Shown here: positions 1 through 64,000 of the stretch, piece by piece
Layout: each line of letters starts with the position of its first letter
Position numbering within the stretch: position 1 is the first letter of the stretch
Source: Flavisolibacter nicotianae
Lineage (GTDB): Bacteria; Bacteroidota; Bacteroidia; Chitinophagales; Chitinophagaceae
Length of the DNA stretch: 64,000 nt
NCBI RefSeq assembly: GCF_003628535.1
Contig: NZ_RBCI01000002.1
Coordinates: 620,001 to 684,000, forward strand
Direction of reading: 5' to 3'
The notes under the pieces: model-generated
What the model was told of the DNA's origin: nothing
What the model saw: only the letters and a program-made list of their open reading frames with translations
Databases searched by the model: none
Program-made: the position numbers and the translations under genes

Positions 1-783
1 CATCGTGTCGAGGAGGGGTACGATCAGGATGGAAAAACCAATGGCAACCGAAGACGTAATAGGGAAACTACCGTTAAGGGAGTCGGCCACCGTAATGAAC
101 TTAATGACCAAAATGGCATTGACAAGTCCAAGAAGCAGCGAGCCGGAGTCGCCCATGAAAACTTTGGCGGGATGAAAATTATACACCAGGAAGGCGCAAA
201 GGGCACCGGTCAGTCCAAAAGAGAGTACTGCATAGGCAGGCATGTGGGCCATGGCAAAGTAGGTGCCGAAGAGGGCCGTGGTCAGGATACCCAGGCTGCT
301 CGACAGGCCGTCGACCCCATCGATCAGGTTGAAAGCATTCACGATAACGATGATGGTCAGGTAACTCAGCGGAAAACTGATGTATTCGGGAAGTTCATGA
401 ATTCCCAGGAAGCCGTGCATGCTGTCGATCCGTACACCGGCCAGGTGAATGATGATGGCAGCCGCCCCGATTTGTCCCAGCAATTTTTTGGAAGCGGAAA
501 GGATCAGGATGTCGTCTTTGATCCCCAGGAAGAACATTAGCACAAAGGCCGCATAAAAATATTGGAACTCCGGCGCCTGTTGTAGCGAAAGGCAAAGCAG
601 GAGCGACAGCAGGAAACCGATAAAGATACCAACACCACCCAGCGAGGCAATAGGCTTGGTGTGGAGCTTGCGTGCATCGGGTACATCGAACAACCCTTTT
701 TCATCGGCTACTCTAATGATTGCGGGAATTGCAATGAAAGCAATGGCAAAAGAGACAGACCCAGCCAACAACAAATTCATCAT
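1..783 (-). CDS. Undecaprenyl-phosphate sugar-1-phosphate transferase, MraY/WecA family (3' end cut off by window edge)
   Basis: Reading the minus strand from the ATG at 783 gives 261 codons with no stop before the window edge. The protein is a polytopic membrane protein with hallmarks of the family that transfers a sugar-1-phosphate onto undecaprenyl phosphate. It has an early DVPDARKLHTKPIASLGG stretch, the FLGIKDD acidic motif, VNAFNLIDGVDGLSS with the family Asn/Asp residues, and FHPAKVFMGDSGSLLLG. These match the WecA/TagO-like branch (GlcNAc-1-P transferase for O-antigen or capsule initiation) better than MraY, because MraY is usually embedded in the mur cluster and no mur genes are here. 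Two ATGs are adjacent (783 and 780); the first was chosen. The C-terminus is outside the window. Confidence 0.85.
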   Translation of the reverse strand, partial: MMNLLLAGSVSFAIAFIAIPAIIRVADEKGLFDVPDARKLHTKPIASLGGVGIFIGFLLSLLLCLSLQQAPEFQYFYAAFVLMFFLGIKDDILILSASKKLLGQIGAAAIIIHLAGVRIDSMHGFLGIHELPEYISFPLSYLTIIVIVNAFNLIDGVDGLSSSLGILTTALFGTYFAMAHMPAYAVLSFGLTGALCAFLVYNFHPAKVFMGDSGSLLLGLVNAILVIKFITVADSLNGSFPITSSVAIGFSILIVPLLDTM

Positions 784-990
784 ACTGCAGGGTTTTGGAG
801 TGTTACAATCAGTGTCATGCAAAGTCGTTTTTCGGGTTAGCGTTCTTCACGTACATGGCTTCTGCAATGATACTTGAGACGCAAAAGTAATAAGTTGAGA
901 TGATATTTTGTAATAAAAAAGATCGCACATTTGCAGGGCAAAAACGCATGATAACGGTCTTGCAAAAGGCCTTGCACCAATAAAAAATTT

Positions 991-1827
991 ATGCCAAATC
1001 TTACCGAAATCGCTTCGCAGGTCAGACGGGACATTGTTCGTATGGTTCACGGCGCTGCCAGTGGCCACCCCGGCGGATCGCTGGGATGTGCTGATTTTCT
1101 GACAGCTCTCTACTTCCAAATCATGCATCACACACCACAGCCGTTTGATATGGATGCCCTCAACCAGGACGTCTTTATCCTCTCCAACGGTCACATCTCT
1201 CCGGTTTTTTATTCGGTGCTTGCCCGCAGCGGCTATTTCGATGCGGCGGAGCTGGCCACCTTCCGCAAGCTCAACTCCCGGTTGCAGGGGCACCCCACCA
1301 CGCACGAAGGACTGCCGGGTGTGCGCATTGCCACAGGCTCGCTGGGACAGGGAATGAGTGTAGCCATTGGCGTTGCCCTGGCGAAAAAGCTGAACAACGA
1401 CCAAAGCGTGGTCTATACTCTACACGGTGACGGTGAATTGCAGGAAGGCCAAAACTGGGAGGCCATCATGTTTGCGCCCAACCACAACGTGGACAACCTG
1501 ATTGCCACGATTGACTGGAACGGGCAGCAGATCGACGGTCCCACCTACAAGGTCAACGACCTGGGCAACCTGCGGGAAAAATTTGAAGCCTTCGGCTGGC
1601 ACACCCTGGAGATGAACGGTAACGAGATGGACGAAGTGGTGCACACGCTGGAAGAAGCAAAATCGCTTGTGGGTAAGGGTAAGCCCATCGCCATCATCAT
1701 GCGTACCATCATGGGCAAAGGGGTGGAATTTATGGAGAACGATCACAACTGGCACGGTGTAGCCCCCAACGATGAACAACTGGCGAAAGCACTGGCACAA
1801 TTGCCGGAAACGCTGGGTGATTATTGA
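991..1827 (+). CDS. Transketolase, N-terminal (TPP-binding) subunit
   Basis: The 278-residue protein matches the N-terminal half of transketolase, the pentose-phosphate enzyme that moves two-carbon ketol units using thiamine diphosphate. Visible motifs are the substrate loop GAASGHPGGSLG near residue 23, SNGHISPVFYS, LQGHPTTHEGLPGVRIATGSLGQG, and the TPP/Mg motif GDGELQEGQNWEA with the terminating N-G in TIDWNGQQIDG. It ends after the TPP domain, so it must pair with a separate C-terminal subunit, as in other split transketolases. That partner normally follows directly, but here the next sequence is a composite repeat and then a convergent gene. The ATG at 991 is the first in frame and begins MPNLTEIASQVRRDIVRMVH, typical for the family. 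Confidence 0.9.
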   Translation: MPNLTEIASQVRRDIVRMVHGAASGHPGGSLGCADFLTALYFQIMHHTPQPFDMDALNQDVFILSNGHISPVFYSVLARSGYFDAAELATFRKLNSRLQGHPTTHEGLPGVRIATGSLGQGMSVAIGVALAKKLNNDQSVVYTLHGDGELQEGQNWEAIMFAPNHNVDNLIATIDWNGQQIDGPTYKVNDLGNLREKFEAFGWHTLEMNGNEMDEVVHTLEEAKSLVGKGKPIAIIMRTIMGKGVEFMENDHNWHGVAPNDEQLAKALAQLPETLGDY

Positions 1828-1865
1828 CCGCACCCAGCCCTGGAAGCCGCCTCGATGTCTCAAAA

Positions 1866-2269
1866 GCCTCCCCAAACCCCTCCAGGGAGGGGCTTTCCAT
1901 CGCACAGACCCCTTCTTTTGCACGATACTTCAAAGCCTCCATCAGTCATCCTGATGGAGGCTTTTGCTGCCGTTTGGCGTCCCCGCCAACAGCTTTTTCT
2001 TTTGCCCCGGCGGGACTCCTGTTAATAGAAAATGCTCATAGAAAAGAGAACGAAGCTCCGAAGGAGCGATATATTTTTTATGTCATCAGTGACAGAATAG
2101 CCATGAAGCTTCCATTGCGGCGCTCCGTTCAACGTTCGGAACGCAGCCGGGCAAAAAGAGACGCCATCCCTTCAAGGGATGGCGTCTCTACGGATAGATA
2201 AGAATCCTGCCCAAGCGGGCCCTGTGCGTAGAAGTTCCCTCTCCTTGAGGCGAGGGCCGGGGTGAGGTG
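1866..2269 (+). repeat. Composite intergenic repeat, copy A (~400 bp)
   Basis: First of three colinear copies; the others are at 18442-18840 and 20320-20757. Shared blocks in order are CTCCAGGGAGGGGCTTTCC, CAGACCC then CTTTTGCACGATACTTC, a GCCTCCATC...GATGGAGGC hairpin followed by T residues, TTTTGCCCCGGCGGG, AAGCTCCGAAGGAGCGATAT, CGTTCGGAACGCAGCCGGG, a GCCATCCCTTCAAGGGATGGC hairpin, and a tail with CTCCTTGAGGCGAGGG. This copy fills the space between the transketolase stop and the convergent ABC transporter gene, and its last bases touch that gene's stop codon. Confidence 0.85.
1935..1966 (+). terminator. Terminator-like hairpin in repeat copy A
   Basis: Perfect 11-bp stem GCCTCCATCAG / CTGATGGAGGC with a 5-nt loop, followed by TTTTG. 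It lies about 110 bp after the transketolase stop, and equivalent hairpins sit at the same place in the other two repeat copies. This is consistent with a rho-independent terminator carried by the repeat. Confidence 0.6.
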
Positions 2270-4084
2270 CTACTTCACTTCCTGCATCTGCACCAGCCTG
2301 TAATAATATCCTTGTTTTTGAATCAATTCCTCGTGTGTGCCCCTCTCCACGATCTCGCCTTTTTGCAACACCAGAATTTCATCGGCATGGCGAATTGTCG
2401 AAAGGCGGTGGGCAATCACGATGGAAGTACGGTTTTGCATCATGTTGTTGATGGCGTCCTGCACCAGCCGTTCGCTTTCGGTATCCAGAGAGGAGGTCGC
2501 CTCGTCGAGGATCAGGATCGGCGGATTTTTAACGATGGCCCTGGCAATGGTCAGGCGCTGGCGTTCGCCGCCGCTCAGCTTTGTTCCGCGATCGCCGATA
2601 TTGGTCTTGAAGCCGGCTTCTTTTTTGGTGATGAAGTTGAACGCATTGGCCACTTTCGCCGCTTCCTCAATTTCTTCCTGGGCTGCTTCCTGTTTGCCCA
2701 AACGGATATTGGCATCGATCGTATCGTTGAACAGGATCGGTTCCTGCGTAACGATGCTGATATGATCCCGCACGGATTTTAGCGAATACTCTTTGATGTT
2801 CACGCCGTCGATCAGCAACTCACCGCCACTCACGTCGTGAAAGCGGGGAATGAGGTCGGCCAGCGTGCTTTTACCCGCACCGGAAGAACCAACGAGAGCC
2901 ACCGTCTTTCCTTTTTCAATGGTCACGTTGATGTTTTTCAGAATGGGCACGCCGTCGTAGGCAAAGGCCACGTTGCGGAGTTCGATCTTGTGTGCAAAGC
3001 TGTCGAGCTTTTTTCCCGAGGGGTTGTCGTCGATCGCACTTTTTGTTCGCAGGATTTCTTCAATCCGTTCAATGGCAGCCGTGCCCCGGGCCATGTTGCT
3101 AAACGACGTGGACAGGGTTTTGGTCGGATTGATCAACTGGTAGAAAATCCCGAGGTAGGCAATGAACAGCGAGCCGGTGAGGCCAACGCTATCGCTCAAG
3201 ACCAGGCGTCCGCCAAAATACAGGATGGCGGTAAAGATCATCACTCCCATCAGTTCCGAAACCGGCGAGGCCAGGTCGCGGCGGTAACCAATTTTGTTTT
3301 TGGCCCTGACAAGGGAGTGGTTGATGGAGAAAAAGCGGTTGCGCAGCAGCGGCTCCGAATTGAAGGCCTTGATCACCCGCAGACCGGAAAGCGTTTCATC
3401 CAGCACAGACAGGGATTCGGAGTTCAGGTTGGCGACATCGGCCGACGACTTCTTCAGGCTGCGACTGATTCGGCCCAAAACAATCGCCACTACCGGAATG
3501 CACAGCAGCACAAACAGGGTCAGTTTAACACTGATCAGCAGTAGCGTAGCCAATGTAAAGAGGATCGTCAGCGGGTCACGCACCCATCCCTCCAGTGTTC
3601 CCACAACAGACCCTTCCACTTCGCTCACGTCGTTGGTGATGCGGCTGATGATGTCGCCTTTGCGTTTTTCGGTAAAAAAACCAATCGGCAGGTGCAGCAC
3701 TTTTTCATACAGTTCGGTGCGGAGCTGGTTGACGATCTTGTTTTTTAAGGGGTTGAGAATAAAATAGGCCAGGTAAAGAAACAGGTTCTTGAAAAAAATC
3801 GAAACGATGATCAGCACGCAGATAATCCCAAGCGTGGGAACGGCGCCCCGTTTGCTGATGCTGTCGAGCAGGAACTGACGGATGTAATTCACCACCGAAT
3901 TGTTGGTTCCGTCGAGCATGCCGCTGCCGATCTTTTTGCCGTTGAAGATCATTTCCAGGAAAGGCGCCAGCATGCCCAGCGACACCAGGGAAAAAACAAT
4001 CGAAAGCAAAATAAATACGATGTAAAGGAACGCTTCGGCTTTGTAGCGGCTTAGATAATTGAAAACTCTGGCGTATTTCTTCAT
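2270..4084 (-). CDS. ABC exporter, MsbA-like lipid/multidrug half-transporter
   Basis: A 604-residue half-transporter with an N-terminal six-helix transmembrane domain (about residues 1-320) and a C-terminal ATPase domain (about 345-604). The nucleotide-binding domain shows Walker A GSSGAGKST, signature LSGGERQRL, Walker B ILILDEATSSLD and switch IAHRLSTIRHA, all intact. The architecture fits homodimeric exporters such as MsbA, which flips lipid A core across the inner membrane. lpxD elsewhere in the window shows lipid A is made, but the substrate cannot be read from this sequence. It is divergent from rbfA with 100 bp between starts, and its stop codon abuts repeat copy A. Confidence 0.88.
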   Translation of the reverse strand: MKKYARVFNYLSRYKAEAFLYIVFILLSIVFSLVSLGMLAPFLEMIFNGKKIGSGMLDGTNNSVVNYIRQFLLDSISKRGAVPTLGIICVLIIVSIFFKNLFLYLAYFILNPLKNKIVNQLRTELYEKVLHLPIGFFTEKRKGDIISRITNDVSEVEGSVVGTLEGWVRDPLTILFTLATLLLISVKLTLFVLLCIPVVAIVLGRISRSLKKSSADVANLNSESLSVLDETLSGLRVIKAFNSEPLLRNRFFSINHSLVRAKNKIGYRRDLASPVSELMGVMIFTAILYFGGRLVLSDSVGLTGSLFIAYLGIFYQLINPTKTLSTSFSNMARGTAAIERIEEILRTKSAIDDNPSGKKLDSFAHKIELRNVAFAYDGVPILKNINVTIEKGKTVALVGSSGAGKSTLADLIPRFHDVSGGELLIDGVNIKEYSLKSVRDHISIVTQEPILFNDTIDANIRLGKQEAAQEEIEEAAKVANAFNFITKKEAGFKTNIGDRGTKLSGGERQRLTIARAIVKNPPILILDEATSSLDTESERLVQDAINNMMQNRTSIVIAHRLSTIRHADEILVLQKGEIVERGTHEELIQKQGYYYRLVQMQEVK

Positions 4085-4184
4085 TGGCGGCCTGCGGCAC
4101 TGTTTTGGAAAGGCGCAAAGTAACTAATTTTACCCCGTCCGCCGGTGTTTTCGCCGCAGCGGGCAACAACATTAAACGTTTGTT

Positions 4185-4574
4185 ATGAAGGAAGGAAAAC
4201 GGCAGAAACAGATCGGCGGCTTGATCCAGGAGGAAATCAATGCCATTTTTCAACGGCTGGGTCTTGGTTTTATCCATGGCGGCATGGTCTCGGTTTCGTC
4301 TGTGAAGGTCACCCCCGACCTGTTGGAAGCACGGATTTATCTGAGCATCTACAACACAACCGATAAAAAAGCGATTCTCCACAAAATCGAAGAGCGTCAC
4401 TGGGAAATCAAAAAAGAGTTGGCCGCCAGGGTCAAGCACCAGTTGCGGCGCATACCGGAACTGAAGTTCTTCCTCGACGATACGCTGGACCAGGTATTTA
4501 AAATCGAAGAATTGTTCAGCAAGATCAAAGCCGACGAGAAAAAGGATGAAGGTCCCGAAAACGAAAACCCGTAA
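4185..4574 (+). CDS. rbfA: Ribosome-binding factor A
   Basis: The 129-residue protein is the size of RbfA and has its KH-like layout: N-terminal MKEGKRQKQIGGLIQEEIN helix, the conserved VKVTPDLLEARIYLSIY strand, ending with the RRIPELKFFLDDTLD segment and a charged, disordered tail. RbfA binds the 30S subunit during maturation and helps process the 5' end of 16S rRNA; it matters most at low temperature. It is followed 32 bp later by a permease gene on the same strand, so the two may be co-transcribed. Confidence 0.92.
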   Translation: MKEGKRQKQIGGLIQEEINAIFQRLGLGFIHGGMVSVSSVKVTPDLLEARIYLSIYNTTDKKAILHKIEERHWEIKKELAARVKHQLRRIPELKFFLDDTLDQVFKIEELFSKIKADEKKDEGPENENP

Positions 4575-4606
4575 ACCCTGCCTCGTAAACTTGTGAACTG
4601 CGAACT

Positions 4607-5830
4607 GTGAACTTTTTATTCGCCTGGCGCTACTTCAAAGCCAAAAAAACCACCAATGCCATCAATGTGATCTCGTGGATCTCGATTGTGGCCATGCTGT
4701 TCGGCACGGCAGCGCTGATCCTTGTGCTGAGTGTTTTCAACGGCTTCGAAGACCTGGTGAAAGGACTTTATTCCTCTTTCTACCCCGATCTGCGCATTGC
4801 GCCGGCATCGGGTAAACAACTGACGTTAACACAGGAGCAGTTGCAAAAAATCCGCGCTGTCAACGGCGTAAAAGCAGTTTCGCTGGTTGTGGAAGAACGG
4901 GCCTTGCTCCGCAACGGCGAATCGCAATCCATGATCAACCTGAAAGGTGTGGACGAATCATACGGACAGGTAACGACTGTGCCCCAACACATGATCAGCG
5001 GGCAGTTTTCGGTGGGAACCGAAGAAAGGCCCTTGCTGGTGCTGGGTGCCGGCATCGAAAACGCCGTCGGCGTAATGGCGGACCGCAACCTGAACCCGCT
5101 TGTGGTATACCTGCCCCGCAAAGGAGAGGTCAATCTTTCCGATCCGTTTCAATCACTGAGTACCGATACCGTCAATACCTCCGGGAGTTTTGTGATCCAG
5201 CAGGATTTTGACAACAAATACGTGCTGACCAACCTGCAGTTTGTGAAACGCATGCTGCACATGGAAGCGGATTCCTATGGTGCAGGCGAGGTTGCCGTGA
5301 AGGCCGGCGCGGAGCCGGAGGTTGTGCAAAAGCGTCTTCAGAATCTTTTGGGCAATGCCTTTGAAATCCAGACCCGCTACGAACAGAACAAAAGTCTTTA
5401 TTCCATCATGCAGATGGAAAAGTGGGTGATCTATGCCATCCTTTCGCTCATCCTCGTGGTGGCGGCCTTCAACATGATCGGGGCTCTGACCATGCTGGTA
5501 CTCGAGAAAAAAGAAGACATCGGTGTGCTGCACGCCATCGGCGCCAGCCGCGAATTCATCAAGCGGATTTTTTTAACCGAAGGCCTTCTGCTGGCCCTGA
5601 TCGGCGGCGGCGTGGGAATGCTGCTGGCGCTCCTCATTGCCCTTGCACAAATGAAATTTCACCTGATCCCGCTCCAGGGTGATAGTTTTATGATTGCCTA
5701 TTTCCCGGTGAAGCTAAACCCCTGGGATTTTTTGCTGGTGGGTGCCACGGTGCTGGTGATTTCACTGCTGGCTGCTTTTGTCCCGGCACGGAAGGCGGCC
5801 AACCAGCAGGTAGTGCTGCGGAGCGAATGA
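4607..5830 (+). CDS. FtsX/LolC-E-type ABC transporter permease
   Basis: A 407-residue membrane protein with the LolC/LolE/MacB layout: one N-terminal helix (about residues 20-45), a long periplasmic domain (about 45-265), then three helices in the last third (near 270-295, 320-345 and 370-395). The N-terminus MNFLFAWRYFKAKKTTNAINVISWIS and the EKKEDIGVLHAIGAS loop are typical of lipoprotein-release permeases, which extract lipoproteins from the inner membrane with an ATPase LolD. No LolD-like ATPase lies next to it here, so the ATPase must be encoded elsewhere. It begins 32 bp after rbfA. Confidence 0.85.
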   Translation: MNFLFAWRYFKAKKTTNAINVISWISIVAMLFGTAALILVLSVFNGFEDLVKGLYSSFYPDLRIAPASGKQLTLTQEQLQKIRAVNGVKAVSLVVEERALLRNGESQSMINLKGVDESYGQVTTVPQHMISGQFSVGTEERPLLVLGAGIENAVGVMADRNLNPLVVYLPRKGEVNLSDPFQSLSTDTVNTSGSFVIQQDFDNKYVLTNLQFVKRMLHMEADSYGAGEVAVKAGAEPEVVQKRLQNLLGNAFEIQTRYEQNKSLYSIMQMEKWVIYAILSLILVVAAFNMIGALTMLVLEKKEDIGVLHAIGASREFIKRIFLTEGLLLALIGGGVGMLLALLIALAQMKFHLIPLQGDSFMIAYFPVKLNPWDFLLVGATVLVISLLAAFVPARKAANQQVVLRSE

Positions 5831-6040
5831 ATCCGCTGCACTTTACGTTTGCAACTGCTTTCTATCTAACATAACGTAGCTGCAGAAGCCTTTGTCGGCC
5901 CTGCTCAAGAGTCTTTCCGGACATACAAGAGTGCGACGCAACAGGTGATGATAGCAGCACTGCAGCTCAGTCCAAAAAAATTCTCTTTGCTTTTTGCACT
6001 CCGGTTGTAGCGTAATTTCATTGGCTAATTGACAAGGTTT

Positions 6041-6937
6041 ATGGATTATGCTTTATTAGGTAAATCAGACCTACGCATCAGCCGCATTGCCATGGGCTGT
6101 ATGTCGCTGGGAACAGAACGGGAAAGCAACAAAAAGATCATTCACCGTGCTATTGAAGGCGGCATCAATTATTTTGATACGGCGGATTTATACGACAAAG
6201 GATTGAACGAAACGAGTGTGGGTGCGGCCTTAAAAGGTAATCGCAAGGAAGTAATCATTGCCACCAAAGCGGGTAACCAGTGGCGTGCGGATGGCAGTGG
6301 CTGGGACTGGAATCCGTCGAAAGACTATATTCTTACCTGCGCGGAGAACAGCCTCCGGCGGCTGCAAACCGATTACATTGACCTGTACCAACTGCACGGT
6401 GGCACCCTCGACGATCCCATTGATGAGACCATCGAGGCGTTTGAAATGTTGAAGCAGCAGGGCAAGATTCGGTGGTACGGCATTTCGTCCATCCGTCCGA
6501 ACGTGATCAGGGAATATGTCAATCGATCCAACATCGTAAGTGTGATGATGCAATACAGTTTACTGGACAGGCGGCCGGAAGAAACTTGTTTGGACCTGCT
6601 GCAGCAAAACAACATTGGTGTGCTGGCAAGAGGCAGCGTGGCTTCCGGGTTGCTCGTGGACAAAGCGGCAAAACCCTATTTGAATTATTCCGCAGCAGAC
6701 GTGGAAAGGGCGGCAGCGGCTGTCAGGTCAATTTCTTCAGACCGCCGCACACCGGCGCAAACAGCCATACAATACGTGTTGAACCATCCCGCCATCACAG
6801 CGGTGGTAGTGGGTATGAGAACCAGGGAGCAGTTGGAAGAAGCGTTGCAGGTAGTGAAAGTCAAAGGCCTGACAGTAGAGGAGATGAACCGTTTGCGGAA
6901 CAGTGTTTCTGGAAACCGGTATGAGCAACACCGCTAA
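6041..6937 (+). CDS. Aldo/keto reductase
   Basis: A 298-residue NADPH-dependent oxidoreductase of the aldo/keto reductase superfamily ((beta/alpha)8 barrel). The catalytic Asp and Tyr are visible in YFDTADLYDKG, the Lys in VIIATKAGNQW, and the substrate His in DYIDLYQLHGG; AVVVGMRTREQLEEAL near the C-terminus is the cofactor-binding end. Such enzymes reduce aldehydes and ketones, and the substrate is not predictable. I chose the ATG at 6041, which gives MDYALLGKSDLRISRI; an in-frame TTG 12 bases earlier is possible but less likely. About 200 bp of unremarkable sequence precede it. Confidence 0.88.
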   Translation: MDYALLGKSDLRISRIAMGCMSLGTERESNKKIIHRAIEGGINYFDTADLYDKGLNETSVGAALKGNRKEVIIATKAGNQWRADGSGWDWNPSKDYILTCAENSLRRLQTDYIDLYQLHGGTLDDPIDETIEAFEMLKQQGKIRWYGISSIRPNVIREYVNRSNIVSVMMQYSLLDRRPEETCLDLLQQNNIGVLARGSVASGLLVDKAAKPYLNYSAADVERAAAAVRSISSDRRTPAQTAIQYVLNHPAITAVVVGMRTREQLEEALQVVKVKGLTVEEMNRLRNSVSGNRYEQHR

Positions 6938-6948
6938 TAACACACTTG

Positions 6949-7425
6949 TTACTGTATTGCAGACATGTTTTCTTTTTGTTCAAGTGACGCTTCCTTAAGG
7001 TAATCAAAAATCTGGCTGATCTGCTGGTCGCTAAGTTGTGTAAACGAAGGCATCACCTGTCCGTTGAATTACACAGCCAGTTTTTTTGCATAAGGATCGG
7101 TTGCAATAAAGCGCGCCGGATTTTTTACCCATCTGATCAAATTTTCTCTTTTTGTCCATGGGCCTCTTGCTTCCACACCACCCAGCGCTGGACCGGTTAG
7201 GGTTTTGAAAATGGAATGACAGGCTTGGCAATTGGCAGAAAAAAGGTTTTTGCCCGCCACGTTTTTAACGACAGCTGCTATTGAGGAAGAGTTTGTTTTT
7301 GCTTCCGCTGCATTTTCTCTTGACGCAATCCATTGCGATTTTACCATTGGCTTCATGACGGTATATGTGAGTGCGGCACCAAACAAAATCAGTACAGAAT
7401 AAAGGATGTATTTGATCTGTGCCAT
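6949..7425 (-). pseudogene. Class I cytochrome c gene interrupted by an in-frame TAA
   Basis: From the ATG at 7425 the protein has an N-terminal membrane anchor (AQIKYILYSVLILFGAALTYTV), the haem motif CQACH near residue 67, and GPALGGVEARGPWT. The frame hits TAA at 7071-7069 after YAKKLAV. The same frame then continues FNGQVMPSFTQLSDQQIS to a second stop at 6951-6949. The downstream part contains the MPSF segment that normally supplies the axial Met haem ligand and the last helix. The total of 158 sense codons excluding the internal stop fits a c-type cytochrome. Because frame is kept, a single substitution (for example GAA or AAA to TAA) or a sequencing error would explain it. The truncated 118-residue product would lack the Met ligand. 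Confidence 0.8.
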
Positions 7426-7491
7426 ACTTCTTGAAGGGACGAACGGAGAAGCCGCGCAGTTGAGCGCGGCTTCTGCAAATACAACACTTCT

Positions 7492-8631
7492 TTACTTCAA
7501 AATCTCCCTGCTGATCACCACCTTTTGGATTTCGCTGGTGCCTTCGCCGATGGTGCACAACTTGCTATCGCGATAATGTTTTTCCACCGGGAAGTCTTTC
7601 GTGTAGCCATAACCGCCAAAGATCTGCACGGCATCATTGGAAACCTTTACAGCTACTTCGCTTGCGTAGTATTTGGCCATGGCCGAAACCTTGGTTACAG
7701 GCTGCTTTTTACTTTTGAGGTCACAGGCTTCCAACGTCAGCAAATTGGCGGCTTCGATTTCCGTGGCCATGTCGGCAAGTTTAAAGGAGATGCCCTGGAA
7801 GGAGGCAATGGGCTTGTCGAACTGGTGGCGCTCCTGTGCATATTGCAGGGCGGCTTCGTACGCACCTTTGGCAATGCCCAGCGAAAGCGAAGCAATGGAA
7901 ATGCGTCCGCCGTCCAAAACCACCAGCGCCTGCTTGAAGCCGTCGCCGACCTCGCCTAAACGGTTGGCATCGGGGATCACGCAGTTCTCAAAAATCATTT
8001 CGGCTGTTTCGGAGGCCCGCATCCCCAACTTGTTTTCCTTTTTGCCACCGCTAAAGCCAGGCGTGCCCCGCTCCACCACAAAAGCCGTTGCGTTGTTTTT
8101 TGCCCGGGGTTCGCCGGTGCGGCAAATGACCACGGCCACATCGCCGCTCTTGCCATGCGTGATCCAGTTTTTAGTGCCGTTGATGATCCAGTTGTCGCCA
8201 TCTTTTGTCGCCGTACATTTCATGTTGCCGGCATCGGAGCCGGTGTTGGGCTCCGTTAAGCCCCAGGCACCGATCCATTCGGCCGTGGCCAGTTTGGGAA
8301 GCCATTTTTGCTTTTGTTCTTCGTTGGCGAAATTCAGAATATGACCGGTACAAAGCGAGTTGTGCGCCGCCACGCTCAGGCCAATGGAGCCGTCCACTTT
8401 GGCAATTTCTTCAATGATGGCTTTGTATTCGAAATAGGAGAGACCGGCACCACCGTATTCTTCGGGGACCAGGACGCCCATCAAACCGAGTTCACCCAAC
8501 TGCTTAAAAATGTGAAGAGGAAATTCCTGGGATTCATCCCACTCCATTACATGGGGCTTGATGTGTTGTACGGCAAAGTCACGGGCAATCTGTGCTACCT
8601 GCGCGGTGATTTCATTGGTTTCAAAATTCAT
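7492..8631 (-). CDS. Acyl-CoA dehydrogenase
   Basis: A 379-residue FAD enzyme of the short/medium-chain acyl-CoA dehydrogenase family, catalysing the first step of beta-oxidation or branched-chain acyl-CoA oxidation. Motifs are the N-terminal helical domain with PEEYGGAGLSYFEYKAIIEE, WGLTEPNTGSDAGNM for FAD/substrate contact, the C-terminal IFGGYGYTKDFPVEKHYRD signature and IGEGTSEIQ, which carries the catalytic Glu. Length and motif order are standard and no residue looks missing. The neighbours (cytochrome c downstream on the same strand, an MBL hydrolase upstream) do not define a pathway. Confidence 0.92.
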   Translation of the reverse strand: MNFETNEITAQVAQIARDFAVQHIKPHVMEWDESQEFPLHIFKQLGELGLMGVLVPEEYGGAGLSYFEYKAIIEEIAKVDGSIGLSVAAHNSLCTGHILNFANEEQKQKWLPKLATAEWIGAWGLTEPNTGSDAGNMKCTATKDGDNWIINGTKNWITHGKSGDVAVVICRTGEPRAKNNATAFVVERGTPGFSGGKKENKLGMRASETAEMIFENCVIPDANRLGEVGDGFKQALVVLDGGRISIASLSLGIAKGAYEAALQYAQERHQFDKPIASFQGISFKLADMATEIEAANLLTLEACDLKSKKQPVTKVSAMAKYYASEVAVKVSNDAVQIFGGYGYTKDFPVEKHYRDSKLCTIGEGTSEIQKVVISREILK

Positions 8632-8795
8632 AAAAGGAGCAATCGTTTATAGAGACGAAGATAAGGTCGGAACCATGATTTGGGTGGATTGACAGGATGT
8701 GCAGGAAAACTGACCTTCTTCTATTGAAAAGAACTTTTTGTAATCAAGGCGTCTTTATTTCCAATTTAAACTTTTACATCTACCCAAATCAGGGT

Positions 8796-9572
8796 TCAGA
8801 CATGCAATTCCAATCCATCGTAGGCAAGATGCATGCCCTCGGGTAAGATGTTTTCAATTTCGTCGTGCCGTCCCAGCTGGTGAGAGATATGCGTGAAATA
8901 CGCTTCCGGAACCTGCAGTTCCTGCACCAGCGCAATGGCTTCATCGAGCGAATAATGCGAGATGTGTTTTTCCTTGCGCAAGGCATTTACCACTACGATT
9001 TTGCTGCCCCAGATCTTTTCCTTTTCGCTTTCGTCGATGCGGTTGGCATCCGTGATGTAAGTAAAGTCGCCAAAGCGAAAGGCAAACACCGGCATCTTCA
9101 GGTGCCAGACCTGCAGGGGGACGATAGGAATATTGCCAACAGAGAAGGCTTCAAGACCGATCGTGTTCAACTCGATGTTGGGAACGCCGGGATATTTTTT
9201 ATCGGCAAAGGCATACGCAAACTCCCGCATCAGCGCATCGATGGTCATGGGGTTGGCATAAACTTCCATGGCCTGCTCCTGGAAATAATTAAAAGCCCGC
9301 ACGTCATCCAACCCGGCGATGTGGTCTTTGTGGGGGTGGGTGAATAAAACAGCGTCGAGCCGTTTTACTTTTTCCCGCAGCATCTGGTAGCGGAAATCAG
9401 GAGTGGTGTCAACCACGATGGTTGTGGAAGGCGATTGCACCATGATGCTGGAACGCAGCCGGGTATCTTTTTCGTTTTTCGACGTGCACACCGCACATTC
9501 GCAGGCAATCATGGGAACGCCGCTGCTGGTGCCGGTGCCAAGAAAGGTAATGGTAAGGGGAGGAGTATTCAC
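8796..9572 (-). CDS. MBL-fold metallohydrolase (PhnP-like)
   Basis: A 258-residue metallo-beta-lactamase-fold hydrolase. It shows the opening ITFLGTGTSSGVP, a Cys pair in ACECAVC, the metal motif FTHPHKDHIAGLDD (HxHxDH), and later YITDAN and HISHQLG metal ligands. The Cys cluster after the first strand resembles PhnP-type phosphodiesterases. The start is a GTG at 9572 (VNTPPLTITFLG). The frame stays open further upstream, but that extension overlaps the next gene out of frame and has no family resemblance. The substrate is unknown. Confidence 0.85.
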   Translation of the reverse strand: MNTPPLTITFLGTGTSSGVPMIACECAVCTSKNEKDTRLRSSIMVQSPSTTIVVDTTPDFRYQMLREKVKRLDAVLFTHPHKDHIAGLDDVRAFNYFQEQAMEVYANPMTIDALMREFAYAFADKKYPGVPNIELNTIGLEAFSVGNIPIVPLQVWHLKMPVFAFRFGDFTYITDANRIDESEKEKIWGSKIVVVNALRKEKHISHYSLDEAIALVQELQVPEAYFTHISHQLGRHDEIENILPEGMHLAYDGLELHV

Positions 9573-9663
9573 AATTGAAAGGTAAGAAGGAAACAAGGAC
9601 GTGGGGCAGTACGCCGTTGGCAGTAAAACGAACCAGTCTGTCATTTCTCCGACTGCATACTGC

Positions 9664-9960
9664 CTACGGCAAACTTTCATCACCGTCGCCCTGCGCTGCA
9701 TGGTAACGGCCCATGATATCGTCGAACCATTTGCGGCTGTCGGGAGAAAGGGCTTCCGCGTCGATTTTGAGTTGCGGCACAAGATCGATCAGGGTGTTGA
9801 TGCGCCCTTCCAGGGGCAGGAATTTATTGAGTACAACCACTTTCCTGTCTTCCAGTATGCAAAAGCCGCTTTGAAAAGAGCCTCGTTCGTACCGGACGAT
9901 GTAGCCGCTTTCTTCAATCATCTTGTCGATTTTGTCAAGTGTTGTCTGCGTATACTTCAT
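9664..9960 (-). CDS. Conserved hypothetical protein, 98 aa
   Basis: Small soluble, probably alpha/beta protein beginning MKYTQTTLDKIDKMIEESGY, with no signal peptide or membrane segment. It contains the VRYERGSFQSGFCILEDRKVVVLNKFLPLEGRINTLIDLV core and ends in an acidic tail. I do not recognise a named family or catalytic motif. It lies on the same strand between the porX-like gene and the MBL hydrolase with short gaps (65 and 91 bp), so the three may form one transcription unit. Confidence 0.7.
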   Translation of the reverse strand: MKYTQTTLDKIDKMIEESGYIVRYERGSFQSGFCILEDRKVVVLNKFLPLEGRINTLIDLVPQLKIDAEALSPDSRKWFDDIMGRYHAAQGDGDESLP

Positions 9961-10025
9961 GTGAAAAAGTCAAAATTCAAAAGGCAAAAGTAAAAAGAGA
10001 GTCTCTATTAAGACAGTCTTTTGCA

Positions 10026-11582
10026 TTATTTGCTCACCATCTGCACCACGGGTACAATCATTTCTTCGAGACTGACACCGCCGTGCTGAAACGTGTTTTT
10101 GTAATAATTCACGTAATGATTGTAATTATTGGGATAGCACAGGAAAACATCCTCGCCGCCAAAGATGTACGACGAATTGATGTTGGGAGAGGGGAGCCCG
10201 ATCTCTTTCGGATCGCGGAAGGCCAGCACTTCTTTGGGATCGTAGTTCAGGTTGCGGCCGTGCTTGTAACGCAGGTTGGTGGTGGTTTGCTTGTCGCCGA
10301 TCACCTTTACCGGCGTTTTTACCTTCACACTGCCATGATCCGTGGCCAGTACGATCTTGATGTTTTTGTCGGCAATTTTTTTCAGCGCCTGGTGCAAAGG
10401 CGAATGTTCGAACCAGGACTTGGTGATACTGCGGTAGCTGACTTCGTCGCCGGCCAATTCTTTCAGCACTTCCATCTCGGTTCGTGCATGGGAAAGCATA
10501 TCGACAAAGTTGTATACGATCACGTTCAGGTCGTTGCCCAGTAAATTATGCACGTTGTTCAACAGGTCAAGACCGGCCTGGTTGTTCAATACCTTCGTGT
10601 ACGAAACCCGCAGGTTGCCTTCACCAAGGGTTTTTAACTGGCTACGTAAAAATTCTTCCTCAAACAAATTCTTTCCGCCTTCTTCGTCGTCGTTTTTCCA
10701 TTGCTGCGGATATTTTTTTTCGATGTCAATCGGCATCAGTCCGGAGAAAATGGCGTTGCGGGCATAATGCGTGGCGGTGGGCAGGATGCTGTAAAACGTG
10801 TCTTCTTCCACCAGCCGGAAACTCTCCAGGAAAATGGGCATGATGGTGCGCCACTGGTCGAAACGCAGGTTGTCGATCAGGACAAAAAACGTGGGAACGC
10901 CTTTTTCAATGTGGGGCATTACTTTTTCACGGACCAGCGTATGCGAAAGAACGGGTTTGTCTTTGACACCGGGTTTTAGCCACGATGCATAGTTCCGGCT
11001 GATGAATTTAAAAAACTCGGTGTTTGCTTCGCTCTTCTGGGCCTGAAACACCTCCTGCATTTCAGGGCTGTCGCTGCGCTGCAGGCTGAGTTCCCAGTGC
11101 ACCAACTCCTTGTAAATACCCATCCACTCGTTGTGGTCAGGATTGGAGTTAAGCGCCATGAACAGGTTGCGGAACTGCTGCTGGTAAGCCGTGGTGGTTT
11201 TTTCCGCTACCAGTCGCCTGTTGTCGATGATTTTTTTCAGCGAAAGCCAAACCTGGTTAGGATTCACAGGCTTGATCAGGTAGTCAGAGATCTGGCTGCC
11301 GATGGCTTCGTCCATCAGGTTCTCGGTTTCGTTTTTAGTAATGAGCACTACCGGAATCTGGGCGTTCACTTCCTTTATTTTCGAAAGGGTTTCCAGGCCG
11401 GTGATGCCGGGCATGGTCTCGTCGAGCAGCACAACATCCACGGCATTTTCCTTTACAAAATCAATGGCATCAAACCCGTTGGTGAGCGTTTGCACATCGT
11501 ATCCCTTGTTCTGCAAAAAAATCTTTTGCGATTGCAGGCTTTCAATTTCATCATCTACCCAAAGAATCTTCGCTAGTGACAT
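10026..11582 (-). CDS. porX: PorX-type response regulator with PglZ/alkaline-phosphatase-like effector domain
   Basis: A 518-residue protein. The N-terminal receiver domain (about 1-120) has the acidic pair VDDE, phospho-acceptor Asp54 in VVLLDETMPG, the T of VLITKN and the K of DYLIKPVNP. The C-terminal half is a PglZ-like domain of the alkaline phosphatase superfamily, with VLIDNLRFDQWRT, YARNAIFSGLMP and VLATDHGSVKV carrying metal-ligand Asp/His residues. This fusion is the hallmark of PorX, which in Bacteroidota works with the kinase PorY to control type IX secretion genes and has been reported as a nucleotide phosphodiesterase. The start is the ATG at 11582 (MSLAKILWVDDE); an earlier in-frame ATG adds nine unlike residues. 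Confidence 0.9.
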   Translation of the reverse strand: MSLAKILWVDDEIESLQSQKIFLQNKGYDVQTLTNGFDAIDFVKENAVDVVLLDETMPGITGLETLSKIKEVNAQIPVVLITKNETENLMDEAIGSQISDYLIKPVNPNQVWLSLKKIIDNRRLVAEKTTTAYQQQFRNLFMALNSNPDHNEWMGIYKELVHWELSLQRSDSPEMQEVFQAQKSEANTEFFKFISRNYASWLKPGVKDKPVLSHTLVREKVMPHIEKGVPTFFVLIDNLRFDQWRTIMPIFLESFRLVEEDTFYSILPTATHYARNAIFSGLMPIDIEKKYPQQWKNDDEEGGKNLFEEEFLRSQLKTLGEGNLRVSYTKVLNNQAGLDLLNNVHNLLGNDLNVIVYNFVDMLSHARTEMEVLKELAGDEVSYRSITKSWFEHSPLHQALKKIADKNIKIVLATDHGSVKVKTPVKVIGDKQTTTNLRYKHGRNLNYDPKEVLAFRDPKEIGLPSPNINSSYIFGGEDVFLCYPNNYNHYVNYYKNTFQHGGVSLEEMIVPVVQMVSK

Positions 11583-11597
11583 AGTTCTTCTGTTTAA

Positions 11598-11687
11598 GTG
11601 AAACGTCAAATGTGAGTCGTGAGGCGGAAGAGTCTTTTACATCGATGTGAACTCCGCTTTCACGTTTGATATTTCACGTCTCATGAA
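11598..11687. other. Imperfect intergenic inverted repeat between divergent genes
   Basis: The segment beginning GTGAAACGTCAAATGTGA (11598) and the one ending around 11687 (TCACGTTTGATATTTCACG) are imperfect inverted copies, matching at about 18 of 25 positions by eye. A related word recurs at 24750-24778. The segment lies in the gap between the porX-like gene and the HD hydrolase. Function unknown. Confidence 0.4.
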
Positions 11688-11770
11688 TTTCAAATGTAAT
11701 CTCTGCAAACGAGAAACCAAGTTGCGCAACTGCTCCCGGCTTATTTTTGAGGCAACTTTATCTTTTTCGC

Positions 11771-12985
11771 ATGGCTTATGTACGCAAGATCATCAACGAC
11801 CCCGTCTATGGTTTTATTACGATTGATGACCCGTTGATATTCGAGATCATTTCGCACCCTTACTACCAGCGCCTGCGGCGCATTCATCAAATGGCCTTTG
11901 CATCGCTGGTGTACCCGGGAGCTGTACACACCCGTCTGCACCACTCACTTGGCGCTTACCACCTTATGGGGCTTGCACTGACAGAGTTGTGCAACAAAGG
12001 CGTGGAGATTACAAAAGATGAAGAGCAGGGAGCGAAAATCGCCATCCTGCTGCACGACATCGGCCATGGCCCGTATTCGCATGCGTTGGAAAGAAAACTG
12101 ATTAAAGGCGTGCACCACGAAGAAATCTCGATCCTGATCCTGCAGTTGCTCAATGAAAAAATGAACGGCCGCCTGCAAACCGCGATCGATATTTTTACCG
12201 GGAACCATCCCAAGCGATTTCTTCACCAGTTAGTATCCGGGCAGTTGGACGTAGACCGCATGGACTATCTTACCCGCGACAGCTTTTTCACGGGAGTGGT
12301 GGAAGGTGCCATTGGCTACGACCGCATTTTAAAAATGCTTACCGTACACAACGGTGAACTGATGGTGGAGGAAAAGGCCATCTTCACGGTGGAGAAATTC
12401 CTCGTGTCCCGCCGCCTGATGTACTGGCAGGTTTACCTGCACAAAACCGTAATGGCTGCCGAGAAAATGCTGGTGCGCATCATCGAGAGGGCCAATGAAC
12501 TGATTGCCGGCGGCATAGAGTTGCCGATGGCTTCGGCCAACCTGCAGTTCTTCCTGAAAGAACACAGGCCCGATGGCAATTTTATCAAACACCTCGAAAA
12601 ATTCGCCCAGCTCGACGACACCGATGTGATGTGCACGGTGAAAAACTGGTGCGGGCATTTTGATACCGTGCTGTCGCGGCTGAGCAAAGGACTGGTCGAG
12701 CGAAAATTACTCAAGATCAAGTTCTCTGCCGAACCCTTCGATGACACGCTGGTTGAGGCATTGCGGAAGGACGTGGCGCAAAAGCTGGCTGTCTCCGAGG
12801 CCGAAGCCTCCTACCTTGTTTTTACCGGCGAAGCAGTGAATACCACCTACAACCCGGATGATGAACATATTAAAATTCTTTACAAAGACGGTACGATCTC
12901 GGACATCTCCCGCGTGGACAATGCGCTGATCCGCGAGCAAATCTCCGCCACGGTCAAAAAATATTACCTTTGCTACCTTAAATAA
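11771..12985 (+). CDS. HD-domain phosphohydrolase (dGTPase-like)
   Basis: A 404-residue protein with the HD superfamily metal site: H in TRLHHSLGAYHLM, the HD pair in ILLHDIGHGPYSHALE, and a downstream VSGQLDVDRMDYLTRDSFFTG that supplies the last Asp. This segment is shared with SAMHD1/dGTPase-like enzymes, which hydrolyse dNTPs or related nucleotides; the exact substrate is not shown by sequence. The start is the ATG at 11771 (MAYVRKIINDPVYGFI). A TATCTTTTT box ends only about seven bases upstream, close to the Bacteroidota -7 consensus, so the message may have almost no leader. It is divergent from porX. Confidence 0.85.
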   Translation: MAYVRKIINDPVYGFITIDDPLIFEIISHPYYQRLRRIHQMAFASLVYPGAVHTRLHHSLGAYHLMGLALTELCNKGVEITKDEEQGAKIAILLHDIGHGPYSHALERKLIKGVHHEEISILILQLLNEKMNGRLQTAIDIFTGNHPKRFLHQLVSGQLDVDRMDYLTRDSFFTGVVEGAIGYDRILKMLTVHNGELMVEEKAIFTVEKFLVSRRLMYWQVYLHKTVMAAEKMLVRIIERANELIAGGIELPMASANLQFFLKEHRPDGNFIKHLEKFAQLDDTDVMCTVKNWCGHFDTVLSRLSKGLVERKLLKIKFSAEPFDDTLVEALRKDVAQKLAVSEAEASYLVFTGEAVNTTYNPDDEHIKILYKDGTISDISRVDNALIREQISATVKKYYLCYLK

Positions 12986-13119
12986 AAGAGGTCAAAAAAG
13001 GCTAAAAGTCAAAAATCTCATAATAACCAGCGGTCTGTTGCCGTTTGTACCGTTTGATGGTGATATTTGTTCCGTTGACAGCATAGACCTGTTTGACTTA
13101 TTTGACTTATTAGACATTT

Positions 13120-14193
13120 ATGCAATTCACAGCCGCCCAGATCGCAATTTTGCTGAATGGAAAAGTAGAGGGAAGCGCCGAGGCCAGTGTGTCCTCGTTT
13201 GGAAAAATTGAAGAAGCGCAGGAAGGGCAGTTGACCTTTTTAGCCAATCCCAAATACGAAGAATTTTTATATTCAACGAACGCCTCGATTGCCATTATCA
13301 ACGAGGCCTACGAGTTGCGCCAGCCGGTCAAGCCTACGCTGATCCGTGTGCCGGATGCCTATACGGCCTTCGCCCTTCTCCTGAGCAAGTACCAGGAAAT
13401 GGCAACGCAACAACTCAAAGGAATTCAGCAACCTTGTTATATCGCCTCCTCCGCCCGTATTGCCGGCGACGTGTATGTCGGTGCTTTTGCTTATATCGGC
13501 GAAAATGTACGGATTGGCGAAGGATCCAAAATTTTTCCGCACGCATTCATTGGCGACAATGTCACCATTGGCCGCAACTGCATCATTCATCCCAGCGTAA
13601 AAATCTACCATGATTGCGAGCTGGGAAATCATGTGACGATCCATGCCGGCACCGTGATCGGTTCCGATGGTTTCGGTTTTGCTCCGCAGGCCGACGGCTC
13701 GTTTAAGAAAGTGCCGCAGATCGGCAACGTGGTGATCGAAGACAATGTGGAGATCGGTGCCAATACCACCATCGACCGGGCAACCATGGGTTCTACCTGC
13801 ATCAAGTCGGGCGCCAAGCTGGATAACCTGATCCAGATTGCACACAACGTGGAAGTGGGCAACAGTACCGTGATTGCGGCACAGGCTGGCGTGAGCGGCT
13901 CTACCAAGATCGGTAGCAACGTGATGATCGGCGGACAGGCCGGGCTGGTAGGACACATCCAGATTGCCGACGGCTCCAAGATCAACGCACAAAGTGGCGT
14001 AAGCAAAACACTCAAGGAGCCCTATAGCGCGGTGACAGGTTCTCCGGCTGCTGATTATACAAGTGCCCTGCGCAGCCAGGCGGTCTTTCGCAACCTGCCG
14101 CAACTGGAAAAGCGCATCACGGAACTCGAAAACATCATCAAGCAATTACTGACACTGCAGCCTGATTCCATCCTGAAAGAACGGGAGGATTAG
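13120..14193 (+). CDS. lpxD: UDP-3-O-acylglucosamine N-acyltransferase
   Basis: The 357-residue protein has the three-part LpxD layout: an N-terminal uridine-binding domain with [23 protein letters not shown], a long left-handed beta-helix of hexapeptide repeats (about residues 105-310), and a C-terminal helix ([18 protein letters not shown]). The catalytic His lies in [10 protein letters not shown], and [22 protein letters not shown] is a family signature. LpxD adds the N-linked hydroxyacyl chain in lipid A synthesis. Here it stands alone rather than in the lpxD-fabZ-lpxC-lpxA order. The preceding 134 bp contain repeated TTTGACTTATT words and no gene. Confidence 0.95.
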
Positions 14194-14216
14194 AAGGCCT
14201 CGCACAAATTCCTATT

Positions 14217-14270
14217 GTGAATGGTGAATAAGAGACCTCTCGATTCACCATTGACGATTCGCCATTCACC
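14217..14270. other. Hairpin after lpxD
   Basis: Perfect 10-bp inverted repeat AATGGTGAAT (14220-14229) and ATTCACCATT (14243-14252), followed by a second related word, GCCATTCACC. It begins 24 bp after the lpxD stop. Without a clear T-tract it is only a possible terminator. The same words appear at 21455-21500. Confidence 0.5.
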
Positions 14271-14438
14271 CCACACTGACAACAAGCGTTTCTTTTGTTC
14301 AGTCTGCGCTATCTTGTTTTGTGCCTGTAACGTCGCTCTTATCAGCGTCCGGCGTAGCAGTGTACAACCATTTATGCAAATGCAGGATTCTGTGTTTAAC
14401 TTTCCTTTCATTCGATTGCCCGTTTCAAACCTTTTCGT

Positions 14439-15245
14439 ATGTCTGCTATCACCACATTTACGGGGAGTATACCATACCATTACGAGACCTTTCTCGGCCC
14501 CCTGTTTTTCGAACCGTATGCACTTGACCTGGCCGAACGGATTCACGCAAACGACCGGGCAAGGATTTTGAAACTGGCCTGCGGCACCGGCAGGGTAACC
14601 AGGCAGCTTGTGGGCAAGTTGCCTCAAGATAGCCGTTTGCAGGCGACAGACCTGAATGCCGATATGCTCAGGATTGCAAAAGAGCAGGTGAATGATCCCC
14701 GTGTGGAATGGTCGGTTGCCGATGCGCAGGACCTGCCTTTTGAAAGGGAGCAGTTCGATCTGGTGATCTGCCAGTTCGGCGTGATGTTTTTCGAGGACAA
14801 GCGCAAAGCCTTTGCGGAAGTTTTCCGCGTGCTGAAACCCGGCGGCAGCTTTCTATTCAATACCTGGGATGCGGTGCCGCACAATGCGGTTGCCAGCTTA
14901 ACAGAACAGGCCTTGCAGAAGGTTTTTCCAAAAGACCCGCCCACATTTTTTATGAAGGGGCCACATTCATTTTTTGACCAGAGCCTGATCCGGCAACTGC
15001 TGGAAGGTTCCGGTTTTCGCCGGGTAAAAATTGAGCCTGTTGACAAAACATCTGTGGCCGCGACGCCGGATGATGTGGTCAGGGGCATTCTGGACGGCAC
15101 ACCGATCAGTCCTTTTTTGAAAGAACGGGAAGAACAGGCAAACGAAGTCAGGAAACAGTTGCGGGAATTGCTGGTTCGCGATTATGGCAACAGGAATCTT
15201 GCCTTGCCCATGCGGGCCTTTGTTTGCGATGCGGCCAGGCCCTGA
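14439..15245 (+). CDS. Class I SAM-dependent methyltransferase
   Basis: A 268-residue methyltransferase of the UbiE/type 11 group. SAM-binding motif I is ILKLACGTGRVTRQL (about residues 47-61), followed by the acidic strand end QATDLNADML, then WSVADAQDLPFEREQFDLVICQFGVMFF (motifs II-III) and the RVLKPGGSFLFNTWD post-motif. The substrate is not deducible; enzymes of this type methylate quinones, lipids or small molecules. The ATG at 14439 gives MSAITTFTGSIPYHYETFLGP, with family resemblance from the start. The 245 bp upstream hold only the hairpin described separately. Confidence 0.88.
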   Translation: MSAITTFTGSIPYHYETFLGPLFFEPYALDLAERIHANDRARILKLACGTGRVTRQLVGKLPQDSRLQATDLNADMLRIAKEQVNDPRVEWSVADAQDLPFEREQFDLVICQFGVMFFEDKRKAFAEVFRVLKPGGSFLFNTWDAVPHNAVASLTEQALQKVFPKDPPTFFMKGPHSFFDQSLIRQLLEGSGFRRVKIEPVDKTSVAATPDDVVRGILDGTPISPFLKEREEQANEVRKQLRELLVRDYGNRNLALPMRAFVCDAARP

Positions 15246-15263
15246 TGCTCTTTTTTCTAAAAA

Positions 15264-16166
15264 TTACTTTGGCAGGCTTGCGGTCGTTTTCACCGAGCTT
15301 ATCTCCGAAAGATCGTAGGAAGGGCAGGCGCCCTGGCGCGATGCAATGAATGCGCCCAGCGAGTTGGCAAACTGGAGTCGTTCTTCGATGGCGACACCTT
15401 CTTTTGTTTTGGCCAAAAAGCCGGCTAAGAACGCGTCGCCGCTTCCAACGGTGTCGGCCACCTTCACTTTAAAGCCGCCGTGGGCATACAGGCATCCTTC
15501 CTGGCAAACCATGGCCCCTTCGCCGCCCCTGGTTACAATAATTGTCGGAATGGAAAAGCGGCTTTGCAGGTCTTTGATCTTTTCTTCGTCGGTCGCCAGG
15601 TTGGTGTACCAGGAACTGATCAGGGGTAATTCGTGTTCGTTTAGCTTGAGGATATCGGCGGTGTGCAGGAGTTTTTCAACAAGATCTTTCGAAAAATGCG
15701 GTGGCCGGAGGTTGATGTCCAGCACTTTGGTATGGGCGGCTTCGAGCAGTTTCCACAAGGTCTTTGCAGACGTGTCGTGCCGGGCTGCCAGGCTTCCGTA
15801 GATGAAAAAGCGGGCATCGTTCACCAGTTCCGTCAATCCCTTTTCCAGTGAAATAAAGTCCCAGGCCACGGGTTGTACGATTTCGTAGGTCACCTCGTTG
15901 CTTTCGAGGATGGTGGCGTTCACGATGCCCGTCATGTGTGCAGAGTCCTGTTGCACATAGCTGGTGTTGATGCCATTGATGACGAGCAGTGACAGTAGCT
16001 CGTCGCCCCGCTTGTCTTTTCCCACCCGGGAGATCAGGGCCGTTTGCAATCCCTGTTTCTGCAGGTGGTAGGCCACATTCATCGGAGCGCCACCCGGTTT
16101 GGTGCCGGTGGGCAAAATGTCCCAAAGGATTTCACCAAAACAAACGGCATCGAAGCGCTTTTCCAT
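15264..16166 (-). CDS. PfkB-family carbohydrate kinase (fructokinase-like)
   Basis: A 300-residue ribokinase-fold sugar kinase. The N-terminal CFGEILWDILPTGTKPGGAPMNVAYHLQKQG segment is the PfkB substrate motif, and DTVGSGDAFLAGFLAKT near residue 247 is the anion-hole motif with the catalytic Asp. TIIVTRGGEGAMV precedes it as usual. The opening with PGGAPMNVA is typical of fructokinases in Bacteroidota, but substrate assignment is inference. It is divergent from gyrB. Confidence 0.88.
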   Translation of the reverse strand: MEKRFDAVCFGEILWDILPTGTKPGGAPMNVAYHLQKQGLQTALISRVGKDKRGDELLSLLVINGINTSYVQQDSAHMTGIVNATILESNEVTYEIVQPVAWDFISLEKGLTELVNDARFFIYGSLAARHDTSAKTLWKLLEAAHTKVLDINLRPPHFSKDLVEKLLHTADILKLNEHELPLISSWYTNLATDEEKIKDLQSRFSIPTIIVTRGGEGAMVCQEGCLYAHGGFKVKVADTVGSGDAFLAGFLAKTKEGVAIEERLQFANSLGAFIASRQGACPSYDLSEISSVKTTASLPK

Positions 16167-16203
16167 ATAACAAGAATTTAGGCATTCGCGGGCAGAAAAT
16201 GGC

Positions 16204-16332
16204 GGCCGGGAAGACCCGTGTCGGTGCGTGTTTCCAGGCTTGTGCCGGTATTGAATTTAGTAAAATCCGCAACGCCACGCGAAGGATTTTCACGGGCCTT
16301 TCGCCTTGGGCTGGAAAAGGGTCTTCCCGGCC
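16204..16332. repeat. Long-spaced perfect inverted repeat upstream of gyrB
   Basis: GGCCGGGAAGACCC at 16204-16217 recurs as its exact reverse complement GGGTCTTCCCGGCC at 16319-16332, with about 100 bp between. It lies in the pfkB-gyrB divergent intergenic region just upstream of the gyrB promoter. It could form a cruciform or long RNA hairpin, or mark a small non-autonomous element. No gene is visible inside. Confidence 0.6.
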
Positions 16333-16337
16333 AGTGA

Positions 16338-18440
<2,103 letters not shown>

Positions 18441-18510
18441 ATGCCTCCCCAAACCCCTCCAGGGAGGGGCTTTCCATCGCACAGACCCTTGCTTTTGCAC
18501 GATACTTCAA

Positions 18511-18543
18511 AGCCTCCATCATATTTTAAGGTGGAGGCTTTTT
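18511..18543 (+). terminator. Terminator-like hairpin after gyrB (in repeat copy B)
   Basis: AGCCTCC pairs with GGAGGCT across an AT-rich loop, followed by a run of T. It is about 70 bp after the gyrB stop and in the same relative position as in copies A and C. Confidence 0.6.
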
Positions 18544-18806
18544 GCTGCCGTTGGGCGTCTCCGCCAACGGCTTTCTTTTGCCCCGGCGGGGTATCGTGTT
18601 CATAGAAAGAAAGAACAATCGAGAGAATAAAGCTCCGAAGGAGCGATATATTTTTTATGGTACCAGCGATGGAACGTCGATTGAACACCCGTTGCGTCGC
18701 ACTCTTCAGCGTTCGGAACGCAGCCGGGTAAAAAAGAATGCCATCCCTTCAAGGGATGGCATTCTTCGGCTTACAATCGGGTCTCGTGCCCGGAAATTCC
18801 CTCACC

Positions 18807-18839
18807 TTGAGGAGAGGGTTAGGGCGAGGTGTATATTCG
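18807..18839 (+). promoter_or_regulatory. Promoter-like end of repeat copy B
   Basis: TTG at 18807-18809, a 22-nt spacer and TATATTCG at 18832-18839. The next gene's ATG follows four bases later. Copy C has the same geometry with a better -7 box (TATATTTG). This implies a leaderless or near-leaderless message for the SDR gene. Confidence 0.45.
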
Positions 18840-18843
18840 CCGC

Positions 18844-19611
18844 ATGAAAACAGTTTTGATTACCGGGGCTACATCGGGTTTTGGCGAAGCCTGCGCAAAC
18901 ATATTTGCATCGAATGGCTACCGGCTCATCTTAAACGGCCGCCGCACGGAGCGGCTGCAAACATTGAAAGAACAACTGGAAAAAGAAAGTGCCGTTCCCT
19001 GCTACCTTCTCCCGTTCGACGTGCGGGACCGGGAAGCGGTTTTTGCGGCAATCAACAGCCTGCCGCCGGAATGGCAAACCATCGACGTGTTGGTGAACAA
19101 TGCAGGACTGGCCCTCGGTCGCGACCTGTTCGACCTCGCCAATGTGGATGACTGGGATACGATGATCGATACCAACCTCAAAGGACTGCTGTATGTTTCC
19201 AAGGCCGTTGTTCCATTCATGAGCAAAAGGCGGCAGGGGCATATCATCAACGTCGGGTCCACCGCAGCCAAGGATATGTACGAAGGCGGCAACGTATACT
19301 GTGCTTCCAAAGCAGCCGTCGACGCGGTGAGCAAGGCCATGCGCATCGACCTTTTGAAGCACCATATCAAGGTTACCGCCGTACACCCGGGCGCTGCCGA
19401 AACCGAATTTTCGCTGGTGCGCTTCAAGGGCAATACCGGTGCCGCCGAAAAAGTGTATGAAGGGTACGAACCGCTGACCGCCGAAGACGTGGCCTCCGTT
19501 ATTTACTACTGTGCATCGCTGCCGCCGCATGTTTGCATCAACGACCTGGTTCTTACCTGTACGCAGCAGGCCGATGGAATCCACTTTCACAAGGACGGGA
19601 AACCCGTGTAA
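18844..19611 (+). CDS. Short-chain dehydrogenase/reductase (YdfG-like)
   Basis: A 255-residue NAD(P)-dependent SDR. TGATSGFGEA near the start is the nucleotide-binding glycine motif, NGRR sets NADP preference, NNAGLAL is the structural NNAG motif, and INVGSTAAKD with VYCASKAAVDAVSKAM contains the Ser-Tyr-Lys catalytic set. The sequence most resembles YdfG-type 3-hydroxy acid/serine dehydrogenases, but the true substrate is unknown. The ATG at 18844 gives MKTVLITGATSGFG. The gene is directly downstream of repeat copy B, whose end may supply the promoter. Confidence 0.92.
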   Translation: MKTVLITGATSGFGEACANIFASNGYRLILNGRRTERLQTLKEQLEKESAVPCYLLPFDVRDREAVFAAINSLPPEWQTIDVLVNNAGLALGRDLFDLANVDDWDTMIDTNLKGLLYVSKAVVPFMSKRRQGHIINVGSTAAKDMYEGGNVYCASKAAVDAVSKAMRIDLLKHHIKVTAVHPGAAETEFSLVRFKGNTGAAEKVYEGYEPLTAEDVASVIYYCASLPPHVCINDLVLTCTQQADGIHFHKDGKPV

Positions 19612-19823
19612 AAAAAGATTGTAAAAACCCTAACATCGCAAGGGGAATAGCAGTCATTGGTGGCACAAACTTCGCTTTGCGAAGGGCGGATTTTTTGGCG
19701 GGATTTTCCGGTAGTTTTCCGGCAAGGGTTTCTACGCAATTTTGATGAAAATCAACGCGTCTTCTTGGGCCCGCTAAAAAAATAATTACTTTTAAGTCCA
19801 GTTCCATTACCTATTGATAAACC

Positions 19824-20297
19824 ATGAAAAACACGATTTTCTTTTTCCTTCTTTTTGTCCTGGCTGCCGGCTCTACGGCATCCGCCCAGGACGTGATCCG
19901 TTTACAGGAATGCAATAACAGCTCGATCAAGCAACAGGCCGACAGCCTGCGCCAGTTGTATGGCCGCGATGGCTTCCAGGTAATCCGCGAAGCATCGATC
20001 AGCATGGAAAGCGAGTACGAAATGCCGGTGGTTGTGCCGCTGCAACAGGGCTCCTGGTACCAGTTTGTTTTTATCGGCGACATCAGTTCGCGTCTCTATG
20101 AAGTGCGCATGTACGACTGGGACGAGAAAATGGTCGTCTACCAGAAAAAAATGTGGGGCGATGTGGATGGCAACATCATTTCGTTTTCGTACATACCCAA
20201 GTTTAGCGAGATGCACATGTTTAAACCGGTGCAGCAAAACAAGCAAAAAAAACAGGGGCTTTGCGGCTATGTTATGCTGCTGAAAAAGGTGCGCTAA
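19824..20297 (+). CDS. Secreted hypothetical protein, 157 aa
   Basis: Begins with a clear signal peptide (MKNTIFFFLLFVLAAGSTAS, then AQ), so the product is exported to the periplasm or surface. The mature part, starting DVIRLQECNNSSIKQQADSLRQLY, is about 135 residues with several aromatic strands (GSWYQFVFIGD, VRMYDWDEKMVVYQKKMWG) and a basic C-terminus. This suggests a beta-rich domain seen in uncharacterised Bacteroidota proteins. I do not recognise a named family. It stands alone between the SDR gene and repeat copy C. Confidence 0.78.
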   Translation: MKNTIFFFLLFVLAAGSTASAQDVIRLQECNNSSIKQQADSLRQLYGRDGFQVIREASISMESEYEMPVVVPLQQGSWYQFVFIGDISSRLYEVRMYDWDEKMVVYQKKMWGDVDGNIISFSYIPKFSEMHMFKPVQQNKQKKQGLCGYVMLLKKVR

Positions 20298-20390
20298 CCT
20301 CGCCCCTGCATTTGGACACCCCGATCCCCCAGTAGCCTCCAGGGACGGGCTTACAATCACACAGACCCTTGCTTTTGCACGATATAACGA

Positions 20391-20422
20391 AGCCTCCATC
20401 ATACAATTGATGGAGGCTTTTT
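20391..20422 (+). terminator. Terminator-like hairpin in repeat copy C
   Basis: AGCCTCCATC pairs with GATGGAGGCT around an 8-nt loop and runs into TTTTTG, about 95 bp after the preceding stop codon. Confidence 0.6.
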
Positions 20423-20720
20423 GCTGCCGTTTGGCGTCTTAACCTACTGCAATTTCTTTGCCCCGGAGGGGCATCCTGTGAATAGAAGAAAGAATAGAAA
20501 AGGAAACAAAGCTCCGAAGGAGCGACATATTTTTCTTTTGCTGCCAGCACTAGAATAGCCATTGAGCTTCCGTTGCACAGTTTATCCTGACGATGGAAGG
20601 GCTCCGTTCAACGTTCGGAACACAGGGCGGCCGAAGAATGCCATCCCTTCAAGGGATGGCATTCTTTGATAAATAAAATCATCTTGCCCAAGCGGCCCTG
20701 TGCGTAGCAGTTCCTTCTCC

Positions 20721-20753
20721 TTGAGGTGAGGGTTAGGGTGAGGTGTATATTTG
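20721..20753 (+). promoter_or_regulatory. trmD promoter at the end of repeat copy C
   Basis: TTG at 20721-20723, 22-nt spacer, and TATATTTG at 20746-20753, a full match to TAnnTTTG. The trmD ATG begins four bases later, so transcription would start at or just after the ATG region, giving a leaderless or nearly leaderless mRNA. Confidence 0.5.
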
Positions 20754-20757
20754 CCTC

Positions 20758-21444
20758 ATGCACATCGACATCATCACTGTTTTGCCCGAGTTGCTGGAAA
20801 GTCCCTTGTCGCATTCGATCATGAAAAGAGCGCAGGACAAAGGGTTGCTGACCGTTCAAACGCACGGCCTGCGCAAGTGGGCCGTGAACGAGTACGGCCA
20901 GGTGGACGATTACCAGTACGGCGGTGGCGCCGGCATGGTGATGATGGCCGAACCATTGGCCAATGCGATCGATGAATTAAGCAAGGAGCGCACATTCGAC
21001 GAGGTCATCTACCTTACTCCCGATGGCGAAACCCTGACGCAAAAAATTGCCAATACCCTTTCGCTGAAAGAAAACCTGCTTCTCATTTGCGGACATTACA
21101 AAGGGATTGACCAGCGTATCCGCGAACACTATGTAACCAGGGAAATTTCCATCGGCGATTACGTGCTGAGTGGGGGCGAACTGGCTGCCGCCGTCCTGGT
21201 CGATGCCGTCGGTCGCCTCCTTCCCGGCGTTCTCAATGACGAAACATCGGCCCTCACCGATTCCTTCCAAGACAACCTGCTGGCACCACCCGTTTATACC
21301 CGTCCGGCCGAATGGCGCGGAATGAAAGTGCCCGATATTTTGCTCAGTGGCCACACGGCAAAAATTGAAGAATGGCGGCACGAGCAGGCCGTTCAGCGCA
21401 CCAAAGAAAAACGCCCCGACCTGTTGGAGGACGAGGCGCTGTAA
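20758..21444 (+). CDS. trmD: tRNA (guanine-N1-)-methyltransferase
   Basis: A 228-residue SPOUT methyltransferase that makes m1G37 in tRNAs reading CNN codons and so prevents frameshifting. The N-terminal [21 protein letters not shown], the tRNA loop [22 protein letters not shown], the trefoil knot [14 protein letters not shown], and [34 protein letters not shown] with the catalytic Asp are all intact. It is not in the usual rpsP-rimM-trmD-rplS cluster here; it stands alone behind repeat copy C. The ATG at 20758 begins the conserved N-terminus exactly. Confidence 0.96.
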
Positions 21445-21454
21445 GTCAGGAGCG

Positions 21455-21500
21455 GTGAATGGCCAATGAGAAAGTTCCTTAAACACCATTGACCATTCAC
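21455..21500. terminator. Hairpin between convergent trmD and czcA
   Basis: GTGAATGGCCAATG (21455-21468) and CATTGACCATTCAC (21487-21500) pair at 13 of 14 positions. Located between two convergent stop codons, it may end transcription from either side. Confidence 0.5.
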
Positions 21501-21512
21501 AACTCACGATGC

Positions 21513-24500
21513 TTACGATTTGCTGATCAAGTTTGCCTTCCGCAACAACCTCCGGTTTTCCCGCTTGTGCATCAGGTTGAACACCAGCGTGTACATCACC
21601 GGCAGAATCAGCAGGGTGAGGATCGTGGACGTGATCAAGCCGCCGATCACCACTCTTGCCAGGGGCTTCTGGGTCTCGCTGCCGATGCCTGTTGAAATAG
21701 CGGCCGGCAATAAACCAATGGCTGCCATCAGGGCCGTCATTACCACGGGACGAATTCGCGACCGGACACCTTCGCTTACGGCTTCCACTACATGCAGGCC
21801 CGCTTCCAGGTTTTTCCGGAAGACGGAGATCAGGATCACGCCGTTTTGAATACACACGCCAAAAAGGGCAATAAAGCCAATGCCGGCCGAGATGCTGAAG
21901 TTCATCCCCGTGACATAGAGTGCCAGGATGCCACCGATCAACGCAAAGGGTACGTTCATGATGGTGAGCATGGCATCCTTTGCATTCCCAAAGGTCATGA
22001 ACAGGATGAGGAAGATCACCAGCAAACAAACCGGGACCACTTTGGCCAGTGTTGCCGAAGCCCTCTGCTGGTTTTCAAATTCGCCGTTCCAGGTCATGGA
22101 GTAGGCCTGCGGAAGGTGCACGGCGTCATTGACTTTCCGTTGCGCTTCGGCAATGGTGCTCCCCAGGTCTCTTTCACGAATCGAAAACTTTACGGCGATG
22201 TAGCGGGTGTTGTTGTCGCGGTAAATGAAAGCCGGTCCTGTCAGTGTGCGAATGTTAGCAATTTCCTTCAGCGGTACCTTGGAGCCATCCTGCGCCGGCA
22301 CCATCAGGTTTTCCACTTTGTCCTGTGCATCCCTGAATTCTTTCTGGTAACGGACCCGCACATCAAACTTTCGTTCGCCCTCGTACAACTCCGTCGCGGC
22401 CTTTCCGCCGATGGCCATTTCAATCACGGCGTTGGCGTCGGCCATGTTCACGCCGTAAAAAGCCATGCGCTGCTGGTCCAGTTCAATCCGGAATTCGGGT
22501 TGCCCGAGGTTTCGTAGGATCCCGAGGTCTTCAATTCCCCTCACCGTACTCAGTTGTGCCATCACCCGTTTGGAAAGGCTGTCAAGCGTAGTGAAATCAG
22601 GGCCAAATATTTTCACCGCCAGGGCCGCGTTTACACCGGCGACGGCTTCTTCCACGTTGTCGCGGATCGGTTGCGAATAGTTCAGGACAATGCCTGGCAA
22701 CTTGCGCAACTGCCCATCCATTTCATCGATCAATTGCTCCTCGGTGATCCTGCGTTTCCATTGTTCTTTTTGTTTCAGGTCTACCTGGATCTGCACGTTA
22801 AAAAATCCTTTCGGGTCGGTGCCATCATTGGTCCGGCCCACTTGCGAAAGGGTTTGCTCTACCTCGGGAAATTCGCGGAGAATGTCCACCATTTTATCGG
22901 AGATATGTTGCGCTTCCTGCAGCGAAACGCTCATGGGCAACTCGGCTTCCACCCAAAGGGCGCCCTCGTCGAGTTCGGGCAGAAATTCGGTTCCCAGGAA
23001 TTTGACGATGCCAAACGAAAGACCCATCACGGCGAGGGCAATCAGGAGGCTGGCCTTGGGAAAACGGGTGGTGAGGTTGAAGGCTTTCATCACACCCCGT
23101 TCGATAAAAAGAACAAGGGGATTGTGCTTTTCCCGTACGTTCTTGCGCAGTAAAATACTCGACAGGGCAGGCACCAGGGTCAGCGTGAACAGCAGGGCGC
23201 CCAGCAGGGCAAAACCCAGTGTATAAGCCAGTGGCGAAAACATCTTGCCTTCCACTTTCTGGAAAGCAAAAATCGGAATGAGGCAGGTGATGATGATCAG
23301 CTTTGAAAAGAAGATGGCCTTTCCCATCTCCGTTCCGGTTTGTTTGAACAGCCCCAGTTTGGCCAGCTTGTTGAATCGTTCCATGCCCACTTCCCGTGCC
23401 CGGTGGTCGAGCGCCACAAACAATCCTTCCACCATCACTACGGCACCGTCGATGATGATCCCAAAATCCACGGCGCCCATCGAAAGCAGGTTGGCGCTCA
23501 TGCCCTTGATGCGCATGCAGATAAAGGCAAACAGCAGGGAGAGTGGGATGATGATTCCCACCGTCAGCGTGGTGCGCCAGTCGGCCATGAAAAGAAACAC
23601 GATCACCGTCACCAGGATGATTCCTTCAAGCAGGTTGTGCACAACCGTGTGCTGCGCATAATCCATTAATTCGGTGCGGTCGTAAAACGTATCGACCTTG
23701 ACATCTTTGGGCAGGATGTTTTGATTCAGCTCTTTCACTTTTGCTTCTACCCGTTGCAGCACTTCACTGGGGTTTTCGCCTTTGCGCATCACCACGATGC
23801 CTTCAATCACATCGGGCTGCTTGTCGCGGGTGACCCATCCCAGGCGTGGCCGTCCCGCTTCGGTCACGGTGGCAATATTCCTGACGAGGATAGGCACATT
23901 GCCTTCCCTTGTGACGATGATGTTTTCAATGTCCGGAATGTCTTTCAAAATCCCGATGCCACGTACAACAAACGATTGCCCGTTGCGCTCAATTACGTCG
24001 CCGCCCACGTTGATGTTGCTTTTCTGCACGGCGCTGTATACATCGAGCGAAGAGAGATTGTACTTGGTGAGCATCTCGGGATTCACACTCACTTCAAAGG
24101 TTTTTTCTTCGCCGCCAAAGCTGTTTACATCGGCCACACCGGGTACCGATTTGAACTGCCGGTCGAGCACCCAGTCCTGGATGGCGGTGAGCTCGTGAAT
24201 GGATTTGGTGGGGCTTTTCAATGTATAGCGATAGATCTCGCCGGTGGGGCCATAGGGCGGCTGCACATCGGGCTTGACACCTTCGGGCAGGTCGGCATTT
24301 CCAAGGCGGCTCAGCACCTGTTGCCGGGCAAAGGCATCGTCCACATCGTCGTCGAAAATGATGCGGATATAGCTCAGGCCAAATGCCGAGGTGGTGCGCA
24401 GGTTGGCTTTTTTCTGTACCGAATTCAGCGCCACTTCCAGAGGGATCGTGACAAATTTTTCTACCTCCTCCGCACTGCGGCCCGGCCACTGCGCAATGAT

Positions 24501-24653
24501 GATGATCTGCGTGTTGGTGACATCGGGAAAGGTTTCAATCGGCGTGTTTTTATACGAAACAAAACCAAATACGGCCAGCACGGCTGTCATGAAAAAAACA
24601 AAATACCGGTGCCGCAGGGAAAAATGAATGATGCGTTTGATGAACTTGTTCAT
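21513..24653 (-). CDS. czcA: CzcA-type heavy-metal RND efflux pump
   Basis: A 1046-residue inner-membrane RND transporter with twelve transmembrane helices and two large periplasmic loops. The CzcA signature DFGIIIDGAVVMVEGLF in helix 4 (with the proton-relay Asp residues), the opening IIHFSLRHRYFVFFMTAVLAVFG, and QWPGRSAEEVEKFVTIPLE are typical of divalent-cation exporters (Co/Zn/Cd or Cu/Ag class). It pumps metal from periplasm or cytoplasm through an adaptor and outer-membrane channel, both encoded just upstream on the same strand. The exact metal cannot be read from sequence. The region from 24654 to 24778 contains repeated word-like intergenic sequence only. Confidence 0.93.
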   Translation of the reverse strand: MNKFIKRIIHFSLRHRYFVFFMTAVLAVFGFVSYKNTPIETFPDVTNTQIIIIAQWPGRSAEEVEKFVTIPLEVALNSVQKKANLRTTSAFGLSYIRIIFDDDVDDAFARQQVLSRLGNADLPEGVKPDVQPPYGPTGEIYRYTLKSPTKSIHELTAIQDWVLDRQFKSVPGVADVNSFGGEEKTFEVSVNPEMLTKYNLSSLDVYSAVQKSNINVGGDVIERNGQSFVVRGIGILKDIPDIENIIVTREGNVPILVRNIATVTEAGRPRLGWVTRDKQPDVIEGIVVMRKGENPSEVLQRVEAKVKELNQNILPKDVKVDTFYDRTELMDYAQHTVVHNLLEGIILVTVIVFLFMADWRTTLTVGIIIPLSLLFAFICMRIKGMSANLLSMGAVDFGIIIDGAVVMVEGLFVALDHRAREVGMERFNKLAKLGLFKQTGTEMGKAIFFSKLIIITCLIPIFAFQKVEGKMFSPLAYTLGFALLGALLFTLTLVPALSSILLRKNVREKHNPLVLFIERGVMKAFNLTTRFPKASLLIALAVMGLSFGIVKFLGTEFLPELDEGALWVEAELPMSVSLQEAQHISDKMVDILREFPEVEQTLSQVGRTNDGTDPKGFFNVQIQVDLKQKEQWKRRITEEQLIDEMDGQLRKLPGIVLNYSQPIRDNVEEAVAGVNAALAVKIFGPDFTTLDSLSKRVMAQLSTVRGIEDLGILRNLGQPEFRIELDQQRMAFYGVNMADANAVIEMAIGGKAATELYEGERKFDVRVRYQKEFRDAQDKVENLMVPAQDGSKVPLKEIANIRTLTGPAFIYRDNNTRYIAVKFSIRERDLGSTIAEAQRKVNDAVHLPQAYSMTWNGEFENQQRASATLAKVVPVCLLVIFLILFMTFGNAKDAMLTIMNVPFALIGGILALYVTGMNFSISAGIGFIALFGVCIQNGVILISVFRKNLEAGLHVVEAVSEGVRSRIRPVVMTALMAAIGLLPAAISTGIGSETQKPLARVVIGGLITSTILTLLILPVMYTLVFNLMHKRENRRLLRKANLISKS

Positions 24654-24778
24654 GGTTGAACATTTGTGTGAATGGTGGATGGAATTTGCTTCCGTCAGAT
24701 GTTAAACGTTAGACGTGAAACGGGTGTAAAGTCGTTACCCCACTTTATAGTTTGATGTCTGACATTTGACGTCTCACG

Positions 24779-25894
24779 TCACTTCATTTCCTGCGCTTCC
24801 TGCAACTGGCGATAAAAGAGCAGGGCCTGGTTGCTGATAACCCGTTCGCCAGCCATCAATCCGCTTTTCAGGTAGACGATTTTGCCGGCCGTTTTCAACA
24901 CTTCCACCTCGCGAATCTGCAGGTTGCATTTGCCATGGTACACGACCACGAAGGTTTTCCCATCTTCGCTCACAAGCGCCGATGCGGGAATGACATTGGC
25001 CCTGGCGCCTTCGGTGTTTTGGATCACGATGTTGGCAAACATTTCGGGCTTTAGCCGGCCGCTGTTGTTGGGCAGCACAATGCGGATCTTCATCACCTTT
25101 GTTTGCGGGTCCAGCACCTGGTTTACCTTGTCCACCCTGCCCACGAACGAACTATCGGGATAGGCCAGCGTTGTCACCAGCGCTGTGTAGCCTTCTCTCA
25201 CTTTGGCGATGTCGCTTTCATACACATTCGCCCAGATCCACACATCTTTTGTGTCGCCAACCGTGAAAAGGTTTTGACCGTTGTCGTTGCGGATGAACTG
25301 GCCGGGATTGACATTTTTTTCCACCACGTAGCCGCTCTTCGGCGCGGTAACTACATAGGTGCCGTTGGCCGAGGTGCGGCCACTCCCGTTGATGGCAATC
25401 TGCGACCGGATCTTCGAGGCATTGGCCAGTGCTTTCTGGTAGCCCTGTTTGGCGACAATGAATTCTTTTTCGCTGCCGATGCCGTTCTGAAACAGGTGTT
25501 CGGCATTGTCCATTTCGCGTTTGGCGATGGCAATGTCGTTGCCGGCAGAAGAAAGGTCGGCATAGTTGCCGGCAATGTCGGCGCTTTTGATCAGGGCCAG
25601 CGTTTGCCCTGCATGCACATAGTCGCCCAGCGAGGCGTTCACACTGATTACCTGGCCACTGCTGACGGGGAAGATTTTGACGACTTTGTTTTCGTTGAAG
25701 CTCACCTCACCCGAAAGCTTGAGTTCATCGCTGATGCGGCTTTCGCTCACACTGTCGATGGTCACCATTTTGGCCATGCTGTCGCTGATGCAGACCTCTT
25801 TTTTTTCCGGCGCTGTCGCGGCATGACCGTCGCAGGCGGTGAAGCCAACCGCTGCCGCAAGGAGAAGAAGGGAAATGGGAAAAATATGTTTCAT
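24779..25894 (-). CDS. czcB: RND efflux periplasmic adaptor (CzcB-like lipoprotein)
   Basis: A 371-residue membrane-fusion protein. The N-terminus MKHIFPISLLLLAAAVGFTAC is a lipoprotein signal with lipobox GFTAC, so it is anchored in the inner-membrane outer leaflet. A short spacer with CDGHAA and VCISDSMAKMVTID follows, then a beta-barrel/lipoyl core (VISVNASLGDYVHAGQTLALI), an alpha hairpin (about 120-165) and the second lipoyl half (YVVTAPKSGYVVEKNVNPGQFI). It links the RND pump to the outer-membrane channel. It lies between czcA and the channel gene, with 7 bp to the latter. Confidence 0.9.
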   Translation of the reverse strand: MKHIFPISLLLLAAAVGFTACDGHAATAPEKKEVCISDSMAKMVTIDSVSESRISDELKLSGEVSFNENKVVKIFPVSSGQVISVNASLGDYVHAGQTLALIKSADIAGNYADLSSAGNDIAIAKREMDNAEHLFQNGIGSEKEFIVAKQGYQKALANASKIRSQIAINGSGRTSANGTYVVTAPKSGYVVEKNVNPGQFIRNDNGQNLFTVGDTKDVWIWANVYESDIAKVREGYTALVTTLAYPDSSFVGRVDKVNQVLDPQTKVMKIRIVLPNNSGRLKPEMFANIVIQNTEGARANVIPASALVSEDGKTFVVVYHGKCNLQIREVEVLKTAGKIVYLKSGLMAGERVISNQALLFYRQLQEAQEMK

Positions 25895-25901
25895 GATTCA
25901 G

Positions 25902-27194
25902 TTATTGAAGCGTGATGATTGTTTGTGCGGTGACATAATTGAATTCGGCGGCTGCGTTCAGCAGCGCCGTATACTGTTGCAGTTGCTTTTGTTTGGTGTC
26001 TTTGTACGACGAAAAAAAGTCGATAAAATCAACCAGGCCCACTTTACGCTGCCGGTAGCTTTCCACCATGTTGCGCAACAGTTTTTCGTAATTCTCCGAC
26101 CAGGTACCGGCGGCACTGTTTTGCACCTGCAATAAGGTTTGCAACTTGTTGTAGGCGCTCAATACTTCGGCCTGCACCACGGACTGCGTTTGTTTTTCGA
26201 GCAACTGAGAACTCTTGACATTCCACTCCGCCGCCTGAATGTTGCCACGGTTCCTGTTGAACAACGGAAGAGGCAGGGCAACCTGGAGGCCGGTGTAATT
26301 GCGCACATAGCTGTTCGAGCGGTCGTAATCGACACCCACGGTCACATCGGGTTTTGCCAGTGCTTTTTGGTAGGCGAGATTGTGCTGCTGGTAACTGGCC
26401 TGCACGGCAGCCAGCGCGGCATCGGGGCGGGCCTTTTTGGCGCTGTCGATCAGGGGCAGCAGGGCAAGGTTATTCAACACGGATAAATCCATCGCTGGTG
26501 TGGCAACGGCAATTGGTGCGTTGTCGCCTGCCTGCAACAGGATGCGCAATTCTTTTTGCACGTCCTGCTGCTGACGGAGGTTGTCGGCATAATCACTTTG
26601 CAGGGAATACAGCAGCGATTTGATGCGCACATTGTCTTTAAGAGAAATGTCGCCCACCTTCAACATTTCATCCATGCCCCTGGCGAGCGACCGGGCATGC
26701 ATGATCTCCGTCTCGAGCAAACCGGCCGTTGCCTGCAACGCCGATAAATTGTTTAGATCGGTAACGAGAACATAGCGCAGGTTTCGCATCAGGTCGGAAA
26801 ACTGGGCCTGGGCCGTTTGCATGCCGTCCTGTGCCAGTTGTACCTGCAGGCCGCGTTTGCCCGCCGTACGAATGAGCTGGGTGAGATTCAGGTATAATTG
26901 GCCGCCGTCCTGCGGGATGGCCGCGGTTCCCTTGCCGTGACGGAAAAATTTCCCGTCGTATAAATTTTGTTCGGTTGCCAGCAGGGGATTGTCCCAGGCT
27001 TTGGCTTGCTGAATCAAGGCCTCGCCGGCATTGATGTTATACTGCGCCGCCAGCAATTGAAGATTTTTTTTTAAAAACAGCTCTTCGGCTTTGGGAATGG
27101 AAAGACGCAGGGTGTCCTGCGCTTTCAGGCTTGCAAGGGCAAGCATGCATGCGCCAAAACCAAAGCTGCGCAGAAGTGCAACTTTACGTTTCAT
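25902..27194 (-). CDS. czcC: Outer-membrane efflux channel, TolC/CzcC family
   Basis: A 430-residue outer-membrane factor with a signal peptide ending before QDTLRLSIPKAEEL (start MKRKVALLRSFGFGACMLA). It has the duplicated coiled-coil repeat of TolC-like trimers, for example LLAAQYNINAGEALIQQAKAWDNP and AALAAVQASYQQHNLAYQKALAKPDVTVGVDYD. It forms the exit duct for the CzcBA pump. The ATG at 27194 was chosen because the frame upstream does not look like a signal sequence. It is probably transcribed with the small gene 80 bp upstream. Confidence 0.9.
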   Translation of the reverse strand: MKRKVALLRSFGFGACMLALASLKAQDTLRLSIPKAEELFLKKNLQLLAAQYNINAGEALIQQAKAWDNPLLATEQNLYDGKFFRHGKGTAAIPQDGGQLYLNLTQLIRTAGKRGLQVQLAQDGMQTAQAQFSDLMRNLRYVLVTDLNNLSALQATAGLLETEIMHARSLARGMDEMLKVGDISLKDNVRIKSLLYSLQSDYADNLRQQQDVQKELRILLQAGDNAPIAVATPAMDLSVLNNLALLPLIDSAKKARPDAALAAVQASYQQHNLAYQKALAKPDVTVGVDYDRSNSYVRNYTGLQVALPLPLFNRNRGNIQAAEWNVKSSQLLEKQTQSVVQAEVLSAYNKLQTLLQVQNSAAGTWSENYEKLLRNMVESYRQRKVGLVDFIDFFSSYKDTKQKQLQQYTALLNAAAEFNYVTAQTIITLQ

Positions 27195-27274
27195 GTCTGG
27201 ATGATTTGAGAGGAAGAATTTTGTCGCAACGACAAAGCACTGCACGGGACGTGCAGGAAAAAAGCAATACAGTT

Positions 27275-27634
27275 TCAGGTCTTGGGAGGAGGGGCCAGGA
27301 TTTCAAAAAAACCGGATGAAAGCGAGTTCTCATCCTGCAGCGGAATGCTCCTGTATGAATATAGGGAGGATTCTTTTTTCACGGCGGCGCTGGGCTGCAC
27401 CAGGAAAAAATGCGGCTTCAGCGCATGAAAATACCGGGCATTGTCGTCGTCGCTGTCCTTTGTTTTGTGAGGGTCTTTGTCTTTGGAAAAGCTGTACTGG
27501 ATATACTCGCTCAGGCTGTTGATGTCATGCACCTGCCGGAAGTCGGCGTCATAGACGTCCTTCTCATCGATCTGTGCGATAAACATCGAAAAGTTGACAT
27601 GCAACAACAGCAATATGAAGGCAAGGAGGCGCAT
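27275..27634 (-). CDS. Small exported protein at the head of the czc operon
   Basis: A 119-residue protein with a hydrophobic N-terminus (MRLLAFILLLLHVNFSMFIAQ) that looks like a signal peptide or anchor. The mature part is rich in Asp/His (DEKDVYDADFRQVHDINSLSEYI; HKTKDSDDDNARYFHALKPHFF), compatible with metal handling, and ends in FFEILAPPPKT. I do not recognise a named family. It is the first gene of the same-strand czcCBA set, so a role in metal sensing, binding or pump regulation is a reasonable inference only. Confidence 0.7.
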   Translation of the reverse strand: MRLLAFILLLLHVNFSMFIAQIDEKDVYDADFRQVHDINSLSEYIQYSFSKDKDPHKTKDSDDDNARYFHALKPHFFLVQPSAAVKKESSLYSYRSIPLQDENSLSSGFFEILAPPPKT

Positions 27635-27778
27635 CCACCTGCAAAAAAAGAATCTGTGCTTTCTATTGCAAACACCAAATCGGTCAATCAGGACTCTGAA
27701 TGGGTCGTTGCAGCTAATGAATCTTCAAAAGAAAGCGGCAGAAAACAAAAAGCCACCCGTTGGTTTGCCGGCTCGCCC

Positions 27779-28816
27779 TTATACCAGCTCTTCTTCCACC
27801 TGCGCAAATCCTTTCTTCGGCTGCATCCGTTCCCACAGGATTTTGTACACGGTTTCCGCAATGGGCATGTCGGCGCCAATGCTCTTGTTAAAATTGTGGA
27901 TGCACCGCGACGCATAATAGCCTTCGGCCACCATGTTCAGTTCCAGTTGCGCGGCTTTCACCGTATACCCTTTGCCGATCATGTTGCCAAAGGTGCGGTT
28001 GCGGCTGTACAGAGAATAGCAGGTTACCAGCAGGTCGCCAAGGTAAACAGAGGCGGCGTAGTTCATGTCTTTTTTCTTGTCGTGAACCTCGTGTTCGCCT
28101 ACCACGATGTGTTGCACACCCACCTTGCGCAGGAAGCCCGCCATTTCATCGGCGCTGTTGGCAATGAGCACACTCAGGAAATTATCGCCGTAGTCCAGGC
28201 CGTGGGCAATGCCGGCGCCCAGTGCGTAGATATTTTTCATAACGGCAGCATACTGCACACCCAGGATGTCGGTGTTGACCACGGTATTGATATACGGTGC
28301 TTCGAAGCAGGTGGCAATTGTTGCGGCGGTTTCGCCGTCGACGCCCGAGAACGTCAGGTAGGAAAGTTTTTCCGCCGCCACTTCTTCGGCGTGGCAGGGA
28401 CCCAGCACCGCGAAATAATTTGACAGTGGAAGGGCAAAATGGCGTTCCAGGTATTCGTTCAGCAAAATATCGCAGCCGGGAATCAAGCCTTTGATGGCCG
28501 ACAGAATTTTTTTGTTCCTGAGCGAGTTCTTGTCGATGCTTTGCAGGACCTCTTCGGCATAGGCCGAAGGCACGGCAAAAACCAGCAGGTCCGATTCGTT
28601 GACGACCGTTTGCACGTCATCGCTCATGCTGAGCAGCGACACATCGAAGTAGGCCGAACTCAAATAATTCGGGTTGTGGTGGCGCTGCTTTATGTAGTCG
28701 ATGCTGGCGGAATTGCGGATCCACCAGTTCACCCGCTGCTTGTTGTCGGTAATAATTTTTACGAGGGCTGTACCCCAACTGCCGTTGCCAATCACGCCTA
28801 TTCTCATTCCTTCCAT
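27779..28816 (-). CDS. gpsA: Glycerol-3-phosphate dehydrogenase [NAD(P)+]
   Basis: A 345-residue enzyme that reduces dihydroxyacetone phosphate to sn-glycerol-3-phosphate for phospholipid synthesis. The Rossmann motif GVIGNGSWGTALVKI begins at residue 7, and the catalytic Lys lies in YAAVMKNIYALGAGIAHGLDYGDN, followed by the GLGDL-equivalent AASVYLGDLLVTCYS and SRNRTFG substrate segment. Start may be M1 (28816) or M4 (28807). It begins one base after the stop of the upstream adaptor gene, implying co-transcription. Confidence 0.94.
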   Translation of the reverse strand: MEGMRIGVIGNGSWGTALVKIITDNKQRVNWWIRNSASIDYIKQRHHNPNYLSSAYFDVSLLSMSDDVQTVVNESDLLVFAVPSAYAEEVLQSIDKNSLRNKKILSAIKGLIPGCDILLNEYLERHFALPLSNYFAVLGPCHAEEVAAEKLSYLTFSGVDGETAATIATCFEAPYINTVVNTDILGVQYAAVMKNIYALGAGIAHGLDYGDNFLSVLIANSADEMAGFLRKVGVQHIVVGEHEVHDKKKDMNYAASVYLGDLLVTCYSLYSRNRTFGNMIGKGYTVKAAQLELNMVAEGYYASRCIHNFNKSIGADMPIAETVYKILWERMQPKKGFAQVEEELV

Positions 28817-28817
28817 G

Positions 28818-29969
28818 CTAATCGTTTTGAAAAATTTGTTCTTTGGAAACCACAGTTACTTTTTGCCCGCTGCGCAGGTTTTTGCTGACGGCCGTATAGG
28901 GTCCGGTTACCAGTTTTTCGCCCTCCTTCAACCCGGCGGTGATCTCGAAATAATTGATGTCCTGAATGCCGGTCGTTACAACCCGCTTCTCCACGGTGCC
29001 GTCGCTTTTGATCACATACACCACTTCTTCCAGTTCGTCGGTGTTGAGGGTTTCGTCGGTGGATTCTTCTGTGTTTGCTTTTTGTTTTGCTGCCGTGTGT
29101 TCGTCACTGCCTTTGGGTTTTGAAACCACCGCACCTACAGGAACACTGATGACATTCTGCCGTGTTTTCGTTTTGATGTCTGCTCTTGCATTCATGCCCG
29201 GACGAAAGGGCATGCTGCGGCGTCCGCTGTCGAACAGGTCGGCGTAAGACGAGGGCAGCAGGCGGATGTGCACTTCATAATTCGCAACATCGTTCGATAA
29301 AAAAGACGTCGCGTCTTTCCGGGAACTACCGTTGGCGATGCCGGTTACCACGCCTTTGAACTTTCGTTTGTTATAGGCTTCCACTTCCACGTCGGCAGAG
29401 TCGCCGATGGCGATCTTGATAATGTTGTTTTCGTTCACGTCCACCCGCACCTCCATTTTGCGCATGTCGGCAATGCGCAGCAGCTCCGAACCCGGTAACT
29501 GCATGGCGCCAATCCGTTCACCCATTTTTACATTCAATGCAATGACGGTGCCGCCGATCGGGGAGGTGAGAATGGCTGAAGAAGGAGAGGCGGTGGTTCG
29601 CGGTGCCTGCATATTTTGCAGCAGTCCTTCAAAACCGGGCGGAATGTTGGGAAGACTGACACGCTGGGGTGAGGCCGCGGAGCCTTTTTCACCCTGGATG
29701 CGGGCCAGCTCCTGTCCCTTGTTTACGCTGTCGCCTTCCGCGATAGCCAGTTGCACTACCTGGCCGCTGATGGGAGAGCCAACCCTGATCTCCATTTCGG
29801 GATAGAGCTTGCCGCTCGCCGATACCGTTTCCACGAGTGTGCGGCGGCGGACCACTTCGGCCGTCACCTTCATGCCATCGTTCGCTCCCTTTCTCGTGCT
29901 CTTTACAACCGCAAAGACAACAGCCAGGGCGCCGGCGGCGATCAGTGTCCACTTCAATGTTTTGTTCAT
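28818..29969 (-). CDS. HlyD/MacA-type periplasmic adaptor protein
   Basis: A 383-residue membrane-fusion protein with one N-terminal membrane helix (LKWTLIAAGALAVVFAVVKS), lipoyl halves (VGSPISGQVVQLAIAEGDSVNKGQELARI and ILTSPIGGTVIALNVKMGERIG), and a C-terminal barrel/MP domain ending LVTGPYTAVSKNLRSGQKV. This is the MacA-like layout for tripartite export with an ABC transporter. No MacB-like ABC partner or channel gene is adjacent; the next gene is gpsA. The ATG at 29969 was preferred over one 81 bases earlier. Confidence 0.85.
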   Translation of the reverse strand: MNKTLKWTLIAAGALAVVFAVVKSTRKGANDGMKVTAEVVRRRTLVETVSASGKLYPEMEIRVGSPISGQVVQLAIAEGDSVNKGQELARIQGEKGSAASPQRVSLPNIPPGFEGLLQNMQAPRTTASPSSAILTSPIGGTVIALNVKMGERIGAMQLPGSELLRIADMRKMEVRVDVNENNIIKIAIGDSADVEVEAYNKRKFKGVVTGIANGSSRKDATSFLSNDVANYEVHIRLLPSSYADLFDSGRRSMPFRPGMNARADIKTKTRQNVISVPVGAVVSKPKGSDEHTAAKQKANTEESTDETLNTDELEEVVYVIKSDGTVEKRVVTTGIQDINYFEITAGLKEGEKLVTGPYTAVSKNLRSGQKVTVVSKEQIFQND

Positions 29970-30144
29970 AATCGGTGTTGCCTTTTGCAGCAACGAATTC
30001 GGGCATAAAAATAAGCTGCCCGTTTCATTGAATGATACTGATGCAGACAACTATGAATGACCACAGGTGGATTCCCGTCTTCCAGCACTTTAAACGCATT
30101 GGCCTCCGCCTGTTCTTATTTGCCTATTGCCCGTTGTTACTTGC

Positions 30145-31302
30145 TTACGCCTCCAGTGCCTGCGCCAGATCCGCGATCAGGTACGACGGGTCTTCCAGCC
30201 CGGTGTAAATCCGGATATACTGGTGTTCATCGTTGGAAGGGTCAAAGTCGCCTGGCTGTAACCCGGCGCATTTGGGCAGCACCAGCGATTCGTGTCCGCC
30301 CCAGCTCACGGCCATGTAAAAATGTTTCAGGGATTCGCAAAAACGCGTAATGCTTTCCATGGTGCCGTTTTTCAGCGTGATGGTCAGCAGGCCGCAGGCG
30401 TCCTGCATTTGCTCTTTCGCCAGGTGGTATTGCGGAAACGATTCATCGAAGGGAAAGATGATTTTTCCGACTCTCGGGTGCGCTTGTAAAAACCGGAGCA
30501 CTTCGGTTGTTGTGCGGGAGATCCGCTCCAGCCTTGCCGGCAGGGTGCGCAGGCCGCGAATCAGCAGCCAGGCATTGAAGGGCTGGATGCCGCTGCCGAT
30601 GGCGAGGTATTCAAGGTCGAAGATTTTTTTCATTAGGTGGTGCGAACCGCTGAGCACCCCGCCCAGCGTGTCGCTATGGCCGCTGATATACTTGGTGGCT
30701 GTTTGCATGCTCAGGTCAATTCCCAATTCGATGGGCCGTTGATTCAGGGGCGTGCAGTAGCTGTTATCGATCAGCGTAATGATACCGTGCTTTTTGGCAA
30801 AGGCCGCCACTTCTTTCAGCGGTTGCAGCGCAAAGGTCCACGAGTTCGGCGACTCCAGGTATATGAAGGTGGTGTTGGGCTGTAGTGCCGCCTCAAAATT
30901 TTTGATATCGCTTCCGTCGATGTAGGTCGTGCTGACACCAAAGCGGGGCAGAATGTTGTCGAACGTCTTTTGCGCCCAGGTGTAAGGCTTCTGCACCGAG
31001 ATGATATGATCGCCGCTTTTGACATTGGCAAAGACCGCGGCAAAGATGGCCGCCGCACCGTTGTTGAACACGAGGCAGTCCTCTGCACCGTCGAGTGCTG
31101 CCAGTTTTTTACGCAGGATGTCGACGGTTGGATTCAGCCCGCGGCTGTACAGGTAGCCGCCCATCTCGTCTTCAAATGCCGTGCGCAGTGCGGCAACGGT
31201 TTTGAACCGGAAGTTGGAGGTTTGAATAATGGGTGGTGCAATGGCGTTGAAATACTGTTCGCGGTCTTCGGCCAGTTCGTTAATGATGTATGAAAAATCC
31301 AT
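30145..31302 (-). CDS. Cys/Met metabolism PLP-dependent enzyme (cystathionine gamma-synthase-like)
   Basis: A 385-residue fold-type I PLP enzyme of the transsulfuration family (cystathionine gamma-synthase, gamma- or beta-lyase, methionine gamma-lyase). Visible are the N-terminal APPIIQTSNFRF, YSRGLNPTVDILRKKLAALDGAEDCLVFNNGAAAIFA with the phosphate-binding loop, LIDNSYCTPLNQRP with the PLP Asp, and TATKYISGHSDTLGG with the Schiff-base Lys. Asn/Ser substitutions near these motifs make exact activity uncertain. The stop is only 1 bp before the start region of the upstream permease gene on the same strand, so amino acid uptake and metabolism may be coupled. Confidence 0.88.
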   Translation of the reverse strand: MDFSYIINELAEDREQYFNAIAPPIIQTSNFRFKTVAALRTAFEDEMGGYLYSRGLNPTVDILRKKLAALDGAEDCLVFNNGAAAIFAAVFANVKSGDHIISVQKPYTWAQKTFDNILPRFGVSTTYIDGSDIKNFEAALQPNTTFIYLESPNSWTFALQPLKEVAAFAKKHGIITLIDNSYCTPLNQRPIELGIDLSMQTATKYISGHSDTLGGVLSGSHHLMKKIFDLEYLAIGSGIQPFNAWLLIRGLRTLPARLERISRTTTEVLRFLQAHPRVGKIIFPFDESFPQYHLAKEQMQDACGLLTITLKNGTMESITRFCESLKHFYMAVSWGGHESLVLPKCAGLQPGDFDPSNDEHQYIRIYTGLEDPSYLIADLAQALEA

Positions 31303-31303
31303 G

Positions 31304-32689
31304 TTAGTTGACTTGTTCGGGTTTGCGGAAGGTTTTTACCAGAAAATAAAGGCCGGTGAAAAAAGCCAGCACCAGCAGGCCAATCAGCGCCGCATAATCA
31401 TTGTTCCTGTAATCGAGGGCAATGCTGATGGCCACAAAAATATAAGCGGCAATAAAAACAAGCGGCAGCAGGGGATAAAGCTTCATGCTGAAGATGCCCG
31501 AGCCGTCGAGGTGCCTTGTGCGTTTGCGGATAATAAAGATGCTGCCCGCCGATAGCGCCATGCCAAAGCTGTCGAGGAAAATCGTAAAGCTCAGGATCTT
31601 GTCGAACTCGCGGGCCCAGAAGACCACGATCGCGGCCACGGCGGCAAAGACCGTGAGGGCAAGACTGAGCGCTTCTTTCTTGTTGCGGCGTGTAAAGGCA
31701 GCGGGCAAAATGCCGTCTTCGCTCATGGCATACATCACCCGCGGGTTGCTGAGAAGAACGGCATTGACATAGGCCAGCACGCCAAGAAAAAGCAGGACGG
31801 ACAGGATGCGTTCAGCCTGTGCGCCAAAAATTTTTGAAGCCATGATCGCGGCGATATTGGTGCTTTTTTTCAGTTCTTCGAAACCGATCACTTTCACGTA
31901 GGCATAGTTGATCAGCAGGTAAAGCAGGATGATGACGAAGATGCCGATAAAGATTCCTCTTGGGATGTTGCGGTTGGGCTTTTCCACCTCTTCGCCAAAG
32001 TTGATGGTCTGCTGGTAACCGCCAAAGCTGAAGCTGACCGCCACGAGTCCCACGCCAAAAGCTTTGATATATTCCCGCAATGCCGGTCCCATGCCGGTGG
32101 CGGCCGGCAGTGCAGAAGAAGCGGGGCCGGTAGCAAAAAACAAAGGCGTGATCAACAGCACGACCATGCCAATTTTGATGATCATTAAAACCGTTTGCGT
32201 CTTTGCGCTCATGCGCAGCCCCAGCATGTTAACGATATAGAAAAGGGTAATGGCAAAAACCGCAATGGACACCTGCACGGTTTTGATAAAACCGGCATTG
32301 GCGGCCACCTGCAGGTAAGCCGCATCTTTCGATGCGGGAATCAGCACGCTGGAAATATACTCGCTCCCCACGAGGGCAACGGCGGCACAGGAGGCGGCAT
32401 TGGAAACCAAAATAATGCAGTTGATGGCAAAGGCAATGGAGGGGTGGTACGCATAAGCAAACACCTTGTAGTAGCCGCCGGTCACCGGGAGCCGCGAACC
32501 GATTTCCGCGTAGGTCAGTGCGCCGCAAAGTGCCACCAGGCCGCCGGCGACCCAGCACAGGTAAAAAATGGCCGGTGTGGGTGAAGCGGCTGCCACGTTC
32601 ACGGGTGTACGAAAAATTCCCATGCCGATCACGAAGCTGATAACGATCATGGTGAGATCAAAAAGCTGCAGCTTTTGTTTTTGCATCAT
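31304..32689 (-). CDS. APC-superfamily amino acid permease
   Basis: A 461-residue transporter with about twelve hydrophobic helices. The N-terminal FDLTMIVISFVIGMGIFRTP is the GxG(I/M) unwound helix 1 of the amino acid-polyamine-cation superfamily, and WVAGGLVALCGALTYAEIGSRLPVTGGYYKVF is the family's helix 2/3 signature. Such carriers exchange or take up amino acids across the inner membrane; the substrate is unknown. It is followed by the PLP enzyme gene with 1 bp between them. Confidence 0.9.
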   Translation of the reverse strand: MMQKQKLQLFDLTMIVISFVIGMGIFRTPVNVAAASPTPAIFYLCWVAGGLVALCGALTYAEIGSRLPVTGGYYKVFAYAYHPSIAFAINCIILVSNAASCAAVALVGSEYISSVLIPASKDAAYLQVAANAGFIKTVQVSIAVFAITLFYIVNMLGLRMSAKTQTVLMIIKIGMVVLLITPLFFATGPASSALPAATGMGPALREYIKAFGVGLVAVSFSFGGYQQTINFGEEVEKPNRNIPRGIFIGIFVIILLYLLINYAYVKVIGFEELKKSTNIAAIMASKIFGAQAERILSVLLFLGVLAYVNAVLLSNPRVMYAMSEDGILPAAFTRRNKKEALSLALTVFAAVAAIVVFWAREFDKILSFTIFLDSFGMALSAGSIFIIRKRTRHLDGSGIFSMKLYPLLPLVFIAAYIFVAISIALDYRNNDYAALIGLLVLAFFTGLYFLVKTFRKPEQVN

Positions 32690-32786
32690 GGCGGGAAGAT
32701 AAGAAATGCGTTTGGGGTTTGGGGTCTGGTGTTTGGGGTTGTTATCTTCCGTTAGTCAAACTTTACATAAGGCAACTGTTCAAGCG

Positions 32787-33160
32787 TTTTGAGATATGAT
32801 AATTTGGCAGTTGGCCCGGAGGCATTGCTGGAAAATTTATCCACTCAAATTTGCGGAGTCCGTCGCCAAAGACGTCAGCTACAAAAACAATAAGGGGTAT
32901 AAGGGACTCTATCATGAACAACATTTCCGAAGGTTTTGGCAGAGGAAGCTGGCAAGAATTTATGCATTCGCTTACGACTGCAAAAGGTGAAGCCGAAGAA
33001 CGCAAGTCACTCCCTTATAGAGGTTTTGATGTTCACTATTTTTCGGAAACACGTTGCAGTGAAATGTATGCCGCTGCTGACTCGCATGTGAAAAAAAGGT
33101 GCTTTTATTCATTGCCTTAATTCATCCGCCTTCAGCGGGCAAAAGTTTAAAAAACGAAAG
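32787..33160 (+). pseudogene. Four-helix-bundle (S23 / 23S rRNA intervening-sequence protein) pseudogene
   Basis: Three reading frames together rebuild the family. Frame one gives MIIWQLARRHCWKIY (from 32796). Frame two gives IRDSIMNNISEGFGRGSW then FMHSLTTAKGEAEE and RGFDVHYFSE. After a poly-A tract near 33090, frame three gives AFIHCLNSSAFSGQKFK. The NISEGFGRGS motif and AKGEAEE are diagnostic for this family, which is often found alone in Bacteroidota genomes and was first seen inside 23S rRNA genes. At least two frameshifts are needed, so no intact product is expected. The gene is flanked by low-complexity CCAAACTCC-type and TTTGGGGT-type sequence. Confidence 0.72.
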
Positions 33161-33211
33161 CAGCCCCTGAACAACTCCAAACTCCAGACTCCAAACTCCA
33201 AACCCTTTCCC

Positions 33212-33219
33212 TACATTTG
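33212..33219 (+). promoter_or_regulatory. -7 box of the btuB riboswitch transcript
   Basis: TACATTTG matches TAnnTTTG and sits just ahead of the conserved riboswitch 5' strand. A convincing TTG at the -33 position is not visible. Confidence 0.5.
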
Positions 33220-33226
33220 CGCCTGC

Positions 33227-33432
33227 CATTGGTTCCCGCACGTGCGGGATGAAAAGGGAAGCCGGTGCAAGTCCGGCGCTATCCCCGTAGCTGTAAGATG
33301 ATGAGCAAGGAGTGATCGGTCATACGTCCTCACCTGCTCTAAGTTCTGAATAGCAAAACCACTGTTCCGCCTGCAGCGGAATGGGAAGGTGTTCAGAATT
33401 GTCATTAAGCCAGAAGACCTGCCAGTCGCGAT
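33227..33432 (+). promoter_or_regulatory. Cobalamin riboswitch upstream of btuB
   Basis: The aptamer is recognisable from GGTTCCCGCA, GGGAAGCCGGTGCAAGTCCG followed by GCGCTATCCCCGTAGCTGTAA (B12-box region), and the closing GCCAGAAGACCTGCC. This order is the adenosyl/hydroxocobalamin riboswitch. It lies in the leader of a TonB receptor gene, as expected for B12 uptake, and should lower expression when cobalamin is plentiful. A hairpin with a T-rich tail follows and may be the expression platform. Confidence 0.93.
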
Positions 33433-33461
33433 TTCATCATTCATGCTTTCGGAGGAAAAGC

Positions 33462-33503
33462 AGAGAAGATAAAGCCGCGGTTATCTTTCTCTATTTTATT
33501 TTT
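33462..33503 (+). terminator. Hairpin with T-rich tail in btuB leader
   Basis: AGAGAAGATAA pairs with TTATCTTTCTCT (one bulge) around AGCCGCGG, then TATTTTATTTTT. It sits between the aptamer and the btuB start, the right place for a transcription-attenuation platform. Confidence 0.6.
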
Positions 33504-33532
33504 CGGAAGCAGTCACAAAAAAATTAAAACCA

Positions 33533-35506
33533 ATGCGAAAATTTTTTGTTGTGGCTGCACTTATTGCCGGCAGTCACCTTCAGGCTCAATTCCAGGAGCG
33601 AAAAGACACACTTGAAAACGTAACACTCACAGCAAACAAGTTCTCCACCAAAACCACCGAGACAGGAAAGGTCGTTGTTACGATCAGCCGGGATCAAATT
33701 GAAAAAGCCGGTAGCCGCGACCTTGCCCAGGTCATCACGGAACTCGGTGGCGTTTTTATCAACGGCGGTAATGCAGGCAAGGAAAGGAACATTTACCTGC
33801 GGGGCGCCAAAGTGGATTATACACTGGTAACGGTCGACGGTGTGCCCGTCTATGATGCGTCGGGCATCGGCAGCAATTTCGATATCCGTTATTTACCCGT
33901 TGACCTGGTGGAGCGGGTGGAGATTATCAAAGGCAGTCAAAGCACTTTATACGGCAGCGATGCCATTGCCGGTGTCATCAACATCATCACCCGCAAAGGC
34001 GGATCCGGCCCGTTTTCGATGAGTGGCGTGGTGAACGGCGGAAGCAACCAAACACTGCGTGCCAATGCAACGCTGAACGGCAGCGTGAAAGCGCTTGATT
34101 ACAACATCGGCTACGTGCATTTTGAGACTGCTGGTTTTTCCGAAGCGCAGCAGCCCGCAACGGCAACCACGGCGTTTGACAGGGACAACTACCGGCAAAA
34201 TAGCGTGCAGGTCAACCTTGGGATCCAGGCGGCGAAACAGGTACGTATACAACCTTTTCTGCGCTACAGCCAAAACAAGGGAGCGCTGGACAACGGAGCA
34301 TTCATCGACGAACGGGATTTTGCCTACAAGGCAAAAAACCTGCAGACCGGGGTGCGGACTACAATCGGGATGGACAAGGGGCAGGTCAATCTTCTTTACC
34401 AGTACAACGGCACGCAGCGCAACTACCTCGACGACTCCACACAAAGCCGTAACGGCTATTACACCTTCGAACAATCGGCATACAAAGCCCACGAGCATTT
34501 TGCCGATGCCTTTTTTGTGTACCCATTCCGTGCTTTCCGCTTAACGGCGGGCGGTGATTTTCGCAGCGCCAATACGGATTACACGTCGCTCAATGTAACG
34601 CCACCCTTTCCGCCCTATGTTCCGGTTGCCACGATTTCGAAAACGGAAAGCAGCGGCGACAGTGTCCGGCAGCAGCAGGTGGGTCTTTATGCAGCCTTGC
34701 ACTATGCAACAGGAGACTTTACCGTGGAAGGTGGCGGCCGTTTCAATCACCACTCGGTCTATGGAAACAATATTGCGTACAACCTCAACCCTTCTTACCT
34801 CCTGCACAAAAGTGTAAAGGTTTTTGCCAACCTGTCGACAGGCTACAAAACACCAAGTCTTTACCAGTTGTTTTCCGAGTACGGCAACAAGGCGTTGAGC
34901 CCAGAGGCATCGCTCAACCTGGAAGGTGGCGTGCAGGTGTTTCTGAAAGACAACAAAGGCCAGGTAAGGGCCACATACTTCAATCGGAATATCCATGATG
35001 TAATCGCCTTTTATTTCAACCCGGTTACCTATCGTTCATATTATATAAACCAGGACAAACAACGCGACCACGGCATTGAACTGGATGCAAGTTGGAAGCC
35101 TTCGGAGAAATTCCAGGTGCGGGCTTTTTACAGTTATGCCGACGGGCAGGTGACCACGAAGCAGGGTGGAAAGGATACGACATATTTCAATTTGTTGCGC
35201 CGGCCAAAAAGCACGGTGAACCTGACCCTGGGAACACAACTGACGCCTGCGTTGTATGCGTCTGTGAATGTGAATGTCGTTGGTGAACGAAAGGATGTCT
35301 TTTTTGACCCGGTGAGTTTTGCTGCACAACCCGTCACGCTACCGGCCTATACGCTGCTGAATGTCTATGCGCAGTACGCCTTTTTACAAAACCGGCTGAC
35401 ACTATTTGCCGATCTGCGGAATGTGCTCGATCAAACCTATTCGGATATTTACGGCTACAACACGGCCCGCTTCCAGGCCTTTGGCGGTTTGCGTTTCCGT
35501 TTGTAA
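33533..35506 (+). CDS. btuB: TonB-dependent cobalamin receptor, BtuB-like
   Basis: A 657-residue outer-membrane receptor. It has a signal peptide (MRKFFVVAALIAGSHLQAQF), a TonB-box region (KDTLENVTLTANKF), a plug domain (AQVITELGGVFINGGNAGKERNIYLRGAKVDYTLVTVDGVPVYD; IIKGSQSTLYGSDAIAGVINIIT) and a 22-strand barrel ending in FQAFGGLRFRL with terminal aromatic/Leu pattern. The upstream cobalamin riboswitch makes vitamin B12 or a corrinoid the likely substrate. The length (~615 mature residues) equals BtuB. A Dph6-like ATPase follows, a pairing often seen at corrinoid loci in this phylum (from memory). Confidence 0.93.
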   Translation: MRKFFVVAALIAGSHLQAQFQERKDTLENVTLTANKFSTKTTETGKVVVTISRDQIEKAGSRDLAQVITELGGVFINGGNAGKERNIYLRGAKVDYTLVTVDGVPVYDASGIGSNFDIRYLPVDLVERVEIIKGSQSTLYGSDAIAGVINIITRKGGSGPFSMSGVVNGGSNQTLRANATLNGSVKALDYNIGYVHFETAGFSEAQQPATATTAFDRDNYRQNSVQVNLGIQAAKQVRIQPFLRYSQNKGALDNGAFIDERDFAYKAKNLQTGVRTTIGMDKGQVNLLYQYNGTQRNYLDDSTQSRNGYYTFEQSAYKAHEHFADAFFVYPFRAFRLTAGGDFRSANTDYTSLNVTPPFPPYVPVATISKTESSGDSVRQQQVGLYAALHYATGDFTVEGGGRFNHHSVYGNNIAYNLNPSYLLHKSVKVFANLSTGYKTPSLYQLFSEYGNKALSPEASLNLEGGVQVFLKDNKGQVRATYFNRNIHDVIAFYFNPVTYRSYYINQDKQRDHGIELDASWKPSEKFQVRAFYSYADGQVTTKQGGKDTTYFNLLRRPKSTVNLTLGTQLTPALYASVNVNVVGERKDVFFDPVSFAAQPVTLPAYTLLNVYAQYAFLQNRLTLFADLRNVLDQTYSDIYGYNTARFQAFGGLRFRL

Positions 35507-35585
35507 CAGTGTACGCTTAAATCACATGGATGCGTGGTGTGACCGAAACGACCCCGGCTCACCACGCATCTTTTAAACAATCTTG

Positions 35586-36296
35586 ATGAAAACATTCTTA
35601 AACTGGAGCGGGGGCAAAGACTCCGCTCTTGCTCTTTACACCGCCCAACAGGAGGGCATACCGGTAACGGCACTAGTAACCTCGATGAATCAAGCCCTGG
35701 ACCGTGTTTCCATGCACGGCGTGCGGCGGGAGTTGATCCAGCAGCAGGCGGATTCGCTGGGTCTGCCCCTGCAAACAATCGACCTGCCCGAAATGCCGGG
35801 GATGGAGGCCTATGAGGAAGCCGTGCAGGACGTGCACCGGCAACTGAAAGCCGAAGGATTTACCCATGGATTGTTCGGCGATATTTTTCTCGAAGACCTG
35901 AAAGCATACCGGGAAGAACTGCTGGCGAAAGACGGCCTGCACTGCCTGTTTCCGGTGTGGAAGATGGATAGCAGGGAAGTGGTAAAACATTTTCTTGAAA
36001 AAGGCTTCCGGGCCGTTGTGGTCTGCACCAACAGTGCCTGGCTCGATGAGAGCTTTTGCGGACGGCTGATGGACGATTCGTTTTTTAACGACCTGCCCGC
36101 AACCGTGGATCCTTGCGGCGAGAACGGCGAGTACCATTCGTTTGTTTTTGACGGGCCGAATTTTTCCGGTCCTGTTTCCTTTCAAAAAGGGGAGGTGGTT
36201 TTCAGGGAATACGCGGCACCCAAAACCGGGGACGAGTGTTTTACAACACCCCGGCCGAGGAGTGGTTTTTATTTTTGCGACCTGCTGCCGGTTTGA
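35586..36296 (+). CDS. Dph6-like ATP-pyrophosphatase (DUF71 family)
   Basis: A 236-residue adenine nucleotide alpha-hydrolase-type protein. The PP-loop NWSGGKDSALALY is at the N-terminus, and CTNSAWLDESFCGR, DPCGENGEYHSFVFDGP carry the family's GExGE(Y/F)H-type motif of diphthine-ammonia ligases. Bacteria lack diphthamide, so the true substrate is different, and cobalamin-linked side-chain amidation or salvage is only a guess based on the riboswitch/btuB neighbour. The ATG at 35586 directly follows an in-frame TTG. Confidence 0.85.
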   Translation: MKTFLNWSGGKDSALALYTAQQEGIPVTALVTSMNQALDRVSMHGVRRELIQQQADSLGLPLQTIDLPEMPGMEAYEEAVQDVHRQLKAEGFTHGLFGDIFLEDLKAYREELLAKDGLHCLFPVWKMDSREVVKHFLEKGFRAVVVCTNSAWLDESFCGRLMDDSFFNDLPATVDPCGENGEYHSFVFDGPNFSGPVSFQKGEVVFREYAAPKTGDECFTTPRPRSGFYFCDLLPV

Positions 36297-36331
36297 GTTT
36301 TGCACCTGTTACATTTGCAGAAACCCGGGCC

Positions 36332-36910
36332 ATGGATATCAAGCTGAAAGACTTTATTACGGTCACCTTTACCCTGTTTGCCGTCATCGACATTATCGGA
36401 ACCATCCCGATTTTGATTTCCATGAAAAGCAAAATGGGGGAGATCCGCGAGGCGATGGTGACACTGGTGTCGGGGGCGCTGATGGTCTTGTTCCTCTACA
36501 TCGGCGAGCCGCTGCTCAACCTTCTCGGCCTGGATGTTAGTTCGTTTGCCGTAGGCGGTTCCATCGTGATTTTTATTTTGGGTTTGGAGATGGTGCTGGG
36601 CCTGGAGTTTTTTAAAAGCGAAGACAATATACGGTCGGCAACCGTGGTGCCCATTGCCTTTCCACTGATTGCCGGTTCGGGTACGCTGACCACGATCATT
36701 TCGCTCAAGGCTAACTATGCCCCGGCGGTGATTCTCTTTGGCATCCTTGCCAACCTGCTTTTTATTTTTGGTGTGTTAAAATCCCTGCGATTCATTGAAC
36801 AGATCCTCGGACCGGCAGGATTAATTGCCGTGCGAAAGTTTTTTGGCGTAATATTGCTCGCCATTGCGGTAAAGATTTTTGCATTCAATGCACATAGCCT
36901 GATCCGCTGA
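36332..36910 (+). CDS. MarC-family integral membrane protein
   Basis: A 192-residue protein with six predicted helices, starting MDIKLKDFITVTFTLFAVIDIIGTIPI. SGALMVLFLYIGEPLLNLLGLDVSSFAVGGSIVIFILGLEMVLG and the PIAFPLIAGSGTLTTII motif are characteristic of MarC/UPF0056. The function is unclear despite the name (multiple antibiotic resistance locus). It begins 35 bp after the preceding gene. Its 3' half lies under the antisense reading frame of the island recombinase. Confidence 0.9.
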   Translation: MDIKLKDFITVTFTLFAVIDIIGTIPILISMKSKMGEIREAMVTLVSGALMVLFLYIGEPLLNLLGLDVSSFAVGGSIVIFILGLEMVLGLEFFKSEDNIRSATVVPIAFPLIAGSGTLTTIISLKANYAPAVILFGILANLLFIFGVLKSLRFIEQILGPAGLIAVRKFFGVILLAIAVKIFAFNAHSLIR

Positions 36911-38562
36911 TGGTTTTGCTCTTTCTGGCGTCGTAGTACAATGGATAGTATAAGAGTTTCCGAAGCTCCTGATACAGGTTCGATTCCTGTCGACGCTACC
37001 CAAGCCGCACTCTCTAAATTATTCAGAGATGTGCGGCTTTTACATTTCTGTAAAAACCGCTCCAGCTCTGTAACGTAGGCGAAAGCTTCGTTGATTCCCG
37101 TGGTTCGACACCTGTCTTCCGCCCGGTTGTAGAAAATTCCTTCAGGAAAGAGTAAAAATTGAAGCTTTTGCTGACTGCTATAACTCGCAGAACTCCACAT
37201 GGGTGCGAGTTTGGTGGAATAATTGACGGCAAAGTTTACACAGAGTTCAGGGTTCGACACCCCTTTTGACCCTTTTTCCAAGTCTTCAGCCACTTTCTTC
37301 TTTTCGTCTTCGTAATCCTTTACAAAATCCAGGTACAGGTCATAGGGTATTTCCCCTTTTTTCAACCTTTCCTTCTGCCAGGCTATATCCTTGTCAATTT
37401 CCTTAATCCTACCTTCAAAAGCCGATTTATTATCAACCTCTTCTTCGCTGAACTTGTAGTAAGTTGCCAGCATTTGCTTTTCAATGAGAGGCACTAAAGG
37501 TTCTGATTTTAGCGTGTATTGCTCTAAGATGCCTGTAAATTGATCATGTAATGATTCCGCATTCCGATTACAGTTGCAGCCTTTTGTATTGCACTTGTAA
37601 TACCAAATGCCTTTGGCTTTTACGATATATCCTCTTAAAAAAGAGCCACAGGTTTCACATCTTAAAAACCGCTTTAAGGGTATAGCATCATTTTCCTCTG
37701 TGGTGGTATATCCGTGGGCATTGCGGTTCTGTACTTCGTTTACTTTAAGGAAGATTTCTTTTGATATGAGTTTTTCATGGATACCCTCGACTACCTGTCC
37801 TTCTAAAAGATTATGCGATAATAAACCGCAGTAAAAGGGATTACGGAAAATAGAAGACATCTGTTGATGTGAGATCCTTAACCCAAGGGTTGCCAGTCGT
37901 TCTCTTGCCTCTTCATTAGAGACTTGCTCAGTTGCCTTCCACATAAAGGCTTTGCGAAGCAATTTTCCTTGTTCATTGACTACCCAGGACTTTTTGCCTG
38001 CCACTTTACCTCTTTCATAGCCGATGGGCGGACCCTGGCACCATTCGCCCCTAAGTAATGCTTCTTTAATGCCCGTGATACATTTCTCTCTTCGAAGCTG
38101 ATTGTCGTACTCAGAAAAGATGAACTGTATATTTTGCTGCAAGCTTCCATTGGCTGTTGTTGTATCCGTTGGCTGCGTAACGGAGAAAATAACAACGCCC
38201 TGTTGTTTAAGTTGTTGGGCAATATAAATCGCATTAGCCCCTGATCTGGAAAACCGGTCTACGCTATAAACAATGATGTAGGAGATTTTGTCCCTACTTT
38301 TTTTCACAAAAGAAAGCATGTTATTAAACTCCTTTCGTTCATCGGTCTGGGCACTTTCGTAAGTACCCCCAAAATAACCCATGATGGTATAGCCATTCTT
38401 AGTCGCAAACTGCTCGCAATACCTTCTTTGGGTTTGCAGGCTCATATTGTTATCTGCCTGCTCCTTGGTGGATACCCTGGTATAGATAACGCAGTTGCCG
38501 GTTTTGGCCTTTTCTGTTTTGGTTCCTTTACCAAATTGATTAAAAATGATTAATTCACTCAT
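36715..38562 (-). CDS. Large serine recombinase (site-specific integrase) reading through tRNA-Arg
   Basis: The N-terminal resolvase domain has catalytic Ser31 in CVIYTRVSTKEQ and IIVYSVDRFSRSGANAI with conserved Arg residues. A recombinase domain follows (about 160-270: GPPIGYERGK, RISHQQMSSIFRNPFYCG), then a zinc ribbon (LRCETCGSFL ... YKCNTKGCNCNR) and a coiled coil (about 380-430), the layout of large serine integrases. Element-derived sequence ends near residue 522. The last ~90 residues (ASTGIEPVSGASET and beyond) are the antisense of the tRNA and of marC, so the open frame was extended by integration. The natural C-terminus in the excised form is likely different. The start is the ATG at 38562. 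Confidence 0.85.
   Translation of the reverse strand: MSELIIFNQFGKGTKTEKAKTGNCVIYTRVSTKEQADNNMSLQTQRRYCEQFATKNGYTIMGYFGGTYESAQTDERKEFNNMLSFVKKSRDKISYIIVYSVDRFSRSGANAIYIAQQLKQQGVVIFSVTQPTDTTTANGSLQQNIQFIFSEYDNQLRREKCITGIKEALLRGEWCQGPPIGYERGKVAGKKSWVVNEQGKLLRKAFMWKATEQVSNEEARERLATLGLRISHQQMSSIFRNPFYCGLLSHNLLEGQVVEGIHEKLISKEIFLKVNEVQNRNAHGYTTTEENDAIPLKRFLRCETCGSFLRGYIVKAKGIWYYKCNTKGCNCNRNAESLHDQFTGILEQYTLKSEPLVPLIEKQMLATYYKFSEEEVDNKSAFEGRIKEIDKDIAWQKERLKKGEIPYDLYLDFVKDYEDEKKKVAEDLEKGSKGVSNPELCVNFAVNYSTKLAPMWSSASYSSQQKLQFLLFPEGIFYNRAEDRCRTTGINEAFAYVTELERFLQKCKSRTSLNNLESAAWVASTGIEPVSGASETLILSIVLRRQKEQNHQRIRLCALNAKIFTAMASNITPKNFRTAINPAGPRICSMNRRDFNTPKIKSRLARMPKRITAGA
36927..36998 (+). tRNA. tRNA-Arg, anticodon CCG
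   Basis: Folds as a full cloverleaf. The acceptor stem GGCGTCG pairs with CGACGCT (one G-U), the D stem GTAC/GTAT, the T stem ACAGG/CCTGT with loop TTCGATT. The anticodon loop TTCCGAA gives anticodon CCG, reading CGG. The anticodon stem has one A-C mismatch at its base and a U-G pair. CCA is not encoded (ACCC follows). It is the left boundary of the integrated island. Confidence 0.93.
37002..37041 (+). terminator. Strong hairpin immediately after tRNA-Arg
   Basis: AAGCCGCAC pairs with GTGCGGCTT, with an additional CTCT/AGAG inner pairing, followed by TTT. It begins four bases after the tRNA discriminator, so it can end the tRNA transcript. On the other strand it is inside the recombinase reading frame. 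Confidence 0.75.
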
Positions 38563-38579
38563 AGTGGTACAATTTTGAA

Positions 38580-38822
38580 TTAGGCTGCTTTTTTGTTTTC
38601 TTCTTTACTTATGGATATGACTTTGGCTTGCTGCTCTTCAAGCCTTTCTTCCTTAAAACAGTTGTAAACGATCTCGGTATAAACCCGGATGGCATCGGCA
38701 ATTTTCTGCGCCAGTTCATCGCTTATATCCTCGTATCCTTTACAGGCTTTTACATCGGCTGCTGTCACATCCTTATATTTTGTTTTTATTGGTTGTTTTT
38801 CGGCTTTCATAGGCTGATACAA
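38580..38822 (-). CDS. Small hypothetical protein upstream of recombinase, 80 aa
   Basis: A short, charged, helix-rich protein (ELAQKIADAIRVYTEIVYNCFKEERLEEQQAKV) with no membrane segment. Start may be M1 or the internal MKAEKQPIKTKYKDVTAAD (38810). It ends 17 bp before the recombinase start on the same strand, so it is probably co-expressed. It could be a recombination accessory factor; that is inference from position only. No family recognised. Confidence 0.65.
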   Translation of the reverse strand: MYQPMKAEKQPIKTKYKDVTAADVKACKGYEDISDELAQKIADAIRVYTEIVYNCFKEERLEEQQAKVISISKEENKKAA

Positions 38823-38870
38823 ATTTATAAAATGTTGATTATCAATGCGAAAAGAAAATAAAAGGAAGGT

Positions 38871-39116
38871 CTAACCTTCCTTTTCCTCCTCTTCTTCGTC
38901 CTCATCGTCGTAATTATCAATAATATCCTGAATCTCGTGAATGGCTTCTTGTTCTTCTTCCGCGCCTTTTTCGTAACGCACTTCTACATACACGAACTCG
39001 CCATCTTCATCTACACCGGTGATGGTGTTTTCCAGGTCGTTATCGGAAATGATTCCGGCTACATCTCCCATTGCGCCTACAGGGACTTCGAATTCTTTGA
39101 CTTTGATTGTTTTCAT
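38871..39116 (-). CDS. Small acidic hypothetical protein, 81 aa
   Basis: Begins MKTIKVKEFEVPVGAMGDVAG at 39116 and ends in an extremely acidic tail (YDDEDEEEEEKEG). Compact N-terminal half with FVYVEVRYEKGAEEEQEAIHEI. Such acidic small proteins in mobile elements can mimic DNA or act as chaperone-like partners, but nothing in the sequence proves this. It is co-directional with the recombinase, 48 bp upstream of the small gene before it. Confidence 0.65.
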   Translation of the reverse strand: MKTIKVKEFEVPVGAMGDVAGIISDNDLENTITGVDEDGEFVYVEVRYEKGAEEEQEAIHEIQDIIDNYDDEDEEEEEKEG

Positions 39117-39254
39117 TTTTATGGATTTTTTATTTGGTGACAAACATAGAATGGCAAAAGAACCCACTGTCCGTTTTGGGCAGTTATGGGAAGTTTTGGG
39201 AACAATTCTGCGTATTTGGGACATAATTCCTTTGGATCGCCAAACTGTCTTCAA

Positions 39255-39821
39255 AAACTACTGATCGCAAACCTATAACCCTCTGAAAAGCCAGCTTCCA
39301 GCTTTTGTCGATAAGTGCTAAAGAATTTCATATTGTACTTAACAATCCTTTCTTGCTCTTAATTGCCCCTAACTACATTTCATCATTTCGCTATTCGGTA
39401 CAAATATTTAGGATTGCTGCTGACGCATTTTCCACTTTTAGCCAGTTTGCGCACGTTTTTGCAAGTAATTGCACGTTTTTAAACGTTTTGGTTCGTAATG
39501 TCACCTGAATTCTTATTAAAAACTGGTTAGAAAAGGTTGGTAATGGTTGATTAGCGCTGATGCAGGACGGTTCAGTATAAGGCAGCTTGTGATGCTGCAA
39601 TTACTGGGGAGCAATTAGGGAGTAGTTAAGGAGTCATGTAAAAGTTTAGGGAGTATTCGTGGTTTTAAGGAGAAATTTAAATATTTGAATTTAGCCTCTA
39701 TAGGAAATATTTTAAACTACTTATCTGATTTTAATTTGATTTATAGATTCAAGCTTATACTGTATTTTTATCGGTTTTTATTACATTGTCCAAAATTTGG
39801 CAAGTCTATAAACCTACAACT
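39255..39821. other. Non-coding AT-rich control region of the island
   Basis: About 570 bp between the recombinase-side genes (minus) and the XRE/hsd side (plus), with no convincing gene. It contains direct repeats GCACGTTTTT at 39451 and 39471 (20 bp apart) with a related AAACGTTTTG at 39481, and GGAG-containing near-tandem words spaced about 12 bp (39607-39655). Location and repeats fit divergent promoters with operator sites. Confidence 0.5.
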
Positions 39822-40136
39822 ATGTTCTTTGGAGAACGTATTAGGCAACTAAGAGAAGAAAAAGGCTTGCTGCAAAGGCAATTGGCTGCTTCGCTGGAAA
39901 TGGACACACCCATGTTCAGTAAAATCGAAAGGGGTGAAAGAAAGGCTAAAAGAGACCAAGTTTTTCTTTTAGCAAAACTCCTGTCAGTGCCCAGCGAAGA
40001 ACTGCTTGCCCTGTGGCTTGCAGGTCAGGTTTATGAAATTGTAAAAGATGAAAAGGTAGCCTTGAATGCCATGCATATAGCTGAAGCCAGGTTAAAGCTG
40101 CCGGTCAAACCAAAATACAAAACAAATAACGGATAG
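39822..40136 (+). CDS. XRE-family HTH regulator of the restriction operon
   Basis: A 104-residue protein with an N-terminal helix-turn-helix domain (MFFGERIRQLREEKGLLQRQLAASLEMDTPMFSKIERGERKA, residues 1-45) and a helical C-terminal part. It begins the hsd gene run and ends 9 bp before hsdR. By position it is a control protein for the restriction-modification genes. The ATG at 39822 was used; an earlier TTG adds twelve unlike residues. Confidence 0.85.
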   Translation: MFFGERIRQLREEKGLLQRQLAASLEMDTPMFSKIERGERKAKRDQVFLLAKLLSVPSEELLALWLAGQVYEIVKDEKVALNAMHIAEARLKLPVKPKYKTNNG

Positions 40137-40145
40137 TACTGCTTT

Positions 40146-42920
40146 ATGAACCAAAACCCGGAACAAATAGCAAGAGACAGAATTGATGAAATGCTCGATG
40201 CATGTGGATGGGTTGTGCAAGATTATAAAAAGAAGAATGTACACGCTGCATCTGGCGTTGCTATTCGTGAGTACGTAACGGATACAGGTCCGGCTGATTA
40301 TCTCTTATTTGTTGATGCCAAACCTGTCGGGGTTATCGAAGCCAAAAGAGAAGAAGAAGGGCACAGGTTAACCGTTCATGAAGACCAAAGCAAAGAATAT
40401 TCAGAGGCAAAACTCAAATATCTCAATAATGAAAAGTTGTCGTTTGTTTATGAAAGCACAGGGCAGGTAACCAGGTTTACAGACTTTCGTGATCCCAAAC
40501 CACGTTCAAGACCAGTTTTTGCCTTTCATCGTCCAGAAACTTTCAGGGAGTGGATAAAAAAAGGCAAGTCACTTCGTGCCAGCCTGCACGACATTCCTGT
40601 TTTGCCGGAAGACGGTTTAAGAGATTGCCAGATCATTGCCATCAATAAATTGGAAGCATCATTCAAAGGAGCTAAGCCAAAGGCGTTGATCCAGATGGCA
40701 ACAGGTTCGGGTAAAACCTTTACTGCGATTACGGCAATCTATCGCTTACTAAAGTTTACGGAAGTAAAGCGGATTTTGTTCTTGGTTGATACAAAGAACC
40801 TGGGTGAACAGGCAGAACAGGAGTTTATGGCTTATCAGCCAAACGATGACAATCGCAAGTTTACGGAGTTGTATGGTGTGCATCGTTTAAAATCGAGTTA
40901 CATTCCTTCCGATAACCATGTTTATATCAGCACCATCCAACGTTTGTATGCTGTGTTGAAAGGAACAGAATTGGAGGAAAGTGCAGAAGAAGAAAACCCG
41001 GCAGAAAAATGGCAGCCAAAAGAAGTGCCGCCAGTAGAATACAACGAAAAGCTGCCCATCGAATTTTTCGACTTTATCGTTATTGATGAATGTCACCGCA
41101 GCATTTACAATTTGTGGAAGCAGGTGTTAGAATACTGTGATGCTTTTGAAGTGGGCTTAACGGCTACACCTGATAAAAGGACTGTTGCTTATTTCGATCA
41201 AAATCTTGTATCCGAATATTCCCACGAAATGGCGGTGGCGGATGGTGTAAATGTGGGCTATAACGTTTATACCATTGAAACAGAAATTACAAAAAATGGA
41301 GCAACACTCTGGAAGGGTGAGTATGTAGAACACAGGGAAAGGCTAAGCCGTAGAAAGCGAATGGAAATGCAGGATGAAGATGAAGCCTATTCGTCAAGAG
41401 AATTGGATAAGTGGGTGGTAAATCCGAACCAAATCCGAACCATTATCCGCACTTTCAAAGAACATCTGCCGGAAATGTTTTCGGACCGCTACAATGAACA
41501 GGGCGAATATGAAGTTCCCAAGACATTGATTTTTGCCAAGACAGATAGCCATGCCGACGATATTATTCAAATCGTAAGAGAAGAATTTGATGCCGGTAAT
41601 GATTTTTGTAAAAAAGTAACCTACAAAGCAACCGAAGACCCAAAGTCTATCCTGGCGCAGTTCAGAAACGATTACCATCCAAGGATTGCTGTTACCGTTG
41701 ATATGATCGCAACCGGCACAGACGTAAAACCATTGGAATGCCTGCTCTTTATGCGTGATGTTAAAAGCCGCAACTACTTTGAGCAGATGAAAGGACGGGG
41801 CACAAGAACAATACCTTTCGATGATTTAAAAAAGGTTTCCCCAACGGCAAAATTTACTAAAGACCATTTCATCATAGTTGATGCCATAGGCGTTACTATG
41901 AGCCTGAAAACGGATAGCCGCCCATTAGAGAAGAAGCCTGGTGTTTCCCTGAAAGATTTATTGGGTGCAGTGGCTGTAGGTGCGAGGGACGAAGAATTGT
42001 TTACCACCTTGGCTGGTCGTTTGGCAAGGTTGGACAAACAGATCACAGAAAAGGAAAGAAAAACCTTCGTTGAAAAGGCAGAAGGTAAAACCGTTTCACA
42101 GGTAGTGAAAGATTTGTTGAATGCTTTTGATCCGGATACGTTGGAAGAAATTAAGCAAAAAGTGGAGCAGGAAAATCCCAATGCTTCGCCGGTACACAAG
42201 CAGGAAAAGGTAGCCGAACTGCAAGCAGCCTTGCAGAATAATGTAGCCAAAATATTTACCGGCGACTTGAACGATTATATTGAAAACGTTCGCAAGGCTC
42301 ACGAACAAAAGATTGACCTGCTCAATCCCGATGCGGTAACAAATGTTGGCTGGGATAAGGACAACAAAGACAAAGCGGCTGAACTGATACAGGATTTTAA
42401 AACCTGGATGGAAGAGCATCAGAATGAATTAACAGCCCTGCAAATATTTTACAACCAGCCTTACAGAAGAAGAGAACTAACATTCAGCATGATTAGGGAA
42501 GTGCTGGAAAAGCTTCAAGAGGATAAGCCAAGCCTTGCACCTTCGACCATCTGGCGGGCTTACGAACAGGTTGACAAAGCCATTGGCTCACCAAAGAATG
42601 AATTGATTGCCCTAGTATCGCTGATACGAAAAGTAACAGAAGTGGACGAAACACTAACCAGCTATGACAAAACCGTTGACCGCAACTTCCAGCAATGGAT
42701 TTTAAAAAAGAATGCCGGACAACACAACCTGTTTAATGAAGAACAGATGGAATGGCTACGCATGATGAAAGAGCACATTGCTCGAAGTATACACCTGAAT
42801 GCAGATGATTTGGACTATACGCCTTTTGATGCACAGGGCGGTAAAGGAAAAATGTGGCAATTATTTGGCGACAAGATGGATGATATTATTAATGAACTAA
42901 ACGAAGCACTGGCGGCATAA
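40146..42920 (+). CDS. hsdR: Type I restriction enzyme, R (motor/nuclease) subunit
   Basis: A 924-residue HsdR. The N-terminal nuclease domain has the PD-(D/E)xK pattern (ADYLLFVDAKPVGVIEAKR, with D51 and E65-x-K67). The SF2 motor has Walker A MATGSGKT (residues 184-191), DECH at 314-317 and motif VI QMKGRGTRT. A helical C-terminal region (about 660-920), EcoEI-R-like, binds the methylase. With HsdM and HsdS it cleaves unmodified DNA after translocation. It is 1 bp before hsdS. No key motif is missing. Confidence 0.95.
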   Translation: MNQNPEQIARDRIDEMLDACGWVVQDYKKKNVHAASGVAIREYVTDTGPADYLLFVDAKPVGVIEAKREEEGHRLTVHEDQSKEYSEAKLKYLNNEKLSFVYESTGQVTRFTDFRDPKPRSRPVFAFHRPETFREWIKKGKSLRASLHDIPVLPEDGLRDCQIIAINKLEASFKGAKPKALIQMATGSGKTFTAITAIYRLLKFTEVKRILFLVDTKNLGEQAEQEFMAYQPNDDNRKFTELYGVHRLKSSYIPSDNHVYISTIQRLYAVLKGTELEESAEEENPAEKWQPKEVPPVEYNEKLPIEFFDFIVIDECHRSIYNLWKQVLEYCDAFEVGLTATPDKRTVAYFDQNLVSEYSHEMAVADGVNVGYNVYTIETEITKNGATLWKGEYVEHRERLSRRKRMEMQDEDEAYSSRELDKWVVNPNQIRTIIRTFKEHLPEMFSDRYNEQGEYEVPKTLIFAKTDSHADDIIQIVREEFDAGNDFCKKVTYKATEDPKSILAQFRNDYHPRIAVTVDMIATGTDVKPLECLLFMRDVKSRNYFEQMKGRGTRTIPFDDLKKVSPTAKFTKDHFIIVDAIGVTMSLKTDSRPLEKKPGVSLKDLLGAVAVGARDEELFTTLAGRLARLDKQITEKERKTFVEKAEGKTVSQVVKDLLNAFDPDTLEEIKQKVEQENPNASPVHKQEKVAELQAALQNNVAKIFTGDLNDYIENVRKAHEQKIDLLNPDAVTNVGWDKDNKDKAAELIQDFKTWMEEHQNELTALQIFYNQPYRRRELTFSMIREVLEKLQEDKPSLAPSTIWRAYEQVDKAIGSPKNELIALVSLIRKVTEVDETLTSYDKTVDRNFQQWILKKNAGQHNLFNEEQMEWLRMMKEHIARSIHLNADDLDYTPFDAQGGKGKMWQLFGDKMDDIINELNEALAA

Positions 42921-42921
42921 G

Positions 42922-44391
42922 ATGAGTGAATTAGAAACATTACCAGTTGGGTGGACCGAAGCAACATTTGAAGATTTGCTGGATTATATACAACCCGGTC
43001 CTTTTATTGTTAACTCTGAAGAATACGACGACAGTTATAAAACACCCGTTTTAACTGCCGGAAAATCTTTCTTCATAGGTTATACAGATGAAACAAATGG
43101 CATTTTTAATCAGTTGCCTGTTATCATCTTTGATGATTTCACAACTGCAAACAAATTTGTAAATTTTCCTTTTAAGGTAAAGTCTTCTGCAATGAAGATT
43201 TTACCGGCACGTACAGAAGAAGTGAACATCAAGTATGTGTATTACTTCATGCAAACAGTACACATAAAAAGCGAAACACATAAACGTTATTGGATTTCTG
43301 AATATTCCAAGGTTTCAATTCCTTTTGCACCTTTCCATGAACAAAAACGCATCGTTGAGAAAATAGAAGAACTGTTTAGTGAGTTAGATAAAGGAGTGGA
43401 AATATTAGAAAACACACTGCAGCAATTAAGAATTTACCGACATGCAGTTCTTTCTCGTGCCTTCGAAGGAAAGTTTACTTCTAACTGGCGTAAGGAAAAC
43501 AATCATCTTAGGGGACACGATGTACTGCAATTAGTTCAAGAAAAAAGAACAACTGAATTGAATAATCTCATTGCCCAAGGTGATGCAGAAGCAAAAAGAG
43601 TATTGGGAAAGTTAAAGAAGCACAAATTTACCGAACCTGATAACTCTTCCATACCTAAGCAATGGTGTTGGTCAAGTCTGTTGAATGGGTGCTTTTTAGT
43701 TGTGGATTGCCATAACAAAACGGCGCCGTATCAAGACAAAGGCATTTTCCTGATACGAACGACTAACATACGTGATGGTCGCTTGATCTTAGATGATAAA
43801 ATTCATTTTGTATCAGAGGCAACTTATAAAAGATGGTCAAAAAGGTGTCCTCCACAACCGGGCGATATTCTTTTTACACGTGAAGCTCCAATGGGAGAAG
43901 CTGCAATAATTCCTCCCAATACTAAAGTTTGCATGGGTCAACGGACAATGCTTTTGAGAACTTTTCCAGAATTGCTTTTACCGAAGTACATGCATTATGC
44001 TATTATGGATCATTCTTTTCAGCACCGTATGCGTAGTAATGCTATTGGTACAGGTGTAAAACACTTACGAGTTGGCGATGTAGAAGGTTTACTATTTCCT
44101 GTTTGTTCTGTAGAAGAGCAGTTTCAAGTAGTGCAAGAAATCGAAAGTCGCCTTTCTGTTTGCGAAAAAATAGAAGAAACAATTGAAACAGCATTAAAAC
44201 AATCGGAAGCACTTCGCTACAGCATTCTCAAAAAAGCGTTTGAAGGCAAGCTCGTGCCCCAAGATCCAACGGATGAACCAGCCAGCGTTTTATTAGAGAG
44301 AATAAAAGCAGAACGGGAACAAAATAAACCGGTAAAGAAAGTAAGGGAGAAAAAGGCAAGAACTAAAAAGAAAACGAAGCAGGAAGCATGA
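42922..44391 (+). CDS. hsdS: Type I restriction enzyme, specificity subunit
   Basis: A 489-residue HsdS with two target-recognition domains (about 1-150 and 235-410), each ending in a helical spacer (FHEQKRIVEKIEELFSELDKG, and EEQFQVVQEIESRLSVCEKIEETI). SRAFEGKF and KKAFEGKLVPQDPTDEPAS mark the conserved regions. It sets the DNA sequence recognised by the complex. The C-terminus is unusually Lys-rich (VKKVREKKARTKKKTKQEA). It overlaps the next gene by ATGA. Confidence 0.94.
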   Translation: MSELETLPVGWTEATFEDLLDYIQPGPFIVNSEEYDDSYKTPVLTAGKSFFIGYTDETNGIFNQLPVIIFDDFTTANKFVNFPFKVKSSAMKILPARTEEVNIKYVYYFMQTVHIKSETHKRYWISEYSKVSIPFAPFHEQKRIVEKIEELFSELDKGVEILENTLQQLRIYRHAVLSRAFEGKFTSNWRKENNHLRGHDVLQLVQEKRTTELNNLIAQGDAEAKRVLGKLKKHKFTEPDNSSIPKQWCWSSLLNGCFLVVDCHNKTAPYQDKGIFLIRTTNIRDGRLILDDKIHFVSEATYKRWSKRCPPQPGDILFTREAPMGEAAIIPPNTKVCMGQRTMLLRTFPELLLPKYMHYAIMDHSFQHRMRSNAIGTGVKHLRVGDVEGLLFPVCSVEEQFQVVQEIESRLSVCEKIEETIETALKQSEALRYSILKKAFEGKLVPQDPTDEPASVLLERIKAEREQNKPVKKVREKKARTKKKTKQEA

Positions 44392-45089
44392 GTAAGGCAG
44401 CCAAACCAAAACCGAAAAAAGTTACTGCAAAAAAAAGCGTAGCGAAAAAAGCTGCTCCTAAAAAGGCTGTCGCTAAGAAAGCTGCACCAAAGAAGGCGGT
44501 TGCAAAAAAGGTGGCTGCAAATATAGTTGTTGATGATCCGGACAGGAAGCTGACAATTATGGTTTCGTCAACCGTATATGGGATGGAAAGTGACCTTGAC
44601 CAGATCGCTGCAATATTAAGACAGCAGTATGGTTACAATGTTGTCATGTCAAAGGAGGGTAGCGTTTATGTTCCTGTTGAATTTATTGACAGCCCGGAAA
44701 AAGCTTGTTTAAAAGCAGTTGCAGATTGTGATCTCTTCTTCGGAATTGTTTTTCCCAGATACGGTTCTGGTATAACACACAAAGAGTTTAAGGAGGCAGT
44801 CAGGTTAGATAAACCTCGCTGGTTTATTGCCCATGAAAAAATTGAATTTTTAAGAAAGCTATTTCAACAATTTATGTTTGATAAAGATGGCAAACGCAAT
44901 GCTTTCGATATTAAAAAGACAACTGTTTTAGACAGCATTAAAGTGGTGGATATGTATAATGACGTTCGCCAAAACTGGGTGCAGTCTTTCACTACAATTG
45001 ATGAAGTAATGTTATTCCTGGAAACACAGTTTGGCGATATGAAAAAGCGGATCGAAGAAATTGACAATCGTAAAAACAAAAAGAAATGA
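44388..45089 (+). CDS. DUF4062-domain protein with histone H1-like basic tail
   Basis: A 233-residue protein. Residues 1-45 are a Lys/Ala/Pro repeat (KKAAPKKAVAKKAAPKKAVA) like the tail of histone H1-type proteins. Residues ~55-200 match the DUF4062 domain (TIMVSSTVYGMESDLDQIAAIL, CDLFFGIVFPRYGSGITHKEF), a Rossmann-like fold often found in defence and NTPase/TIR-type signalling proteins. The acidic tail ends the protein. It overlaps hsdS by 4 bp and the next gene by 4 bp, so all three are translationally linked. Role in restriction is inferred only. Confidence 0.8.
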   Translation: MSKAAKPKPKKVTAKKSVAKKAAPKKAVAKKAAPKKAVAKKVAANIVVDDPDRKLTIMVSSTVYGMESDLDQIAAILRQQYGYNVVMSKEGSVYVPVEFIDSPEKACLKAVADCDLFFGIVFPRYGSGITHKEFKEAVRLDKPRWFIAHEKIEFLRKLFQQFMFDKDGKRNAFDIKKTTVLDSIKVVDMYNDVRQNWVQSFTTIDEVMLFLETQFGDMKKRIEEIDNRKNKKK

Positions 45090-46621
45090 ACGAAGAACAA
45101 CTCATAGAAGACCTTTTAAAAGAAGGCGAAAGCGATCAGCTTGAGTTTAAAGAAGTTGTTCGCAAAGATGATGTGGCTAAAGTGCTTTGTAGTTTTTTGA
45201 ACGGCAAAGGCGGTCGCATTTTAATTGGCATATCTGATAAGGGCAAAGTGATAGGCATATCAAACGCCGATAAGCATGTCGAGGAATTGAAATTATTTTT
45301 GGTTTCTGCTATCATACCCGAAGCGCCGATCAATATAGCCCTTGATCGTGCAGAGGACAAGGATATAATTACAATTAAAGTTTATGGTGGCTCAAAACAG
45401 CCTTATTTATTTGATGGAAGCATTTATTACCGAAAAGGTGCTTCGACAGTTAAAGCAACGTCCCAGCAAATTTCAGAACTGATACATGGTCGTCAAAAGG
45501 CTGAACAGCATTGGGAGAGAAAGCCAGCTATTGGAGTTGACCTTGATGATCTTGATAATAAACTGATACTTTCAACCATTAAAGAAAGCCTGGAAAATCA
45601 TAGAGGTAATTACAAAAGCAACGATGTGCTTGAATTTCTTACTCACTATGGTCTGTTTCAGAATGGCTCCTTTACCCATGCTTGCGTAGTGTTGTTTGCT
45701 AAAAATCCGGCGAGGTATGTTCCGCAGATAAGAGTGCGGCTTACTGAATATGCGGAAGGAAAGACAGATAGATCATTACTTCGTGATGAAGTATTGGAAG
45801 ATAACCTCTTTACCATCCAGGATAAGTTAGAGCGTTACATCAACAACCTGGGGGTGCGCAGCATTTTCGAAGAAAAGCAATGGAAGAGAGTTGATTTCAA
45901 GTTTCCGATAAAAGCATTGCAGGAGGGAGTAATAAATGCATTAATGCACAGGGATTATTCCAGTCCTTCCAGTGGCGTTTCAATTAGCGTCTATCCCGAC
46001 AGTTTTGTTATATCGAATAGTGGGCATTTACCTGATGACTTAAAAGTAAGTGAGTTAAAAAAGAGCCATCGTTCTCATCCTGTAAATCCGGATATAGCTC
46101 ATATAGTATTTCTCAGGGGTTTAATTGATAAGCTGGGCAGAGGCACAGTAAAGTTGGTAGAAGAATGTCGCAAAGAGGGCTTAAAAGACCCTATTTGGAA
46201 AGACACTATTGATGGAGTTACCCTAACGTTTCAGGGTCCAAGAGCCTTACCTAAAAAAGGTCGTGAAACTGATGGTGAAAGTGATGGTGTAAATGATGGT
46301 GTAAATGAGGCTGTAAATACGTTGATTAATGATGGTGTAAATGATGGTGTAATTGGGGAGGTAAATGATGGTGTAAAGAAAGAGATTATTAAAGTAATTC
46401 GTATCATAAGGGATAACGAGGGACTTAAAGCTCTTGATATTGCTACCAAGAGGGGTAAGTCAAAACCCACGATAGAACGTTATTTAAAACTGGCTAAAGA
46501 CTTGGAAATCATAGAATTTAAAGGAGCCCCTAAGAAGGGGGGTTATTTTCTTACGAGGAAGATTACAGATAGGCTTCAAGGACAGGGATCACTTAATGAT
46601 GGTGCAAATCATACAAAATGA
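45086..46621 (+). CDS. AlbA_2/Schlafen-type ATP-binding protein with NDGV repeat tail
   Basis: A 511-residue protein. The N-terminal Schlafen AlbA_2 domain is ESDQLEFKEVVRKDDVAKVLCSFLNGKGGRILIGI. A HATPase_c_4-type region follows (about 250-385: ALQEGVINALMHRDYSSPSSGVSISVYPD; FLRGLIDKLGRGTVKLVEEC). Residues ~392-432 are a repetitive linker of NDGV units, and a winged-helix-like C-terminus follows (ALDIATKRGKSKPTIERYLKLAKDLEIIEFKG). Such proteins are common transcription regulators and are also found in defence loci. It sits between DUF4062 and hsdM in an RM operon. Confidence 0.85.
   Translation: MNEEQLIEDLLKEGESDQLEFKEVVRKDDVAKVLCSFLNGKGGRILIGISDKGKVIGISNADKHVEELKLFLVSAIIPEAPINIALDRAEDKDIITIKVYGGSKQPYLFDGSIYYRKGASTVKATSQQISELIHGRQKAEQHWERKPAIGVDLDDLDNKLILSTIKESLENHRGNYKSNDVLEFLTHYGLFQNGSFTHACVVLFAKNPARYVPQIRVRLTEYAEGKTDRSLLRDEVLEDNLFTIQDKLERYINNLGVRSIFEEKQWKRVDFKFPIKALQEGVINALMHRDYSSPSSGVSISVYPDSFVISNSGHLPDDLKVSELKKSHRSHPVNPDIAHIVFLRGLIDKLGRGTVKLVEECRKEGLKDPIWKDTIDGVTLTFQGPRALPKKGRETDGESDGVNDGVNEAVNTLINDGVNDGVIGEVNDGVKKEIIKVIRIIRDNEGLKALDIATKRGKSKPTIERYLKLAKDLEIIEFKGAPKKGGYFLTRKITDRLQGQGSLNDGANHTK
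46276..46380 (+). repeat. 12-bp tandem repeats encoding NDGV units
   Basis: Degenerate copies of GATGGTGTAAAT recur through this coding stretch of the AlbA_2 gene. Because the unit is 12 bp, changes in copy number keep the reading frame and would lengthen or shorten a linker. Similar words continue past the stop codon (46597-46740). Confidence 0.8.
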
Positions 46622-46842
46622 TGGTGTAAATGGTCAAGTGCCCGATAAAGTGCCCGACATAATGCCCTTTAACCTGCCTGATAAAGGAAGGAATGATGGT
46701 GTAAGATGATGTAAATGATGGAGTAAATTACCGGATATTGCCGGAGAAGATACACAGGTAGAGAAAGTGCCTTTAAAATCAGCACTTAAACCCTCAGATA
46801 ACATTGCCGGATATTACCGGATAAAATAAATAGACAAAGAAA
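46622..46842 (+). other. Intergenic tract holding out-of-frame continuation of the NDGV repeat
   Basis: After the AlbA_2 stop, another frame reads IIQNDGVNGQVPDKVPDI then MPFNLPDKGRNDGVR and stops. This is in keeping with a lost or frameshifted longer C-terminus. It is followed by repeated TTGCCGGATATTACCGG-like words (46730-46825) immediately before hsdM. No separate gene is visible. Confidence 0.6.
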
Positions 46843-48345
46843 ATGAGTAAAGAAATCAATAACACGTCAAGTATCATCAGCAAGGTTTGGAGCTTCTGTA
46901 CCATACTAAAAGATGATGGTGTAAGCTATGGTGATTATCTGGAGCAATTAACCTACCTGTTGTTTCTGAAGATGGCGGACGAGTTCAGTAAACCACCATA
47001 TAACCGAACCATCCCAATTCCTGCAGAATACAATTGGGAAAGCCTTAGTTCCAGGAGAGGGGCAGATTTAGAACTTCATTATACCACGCTATTGCGGGAG
47101 TTAGGGCAAAAGAAAGGCATTCTTGGTCAGATATTTACCAAAAGCCAGAATAAGATACAGGATCCGGCAAAGCTGTACAAGTTGATTGATATGATCAATA
47201 AAGAACAGTGGAGTACCATGGGTGCTGATGTGAAAGGGAAAATCTATGAAGGGCTTTTAGAGAAGAATGCAGAAGACACAAAAAGCGGGGCAGGTCAATA
47301 CTTTACACCAAGAGCTTTGATTAGAGTCATGGTCGAGTGTTTAAGACCGGAGCCGAAAAAGACCATTGCTGACCCGGCTTGTGGCACCGGAGGTTTCTTT
47401 TTAGCAGCTTATGATTACATAGCCAAACAGGATTTAGACACAGATCAGAAGAAATTTTTGAAGCATAGCACTTTCTTCGGCAACGAGATTGTTGCCGGCA
47501 CAAGGAGATTATGTTTGATGAATATGTTCCTACACAACATAGGTGATATAGACAGTGAGAACTTTATTTCACCTGCAGATGCTTTGGTAGCCGACAGTGG
47601 TTTGAGAGTGGACTATGTGTTAGCCAATCCACCTTTCGGTAAAAAAAGCAGCATGACCTTCACTAACGATGAAGGAGAACAAGACACGGAAGATTTAACC
47701 TATAACCGCCAGGACTTTTGGGTAACTACCAGTAACAAGCAATTAAACTTTTTACAGCACATAAGAACGATGCTGAAGTCAACAGGTAGAGCAGCAGTTG
47801 TTTTGCCCGACAATGTTTTGTTTGAAGGAGGCGCAGGTGAAACCATTCGTAAGAAACTATTAGAAACGACCGATTTACATACTATCCTTCGCCTACCAAC
47901 AGGCATATTCTATAAGCCGGGTGTAAAAGCAAATGTGCTTTTCTTCGATAACAAGCCAGCCAACAAAACGGCATGGACAAAGGAAATATGGTTTTACGAC
48001 TTTAGGACCAACATTCATTTTACACTGAAGAAAAACCCAATGCAGTTGGAAGACTTGCGTGACTTTATCAATTGTTACAACCCAACCAACAGGCACAGTA
48101 GAAAAGAAACGTACAATGCACAGACGAACACCGAAGGAAGATGGAGAAAGTTTACTTATGATGAAATAATCAGCAGAGACAAAACCAGTTTGGATATTAC
48201 TTGGATAAAGGATAAGTCCTTAGCCGATTTAGACAACCTTCCAGACCCCGATGTTTTAGCAGGAGATATAATTGAAAATCTGGAAGCGGGCTTGGAAAGT
48301 TTTAGAGAAATAATGCTAACTATAAATGGGAAAGAAATTAACTAA
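46843..48345 (+). CDS. hsdM: Type I restriction enzyme, methyltransferase subunit
   Basis: A 500-residue N6-adenine methylase. The HsdM N-terminal helical domain is followed by the SAM motif TIADPACGTGGFFLAAYDY (about residues 177-195) and the catalytic NPPF in VLANPPFGKKS. FTPRALIRVMVECL precedes them as usual. With two copies per HsdS it modifies host DNA. In this locus it comes last, after R, S, DUF4062 and AlbA_2, with 221 bp upstream that could hold its own promoter. Confidence 0.95.
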   Translation: MSKEINNTSSIISKVWSFCTILKDDGVSYGDYLEQLTYLLFLKMADEFSKPPYNRTIPIPAEYNWESLSSRRGADLELHYTTLLRELGQKKGILGQIFTKSQNKIQDPAKLYKLIDMINKEQWSTMGADVKGKIYEGLLEKNAEDTKSGAGQYFTPRALIRVMVECLRPEPKKTIADPACGTGGFFLAAYDYIAKQDLDTDQKKFLKHSTFFGNEIVAGTRRLCLMNMFLHNIGDIDSENFISPADALVADSGLRVDYVLANPPFGKKSSMTFTNDEGEQDTEDLTYNRQDFWVTTSNKQLNFLQHIRTMLKSTGRAAVVLPDNVLFEGGAGETIRKKLLETTDLHTILRLPTGIFYKPGVKANVLFFDNKPANKTAWTKEIWFYDFRTNIHFTLKKNPMQLEDLRDFINCYNPTNRHSRKETYNAQTNTEGRWRKFTYDEIISRDKTSLDITWIKDKSLADLDNLPDPDVLAGDIIENLEAGLESFREIMLTINGKEIN

Positions 48346-48471
48346 GCACATAAAAGAATAATTGTTCTATACATGTCACAATAAGAGTGGCTCGGTAAAA
48401 TAAAGGGTGAATGGGTAGTTATGACATCCAATGGTTCGAGTATCATTTTCATTAACAGTTTATCCCTAATG

Positions 48472-49362
48472 CTATTTGCTATAACCGTTGACAATAACTA
48501 TTGTTCTGGATTTTTTCAGCTCTCCAAAAGGAAAGAATAGAACAAAGGCGTTATAACCATTATTGAAAAACTGATAGGTAAATTTTACAGTTCCATTTTT
48601 TGTAGTAAGATCAATCAAACCATCTTTTATAAACTTACGGCCGTGGCAATAGTGCTGAACAAACTCCCAATTATGTTCCAATGTTGGTGGGAAAATAATT
48701 TCGCCAAAAGCCTCGGCAAAGGACTGTGATGTCAAAAAGTTCCGGATCCCGCAATGTGGTTTATCGGTTTTGATGGGTTTCTCGAGGATAAGCAACGCAC
48801 ACCTGTTCTTTGAACAATCAATATATCTTCTAAGCGAGGCGTGTATGGAAGCACCAAAATGTTTGGCTAGATGCATTGCCGAGTCAATGCTTAAATTGAG
48901 TTTGTTTAATTCGGAAATGAAACGATCATGTTGGAAAAGAGTAATGGATGCAAAGTAGTTTGCTTCGGCCTCAAATTCTTCATTGGCCTCCGGGCTTAAG
49001 GTGTGTTCATCATCGCCCAGGATGTCATTGATTTCTCTTTGCCAAGGGAGGATACCATGGGCTGTTTCATGTAGCTTAACGAAATTTTTGCGGTTGAAAC
49101 CTTGGGAAAGATCCAGATAGATGGTTTTTTGTCTTCGATCAAATATGCCGCGAACTTTTGACAAGGCTCTTTTTAAAACACTGTTGGCTTTGTCGATAAA
49201 GCTGGGATGAATTTTTGAAACATCGAGATCCTTTCTTACGATAAGTTCTGAATAGGCAACAATTTTATCAACCGGCGTTGGGAATATGTCAAGGCTTTTG
49301 CTGTTTTTCAAAACATCGAGAGAAATTTTCTCGATGTCATTTTTTGCATGGAGGTCAACCAT
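48472..49362 (-). CDS. ImmA/IrrE-type metallopeptidase domain protein
   Basis: A 296-residue protein with the zinc-protease motif HETAH (residues 98-102, KLHETAHGILPWQ) and the downstream ANYFAS Glu-containing helix, typical of ImmA/IrrE peptidases that cleave or inactivate a partner repressor. A C-terminal domain of about 110 residues follows, possibly a sensor. Its start overlaps the 3' end of the upstream HTH gene by 8 bp, so the two form a repressor-protease pair. In mobile elements such pairs de-repress after DNA damage or another stress. Confidence 0.88.
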   Translation of the reverse strand: MVDLHAKNDIEKISLDVLKNSKSLDIFPTPVDKIVAYSELIVRKDLDVSKIHPSFIDKANSVLKRALSKVRGIFDRRQKTIYLDLSQGFNRKNFVKLHETAHGILPWQREINDILGDDEHTLSPEANEEFEAEANYFASITLFQHDRFISELNKLNLSIDSAMHLAKHFGASIHASLRRYIDCSKNRCALLILEKPIKTDKPHCGIRNFLTSQSFAEAFGEIIFPPTLEHNWEFVQHYCHGRKFIKDGLIDLTTKNGTVKFTYQFFNNGYNAFVLFFPFGELKKSRTIVIVNGYSK

Positions 49363-49690
49363 TTTGCTGACGGAGTACCTTTAGGTAGGTTAAGAGTGCC
49401 CGTTCCTCCTCCGCAGAAAGCTGTTGCGCTGACAAAGCAGCGTTATTAAACAGCTTATTTTTTGCGTCCTGCGATTCCTGAATTATACCTGCCGCTGCTA
49501 ACAGATTATTCAGCTCCACATTGTAAATGCTTGCCAGCTTGTAAAGAATATTTGCCGAAGGCTTTTTGATCTTGTTGTTTTCTAGCTGACTTAAATAGGC
49601 ATTTGAAATCCCGGTAGCTTCCTCAACCTGTCTTAGAGTAAGCGACATCAGTTCACGGGAATCTTTCAGTGTTTGTCCCAGTGATCTCAT
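49355..49690 (-). CDS. XRE-family HTH repressor partner of the ImmA-like protease
   Basis: A 111-residue DNA-binding protein with a Cro/CI-type domain (TLRQVEEATGISNAYLSQLENNKIKKPS, about residues 17-44) and a Leu-rich C-terminal helix that may dimerise. It overlaps the ImmA gene. Its own promoter faces the divergent small gene across about 140 bp, the natural place for an operator. It likely represses one or both of these units. Confidence 0.88.
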   Translation of the reverse strand: MRSLGQTLKDSRELMSLTLRQVEEATGISNAYLSQLENNKIKKPSANILYKLASIYNVELNNLLAAAGIIQESQDAKNKLFNNAALSAQQLSAEEERALLTYLKVLRQQNG

Positions 49691-49714
49691 GATGTATTGT
49701 TTGATTTGATTATA

Positions 49715-49745
49715 CGAAGATAAGGGAAATTGCTAAATAAAACAA
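49715..49745 (-). promoter_or_regulatory. Promoter for the HTH/ImmA pair
   Basis: On the minus strand TTG (49745-49743), 20-nt spacer, TATCTTCG (49722-49715), close to the Bacteroidota consensus, 25 bp ahead of the HTH start codon. Confidence 0.55.
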
Positions 49746-49782
49746 GCTTTTCTAAATTTTTGATAGATATTTTTAGAATTGC

Positions 49783-49813
49783 TTGATAGAATTAGATTTT
49801 TGTATTATCTTTG
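49783..49813 (+). promoter_or_regulatory. Promoter for the DUF2188 gene and possibly the Ubl cassette
   Basis: TTG (49783-49785), exact 20-nt spacer, TATCTTTG (49806-49813): a full match to the Bacteroidota promoter. The next ATG is at 49832. It is back-to-back with the HTH promoter, only 37 bp away, so one regulator could control both. Confidence 0.7.
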
Positions 49814-49831
49814 TTTTTAAATAGCAGTAAC

Positions 49832-50062
49832 ATGAAAAAGACTCAACACGTAGTTAAGCACCAAGATGGCTGGGCTATAAAAGGCGCCGGCAACAGTAAG
49901 GCCACTAAAGTAACCCCTACCCAAGGAGAAGCTATAAAGGTGGCTGTGGGCATTGCAAAGAATCAACATTCAGAAGTGGTTATCCATGGAAGGGATGGAA
50001 AAATCCGTGACAAGGACAGTTACGGTAATGATCCAAAAACCATTAAAGACACCAAACATTAG
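49832..50062 (+). CDS. DUF2188-like small protein, 76 aa
   Basis: Basic, compact protein (MKKTQHVVKHQDGWAIKGAGNSKATKV ... VVIHGRDGKIRDKDSYGNDP). The HxxGWAVKxxG opening and the closing GRDGKIRxKDSYGNDP are the DUF2188 signature. The function is unknown; the fold is thought to be small and beta-rich. It has its own promoter and is the first gene toward the ubiquitin-like cassette. Confidence 0.82.
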   Translation: MKKTQHVVKHQDGWAIKGAGNSKATKVTPTQGEAIKVAVGIAKNQHSEVVIHGRDGKIRDKDSYGNDPKTIKDTKH

Positions 50063-50070
50063 CTGATAAA

Positions 50071-50268
50071 ATGAAAAAACCCAGTCAAACAGGTGGCACT
50101 GCTGATTGGGTTCAGGGAAAAAAGTTTGACCGACTTCCGCATTTGAGACTTATCACCTCAAATGTTTCCCTCTTGTTTTGCGAATGTAATCTGTATTTAT
50201 TAATTGAGCAAACAAGATTGTGCCTGGGCTACAACCTTCCATTAGCCTTAAAGAAGCGTGAAGGATAA
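50071..50268 (+). CDS. Possible small ORF, 65 aa (doubtful)
   Basis: An ATG-started frame, MKKPSQTGGTADWVQGKKFD, lies between DUF2188 and the Ubl gene, 8 bp after the former. No family resemblance or clear domain is visible, and the second half has low-likelihood composition. It may be non-coding leader. Confidence 0.25.
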   Translation: MKKPSQTGGTADWVQGKKFDRLPHLRLITSNVSLLFCECNLYLLIEQTRLCLGYNLPLALKKREG

Positions 50269-50286
50269 ATCTTAAAAATATAAATC

Positions 50287-50574
50287 ATGAACACAGATTC
50301 AATTAACAAAATTCAAGACAAAGACAAAAATCACTCTAAGCAGACCACCATTATTGTAAATGGCAGAAACAAGACCTGGAATGAAAAGACTATCTCTTTT
50401 CAGCAGGTAGCAGAACTGGCCTTTGGTAAGTACGAAGACAATGGCGTAACAGCTTATACTGTGACTTACAAAAAAGGCGAGGGTAATAAACCTGAAGGCT
50501 CCATGGTTAAGGATGAAACAATTCATGTAAAAGATAAAATGATTTTCAATGTCACAGCAACTAATAAATCATAG
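50287..50574 (+). CDS. Ubiquitin-like protein, multiubiquitin-domain family
   Basis: A 95-residue protein with a single beta-grasp domain of the multiubiquitin type. The pattern TIIVNGRNKTWNEKTISF, VAELAFGKYEDNGVTAYTV, TYKKGEGNKPEGSMVKDE and IHVKDKMIFNVTATNKS matches that family's INGR...ISF...YTVTYxxG...VKxxMxFxVxxTNxS order. The first ~18 residues are a charged extension. It ends TNKS without a Gly-Gly. Its 3' end overlaps the E1-like gene by 26 bp, so the two are translated together. It is likely the modifier of a bacterial conjugation system. Confidence 0.87.
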   Translation: MNTDSINKIQDKDKNHSKQTTIIVNGRNKTWNEKTISFQQVAELAFGKYEDNGVTAYTVTYKKGEGNKPEGSMVKDETIHVKDKMIFNVTATNKS

Positions 50575-51727
50575 TCCTGATCTTAAGAAGCTCAGGGATG
50601 AAGGGTATGAGATTGAAATCCAGGGCGGACACTTAGTTGTCCGCCATATACCTTACGTGAACAGTACGAAACAGGTTTGTTTTGGTACGCTAGTGACAAA
50701 TCTTGATATGGTCAGTGTTACCAGAACCGCACGTCCGGGTACGCATGTTATTTATTTCCAAGGAGCGCATCCATGCAATAAAGACGGAAGTATATTGTCT
50801 GCTATACATCACCAGACGCATACACAATCAATAGGCCCAAACCTTGTTGTTCAACATTCATTTTCAAATAAACCCATAAAGGGTTATGCAGACTATTATG
50901 AAAAAGTGACCCGCTATGCTGAAATTATTTCGGCACCAGCCAAGGCCATTGACTGTAGCGTAACTGCACAAACGTTCAAAGCTGTGGTAGATACCGATGA
51001 ACACAGCGTTTTGAAATTTGTAGACACCAATTCTAGTCGCTCCAATTTATATGAGGTAATGAAAAAACTGCAGGGGCAGAAAATTGCTATTATTGGATTG
51101 GGCGGAACGGGCGCCTACATACTGGATGCCATTGCCAAAACACCTGTGCAGGAAATTCATTTGTTTGACGGTGATCTTTATTTGCTGCACAATGCGTTTC
51201 GTTCGCCCGGGGCGCCGACAAAGGAAGTGCTAGACAGACAAATGAAGAAGGTTCATTATTACCAGGAATTATATTCCAACTTCCACAAGAACATCATTGC
51301 ACATGATTACTACATGATAGAGGAACGGCTCCATGAATTGGAAGAGATGACTTATGTGTTTGTTGCCGTGGATAAAGGATCAGTGAAGGAACCTTGGTTA
51401 AAGTATTTTGTAGATAAAGGTCTTGCTTTTATTGATGTGGGTATGGGCATTCATAAGATTGATGATAAATTGATAGGTATTTTGCGAATTACCACTGCAA
51501 CGAAGGATAAAAACGATCATCTTGAACATCGCATTGCCTTAGCAGATGATGATGGAGATGAATATCAAAGCAACATCCAGATATCGGAACTGAATGCCCT
51601 GAATGGCTCATTGGCTGTTGTGAAATGGAAAAAGCTTTGTGGCTTCTATCAAGATCTCGAAGAGGAGCACCATACTACTTATTCTATTAACGTATCACAA
51701 CTACTCAATGAAGATAATGCAGCATAG
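50549..51727 (+). CDS. ThiF/E1-like adenylating enzyme with fused N-terminal (E2-like/DUF6791) domain
   Basis: A 392-residue protein. Residues ~10-145 form a domain (LVVRHIPYVNSTKQVCFGTL, HVIYFQGAHPCNKDG, GYADYYEKVTRYAEIISAPAKAID) resembling the DUF6791 domain that accompanies ThiF in these operons and has been suggested to be E2-like. Residues ~175-385 are the adenylating Rossmann domain: GLGGTG 183-188, DGD 207-209, Arg218 in NAFRSPG, and VD at 274-275. Only four Cys (44, 76, 136, 364) are present and no CxxC zinc pairs. It should activate the Ubl C-terminus with ATP and may transfer it onward within the same chain. Confidence 0.85.
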   Translation: MSQQLINHSPDLKKLRDEGYEIEIQGGHLVVRHIPYVNSTKQVCFGTLVTNLDMVSVTRTARPGTHVIYFQGAHPCNKDGSILSAIHHQTHTQSIGPNLVVQHSFSNKPIKGYADYYEKVTRYAEIISAPAKAIDCSVTAQTFKAVVDTDEHSVLKFVDTNSSRSNLYEVMKKLQGQKIAIIGLGGTGAYILDAIAKTPVQEIHLFDGDLYLLHNAFRSPGAPTKEVLDRQMKKVHYYQELYSNFHKNIIAHDYYMIEERLHELEEMTYVFVAVDKGSVKEPWLKYFVDKGLAFIDVGMGIHKIDDKLIGILRITTATKDKNDHLEHRIALADDDGDEYQSNIQISELNALNGSLAVVKWKKLCGFYQDLEEEHHTTYSINVSQLLNEDNAA

Positions 51728-52070
51728 GTTTGTAGACAGCATTCCGGAACAGCTAGACGAAGGTGTCTTATACATTTCATTGACTTATTCCACAGTCATA
51801 CACAAATGTGTGTGTGGCTGCGGCAATGAAGTAGTCACTCCCCTTTCGCCAACAGATTGGGAATTGACATTCAATGGCGAAACAGTATCGTTATATCCTT
51901 CCATTGGCAACTGGGGCTTTGAATGCCAATCGCATTATTTTATTACAAGAAATAAAATAAAGCATGCTTTAAAATGGAGTGACAAGCAAATTGAAAGAGG
52001 AAGAAAAGCGGAACAAGCTGAGAAGAAAAAGTATTTTAGCAAGAGAAAACGAAAACGTAGGAAAGAATGA
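51717..52070 (+). CDS. DUF6527-like Cys/His protein of the Ubl cassette
   Basis: A 117-residue protein, MQHRFVDSIPEQLDEGVLYIS, with CVCGCGNEVVTPLSPTDW and SIGNWGFECQSHYF. C31, C33, C35, C70 and H73 are candidate zinc ligands, and the pattern matches DUF6527 proteins known from ubiquitin-like operons. The Arg/Lys-rich tail (FSKRKRKRRKE) may contact nucleic acid or acidic partners. It overlaps the E1-like gene by 11 bp (starts possible at 51708 or 51717). Its biochemical role is not established; a link to conjugation or deconjugation is inference. Confidence 0.82.
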   Translation: MQHRFVDSIPEQLDEGVLYISLTYSTVIHKCVCGCGNEVVTPLSPTDWELTFNGETVSLYPSIGNWGFECQSHYFITRNKIKHALKWSDKQIERGRKAEQAEKKKYFSKRKRKRRKE

Positions 52071-52123
52071 ATTAGATCCTGTAAGCAAGCACCGAATCCC
52101 CGGCTGACTTTTAATAATGGAAG

Positions 52124-52162
52124 AGTGGAAGGAAATACATTTAATTATTCTTCCACTTTTTT
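52124..52162 (+). terminator. Terminator after the Ubl cassette
   Basis: AGTGGAAG (52124-52131) pairs with CTTCCACT (52150-52157) and is followed by T residues. It separates the Ubl cassette from the AAA/S8 pair, which has its own promoter just downstream. Confidence 0.7.
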
Positions 52163-52175
52163 ATATCGGTAATTA

Positions 52176-52204
52176 TTGTTTTACAATAGTTTAAATTACT
52201 TTTG
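52176..52204 (+). promoter_or_regulatory. Promoter for the AAA/S8 pair
   Basis: TTG (52176-52178), 18-nt spacer, TACTTTTG (52197-52204). It overlaps a potential TTG start at 52202, which argues that translation begins at the ATG at 52259 instead. Confidence 0.55.
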
Positions 52205-52258
52205 GAAGAGAAATCAGTATTTTTCACTTCATTTCTTCCACCTGACAAAAATGATTTA

Positions 52259-53446
52259 ATGGATTCCCAGAATCAGGATTTAACCAAAGACTTTGTTCAA
52301 CTGGCCCGTATTGCCTTATCTGGGCGCATACAGGATATTCAATTATTAATTCACCGTGCCTCTAAACGATATAAAACTTCTTTCCCTGAAATGGCGAGTG
52401 GCCTCGTTTCACTTTTACAGGAATCACCATCACAGATGTCTCCGTTACGTAAGCATAATGATGTTCCTATACCAGTGGATGTGGATTCACGTCTTCAATT
52501 ACTTCGTGTTGAAAACGGTTTTTTCGACCATGAGCCTATCTTTTCGGATGAACTTCAGTATGTTTTGCAACAAATATTATCTGAGCGAAGAAACAGCAAA
52601 TCATTAATTGATCAGGGCTTGCACCCTACGAAGTCCTTATTGTTCACCGGGCCTCCGGGAGTTGGAAAAACCTTAGCAGCCAAATGGATTGCTTCACAAT
52701 TACGCCGTCCGCTACTGGTTTTGGATTTGGCTGCCGTGATGAGCAGTTTCTTGGGAAGAACGGGCAATAACATTCGTCATGTTTTAGACTATGCCAAGAA
52801 AACAGAATGTGTGCTTTTACTTGACGAATTTGACTCCATTGCTAAGAGAAGAGATGATAATAGCGAAATAGGCGAATTGAAACGTTTAGTGACAGTACTG
52901 TTACAGGAAATTGATGATTGGCCTCCAACAGGGTTGCTTATAGCCGCGACCAACCATCCGGATTTATTAGATCCTGCCGTATGGCGACGGTTTGAGGCAA
53001 TACTTCGTTTTTCGAATCCCACCCGCGAACAAATTGAACGACAGATAAGAAATTTGTTACACCACCAAAAAGATAACACGGAGCTATGGAGCCAGATACT
53101 TTCATATGTTTTCAACGGCAGCTCGTTTAGTGATGTAGAAAGACATATTAATTTCATAAGGAAATCATCAGCAATCTCCGGGAGATCAATGGAGGAAAGT
53201 GTGCAGTCTTTTTTACAATCGCTGGAATTAAAACTATCGCATGATCAGAGAGTGGAATTGGCTTGCGTGTTACACAAAAGCGGCTTTGTATCCCAAAGAG
53301 GCGCACAGGAGCTAACTGGCATTGCAAGAGAAACAATACGTAAACACAATAGCATTAGAGCTGATACTCAACAAATGCATCATAAAACGACAAAGGGTTC
53401 ATCCAAACCTGACAAAAAGAAAACAAGCAAGAGCAACAAAAACTAA
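52259..53446 (+). CDS. AAA-family ATPase of an ATPase/protease pair
   Basis: A 395-residue AAA protein. N-terminal ~110 residues are helical. The ATPase domain has Walker A GPPGVGKT (131-138), Walker B LLLDEFD (186-192), sensor-1 Asn in AATNHPD (about 232) and the RRF arginine-finger pair (243-244). The C-terminal part includes a helix-turn-helix-like SGFVSQRGAQELTGIARETIRKH and a Lys-rich end. ATPases of this type with an adjacent subtilisin recur in defence islands, where the ATPase may unfold or gate substrate. It ends 5 bp before the protease gene. Confidence 0.88.
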   Translation: MDSQNQDLTKDFVQLARIALSGRIQDIQLLIHRASKRYKTSFPEMASGLVSLLQESPSQMSPLRKHNDVPIPVDVDSRLQLLRVENGFFDHEPIFSDELQYVLQQILSERRNSKSLIDQGLHPTKSLLFTGPPGVGKTLAAKWIASQLRRPLLVLDLAAVMSSFLGRTGNNIRHVLDYAKKTECVLLLDEFDSIAKRRDDNSEIGELKRLVTVLLQEIDDWPPTGLLIAATNHPDLLDPAVWRRFEAILRFSNPTREQIERQIRNLLHHQKDNTELWSQILSYVFNGSSFSDVERHINFIRKSSAISGRSMEESVQSFLQSLELKLSHDQRVELACVLHKSGFVSQRGAQELTGIARETIRKHNSIRADTQQMHHKTTKGSSKPDKKKTSKSNKN

Positions 53447-53451
53447 CTAAA

Positions 53452-55707
53452 ATGGCCAAACGAAATTTCTTATTGGGGAAAGGCGAACGGTTAACAGAAC
53501 CTGTGCAGGGGACTTCGGGCCCTGTAAACAAAATTGCGCCGTACACATTTTCGGAGGCTAAACAACGTTTGCAACCCATGATTGAAACCGTAGCAAAGGA
53601 AGTTGAACAACTGCCCGCAGATGCATGTCCGGATGATTTAGCGGTAGCATCGATTACTTTAAATCCTGAATACATTGCCAAATCGTATTATCCGACTGAT
53701 TTACTGCGTTCCGTAGGTTTGGAAACTATAGGAAGCCGCAACCGCCACATGAAACCCGAAAAGAAAAGTCGTGGTCGTGAACCGGAAGAAACTATAACTA
53801 CGGAATTATTTGTAATAGGGAAGCGGCCTAGCTTTATACAATGGGCTAACCAGTTTGGTTCTCTTGAAGAATCCAATCCGGGAGCTGAACAAATTGTTGC
53901 AATTGAACAAATTGCTTTTCCAAAATCTGGAGAAAAAATAAAAAGTATCGATACTAATAATAAAAGAAAGGTTTATGAAGTGGTTCTGCATGTTGATGAG
54001 GAATACGGCGAAAAGAAATACTTAGAGTTATTCAAAAACTATCTTACCAAATTTGATCTCAAACCAGATTTCAAGCATCGCTTTTATGCAGGAGGATTGT
54101 GCTTTTTAGAAATAGAAGCTCCGGCTGAATTGATCAGTGAGATAGCCCAATTCAGCCTCGTTCGGGTTATCAGGACTATGCCTTCTTTACGACTGCTTGA
54201 CCCTGCTACACGAATCACCGACATGGATAACAGCATCGAGGTTGATTTGCCGGATGAAGACGCAGTGAACCCTGATATTAATGTTGCCATTTTTGATGGC
54301 GGAATACCTGAAGATCATCCTATTTGCAGATGGGTTACCCCGATAGACGGCATGGGTGTCGGACCTTCACACCCGAAACTTCTTAAACACGGTGTGGGCG
54401 TAACTTCTGCTTTTTTATTTGGTCATATTGACCCAAGAAAACCTTTACCGCAGCCATATGCTTATGTAGATCATTATAGGGTATTGGACATTGATCCTAC
54501 TGCGAATCCAAGAGAGCTTTATGAAGTACTGGAGCGAATAGACAATGTGCTCACCACTAAAAAGTATGATTTTATCAATCTAAGTATTGGTCCTGCCATA
54601 CCTGTTGAAGATGATGACGTACATGCGTGGACAGCAGTACTAGACGACCACTTGTCCAAAGGAACCTTGCTTGCGACTATTGCGGTAGGTAATGAAGGTG
54701 AAAAAGATCCTTCCATAGGCGCTAACCGGGTACAGGTGCCGGGAGATTGTGTAAATGGGTTATGCATTGGAGCCTGCGATACACCGGAATCGAAATGGCA
54801 GAAAGCTTCTTATAGTTCGGTGGGGCCTGGCCGAAGTCCTGGCTTAGTGAAGCCTGACCTTGTAGAATTCGGAGGGTCAATTGACCGGCCTTTCCTCACT
54901 TTAGATTCTGAAAATGGATTAAGGTTATCACCAACAAGCGGAACAAGCTTTTCAACTCCGAGTACGATGAGAATGGGGGTAGGAGTAAAAGCGCATTTTG
55001 GAAATTCATTGAATGCACTGGCCATTCGAACATTGCTGGTCCATTGTTGTGAACGTGCGGATCTTCCGGAGTTTGAGGTCGGATGGGGACGAGTTGCCAG
55101 GGTATTGGACGAAGTTGTAATTTGTGATGATCATGTAATGCGTGTAGTCTACCAGGGTACAATTTCAGCATCTAAATATGTTAGGGTGCCTATTCCTTTG
55201 CCGAGTAGTACATTGGATGGTATGGTAAAAGTAAAGGCTACTATTTGTTATGCAACATCAGTTGATCCCCATCACCCCGGCAATTATACCCGAAGCGGTT
55301 TGGAAATTGTATTTCGTCCTAACAAAGACGTACATGCTGATGTAAAGGTTGACGGAAAGAAAACAGGGCAAAAATCTTTTCACCCACAGTCCAAACCTTT
55401 TTTCGCAAAAACGCAGAAGCAATATGCAACTGAAGAAGAGTTAAGAAGGGATGCATGGAAATGGGAAAATTGCTTACATGGTGAGAACAGGTTTAGGGGA
55501 ACGAGTTTAAACGACCCTGTGTTTGACATCCATTATAATGCAAGGCTGGCCGGACATAATGATACCAGCAAGCAGGAAATCAATTATGCAATGGTTATTA
55601 CAGTAGAAGCACCCAAAGTAAAAGACCTGTATGATCAAGTTCTTAGAAAATACGCAACGCAGTTAGAACAATTGCTTCCTGTAATTGACATTCCACTCAA
55701 GGTATAA
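53452..55707 (+). CDS. Subtilisin-like S8 peptidase of an ATPase/protease pair
   Basis: A 751-residue protease without a signal peptide, so probably cytoplasmic. The catalytic triad is intact: Asp282 in VAIFDGG, His313 in LLKHGVGVTSA, Ser499 in SGTSFSTPS, with oxyanion Asn414 in AVGNEGE. A ~270-residue N-terminal domain may be a prodomain or regulator, and a ~240-residue C-terminal domain follows. It is co-transcribed with the AAA gene and likely works with it. By analogy with other ATPase/protease defence pairs it may be activated by infection; direct evidence is lacking. Confidence 0.9.
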   Translation: MAKRNFLLGKGERLTEPVQGTSGPVNKIAPYTFSEAKQRLQPMIETVAKEVEQLPADACPDDLAVASITLNPEYIAKSYYPTDLLRSVGLETIGSRNRHMKPEKKSRGREPEETITTELFVIGKRPSFIQWANQFGSLEESNPGAEQIVAIEQIAFPKSGEKIKSIDTNNKRKVYEVVLHVDEEYGEKKYLELFKNYLTKFDLKPDFKHRFYAGGLCFLEIEAPAELISEIAQFSLVRVIRTMPSLRLLDPATRITDMDNSIEVDLPDEDAVNPDINVAIFDGGIPEDHPICRWVTPIDGMGVGPSHPKLLKHGVGVTSAFLFGHIDPRKPLPQPYAYVDHYRVLDIDPTANPRELYEVLERIDNVLTTKKYDFINLSIGPAIPVEDDDVHAWTAVLDDHLSKGTLLATIAVGNEGEKDPSIGANRVQVPGDCVNGLCIGACDTPESKWQKASYSSVGPGRSPGLVKPDLVEFGGSIDRPFLTLDSENGLRLSPTSGTSFSTPSTMRMGVGVKAHFGNSLNALAIRTLLVHCCERADLPEFEVGWGRVARVLDEVVICDDHVMRVVYQGTISASKYVRVPIPLPSSTLDGMVKVKATICYATSVDPHHPGNYTRSGLEIVFRPNKDVHADVKVDGKKTGQKSFHPQSKPFFAKTQKQYATEEELRRDAWKWENCLHGENRFRGTSLNDPVFDIHYNARLAGHNDTSKQEINYAMVITVEAPKVKDLYDQVLRKYATQLEQLLPVIDIPLKV

Positions 55708-55794
55708 CTAACATTGGGATTCCAAATACCTTTCAATGTATGTCAAACCTTGAATAAAGTTCGATTTTACGCAAGGCGGTTCTACAAATTTTTG

Positions 55795-55824
55795 AAAGTC
55801 GAACCCGCCAGGGTTCGACTTTTT
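55795..55824. terminator. Hairpin near the right end of the island
   Basis: Perfect 12-bp stem AAAGTCGAACCC (55795-55806) and GGGTTCGACTTT (55811-55822) with a 4-nt loop and T run. It lies 88 bp after the S8 peptidase stop. It could terminate transcription from both sides. Confidence 0.75.
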
Positions 55825-55878
55825 GCTTTTTGTTTCTGTACATCTCCTTTTTGCAAAAGAGCGGAGAAGCTGGAGCCG

Positions 55879-56013
55879 GAAAACCAGCGTGCCTTCCTGG
55901 TAATCATAGGTATGCCGGCCGTACACCAAATCGCCGCATTTTACATCCATTAAAAAACGGTGTACCACCTGATACCCCAAAGCCAGCTTGGTATTATTCC
56001 GGAAGCGCCGCAT
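55879..56013 (-). pseudogene. AraC-family regulator fragment (N-terminal part)
   Basis: The minus-strand frame from 56013 reads LGYQVVHRFLMDVKCGDLVYG then RHTYDYQEGTLVF. This matches the cupin-side core (DVKCGD..YGR..YDYQEGTLVF) of a common Bacteroidota AraC-type regulator subfamily, which should continue with APGQV. After TLVF the frame loses resemblance (a shifted frame reads APASP), and there is no DNA-binding domain. The gene was probably truncated when the island inserted or by later decay. Confidence 0.55.
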
Positions 56014-56144
56014 CCCGTTTTCCTGGTGAACTTTCCGGCCGTATGGGAAAGCATTGTTCCATTCCTGCAGCAGTAGTATAAAACGATGGGATATACAGGT
56101 AGCCAGGTCATAACAAAAGCATTCTTCAGGGAAAAATAAGGAAC

Positions 56145-56827
56145 ATGAAAAAGTATTGGTCGCTTTACTTTTTTGCTGCGTTGCCTGGTCGCTTCGCTAA
56201 TCTGCACAAACCATCAGACTGGAGACAAACACGCTTCGGGCCGTGAACGTTTCAATGACCGTTGTGAAGGTAGAAGGCAAAAAGGTAATCAGGGTGCTAA
56301 AAAGTCCGGCCGTAACCGCCTTCGACGAACCCACGTTTGTAAAAATAAAAGGCCTCGATTTCAAAAACGGCATCCTCGAAGCAAAGGTGCCGAGCAGGCT
56401 GTTGCCTGATGCGCCGGGCCTGTCGAGAGGATTCATTGGCGTTGCTTTTCGCATCAACGCCAGCAATAGCAAGTATGAAAGTATCTACCTCCGGCCTGTT
56501 AACGCAAGGGTTGATGACCAGGTCCGGCGAAACCATTCCATTCCGTATTCTTCGTATCCCGATTACAAGTTCGACCGCCTGCGAAAAGAATCGCCGGAAC
56601 GTTATGAATCGTATGCCGATATGGAAATGAACAAATGGATTACGCTGCGGATTGAAGTAAAAGACACGCAGGCGAAACTTTTCCTGGATCATAAAAAGCA
56701 GCCTTCTTTGCTTGTAACCGGTTTGAAACACAGGGCCGGCCTATCAGGGACGGTTGGACTTTGGGTTGAAGTTGGAACGGAAGGTTATTTTTCCGATTTA
56801 AGGGTTTACAAAAACTGGAAGGCTTGA
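56145..56827 (+). pseudogene. Secreted LamG/DUF1080-like protein with damaged N-terminus
   Basis: From a GTG at 56243 an intact 194-residue domain is readable (VNVSMTVVKVEGKKVIRVLK, EPTFVKIKGLDFKNGILEAK, RGFIGVAFRINASNSKYESIYLRP, GTVGLWVEVGTEGYFSDLRVYK), a concanavalin-like fold related to 3-keto-disaccharide hydrolase (DUF1080) domains. Upstream, an ATG at 56145 starts a signal peptide, but one base appears lost in the A-run (MKK then VLVALLFCCVAWSLR in the other frame) and a TAA lies at 56198 before SAQTIRLETNTLRA. The gene therefore seems unable to make an exported full-length product, unless translation starts at the GTG. Confidence 0.6.
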
Positions 56828-56960
56828 CCCTTCACGATTTTCAGGCCCGCTAACCGCGTATGCAGAAAGCGTCGCAAAAATGATTTGCTGACAAAAGTTA
56901 GTTGTTTCCCGGCTGTAAATCATAAGCTGCCTGCCGGCATTCTATAGTTTTGCCCGGCCT

Positions 56961-57332
56961 ATGTTCCGGTATATCACAGCCATCGTCCTACTTACAGCGT
57001 TTGCAGCACAGACGTTCCAGCAGGCTTTTGTTGTGCTGAACTATTATACAAATGCGGCTCCATTTGCCAGGAACTGCGAAAACAAGGAAAGGCCTGCCCT
57101 GCACTGTAACGGCAAGTGCCAGCTAATGAAAAAAATGCAGGAAGAAGAAAAGAAAGACCGGCAGGTGCCCGAAAGAAAACTGGAAACGAAAAATGAGGTG
57201 GTTTCCTCCCTGTCTTTTTTCGCGACCCTTCACCTGGCACATCCGCAATCGATGAGAATCTTCAGGCTGCCGCAGCCTTCTCCAGTTTACCCCGGATGTT
57301 TTTCCGAGATCTTTCATCCGCCTACCGTTTAA
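56961..57332 (+). CDS. Small Cys-containing protein upstream of a TonB receptor, 123 aa
   Basis: Begins MFRYITAIVLLTAFAAQTFQQAFVVLNYY, a signal peptide or anchor. The mature part has HCNGKCQLMKKMQEEEKKD with a CxxxC pair (C49, C53; also C39) and a low-complexity acidic/basic helix, ending FHPPTV. A TAGTTTTG box is nine bases ahead of the start. It is followed by the TonB receptor with a Cys-rich N-terminal domain, so a shared role in metal or metallophore uptake is possible, not shown. Confidence 0.75.
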   Translation: MFRYITAIVLLTAFAAQTFQQAFVVLNYYTNAAPFARNCENKERPALHCNGKCQLMKKMQEEEKKDRQVPERKLETKNEVVSSLSFFATLHLAHPQSMRIFRLPQPSPVYPGCFSEIFHPPTV

Positions 57333-57435
57333 GCAATTCCTTCGGCCAGGTTTTTAACCCATATAACCGCCTGCGCATGGCGCAGGGAGGCCTGGGTTTG
57401 TTTGTACACCAGATTGTTTCATCGAAAGAGGTTTT

Positions 57436-59802
57436 ATGTCTATTTCATATAAGGGGCTTGTCCTGGCGATTCTTTTAGCCGGCGGACAGGCTGTTTCTGC
57501 ACAACAGGTCATTAAAGGAAAAATTATCGATGCCGCTACGAAAGAAGCGGTCCAGGGTGCCACGTTGCATTGTACACAAGAGGGTTGCCATTGCGGGTGC
57601 ACGACAAACGCTTCGGGTGAGTTTGAAATGCGTTGCACCGATTGCAAATCGGCGACCGTCACATCAATCGGATACGTGAAACAAACTGTTTCTCTTTCTG
57701 AAACCGGTTTTATTGTTTCGCTAACCCCTTCGGCTTCCCTGCTACAGGAAGTCGTGCTTTCTGCCAACCGTGGCGAAGCCGTACAGCGGTCGCAGGCGCC
57801 GGTTGCCATTGCTTTACTAAGCAGCAAAACGATACAGGACGCACGGCCCACCACGGCAGACCAGGTGTTGAACAAGGTGAGCGGCGTAAACATGGTAAAC
57901 CTGGGGAACGAGCAGCACCAAATGAGCATACGCCAGCCCATGACCACAAAAAGCTTGTTCCTCTATTTGGAGGACGGCATTCCCGTTCGAACCACGGGGC
58001 TTTACAACCACAACGCCCTGCTGGAAATGAACCTGGCCGCCACCCGGTCCATCGAAGTGATCAAAGGCCCTTCCTCCTCGCTTTATGGAAGTGAAGCCAT
58101 CGGTGGCGTGGTGAATTTTATAACGGCGGCGCCATCTGCCGTCCCTGTGGTCAAATTATCTGTACAGGGGAATGACATCGGTTATCGCCGGGGCGATTTG
58201 ATGAGCAGCCTGTCGGCCGGCAAATGGGGCTTTGTGGTGAGCGGCTATTATGCCGATAAACGCAATGGATTTTTGGAATACAGCGATTATCACAAGGGCA
58301 CACTGACAGGGAGAATTGATTACCGCTTTTCGGACAAAACATCTTTATCCAACAGCCTTACCTGGTTAAACTACTACAGTGATATGGCCGGCGGCATCGA
58401 CAGCACCATGTTTGCAAACCGCAGTTTTAAAAACCCGCAAACCTTTACGTACCGGAAGGTGGACGCACTCCGCTATCATTCCACACTGACCCAGCAGTGG
58501 AACGGCAACAGCAAGACAACCGTTTCTCTACTGTACCGGAACAACACCATTGGACAAAACCCGGCGTACCGGGTGAAGGACGACTACAGGAAGCAGGGGA
58601 CGGTCTTTGCCGGCCGGAAAGACCTCGCACACGGGGAGATCAATGCAAGCAGTTTCCGGAGCTATTCATTGATTGCACAGCACCGGCAAAACCTGCAATG
58701 GAAAAACGCCGTGTTCATTGGCGGACTGACGATTGACCGGAGTCCGTCAACGTATGATGCTGCTTACATCCGGATTAAAAAAGACACACTTAGCAAAAAA
58801 TATCTGAGCTATCAAAACACAGACAGTGTGCTCACAAACTATGCAACAGGTTTGAATAACTATGCAGCCTTTGCTAATTTCGAATTCAGCCCGGCAAAAA
58901 AGCTGCGTATCGTTGCCTCGCTGCGTTACGATTTTTTCCATTACAAGTTTGATAATCACCTGGCACCTTCGGCTTTTAGCGGTTCGCCTGATACCACCAG
59001 CAATTTTCAACGGCTTAGTCCGAAACTGGGGTTCACCTATAACTTCTCCCGCCGTTCGGGTCTCTATGCCAATTACAGCGAAGGCTTTGTGCCGCCACAG
59101 GTTTCCGAATTGTACACGGGTGTAAAAGTGCCCAATATCAAGCCCTCTGTTTTTTACAATTACGAAATCGGCGGATGGGTCGAGATCATTCAAAACAGGT
59201 TGAGTGCCGACATGAGTGCATACCAGTTAAGCGGCACCAACGAGATCGTTTCCATAAAGCTTGATGACGGCTCTTTTAGCAATCAAAATGCCGGCAGGAC
59301 TTCGCACAAAGGAATAGAAGCGGGGATAAACGCAACACCGGTAAAGGATATTTCGTTCCGGTTCGGCGGCGCTTACAGCAAGCACAGGTTTGTTAACTAT
59401 GTAGAAAAGGGCATCAGCTATAATGGCAATGAAATGAGCAATGCGCCGAACTGGATGTACAATGCCGAAGTTTGGTACAAGCCATCGTATGTAAAAGGGC
59501 TGCGCATCGGCGCTGAAATGCAGCACATCGGCAGCTATTTTGTTGACCCGCAAAACACGGCCCGGTACGGAGGCTATGATGTGCTGAACCTGCGGGCCGG
59601 TTACCGGGTTCGGGGCGTCGAGATCTGGCTGAACGTCCTGAATGCAACAAACAGGTATTACTCCTACATCACCACCAAATCGTCCTTTGGTTACAGCTAT
59701 CAACTGGCAGAGCCGAGAAATTTCAACCTGGGCCTGTCGTACGATTTTGCAAACCTTTTCAAACCAGTGAAACAAAAACGTTCAGGAGGTAAAGGGCAAT
59801 GA
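57436..59802 (+). CDS. TonB-dependent receptor with Cys-rich CarboxypepD_reg-like N-terminal domain
   Basis: A 788-residue outer-membrane receptor with a signal peptide (ILLAGGQAVSAQ), an N-terminal carboxypeptidase-regulatory-like domain (about 25-110), plug (about 110-230: SKTIQDARPTTADQVLNKVSGVNMV; EVIKGPSSSLYGSEAIGGVVNFIT) and barrel ending YDFANLFKPVKQKRSGGKGQ. The regulatory domain has six Cys (46, 51, 53, 55, 67, 70) in GATLHCTQEGCHCGC and EMRCTDCKS, rare for this domain and suggesting metal binding. The substrate is unknown; metal or a metallophore is a fair guess with the small CNGKC protein upstream. Confidence 0.9.
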   Translation: MSISYKGLVLAILLAGGQAVSAQQVIKGKIIDAATKEAVQGATLHCTQEGCHCGCTTNASGEFEMRCTDCKSATVTSIGYVKQTVSLSETGFIVSLTPSASLLQEVVLSANRGEAVQRSQAPVAIALLSSKTIQDARPTTADQVLNKVSGVNMVNLGNEQHQMSIRQPMTTKSLFLYLEDGIPVRTTGLYNHNALLEMNLAATRSIEVIKGPSSSLYGSEAIGGVVNFITAAPSAVPVVKLSVQGNDIGYRRGDLMSSLSAGKWGFVVSGYYADKRNGFLEYSDYHKGTLTGRIDYRFSDKTSLSNSLTWLNYYSDMAGGIDSTMFANRSFKNPQTFTYRKVDALRYHSTLTQQWNGNSKTTVSLLYRNNTIGQNPAYRVKDDYRKQGTVFAGRKDLAHGEINASSFRSYSLIAQHRQNLQWKNAVFIGGLTIDRSPSTYDAAYIRIKKDTLSKKYLSYQNTDSVLTNYATGLNNYAAFANFEFSPAKKLRIVASLRYDFFHYKFDNHLAPSAFSGSPDTTSNFQRLSPKLGFTYNFSRRSGLYANYSEGFVPPQVSELYTGVKVPNIKPSVFYNYEIGGWVEIIQNRLSADMSAYQLSGTNEIVSIKLDDGSFSNQNAGRTSHKGIEAGINATPVKDISFRFGGAYSKHRFVNYVEKGISYNGNEMSNAPNWMYNAEVWYKPSYVKGLRIGAEMQHIGSYFVDPQNTARYGGYDVLNLRAGYRVRGVEIWLNVLNATNRYYSYITTKSSFGYSYQLAEPRNFNLGLSYDFANLFKPVKQKRSGGKGQ

Positions 59803-59831
59803 CAAGCGCTTTTTGACACTGCTTTTGCACG

Positions 59832-60524
59832 TTACAAATCTTCCATGCTTTCCCTGTATCCCCTTCCGATGGGGAGCAAAATGCCGTTGACGTCTACTTC
59901 TTCGGCCGTGTAAGCGTTGATCCTGGCCAGCGACACAATAAACGACCGGTGAATACGCCGGAAGAGATGCGGCGGCAAAAGCGACTCGATTTCGTGGGTG
60001 CTTATTTTCGAAAGGTATTCGCCTTTGATCGTCACGATCCGGATATATTCCCGCTGGCTTTCGATGTAAAGGATTTCGGAGAAAAGGATCTTTACCTTTT
60101 TTTTATGCACGGTTAAAAACAGGTAGTCCTTGGTTGCGCTGCTTTCTGCAGGCTCGCTCTTTTCTTTTTGTGCCGTTTTTACCTTGTTCACCGCCACCAA
60201 AAAGCGTTCGAACTCGAAGGGCTTGAGCAGGTAATCCGTGACGTTCATTTCAAAGCCTTCCACGGCATACTGGTGATAGGCGGTGGTAATGATCACGGCC
60301 GGCGGATGGGACAACGTTTTTAAAAAAGCCATGCCTTTCAGCTTCGGCAGGTGAATGTCCAGGAAAATAAGATCGGTGGGGTGATCCCGCAAAAAATCAG
60401 TGGCCAGAATGGCGTCTTTAAACGTGCCCTGCAGCTCCAGGAAGGGCACCTGCGAAATATAATCCGCAAGCACTTTTACCGCCAGCGGTTCGTCTTCTAC
60501 AACTATGCATCTGATCTTAGACAT
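59832..60524 (-). CDS. LytTR-type response regulator
   Basis: A 230-residue regulator with an N-terminal receiver (acidic VVEDEPLA, phospho-acceptor in DLIFLDIHLPKLKG, Lys in YLLKPFEF) and a C-terminal LytTR DNA-binding domain (KDYLFLTVHKKKVKILFSEILYIESQREYIRI). It controls transcription in response to its partner kinase. The gene overlaps the kinase gene by 8 bp (kinase first in transcription). Likely target genes are not visible; the neighbouring TonB receptor is convergent. Confidence 0.93.
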   Translation of the reverse strand: MSKIRCIVVEDEPLAVKVLADYISQVPFLELQGTFKDAILATDFLRDHPTDLIFLDIHLPKLKGMAFLKTLSHPPAVIITTAYHQYAVEGFEMNVTDYLLKPFEFERFLVAVNKVKTAQKEKSEPAESSATKDYLFLTVHKKKVKILFSEILYIESQREYIRIVTIKGEYLSKISTHEIESLLPPHLFRRIHRSFIVSLARINAYTAEEVDVNGILLPIGRGYRESMEDL

Positions 60525-61566
60525 GACTGGCCAGGTTGATGGTTAGCGTTGCCGAAAACACGCCGGCGCCCTGTTTTGCCGACAGGTCGTAGTCGTTGTA
60601 CAGCAGTTCGAGCTGGCGTCGCAGGTTGGAAAGACCAATGTTTTCTTTCACGTTACCGGCGGTGGCTTCCGACGAGTTTTTGACCACGTAGGAAAGCCGG
60701 CGATTTTTCACCGACAGGTGAATGTCCACAAAAGGCTGTCCTCTTGTTTCCGACACACCGTGCTTGAACGCATTTTCCACCAGGGGAATCAGCAACAGGG
60801 GCGGCAAAGCCTGTTTCATGTCTTCAATATCGTGATTAAAATTCACACGTAGCGACTCGTCGTAGCGCAGCTTCTCCAGGGCGATGTAATCGCTGATGAT
60901 TTTCAGCTCCTGCTCGATGGCGATGTACTGGCCGCTCGTTTCGTACAACATAAAGCGCAGGATCTTGGACAGGCGGAGGATGGATTCCGGTGTCCGATCG
61001 CTTTTGTCCCTGGCGAGCGAATAGATGTTGTTGAGGGTGTTGAACAGGAAATGCGGGTTGGTTTGCGAGCGGAGATAATTCAGTTCCGCCTCCTGCTTTT
61101 CAATGCGCAGCTTCTGTGCCGCCTGCCGCAGTTTGATGTGATCGTAAACATGCCGGATGAGCGCAAAAAAAACAATCGACGACATACTGTACGACATCTG
61201 GTCGGTTACACCCTGCAACGTTGTTTTGAACGTGACAAGCGGAGTGTATACCTGCATGCCGATGCCGATGAGCCGCCAGGCATAAAGCCCCCACGAATAC
61301 AGCATGAGGTGAAGAAAGAGGAGGGGGATGGCGACAAGGATGTTGAGAAGGATCGTGCTTCGCTTGCGGGTAATGAGCGGCAGCGTGTATTCGAAAAGAA
61401 GAAAATTGAGGACAAGTACATAGACCAGGCGCCAGCAATTGTTCAGGACCCGCGGGCCGAATTCTTCCGGGTGTTTGTGCCATTCCGACAACAACCACAG
61501 GGCCAGGAAAGCGATCCCGATCCACAGGTACAAAACGAAGCGTTTCCTGTTGAATTTTGTCTTCAT
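60517..61566 (-). CDS. LytS/YehU-type sensor histidine kinase
   Basis: A 349-residue membrane kinase with four predicted helices in the first ~150 residues, then the His_kinase domain (AELNYLRSQTNPHFLFNTLNNIYSLA, phospho-His in NPHFLFN) and an ATPase domain (PPLLLIPLVENAFKHG; NIGLSNLRRQLELLY). It phosphorylates the LytTR regulator encoded downstream with an 8-bp overlap. The ATG at 61566 (MKTKFNRKRFVLYLWIGI) was chosen since the frame upstream is not family-like. Confidence 0.92.
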   Translation of the reverse strand: MKTKFNRKRFVLYLWIGIAFLALWLLSEWHKHPEEFGPRVLNNCWRLVYVLVLNFLLFEYTLPLITRKRSTILLNILVAIPLLFLHLMLYSWGLYAWRLIGIGMQVYTPLVTFKTTLQGVTDQMSYSMSSIVFFALIRHVYDHIKLRQAAQKLRIEKQEAELNYLRSQTNPHFLFNTLNNIYSLARDKSDRTPESILRLSKILRFMLYETSGQYIAIEQELKIISDYIALEKLRYDESLRVNFNHDIEDMKQALPPLLLIPLVENAFKHGVSETRGQPFVDIHLSVKNRRLSYVVKNSSEATAGNVKENIGLSNLRRQLELLYNDYDLSAKQGAGVFSATLTINLASHV

Positions 61567-61855
61567 CTTTTTTCGAGGCACTAAATATCGGCAAAACTTT
61601 TCCGCTCGGAGGTGTTGTCTACAGAACGTGTTTTGCCGTACACCAGTTGCCTGAAACGGTCTATCAAACCGGGAAAAGGTAAAAGCCCTCATGTGTGTGT
61701 TGCCGCTTCTGTTCGAAATAACCGATCGGAGAAACAGGAGACGCATTGGCAGGCAGCGACTACCTGTTCCTTCAACGTCCCTTTACAGCGATGCCCTGGG
61801 AGTCATCTTATCTGATAATCCTGTGTACGAAATTCTGATGAAGGAGAGAATTTCC

Positions 61856-62320
61856 TTAGGGGAAGCCGTGTTTTGCTTCCTCGTCAAAAGCGGCACCTCT
61901 TCGAAAATATTCATCCGCCGAGAGCAGGCCACTGCCTTTTATGGCAAAAAGAACGAGCAGGAGCAGTACGATCATGGAGATTATGAATTCAAAAACATTA
62001 TCGCTGATATTCTTGCTGTTGACAAAAAATACCGCGACAACGAGAACCGGAATCTGGGCGATGGCTGCCACCCTGGTGAAAAGGCCGACGGTGATAAGGA
62101 AGCCGCACAAGAGTCCCAGGTAGGCGACGATGAAGGCCAGGATTTCTGCGTTCTGTGAAAACACGCCAATTCCGGTTTGTTGTATATCCATTTTTGCTTG
62201 CGCCGTGTCACGGATGAAACTGATGGATTTAACCATTAAAATAATACCTGTGACAAGCCGGAAAAAACTGAGCAGGTTGGGCTGGCCGACAGTACGCTTG
62301 ATAAGGTTTGTTACAGTCAT
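61856..62320 (-). CDS. DoxX-family membrane protein
   Basis: A 154-residue protein with four hydrophobic helices; RLVTGIILMVKSISFIRD and AYLGLLCGFLITVGLFTRVAAIAQIPVL are typical of the DoxX/SURF4-like family of small membrane proteins linked to redox and oxidant stress in other bacteria. No enzyme motif is visible. It ends 289 bp before the kinase gene on the same strand, with nothing certain in that gap. Confidence 0.8.
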   Translation of the reverse strand: MTVTNLIKRTVGQPNLLSFFRLVTGIILMVKSISFIRDTAQAKMDIQQTGIGVFSQNAEILAFIVAYLGLLCGFLITVGLFTRVAAIAQIPVLVVAVFFVNSKNISDNVFEFIISMIVLLLLVLFAIKGSGLLSADEYFRRGAAFDEEAKHGFP

Positions 62321-62472
62321 ACAATCAATTTAGCCAACACGAAAAATAAGCGATGCAAGAGCACCCTAAAGGTACCCAATGTCGGACAGGTGTCGAAATT
62401 TAGTATGGCTTCTACAACCTGGCAGTCCATCGCCGGGCGAGGGTTGGAATGCCGATTGTATGCGTTCCATGC

Positions 62473-64000
62473 ATGGGATACCTTCCAATTGAAAACTATG
62501 GCATCATCGGCGACCTGAACACGGTGGCGCTGGTGGGATTGAATGGCTCCGTCGACTTCATGTGTTTTCCCAATTTTGATTCACCCACTGTTTTTGCTGC
62601 CCTGCTCGATGACCAAAAAGGAGGCCGCTTCCAGATTGTTCCGGCCTTTACCGAAATGAAAACCAAGCAGCTCTACCTGCCCGACACCAATGTGCTGCTC
62701 ACCCGTTTTTTATCCAAGGAAGGTGTTGGTGAGATCACCGATTTTATGCCGGTGGAAGAGCTCTACGACGGCAAAGAGCTGGTTCGCCGTGTGACCACGG
62801 TCCGTGGCGAAGTGCATTATAAATTGCTTTGCCAGCCTCGGTTCAATTATGCCCGCAGCAGCCACAAAGTGGCCATCCGTTCCGATTACGAGATCATCTT
62901 TTCCAGCGACGGAGAAGACGGCACGGTCCTGCGCCTGAGTAGCTCTGTACCCTTAACAGTCGACAACAAAGATGCAGTAGCGGAATTTACGCTGCGGGCC
63001 AACGAAACTGCCGAGTTTTTGCTCGAACACGTGCAGCGCGACCACTCCTATGAAAAAAATTTTAAAAACTTCATCACTGAAAGCTTGTTTCAAACGATGA
63101 ACTACTGGAAGAACTGGGTCGCCCAGTCCAGCTACAAAGGCCGGTGGCTAGAAATGGTAAACCGTTCCGCTCTTGTATTGAAACTGCTGACCTCCTTCAG
63201 GTATGGATCCATCGTGGCTGCACCCACGTTCAGCATACCCGAAAGCATCGGCTTCCAGCGCAACTGGGATTACCGCTACACGTGGATCCGCGACGCGTCG
63301 TTTACCGTTTATGCCTTTCTTCGATTAGGCTATGCCAAGGAAGCCGGGGCCTTCATGGGCTGGGTGGAAAAACTTTGCCGCGATATCAAAGACCAGAGCC
63401 GCCTCGGGATCATGTATGGCATCGACGGGCACGTGCAACTGAAAGAGCAGGTGTTGGATCATCTTGAAGGCTATCGCGGTTCCAAACCGGTGCGTATCGG
63501 CAACGATGCCTACCGCCAGTTGCAGCTCGATATTTACGGTGAGCTCATGGACTCCGTTTATCTCTACAACCGGCACGGCGAGCCCATTTCCTACGACCTG
63601 TGGAAGGACCTGGCAAAGCAGATCGACTGGCTTTGCGCCAACTGGAACCAGCCCGATGAAGGCATCTGGGAAGTGCGGGGTGGAAAGCAGCACTTTTTGT
63701 ATTCAAGGCTGATGTGCTGGGTGGCTTTCGACAGGGCGCATAAAATTGCCCGTGCCCGTTCGTTTCCCGTAAACGGGAAATGGAAAGAAGAGCGGGATAA
63801 GATCTTTAACGTCATTTATGCCGACTACTGGAACGATAAAGTAAAAGCCTTTATGCAATATCCCGGTGCGGCTACCGTGGATGCCTCTTCGCTCATGATG
63901 CCCCTTGTGCGGTTTGTGTCGCCCAAAGACCCGCGGTGGCTTTCCACGCTCCAGCAAATTGAAAAAGAACTGGTTTCCGATTCGCTGGTCTACCGTTACC
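62473..64000 (+). CDS. Glycoside hydrolase family 15 enzyme (glucoamylase/trehalase-like), 3' end beyond window
   Basis: An open frame of 509 codons to the window edge. The N-terminal beta domain opens YLPIENYGIIGDLNTVALVGLNG then SVDFMCFPNFDSPTVFAALL. The (alpha/alpha)6 barrel follows with the GH15 signature PESIGFQRNWDYRYTWIRDA and DEGIWEVRGGKQHFLYSRLMCW, which carries the catalytic acid Glu, as well as NDAYRQLQLDIYGELMD. Enzymes of this group hydrolyse alpha-glucans or trehalose. The second catalytic Glu should be beyond the window. Start at ATG 62473 (MGYLPIENYG); an in-frame ATG at 62449 is also possible. Confidence 0.92.
   Translation, partial: MGYLPIENYGIIGDLNTVALVGLNGSVDFMCFPNFDSPTVFAALLDDQKGGRFQIVPAFTEMKTKQLYLPDTNVLLTRFLSKEGVGEITDFMPVEELYDGKELVRRVTTVRGEVHYKLLCQPRFNYARSSHKVAIRSDYEIIFSSDGEDGTVLRLSSSVPLTVDNKDAVAEFTLRANETAEFLLEHVQRDHSYEKNFKNFITESLFQTMNYWKNWVAQSSYKGRWLEMVNRSALVLKLLTSFRYGSIVAAPTFSIPESIGFQRNWDYRYTWIRDASFTVYAFLRLGYAKEAGAFMGWVEKLCRDIKDQSRLGIMYGIDGHVQLKEQVLDHLEGYRGSKPVRIGNDAYRQLQLDIYGELMDSVYLYNRHGEPISYDLWKDLAKQIDWLCANWNQPDEGIWEVRGGKQHFLYSRLMCWVAFDRAHKIARARSFPVNGKWKEERDKIFNVIYADYWNDKVKAFMQYPGAATVDASSLMMPLVRFVSPKDPRWLSTLQQIEKELVSDSLVYRY

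Follow-up and report, generated by a model that had tools for sequence, protein, structure and literature searches.

The window analysed here, a 64,000-nucleotide stretch of DNA from Flavisolibacter nicotianae, very probably contains an intact and ordinary Bub operon of the kind that lacks JAB and has a DUF6791-E1 protein, working by the steps proposed below. The operon encodes a ubiquitin-like protein (Ubl), an E1-like protein in which a DUF6791 domain precedes a ThiF domain, and a DUF6527 protein (Table 1). Its membership in Bub rests on gene content, gene order and a structure match. Bub operons have a UBL, an E1, an E2 and a specific protease (PMC12687455). The window operon would represent a compact tagging pathway of three genes, for tests of which two or three proteins suffice, and it comes from Bacteroidota, a phylum other than that of the solved Citrobacter system.

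Table 1. Features of the operon, its control genes, its neighbours and the island edge, in positions of the window.
Feature	Position	Strand	Details
Large serine recombinase, left island edge	36718..38562	-	Resolvase 4.7e-28, Recombinase 1e-9
tRNA-Arg(ccg), island integration site	36926..37002	+	ARAGORN
CapP-like ImmA/IrrE (M78) metallopeptidase	48472..49362	-	Peptidase_M78 6e-9; PADLOC capP 1e-17
CapH-like HTH repressor	49355..49690	-	HTH_3 2.6e-12; PADLOC capH 1e-10; overlaps capP by 8 nt
DUF2188 small protein, first gene on the Ubl side	49838..50062	+	Pfam 1.5e-24; PADLOC PDC-S16 7e-33
Ubl (BubA-like)	50287..50574	+	95 aa; one Multi_ubiq domain, Pfam 1.3e-17; native C-terminus ...TNKS
Dual-coding overlap, Ubl 3' end and E1 5' end	50549..50574	+	26 nt
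DUF6791-ThiF E1-like gene	50549..51727	+	392 aa
DUF6791 domain, proposed fused E2	50576..51028	+	Residues 10-160; Pfam 1.4e-56
ThiF/E1 adenylation domain	51053..51724	+	Residues 169-392; Pfam ThiF 1.4e-8
DUF6527 gene	51717..52070	+	117 aa; Pfam DUF6527 9.5e-25
U-tailed terminator-like hairpin	52117..52164	+	Between DUF6527 and IetA
IetA-like AAA ATPase, neighbour outside the operon	52202..53446	+	PADLOC IetA 3e-82; below NCBIfam equivalog cut-off
IetS-like S8 peptidase, neighbour	53452..55707	+	PADLOC IetS 2e-42; below NCBIfam equivalog cut-off

The three open reading frames, their strand and both overlaps (26 nt and 11 nt) are present in the sequence as initially annotated. The Multi_ubiq, DUF6791, ThiF and DUF6527 matches in Pfam are all above the curated cut-offs, and they bear out the earlier placement of the first gene in the multiubiquitin family, of the second as a ThiF/E1-like enzyme with an extra N-terminal domain, and of the third as DUF6527-like. 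The NCBIfam model PRK06153 spans the whole length of the DUF6791-ThiF protein. For the DUF6527 gene, the most likely start is the ATG at 51717, which gives the 11-nt overlap with the E1 gene; the alternative start returned by the ORF lister, a GTG at 51639, gives a 143-aa form. The operon has no separate gene for an E2, an E3 or JAB, as the initial annotation stated, and neither a JAB domain nor Prok-E2_E was found by Pfam in the three proteins; the accompanying view that the pathway lacks E2 and protease functions or borrows them is probably wrong. Nor does the description of the cassette as notably minimal stand. The gene set is normal for the subtype, and the unit is larger than three genes, because the divergent CapP/CapH-like genes and the DUF2188 gene, overlooked earlier, belong to it. 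Downstream, the hairpin folds as RNA at -19.6 kcal/mol (z -4.0), with 0 of 200 shuffles as good.

Relatives of the DUF6791-ThiF protein are encoded in at least 585 genome stretches in a scan of one genome per species, and the best 80 of these at least 585 relatives span many phyla, including one record labelled as an uncultured archaeon. In the phylum of the window, DUF6791 was found in 14 of 395 sampled genomes. The E1 also occurs in 115 plasmid records and in four viral contigs only, and none of the phage records searched has it. The 80 genome loci were picked by similarity to the window and include some near-copies, so the counts that follow describe its nearer relatives. Both the Ubl and the DUF6527 protein are present, in the same order, at 101 of 108 mapped E1 open reading frames; the exceptions are JAB-type E1s (loci L059, L060, L061 and L063), the second E1 of L098 and contig ends.

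For the AlphaFold model of the E1 (mean pLDDT 89.5), the top Foldseek matches are the Citrobacter BubCD, BubCD-BubB and BubCD-BubB-BubA structures (E 2e-13). Because BubCD is the best solved-structure match, the operon is assigned to Bub and, within it, to the JAB-less kind. On re-alignment with VIA over residues 149-392, BubCD (9ea4) and ThiF score equally (Z 23.8), and the Foldseek and VIA searches of the model returned ThiF-domain matches only. A profile search of PDB sequences with the E1 also ranked BubCD first (E 3.4e-10). Family matches, conserved gene order and structure match together thus agree with the Bub-type operon that had been named from the sequence.

The solved Citrobacter BubCD, BubB and BubA proteins (PDB 9ea4, 9ea5, 9ea8, 9eae and 9eav) share with the window a Multi_ubiq Ubl, a downstream DUF6527, a ThiF-type E1 with an aligned Tyr, control of the CapPH type and an island or plasmid setting. 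However, the Citrobacter plasmid operon has Ubl and E2 fused in a 363-aa precursor and JAB fused to the E1, whereas the kind found in the window has no JAB, carries DUF6791 fused to the E1 and has a Ubl natively ending in Ser. The Citrobacter BubA(155-229) construct ends at Gly229, inside the Ubl-E2 fusion of the plasmid homologue, which would need cutting. A further structural relative is the ZDHYS365 multi-ubiquitin domain protein (PDB 9cd2). Its final domain aligns with the window Ubl, starting at residue 19 and running to the C-terminus ...TDKS (E 1.1e-11); that protein has 222 aa with further Ubl domains upstream, whereas the window Ubl is single-domain.

Type II CBASS Cap2 and Bil provide bacterial E1/E2 conjugation chemistry in immune islands. 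These systems are Cys-based in E1 and E2 and have JAB-type proteases, and the window has no CD-NTase, JAB or Bil-type Ubl. The window does match the type 6e subset of Iyer et al. 2006 (PMC1779556), in which one to three Ubl repeats are accompanied by a small Cys/His protein and by an E1 whose N-terminal domain is uncharacterised. For this domain a JAB-like role was guessed in that paper, and for the small protein a zinc finger (PMC1779556), whereas the evidence gathered here favours an E2 and a Ser-His protease, respectively.

The adenylation residues D209, N215, R218, K234 and D275 are invariant or nearly so among relatives, and the ThiF domain would adenylate the C-terminus of the Ubl. No conserved Cys was found in the ThiF domain among the aligned relatives. 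The Ubl would then pass to an E1 nucleophile, most likely Tyr339, which is kept in 96 of 97 E1s. R313 and T/S315 are nearly invariant too, position 315 being Thr or Ser in 97 of 97, which makes T315 the rival candidate. As judged from alignments, Tyr339 is the likelier of the two, since it is common to the JAB type: it aligns with the Tyr that is BubCD Tyr370 (hhalign against four JAB-type E1s, probability 98.4, E 4e-15; the residue-number offset of 2 in BubCD was checked against JAB Asp104). The structure 9eav carries Y370F in BubCD. The ThiF fold is also common to sulfur-carrier enzymes, and the genes might in principle be a relic or a sulfur-carrier (ThiS/ThiF-like) pathway without conjugation. 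That is exceedingly improbable: the active-site positions of the window operon are all intact, the Ubl has no sulfur-carrier Gly-Gly tail, the linkage to DUF6527 is strict, and the closest structures are those of BubCD.

The tail of the Ubl is strongly conserved. The protein ends in Ser in 98 of 98 relatives and in four further plasmid loci (102 of 102), and a C-terminal Ser also ends the 9cd2 protein. This Ser is encoded by TCN throughout, the third base being free. The residue that shares these bases in the E1 frame can be H, R, L or P, which indicates that the Ser is conserved on account of the Ubl and not of the E1. The overlap itself is equally regular. In 101 of 101 Ubl/E1 pairs (about 98 loci from more than 10 phyla), the E1 ATG lies at the exact 26-nt offset, and the Ubl residue at -8 is always N, D, H or Y (xAT codons). 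The same 26 nt were found in all four plasmid loci annotated independently by NCBI or the submitters (Rhizobium, Acidiphilium, Leptolyngbya and Tritonibacter), and they are retained in loci with a split DUF6791. An overlap that recurs in this way is more than chance, and translational coupling is its simplest reading; the tight stoichiometry that the initial annotation drew from the overlaps is conjectural. A frameshift fusion of Ubl and E1 was dropped as an explanation, the E1 frame being open for only two codons upstream of its ATG. The exact overlap and the constant terminal Ser both appear to be unreported. The Ubl would thus be made with its final C-terminus, ...TNKS; because it ends natively at the conserved tail, no processing protease would be needed, and this may be why the JAB-less kind does without JAB.

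After the E1 nucleophile, the Ubl would move to a fused E2 domain, for which DUF6791 is most likely responsible, because it is a separate gene in the E2 position of JAB-type operons in three loci. In these loci (L053, L057 and L138), DUF6791 is an open reading frame of its own between the Ubl and ThiF, the slot between Ubl and E1 that is occupied in JAB-type operons by a Prok-E2_E gene. The domain is modelled by AF2 as alpha/beta, with a helix, a beta-meander and a helix, mostly at pLDDT 87-97. H66, P75, S106 and Y123 are invariant in 97 of 97 sequences, and C76 is present in 95 of 97, with His in the other two. Ser106 would most likely be the residue that carries the Ubl, as an oxyester like that on the E1 rather than a thioester; C76 is the rival candidate for the E2 nucleophile. 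A colinear but weak alignment with Prok-E2_E puts Ser106, by eye, near the Ser of the E2 motif WSRH. Profile similarity between the two families is not significant by hhalign (E 0.15 with five sequences; E 0.019 and probability 2.4 with 15 sequences), and the Prok-E2 Pfam model had no match in the 23 DUF6791 members scanned, in which only DUF6791 was found. Proof by sequence that DUF6791 is an E2 was therefore given up.

This lack of a significant match to Prok-E2_E also suits a different reading, in which conjugation takes place but DUF6791, as Iyer et al. 2006 speculated, serves for processing or regulation instead of JAB, and the E1 transfers the Ubl directly or through a host factor. In type 6e the uncharacterised N-terminal domain of the E1 stands in the place of JAB (Iyer et al. 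2006, PMC1779556), and in the loci seen here a separate E2 accompanies JAB. We nevertheless consider this reading unlikely, given the separate DUF6791 genes in the E2 slot and the position of Ser106 in the weak alignment. A Ubl that is natively ended needs no processing enzyme, and DUF6791 did not show the usual zinc motif of JAB. With DUF6791 as the E2, the Ubl would finally be attached to targets. The operon makes several points testable: which E1 residue carries the Ubl, whether DUF6791 acts as an E2, and whether a Ubl is able to function with a C-terminal Ser instead of Gly.

The DUF6527 protein would remove the Ubl again by means of Ser62 and His73 (residues are numbered from the ATG at 51717). 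H29, C31, C33, C35, S62, C70, S72 and H73 are invariant in 100 of 100 DUF6527 relatives; the Cys and His residues in this list (H29, C31, C33, C35, C70 and H73) substantiate the Cys/His set that had been noted in the third protein. In the DUF6527 proteins of JAB-type operons, the Ser62 position (in a PS pair) persists, as does His73 in most cases (L063 is without the His), but Ser72 is not kept, and this persistence points to Ser62 and His73 as a pair. DUF6527 is therefore probably a deconjugating Ser-His protease with a Cys/His cluster. Bub reportedly acts via oxyesters, and operons called type II are said to encode a Ser-His protease, which the invariant Ser and His of DUF6527 presumably correspond to. 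The AF2 model of the protein is confident (mean pLDDT 93.7). No solved relative was found by sequence or by Foldseek (none below E 1), and no VIA match was above Z 2.6, which does not imply a new fold.

The operon is located in a mobile island, as had been proposed. A large serine recombinase is encoded at the left edge, at a tRNA-Arg(ccg), and a congener (L240) shows the empty site: in it, no more than about 200 nt separate the tRNA-Arg(ccg) from the downstream regulator, which starts near 59.9 kb in the window. Since the tRNA of this congener directly precedes the regulator, about 22.8 kb have been inserted in the window. Recombinase-like sequence occurs at this tRNA in a second congener (L237). 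Direct repeats of at least 18 nt flanking the island were not found. Besides the Bub unit and the serine recombinase, the island contains a type I restriction system, the IetAS-like pair and a TonB receptor, and the presence of the restriction system and the IetAS-like pair upholds the earlier view of the setting as a defence island. Between hsdS and hsdM, there are a DUF4062 protein (44388-45089) and a 511-aa protein (45086-46621). The open reading frame of the latter contains, at 46244-46389, nine register-shifted copies of a 12-nt repeat, which give DGVN-like repeated units.

A controller next to the operon (CapW, CapH+CapP or CapK+CapS) is frequent in Bub although not obligatory, and the divergent CapP/CapH-like pair upstream of the window operon fits this. 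The assignment is based on modest PADLOC scores, and for the capH candidate HTH_VI scores higher (7e-13) than capH (1e-10); the pair is nevertheless the likely controller. By extension from characterised CapH+CapP pairs, CapH would repress the unit, ssDNA or DNA damage would activate CapP, and CapP would cleave CapH and so turn the operon on. Among 88 Bub loci with enough upstream sequence, a divergent upstream ImmA/IrrE relative was found in 50 and a divergent upstream HTH relative in 33, and DUF2188 lies near the Bub genes in 18. The layout of the window recurs in Tritonibacter mobilis (L249), in which divergent ImmA/IrrE and HTH genes are followed by DUF2188, Ubl, ThiF and DUF6527. In a published count of 544 Bub operons, 219 had CapW or CapH+CapP (PMC13373217). 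ImmA/IrrE and HTH pairs also lie upstream of the JAB-type Bub operons of L156, L163 and L063, including the one on plasmid pSYSX of Synechocystis PCC 6803.

Such CapPH-like control suggests a trigger by DNA damage, and the operon could accordingly serve a general response to DNA damage or stress instead of phage defence. The Bub authors state that protection against phage has yet to be demonstrated for Bub, and they leave this reading open (PMC13373217). We regard it as a serious possibility but the lesser one, because the island also carries the type I restriction system and IetAS, because Bub is frequent on plasmids (the 115 records above), and because a gene resembling an anti-phage dCTP deaminase lies inside three sister operons, between the E1 and DUF6527 genes (L094, at 9186-11144, L100 and L101; PADLOC dCTPase 2.5e-124 in L094). 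Any anti-phage role of the window operon is likewise putative. The occurrence of the deaminase inside three operons looks new, as does the replacement of CapPH by IetAS upstream in 11 loci, and cooperation of Bub with either the deaminase of the sister operons or IetAS has become testable. In L070 and L123, a relative of the dCTP deaminase is located just downstream of the Bub genes on the other strand.

In the 11 loci concerned (L049, L072, L074, L078, L082, L088, L089, L091, L096, L099 and L106), IetA and IetS are located directly upstream of Bub on the same strand, in most cases with DUF2188 between, and in the window the IetAS-like pair directly follows Bub. CapPH-like genes were found upstream in none of the 11 IetAS loci but in 52 of the 81 others (Fisher 4e-5, in a test that ignores relatedness). 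The IetAS and CapPH states are scattered on the E1 tree, and near-identical E1s occur with IetAS in L089 and with CapP in L090; the swap therefore seems to have happened repeatedly. This arrangement and the mutual exclusion would suit a tag-and-destroy analogue of the ubiquitin-proteasome system, in which Bub marks proteins and the adjacent IetA and IetS degrade them. That mechanism is nevertheless improbable. A sample of 32 IetA-like regions from the phylum contained no Bub genes, and five inspected plasmid loci with IetAS have none annotated, so IetAS does its work in the absence of Bub; a dedication of IetAS to Bub was rejected on the same two counts. The IetA of the window groups with stand-alone IetAs, and the terminator-like hairpin separates it from the DUF6527 gene. 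Moreover, clustering of defence genes is expected in any case, and the counts are inflated by related loci. Also improbable is the broader proposal that, in some Bacteroidota, Bub and IetA/IetS belong to a single composite immune unit that unfolds and destroys conjugated proteins and of which the window would carry a looser version. If true, Bub-IetAS would be a ubiquitin-proteasome-like pathway assembled from unrelated protease parts. Three other loci, L075 (at 3772-5976), L114 and L136, each encode an IetS-like S8 peptidase of about 734 aa that adjoins a CapP-like gene, with no recognised IetA, and in all three DUF2188 is located downstream of DUF6527.
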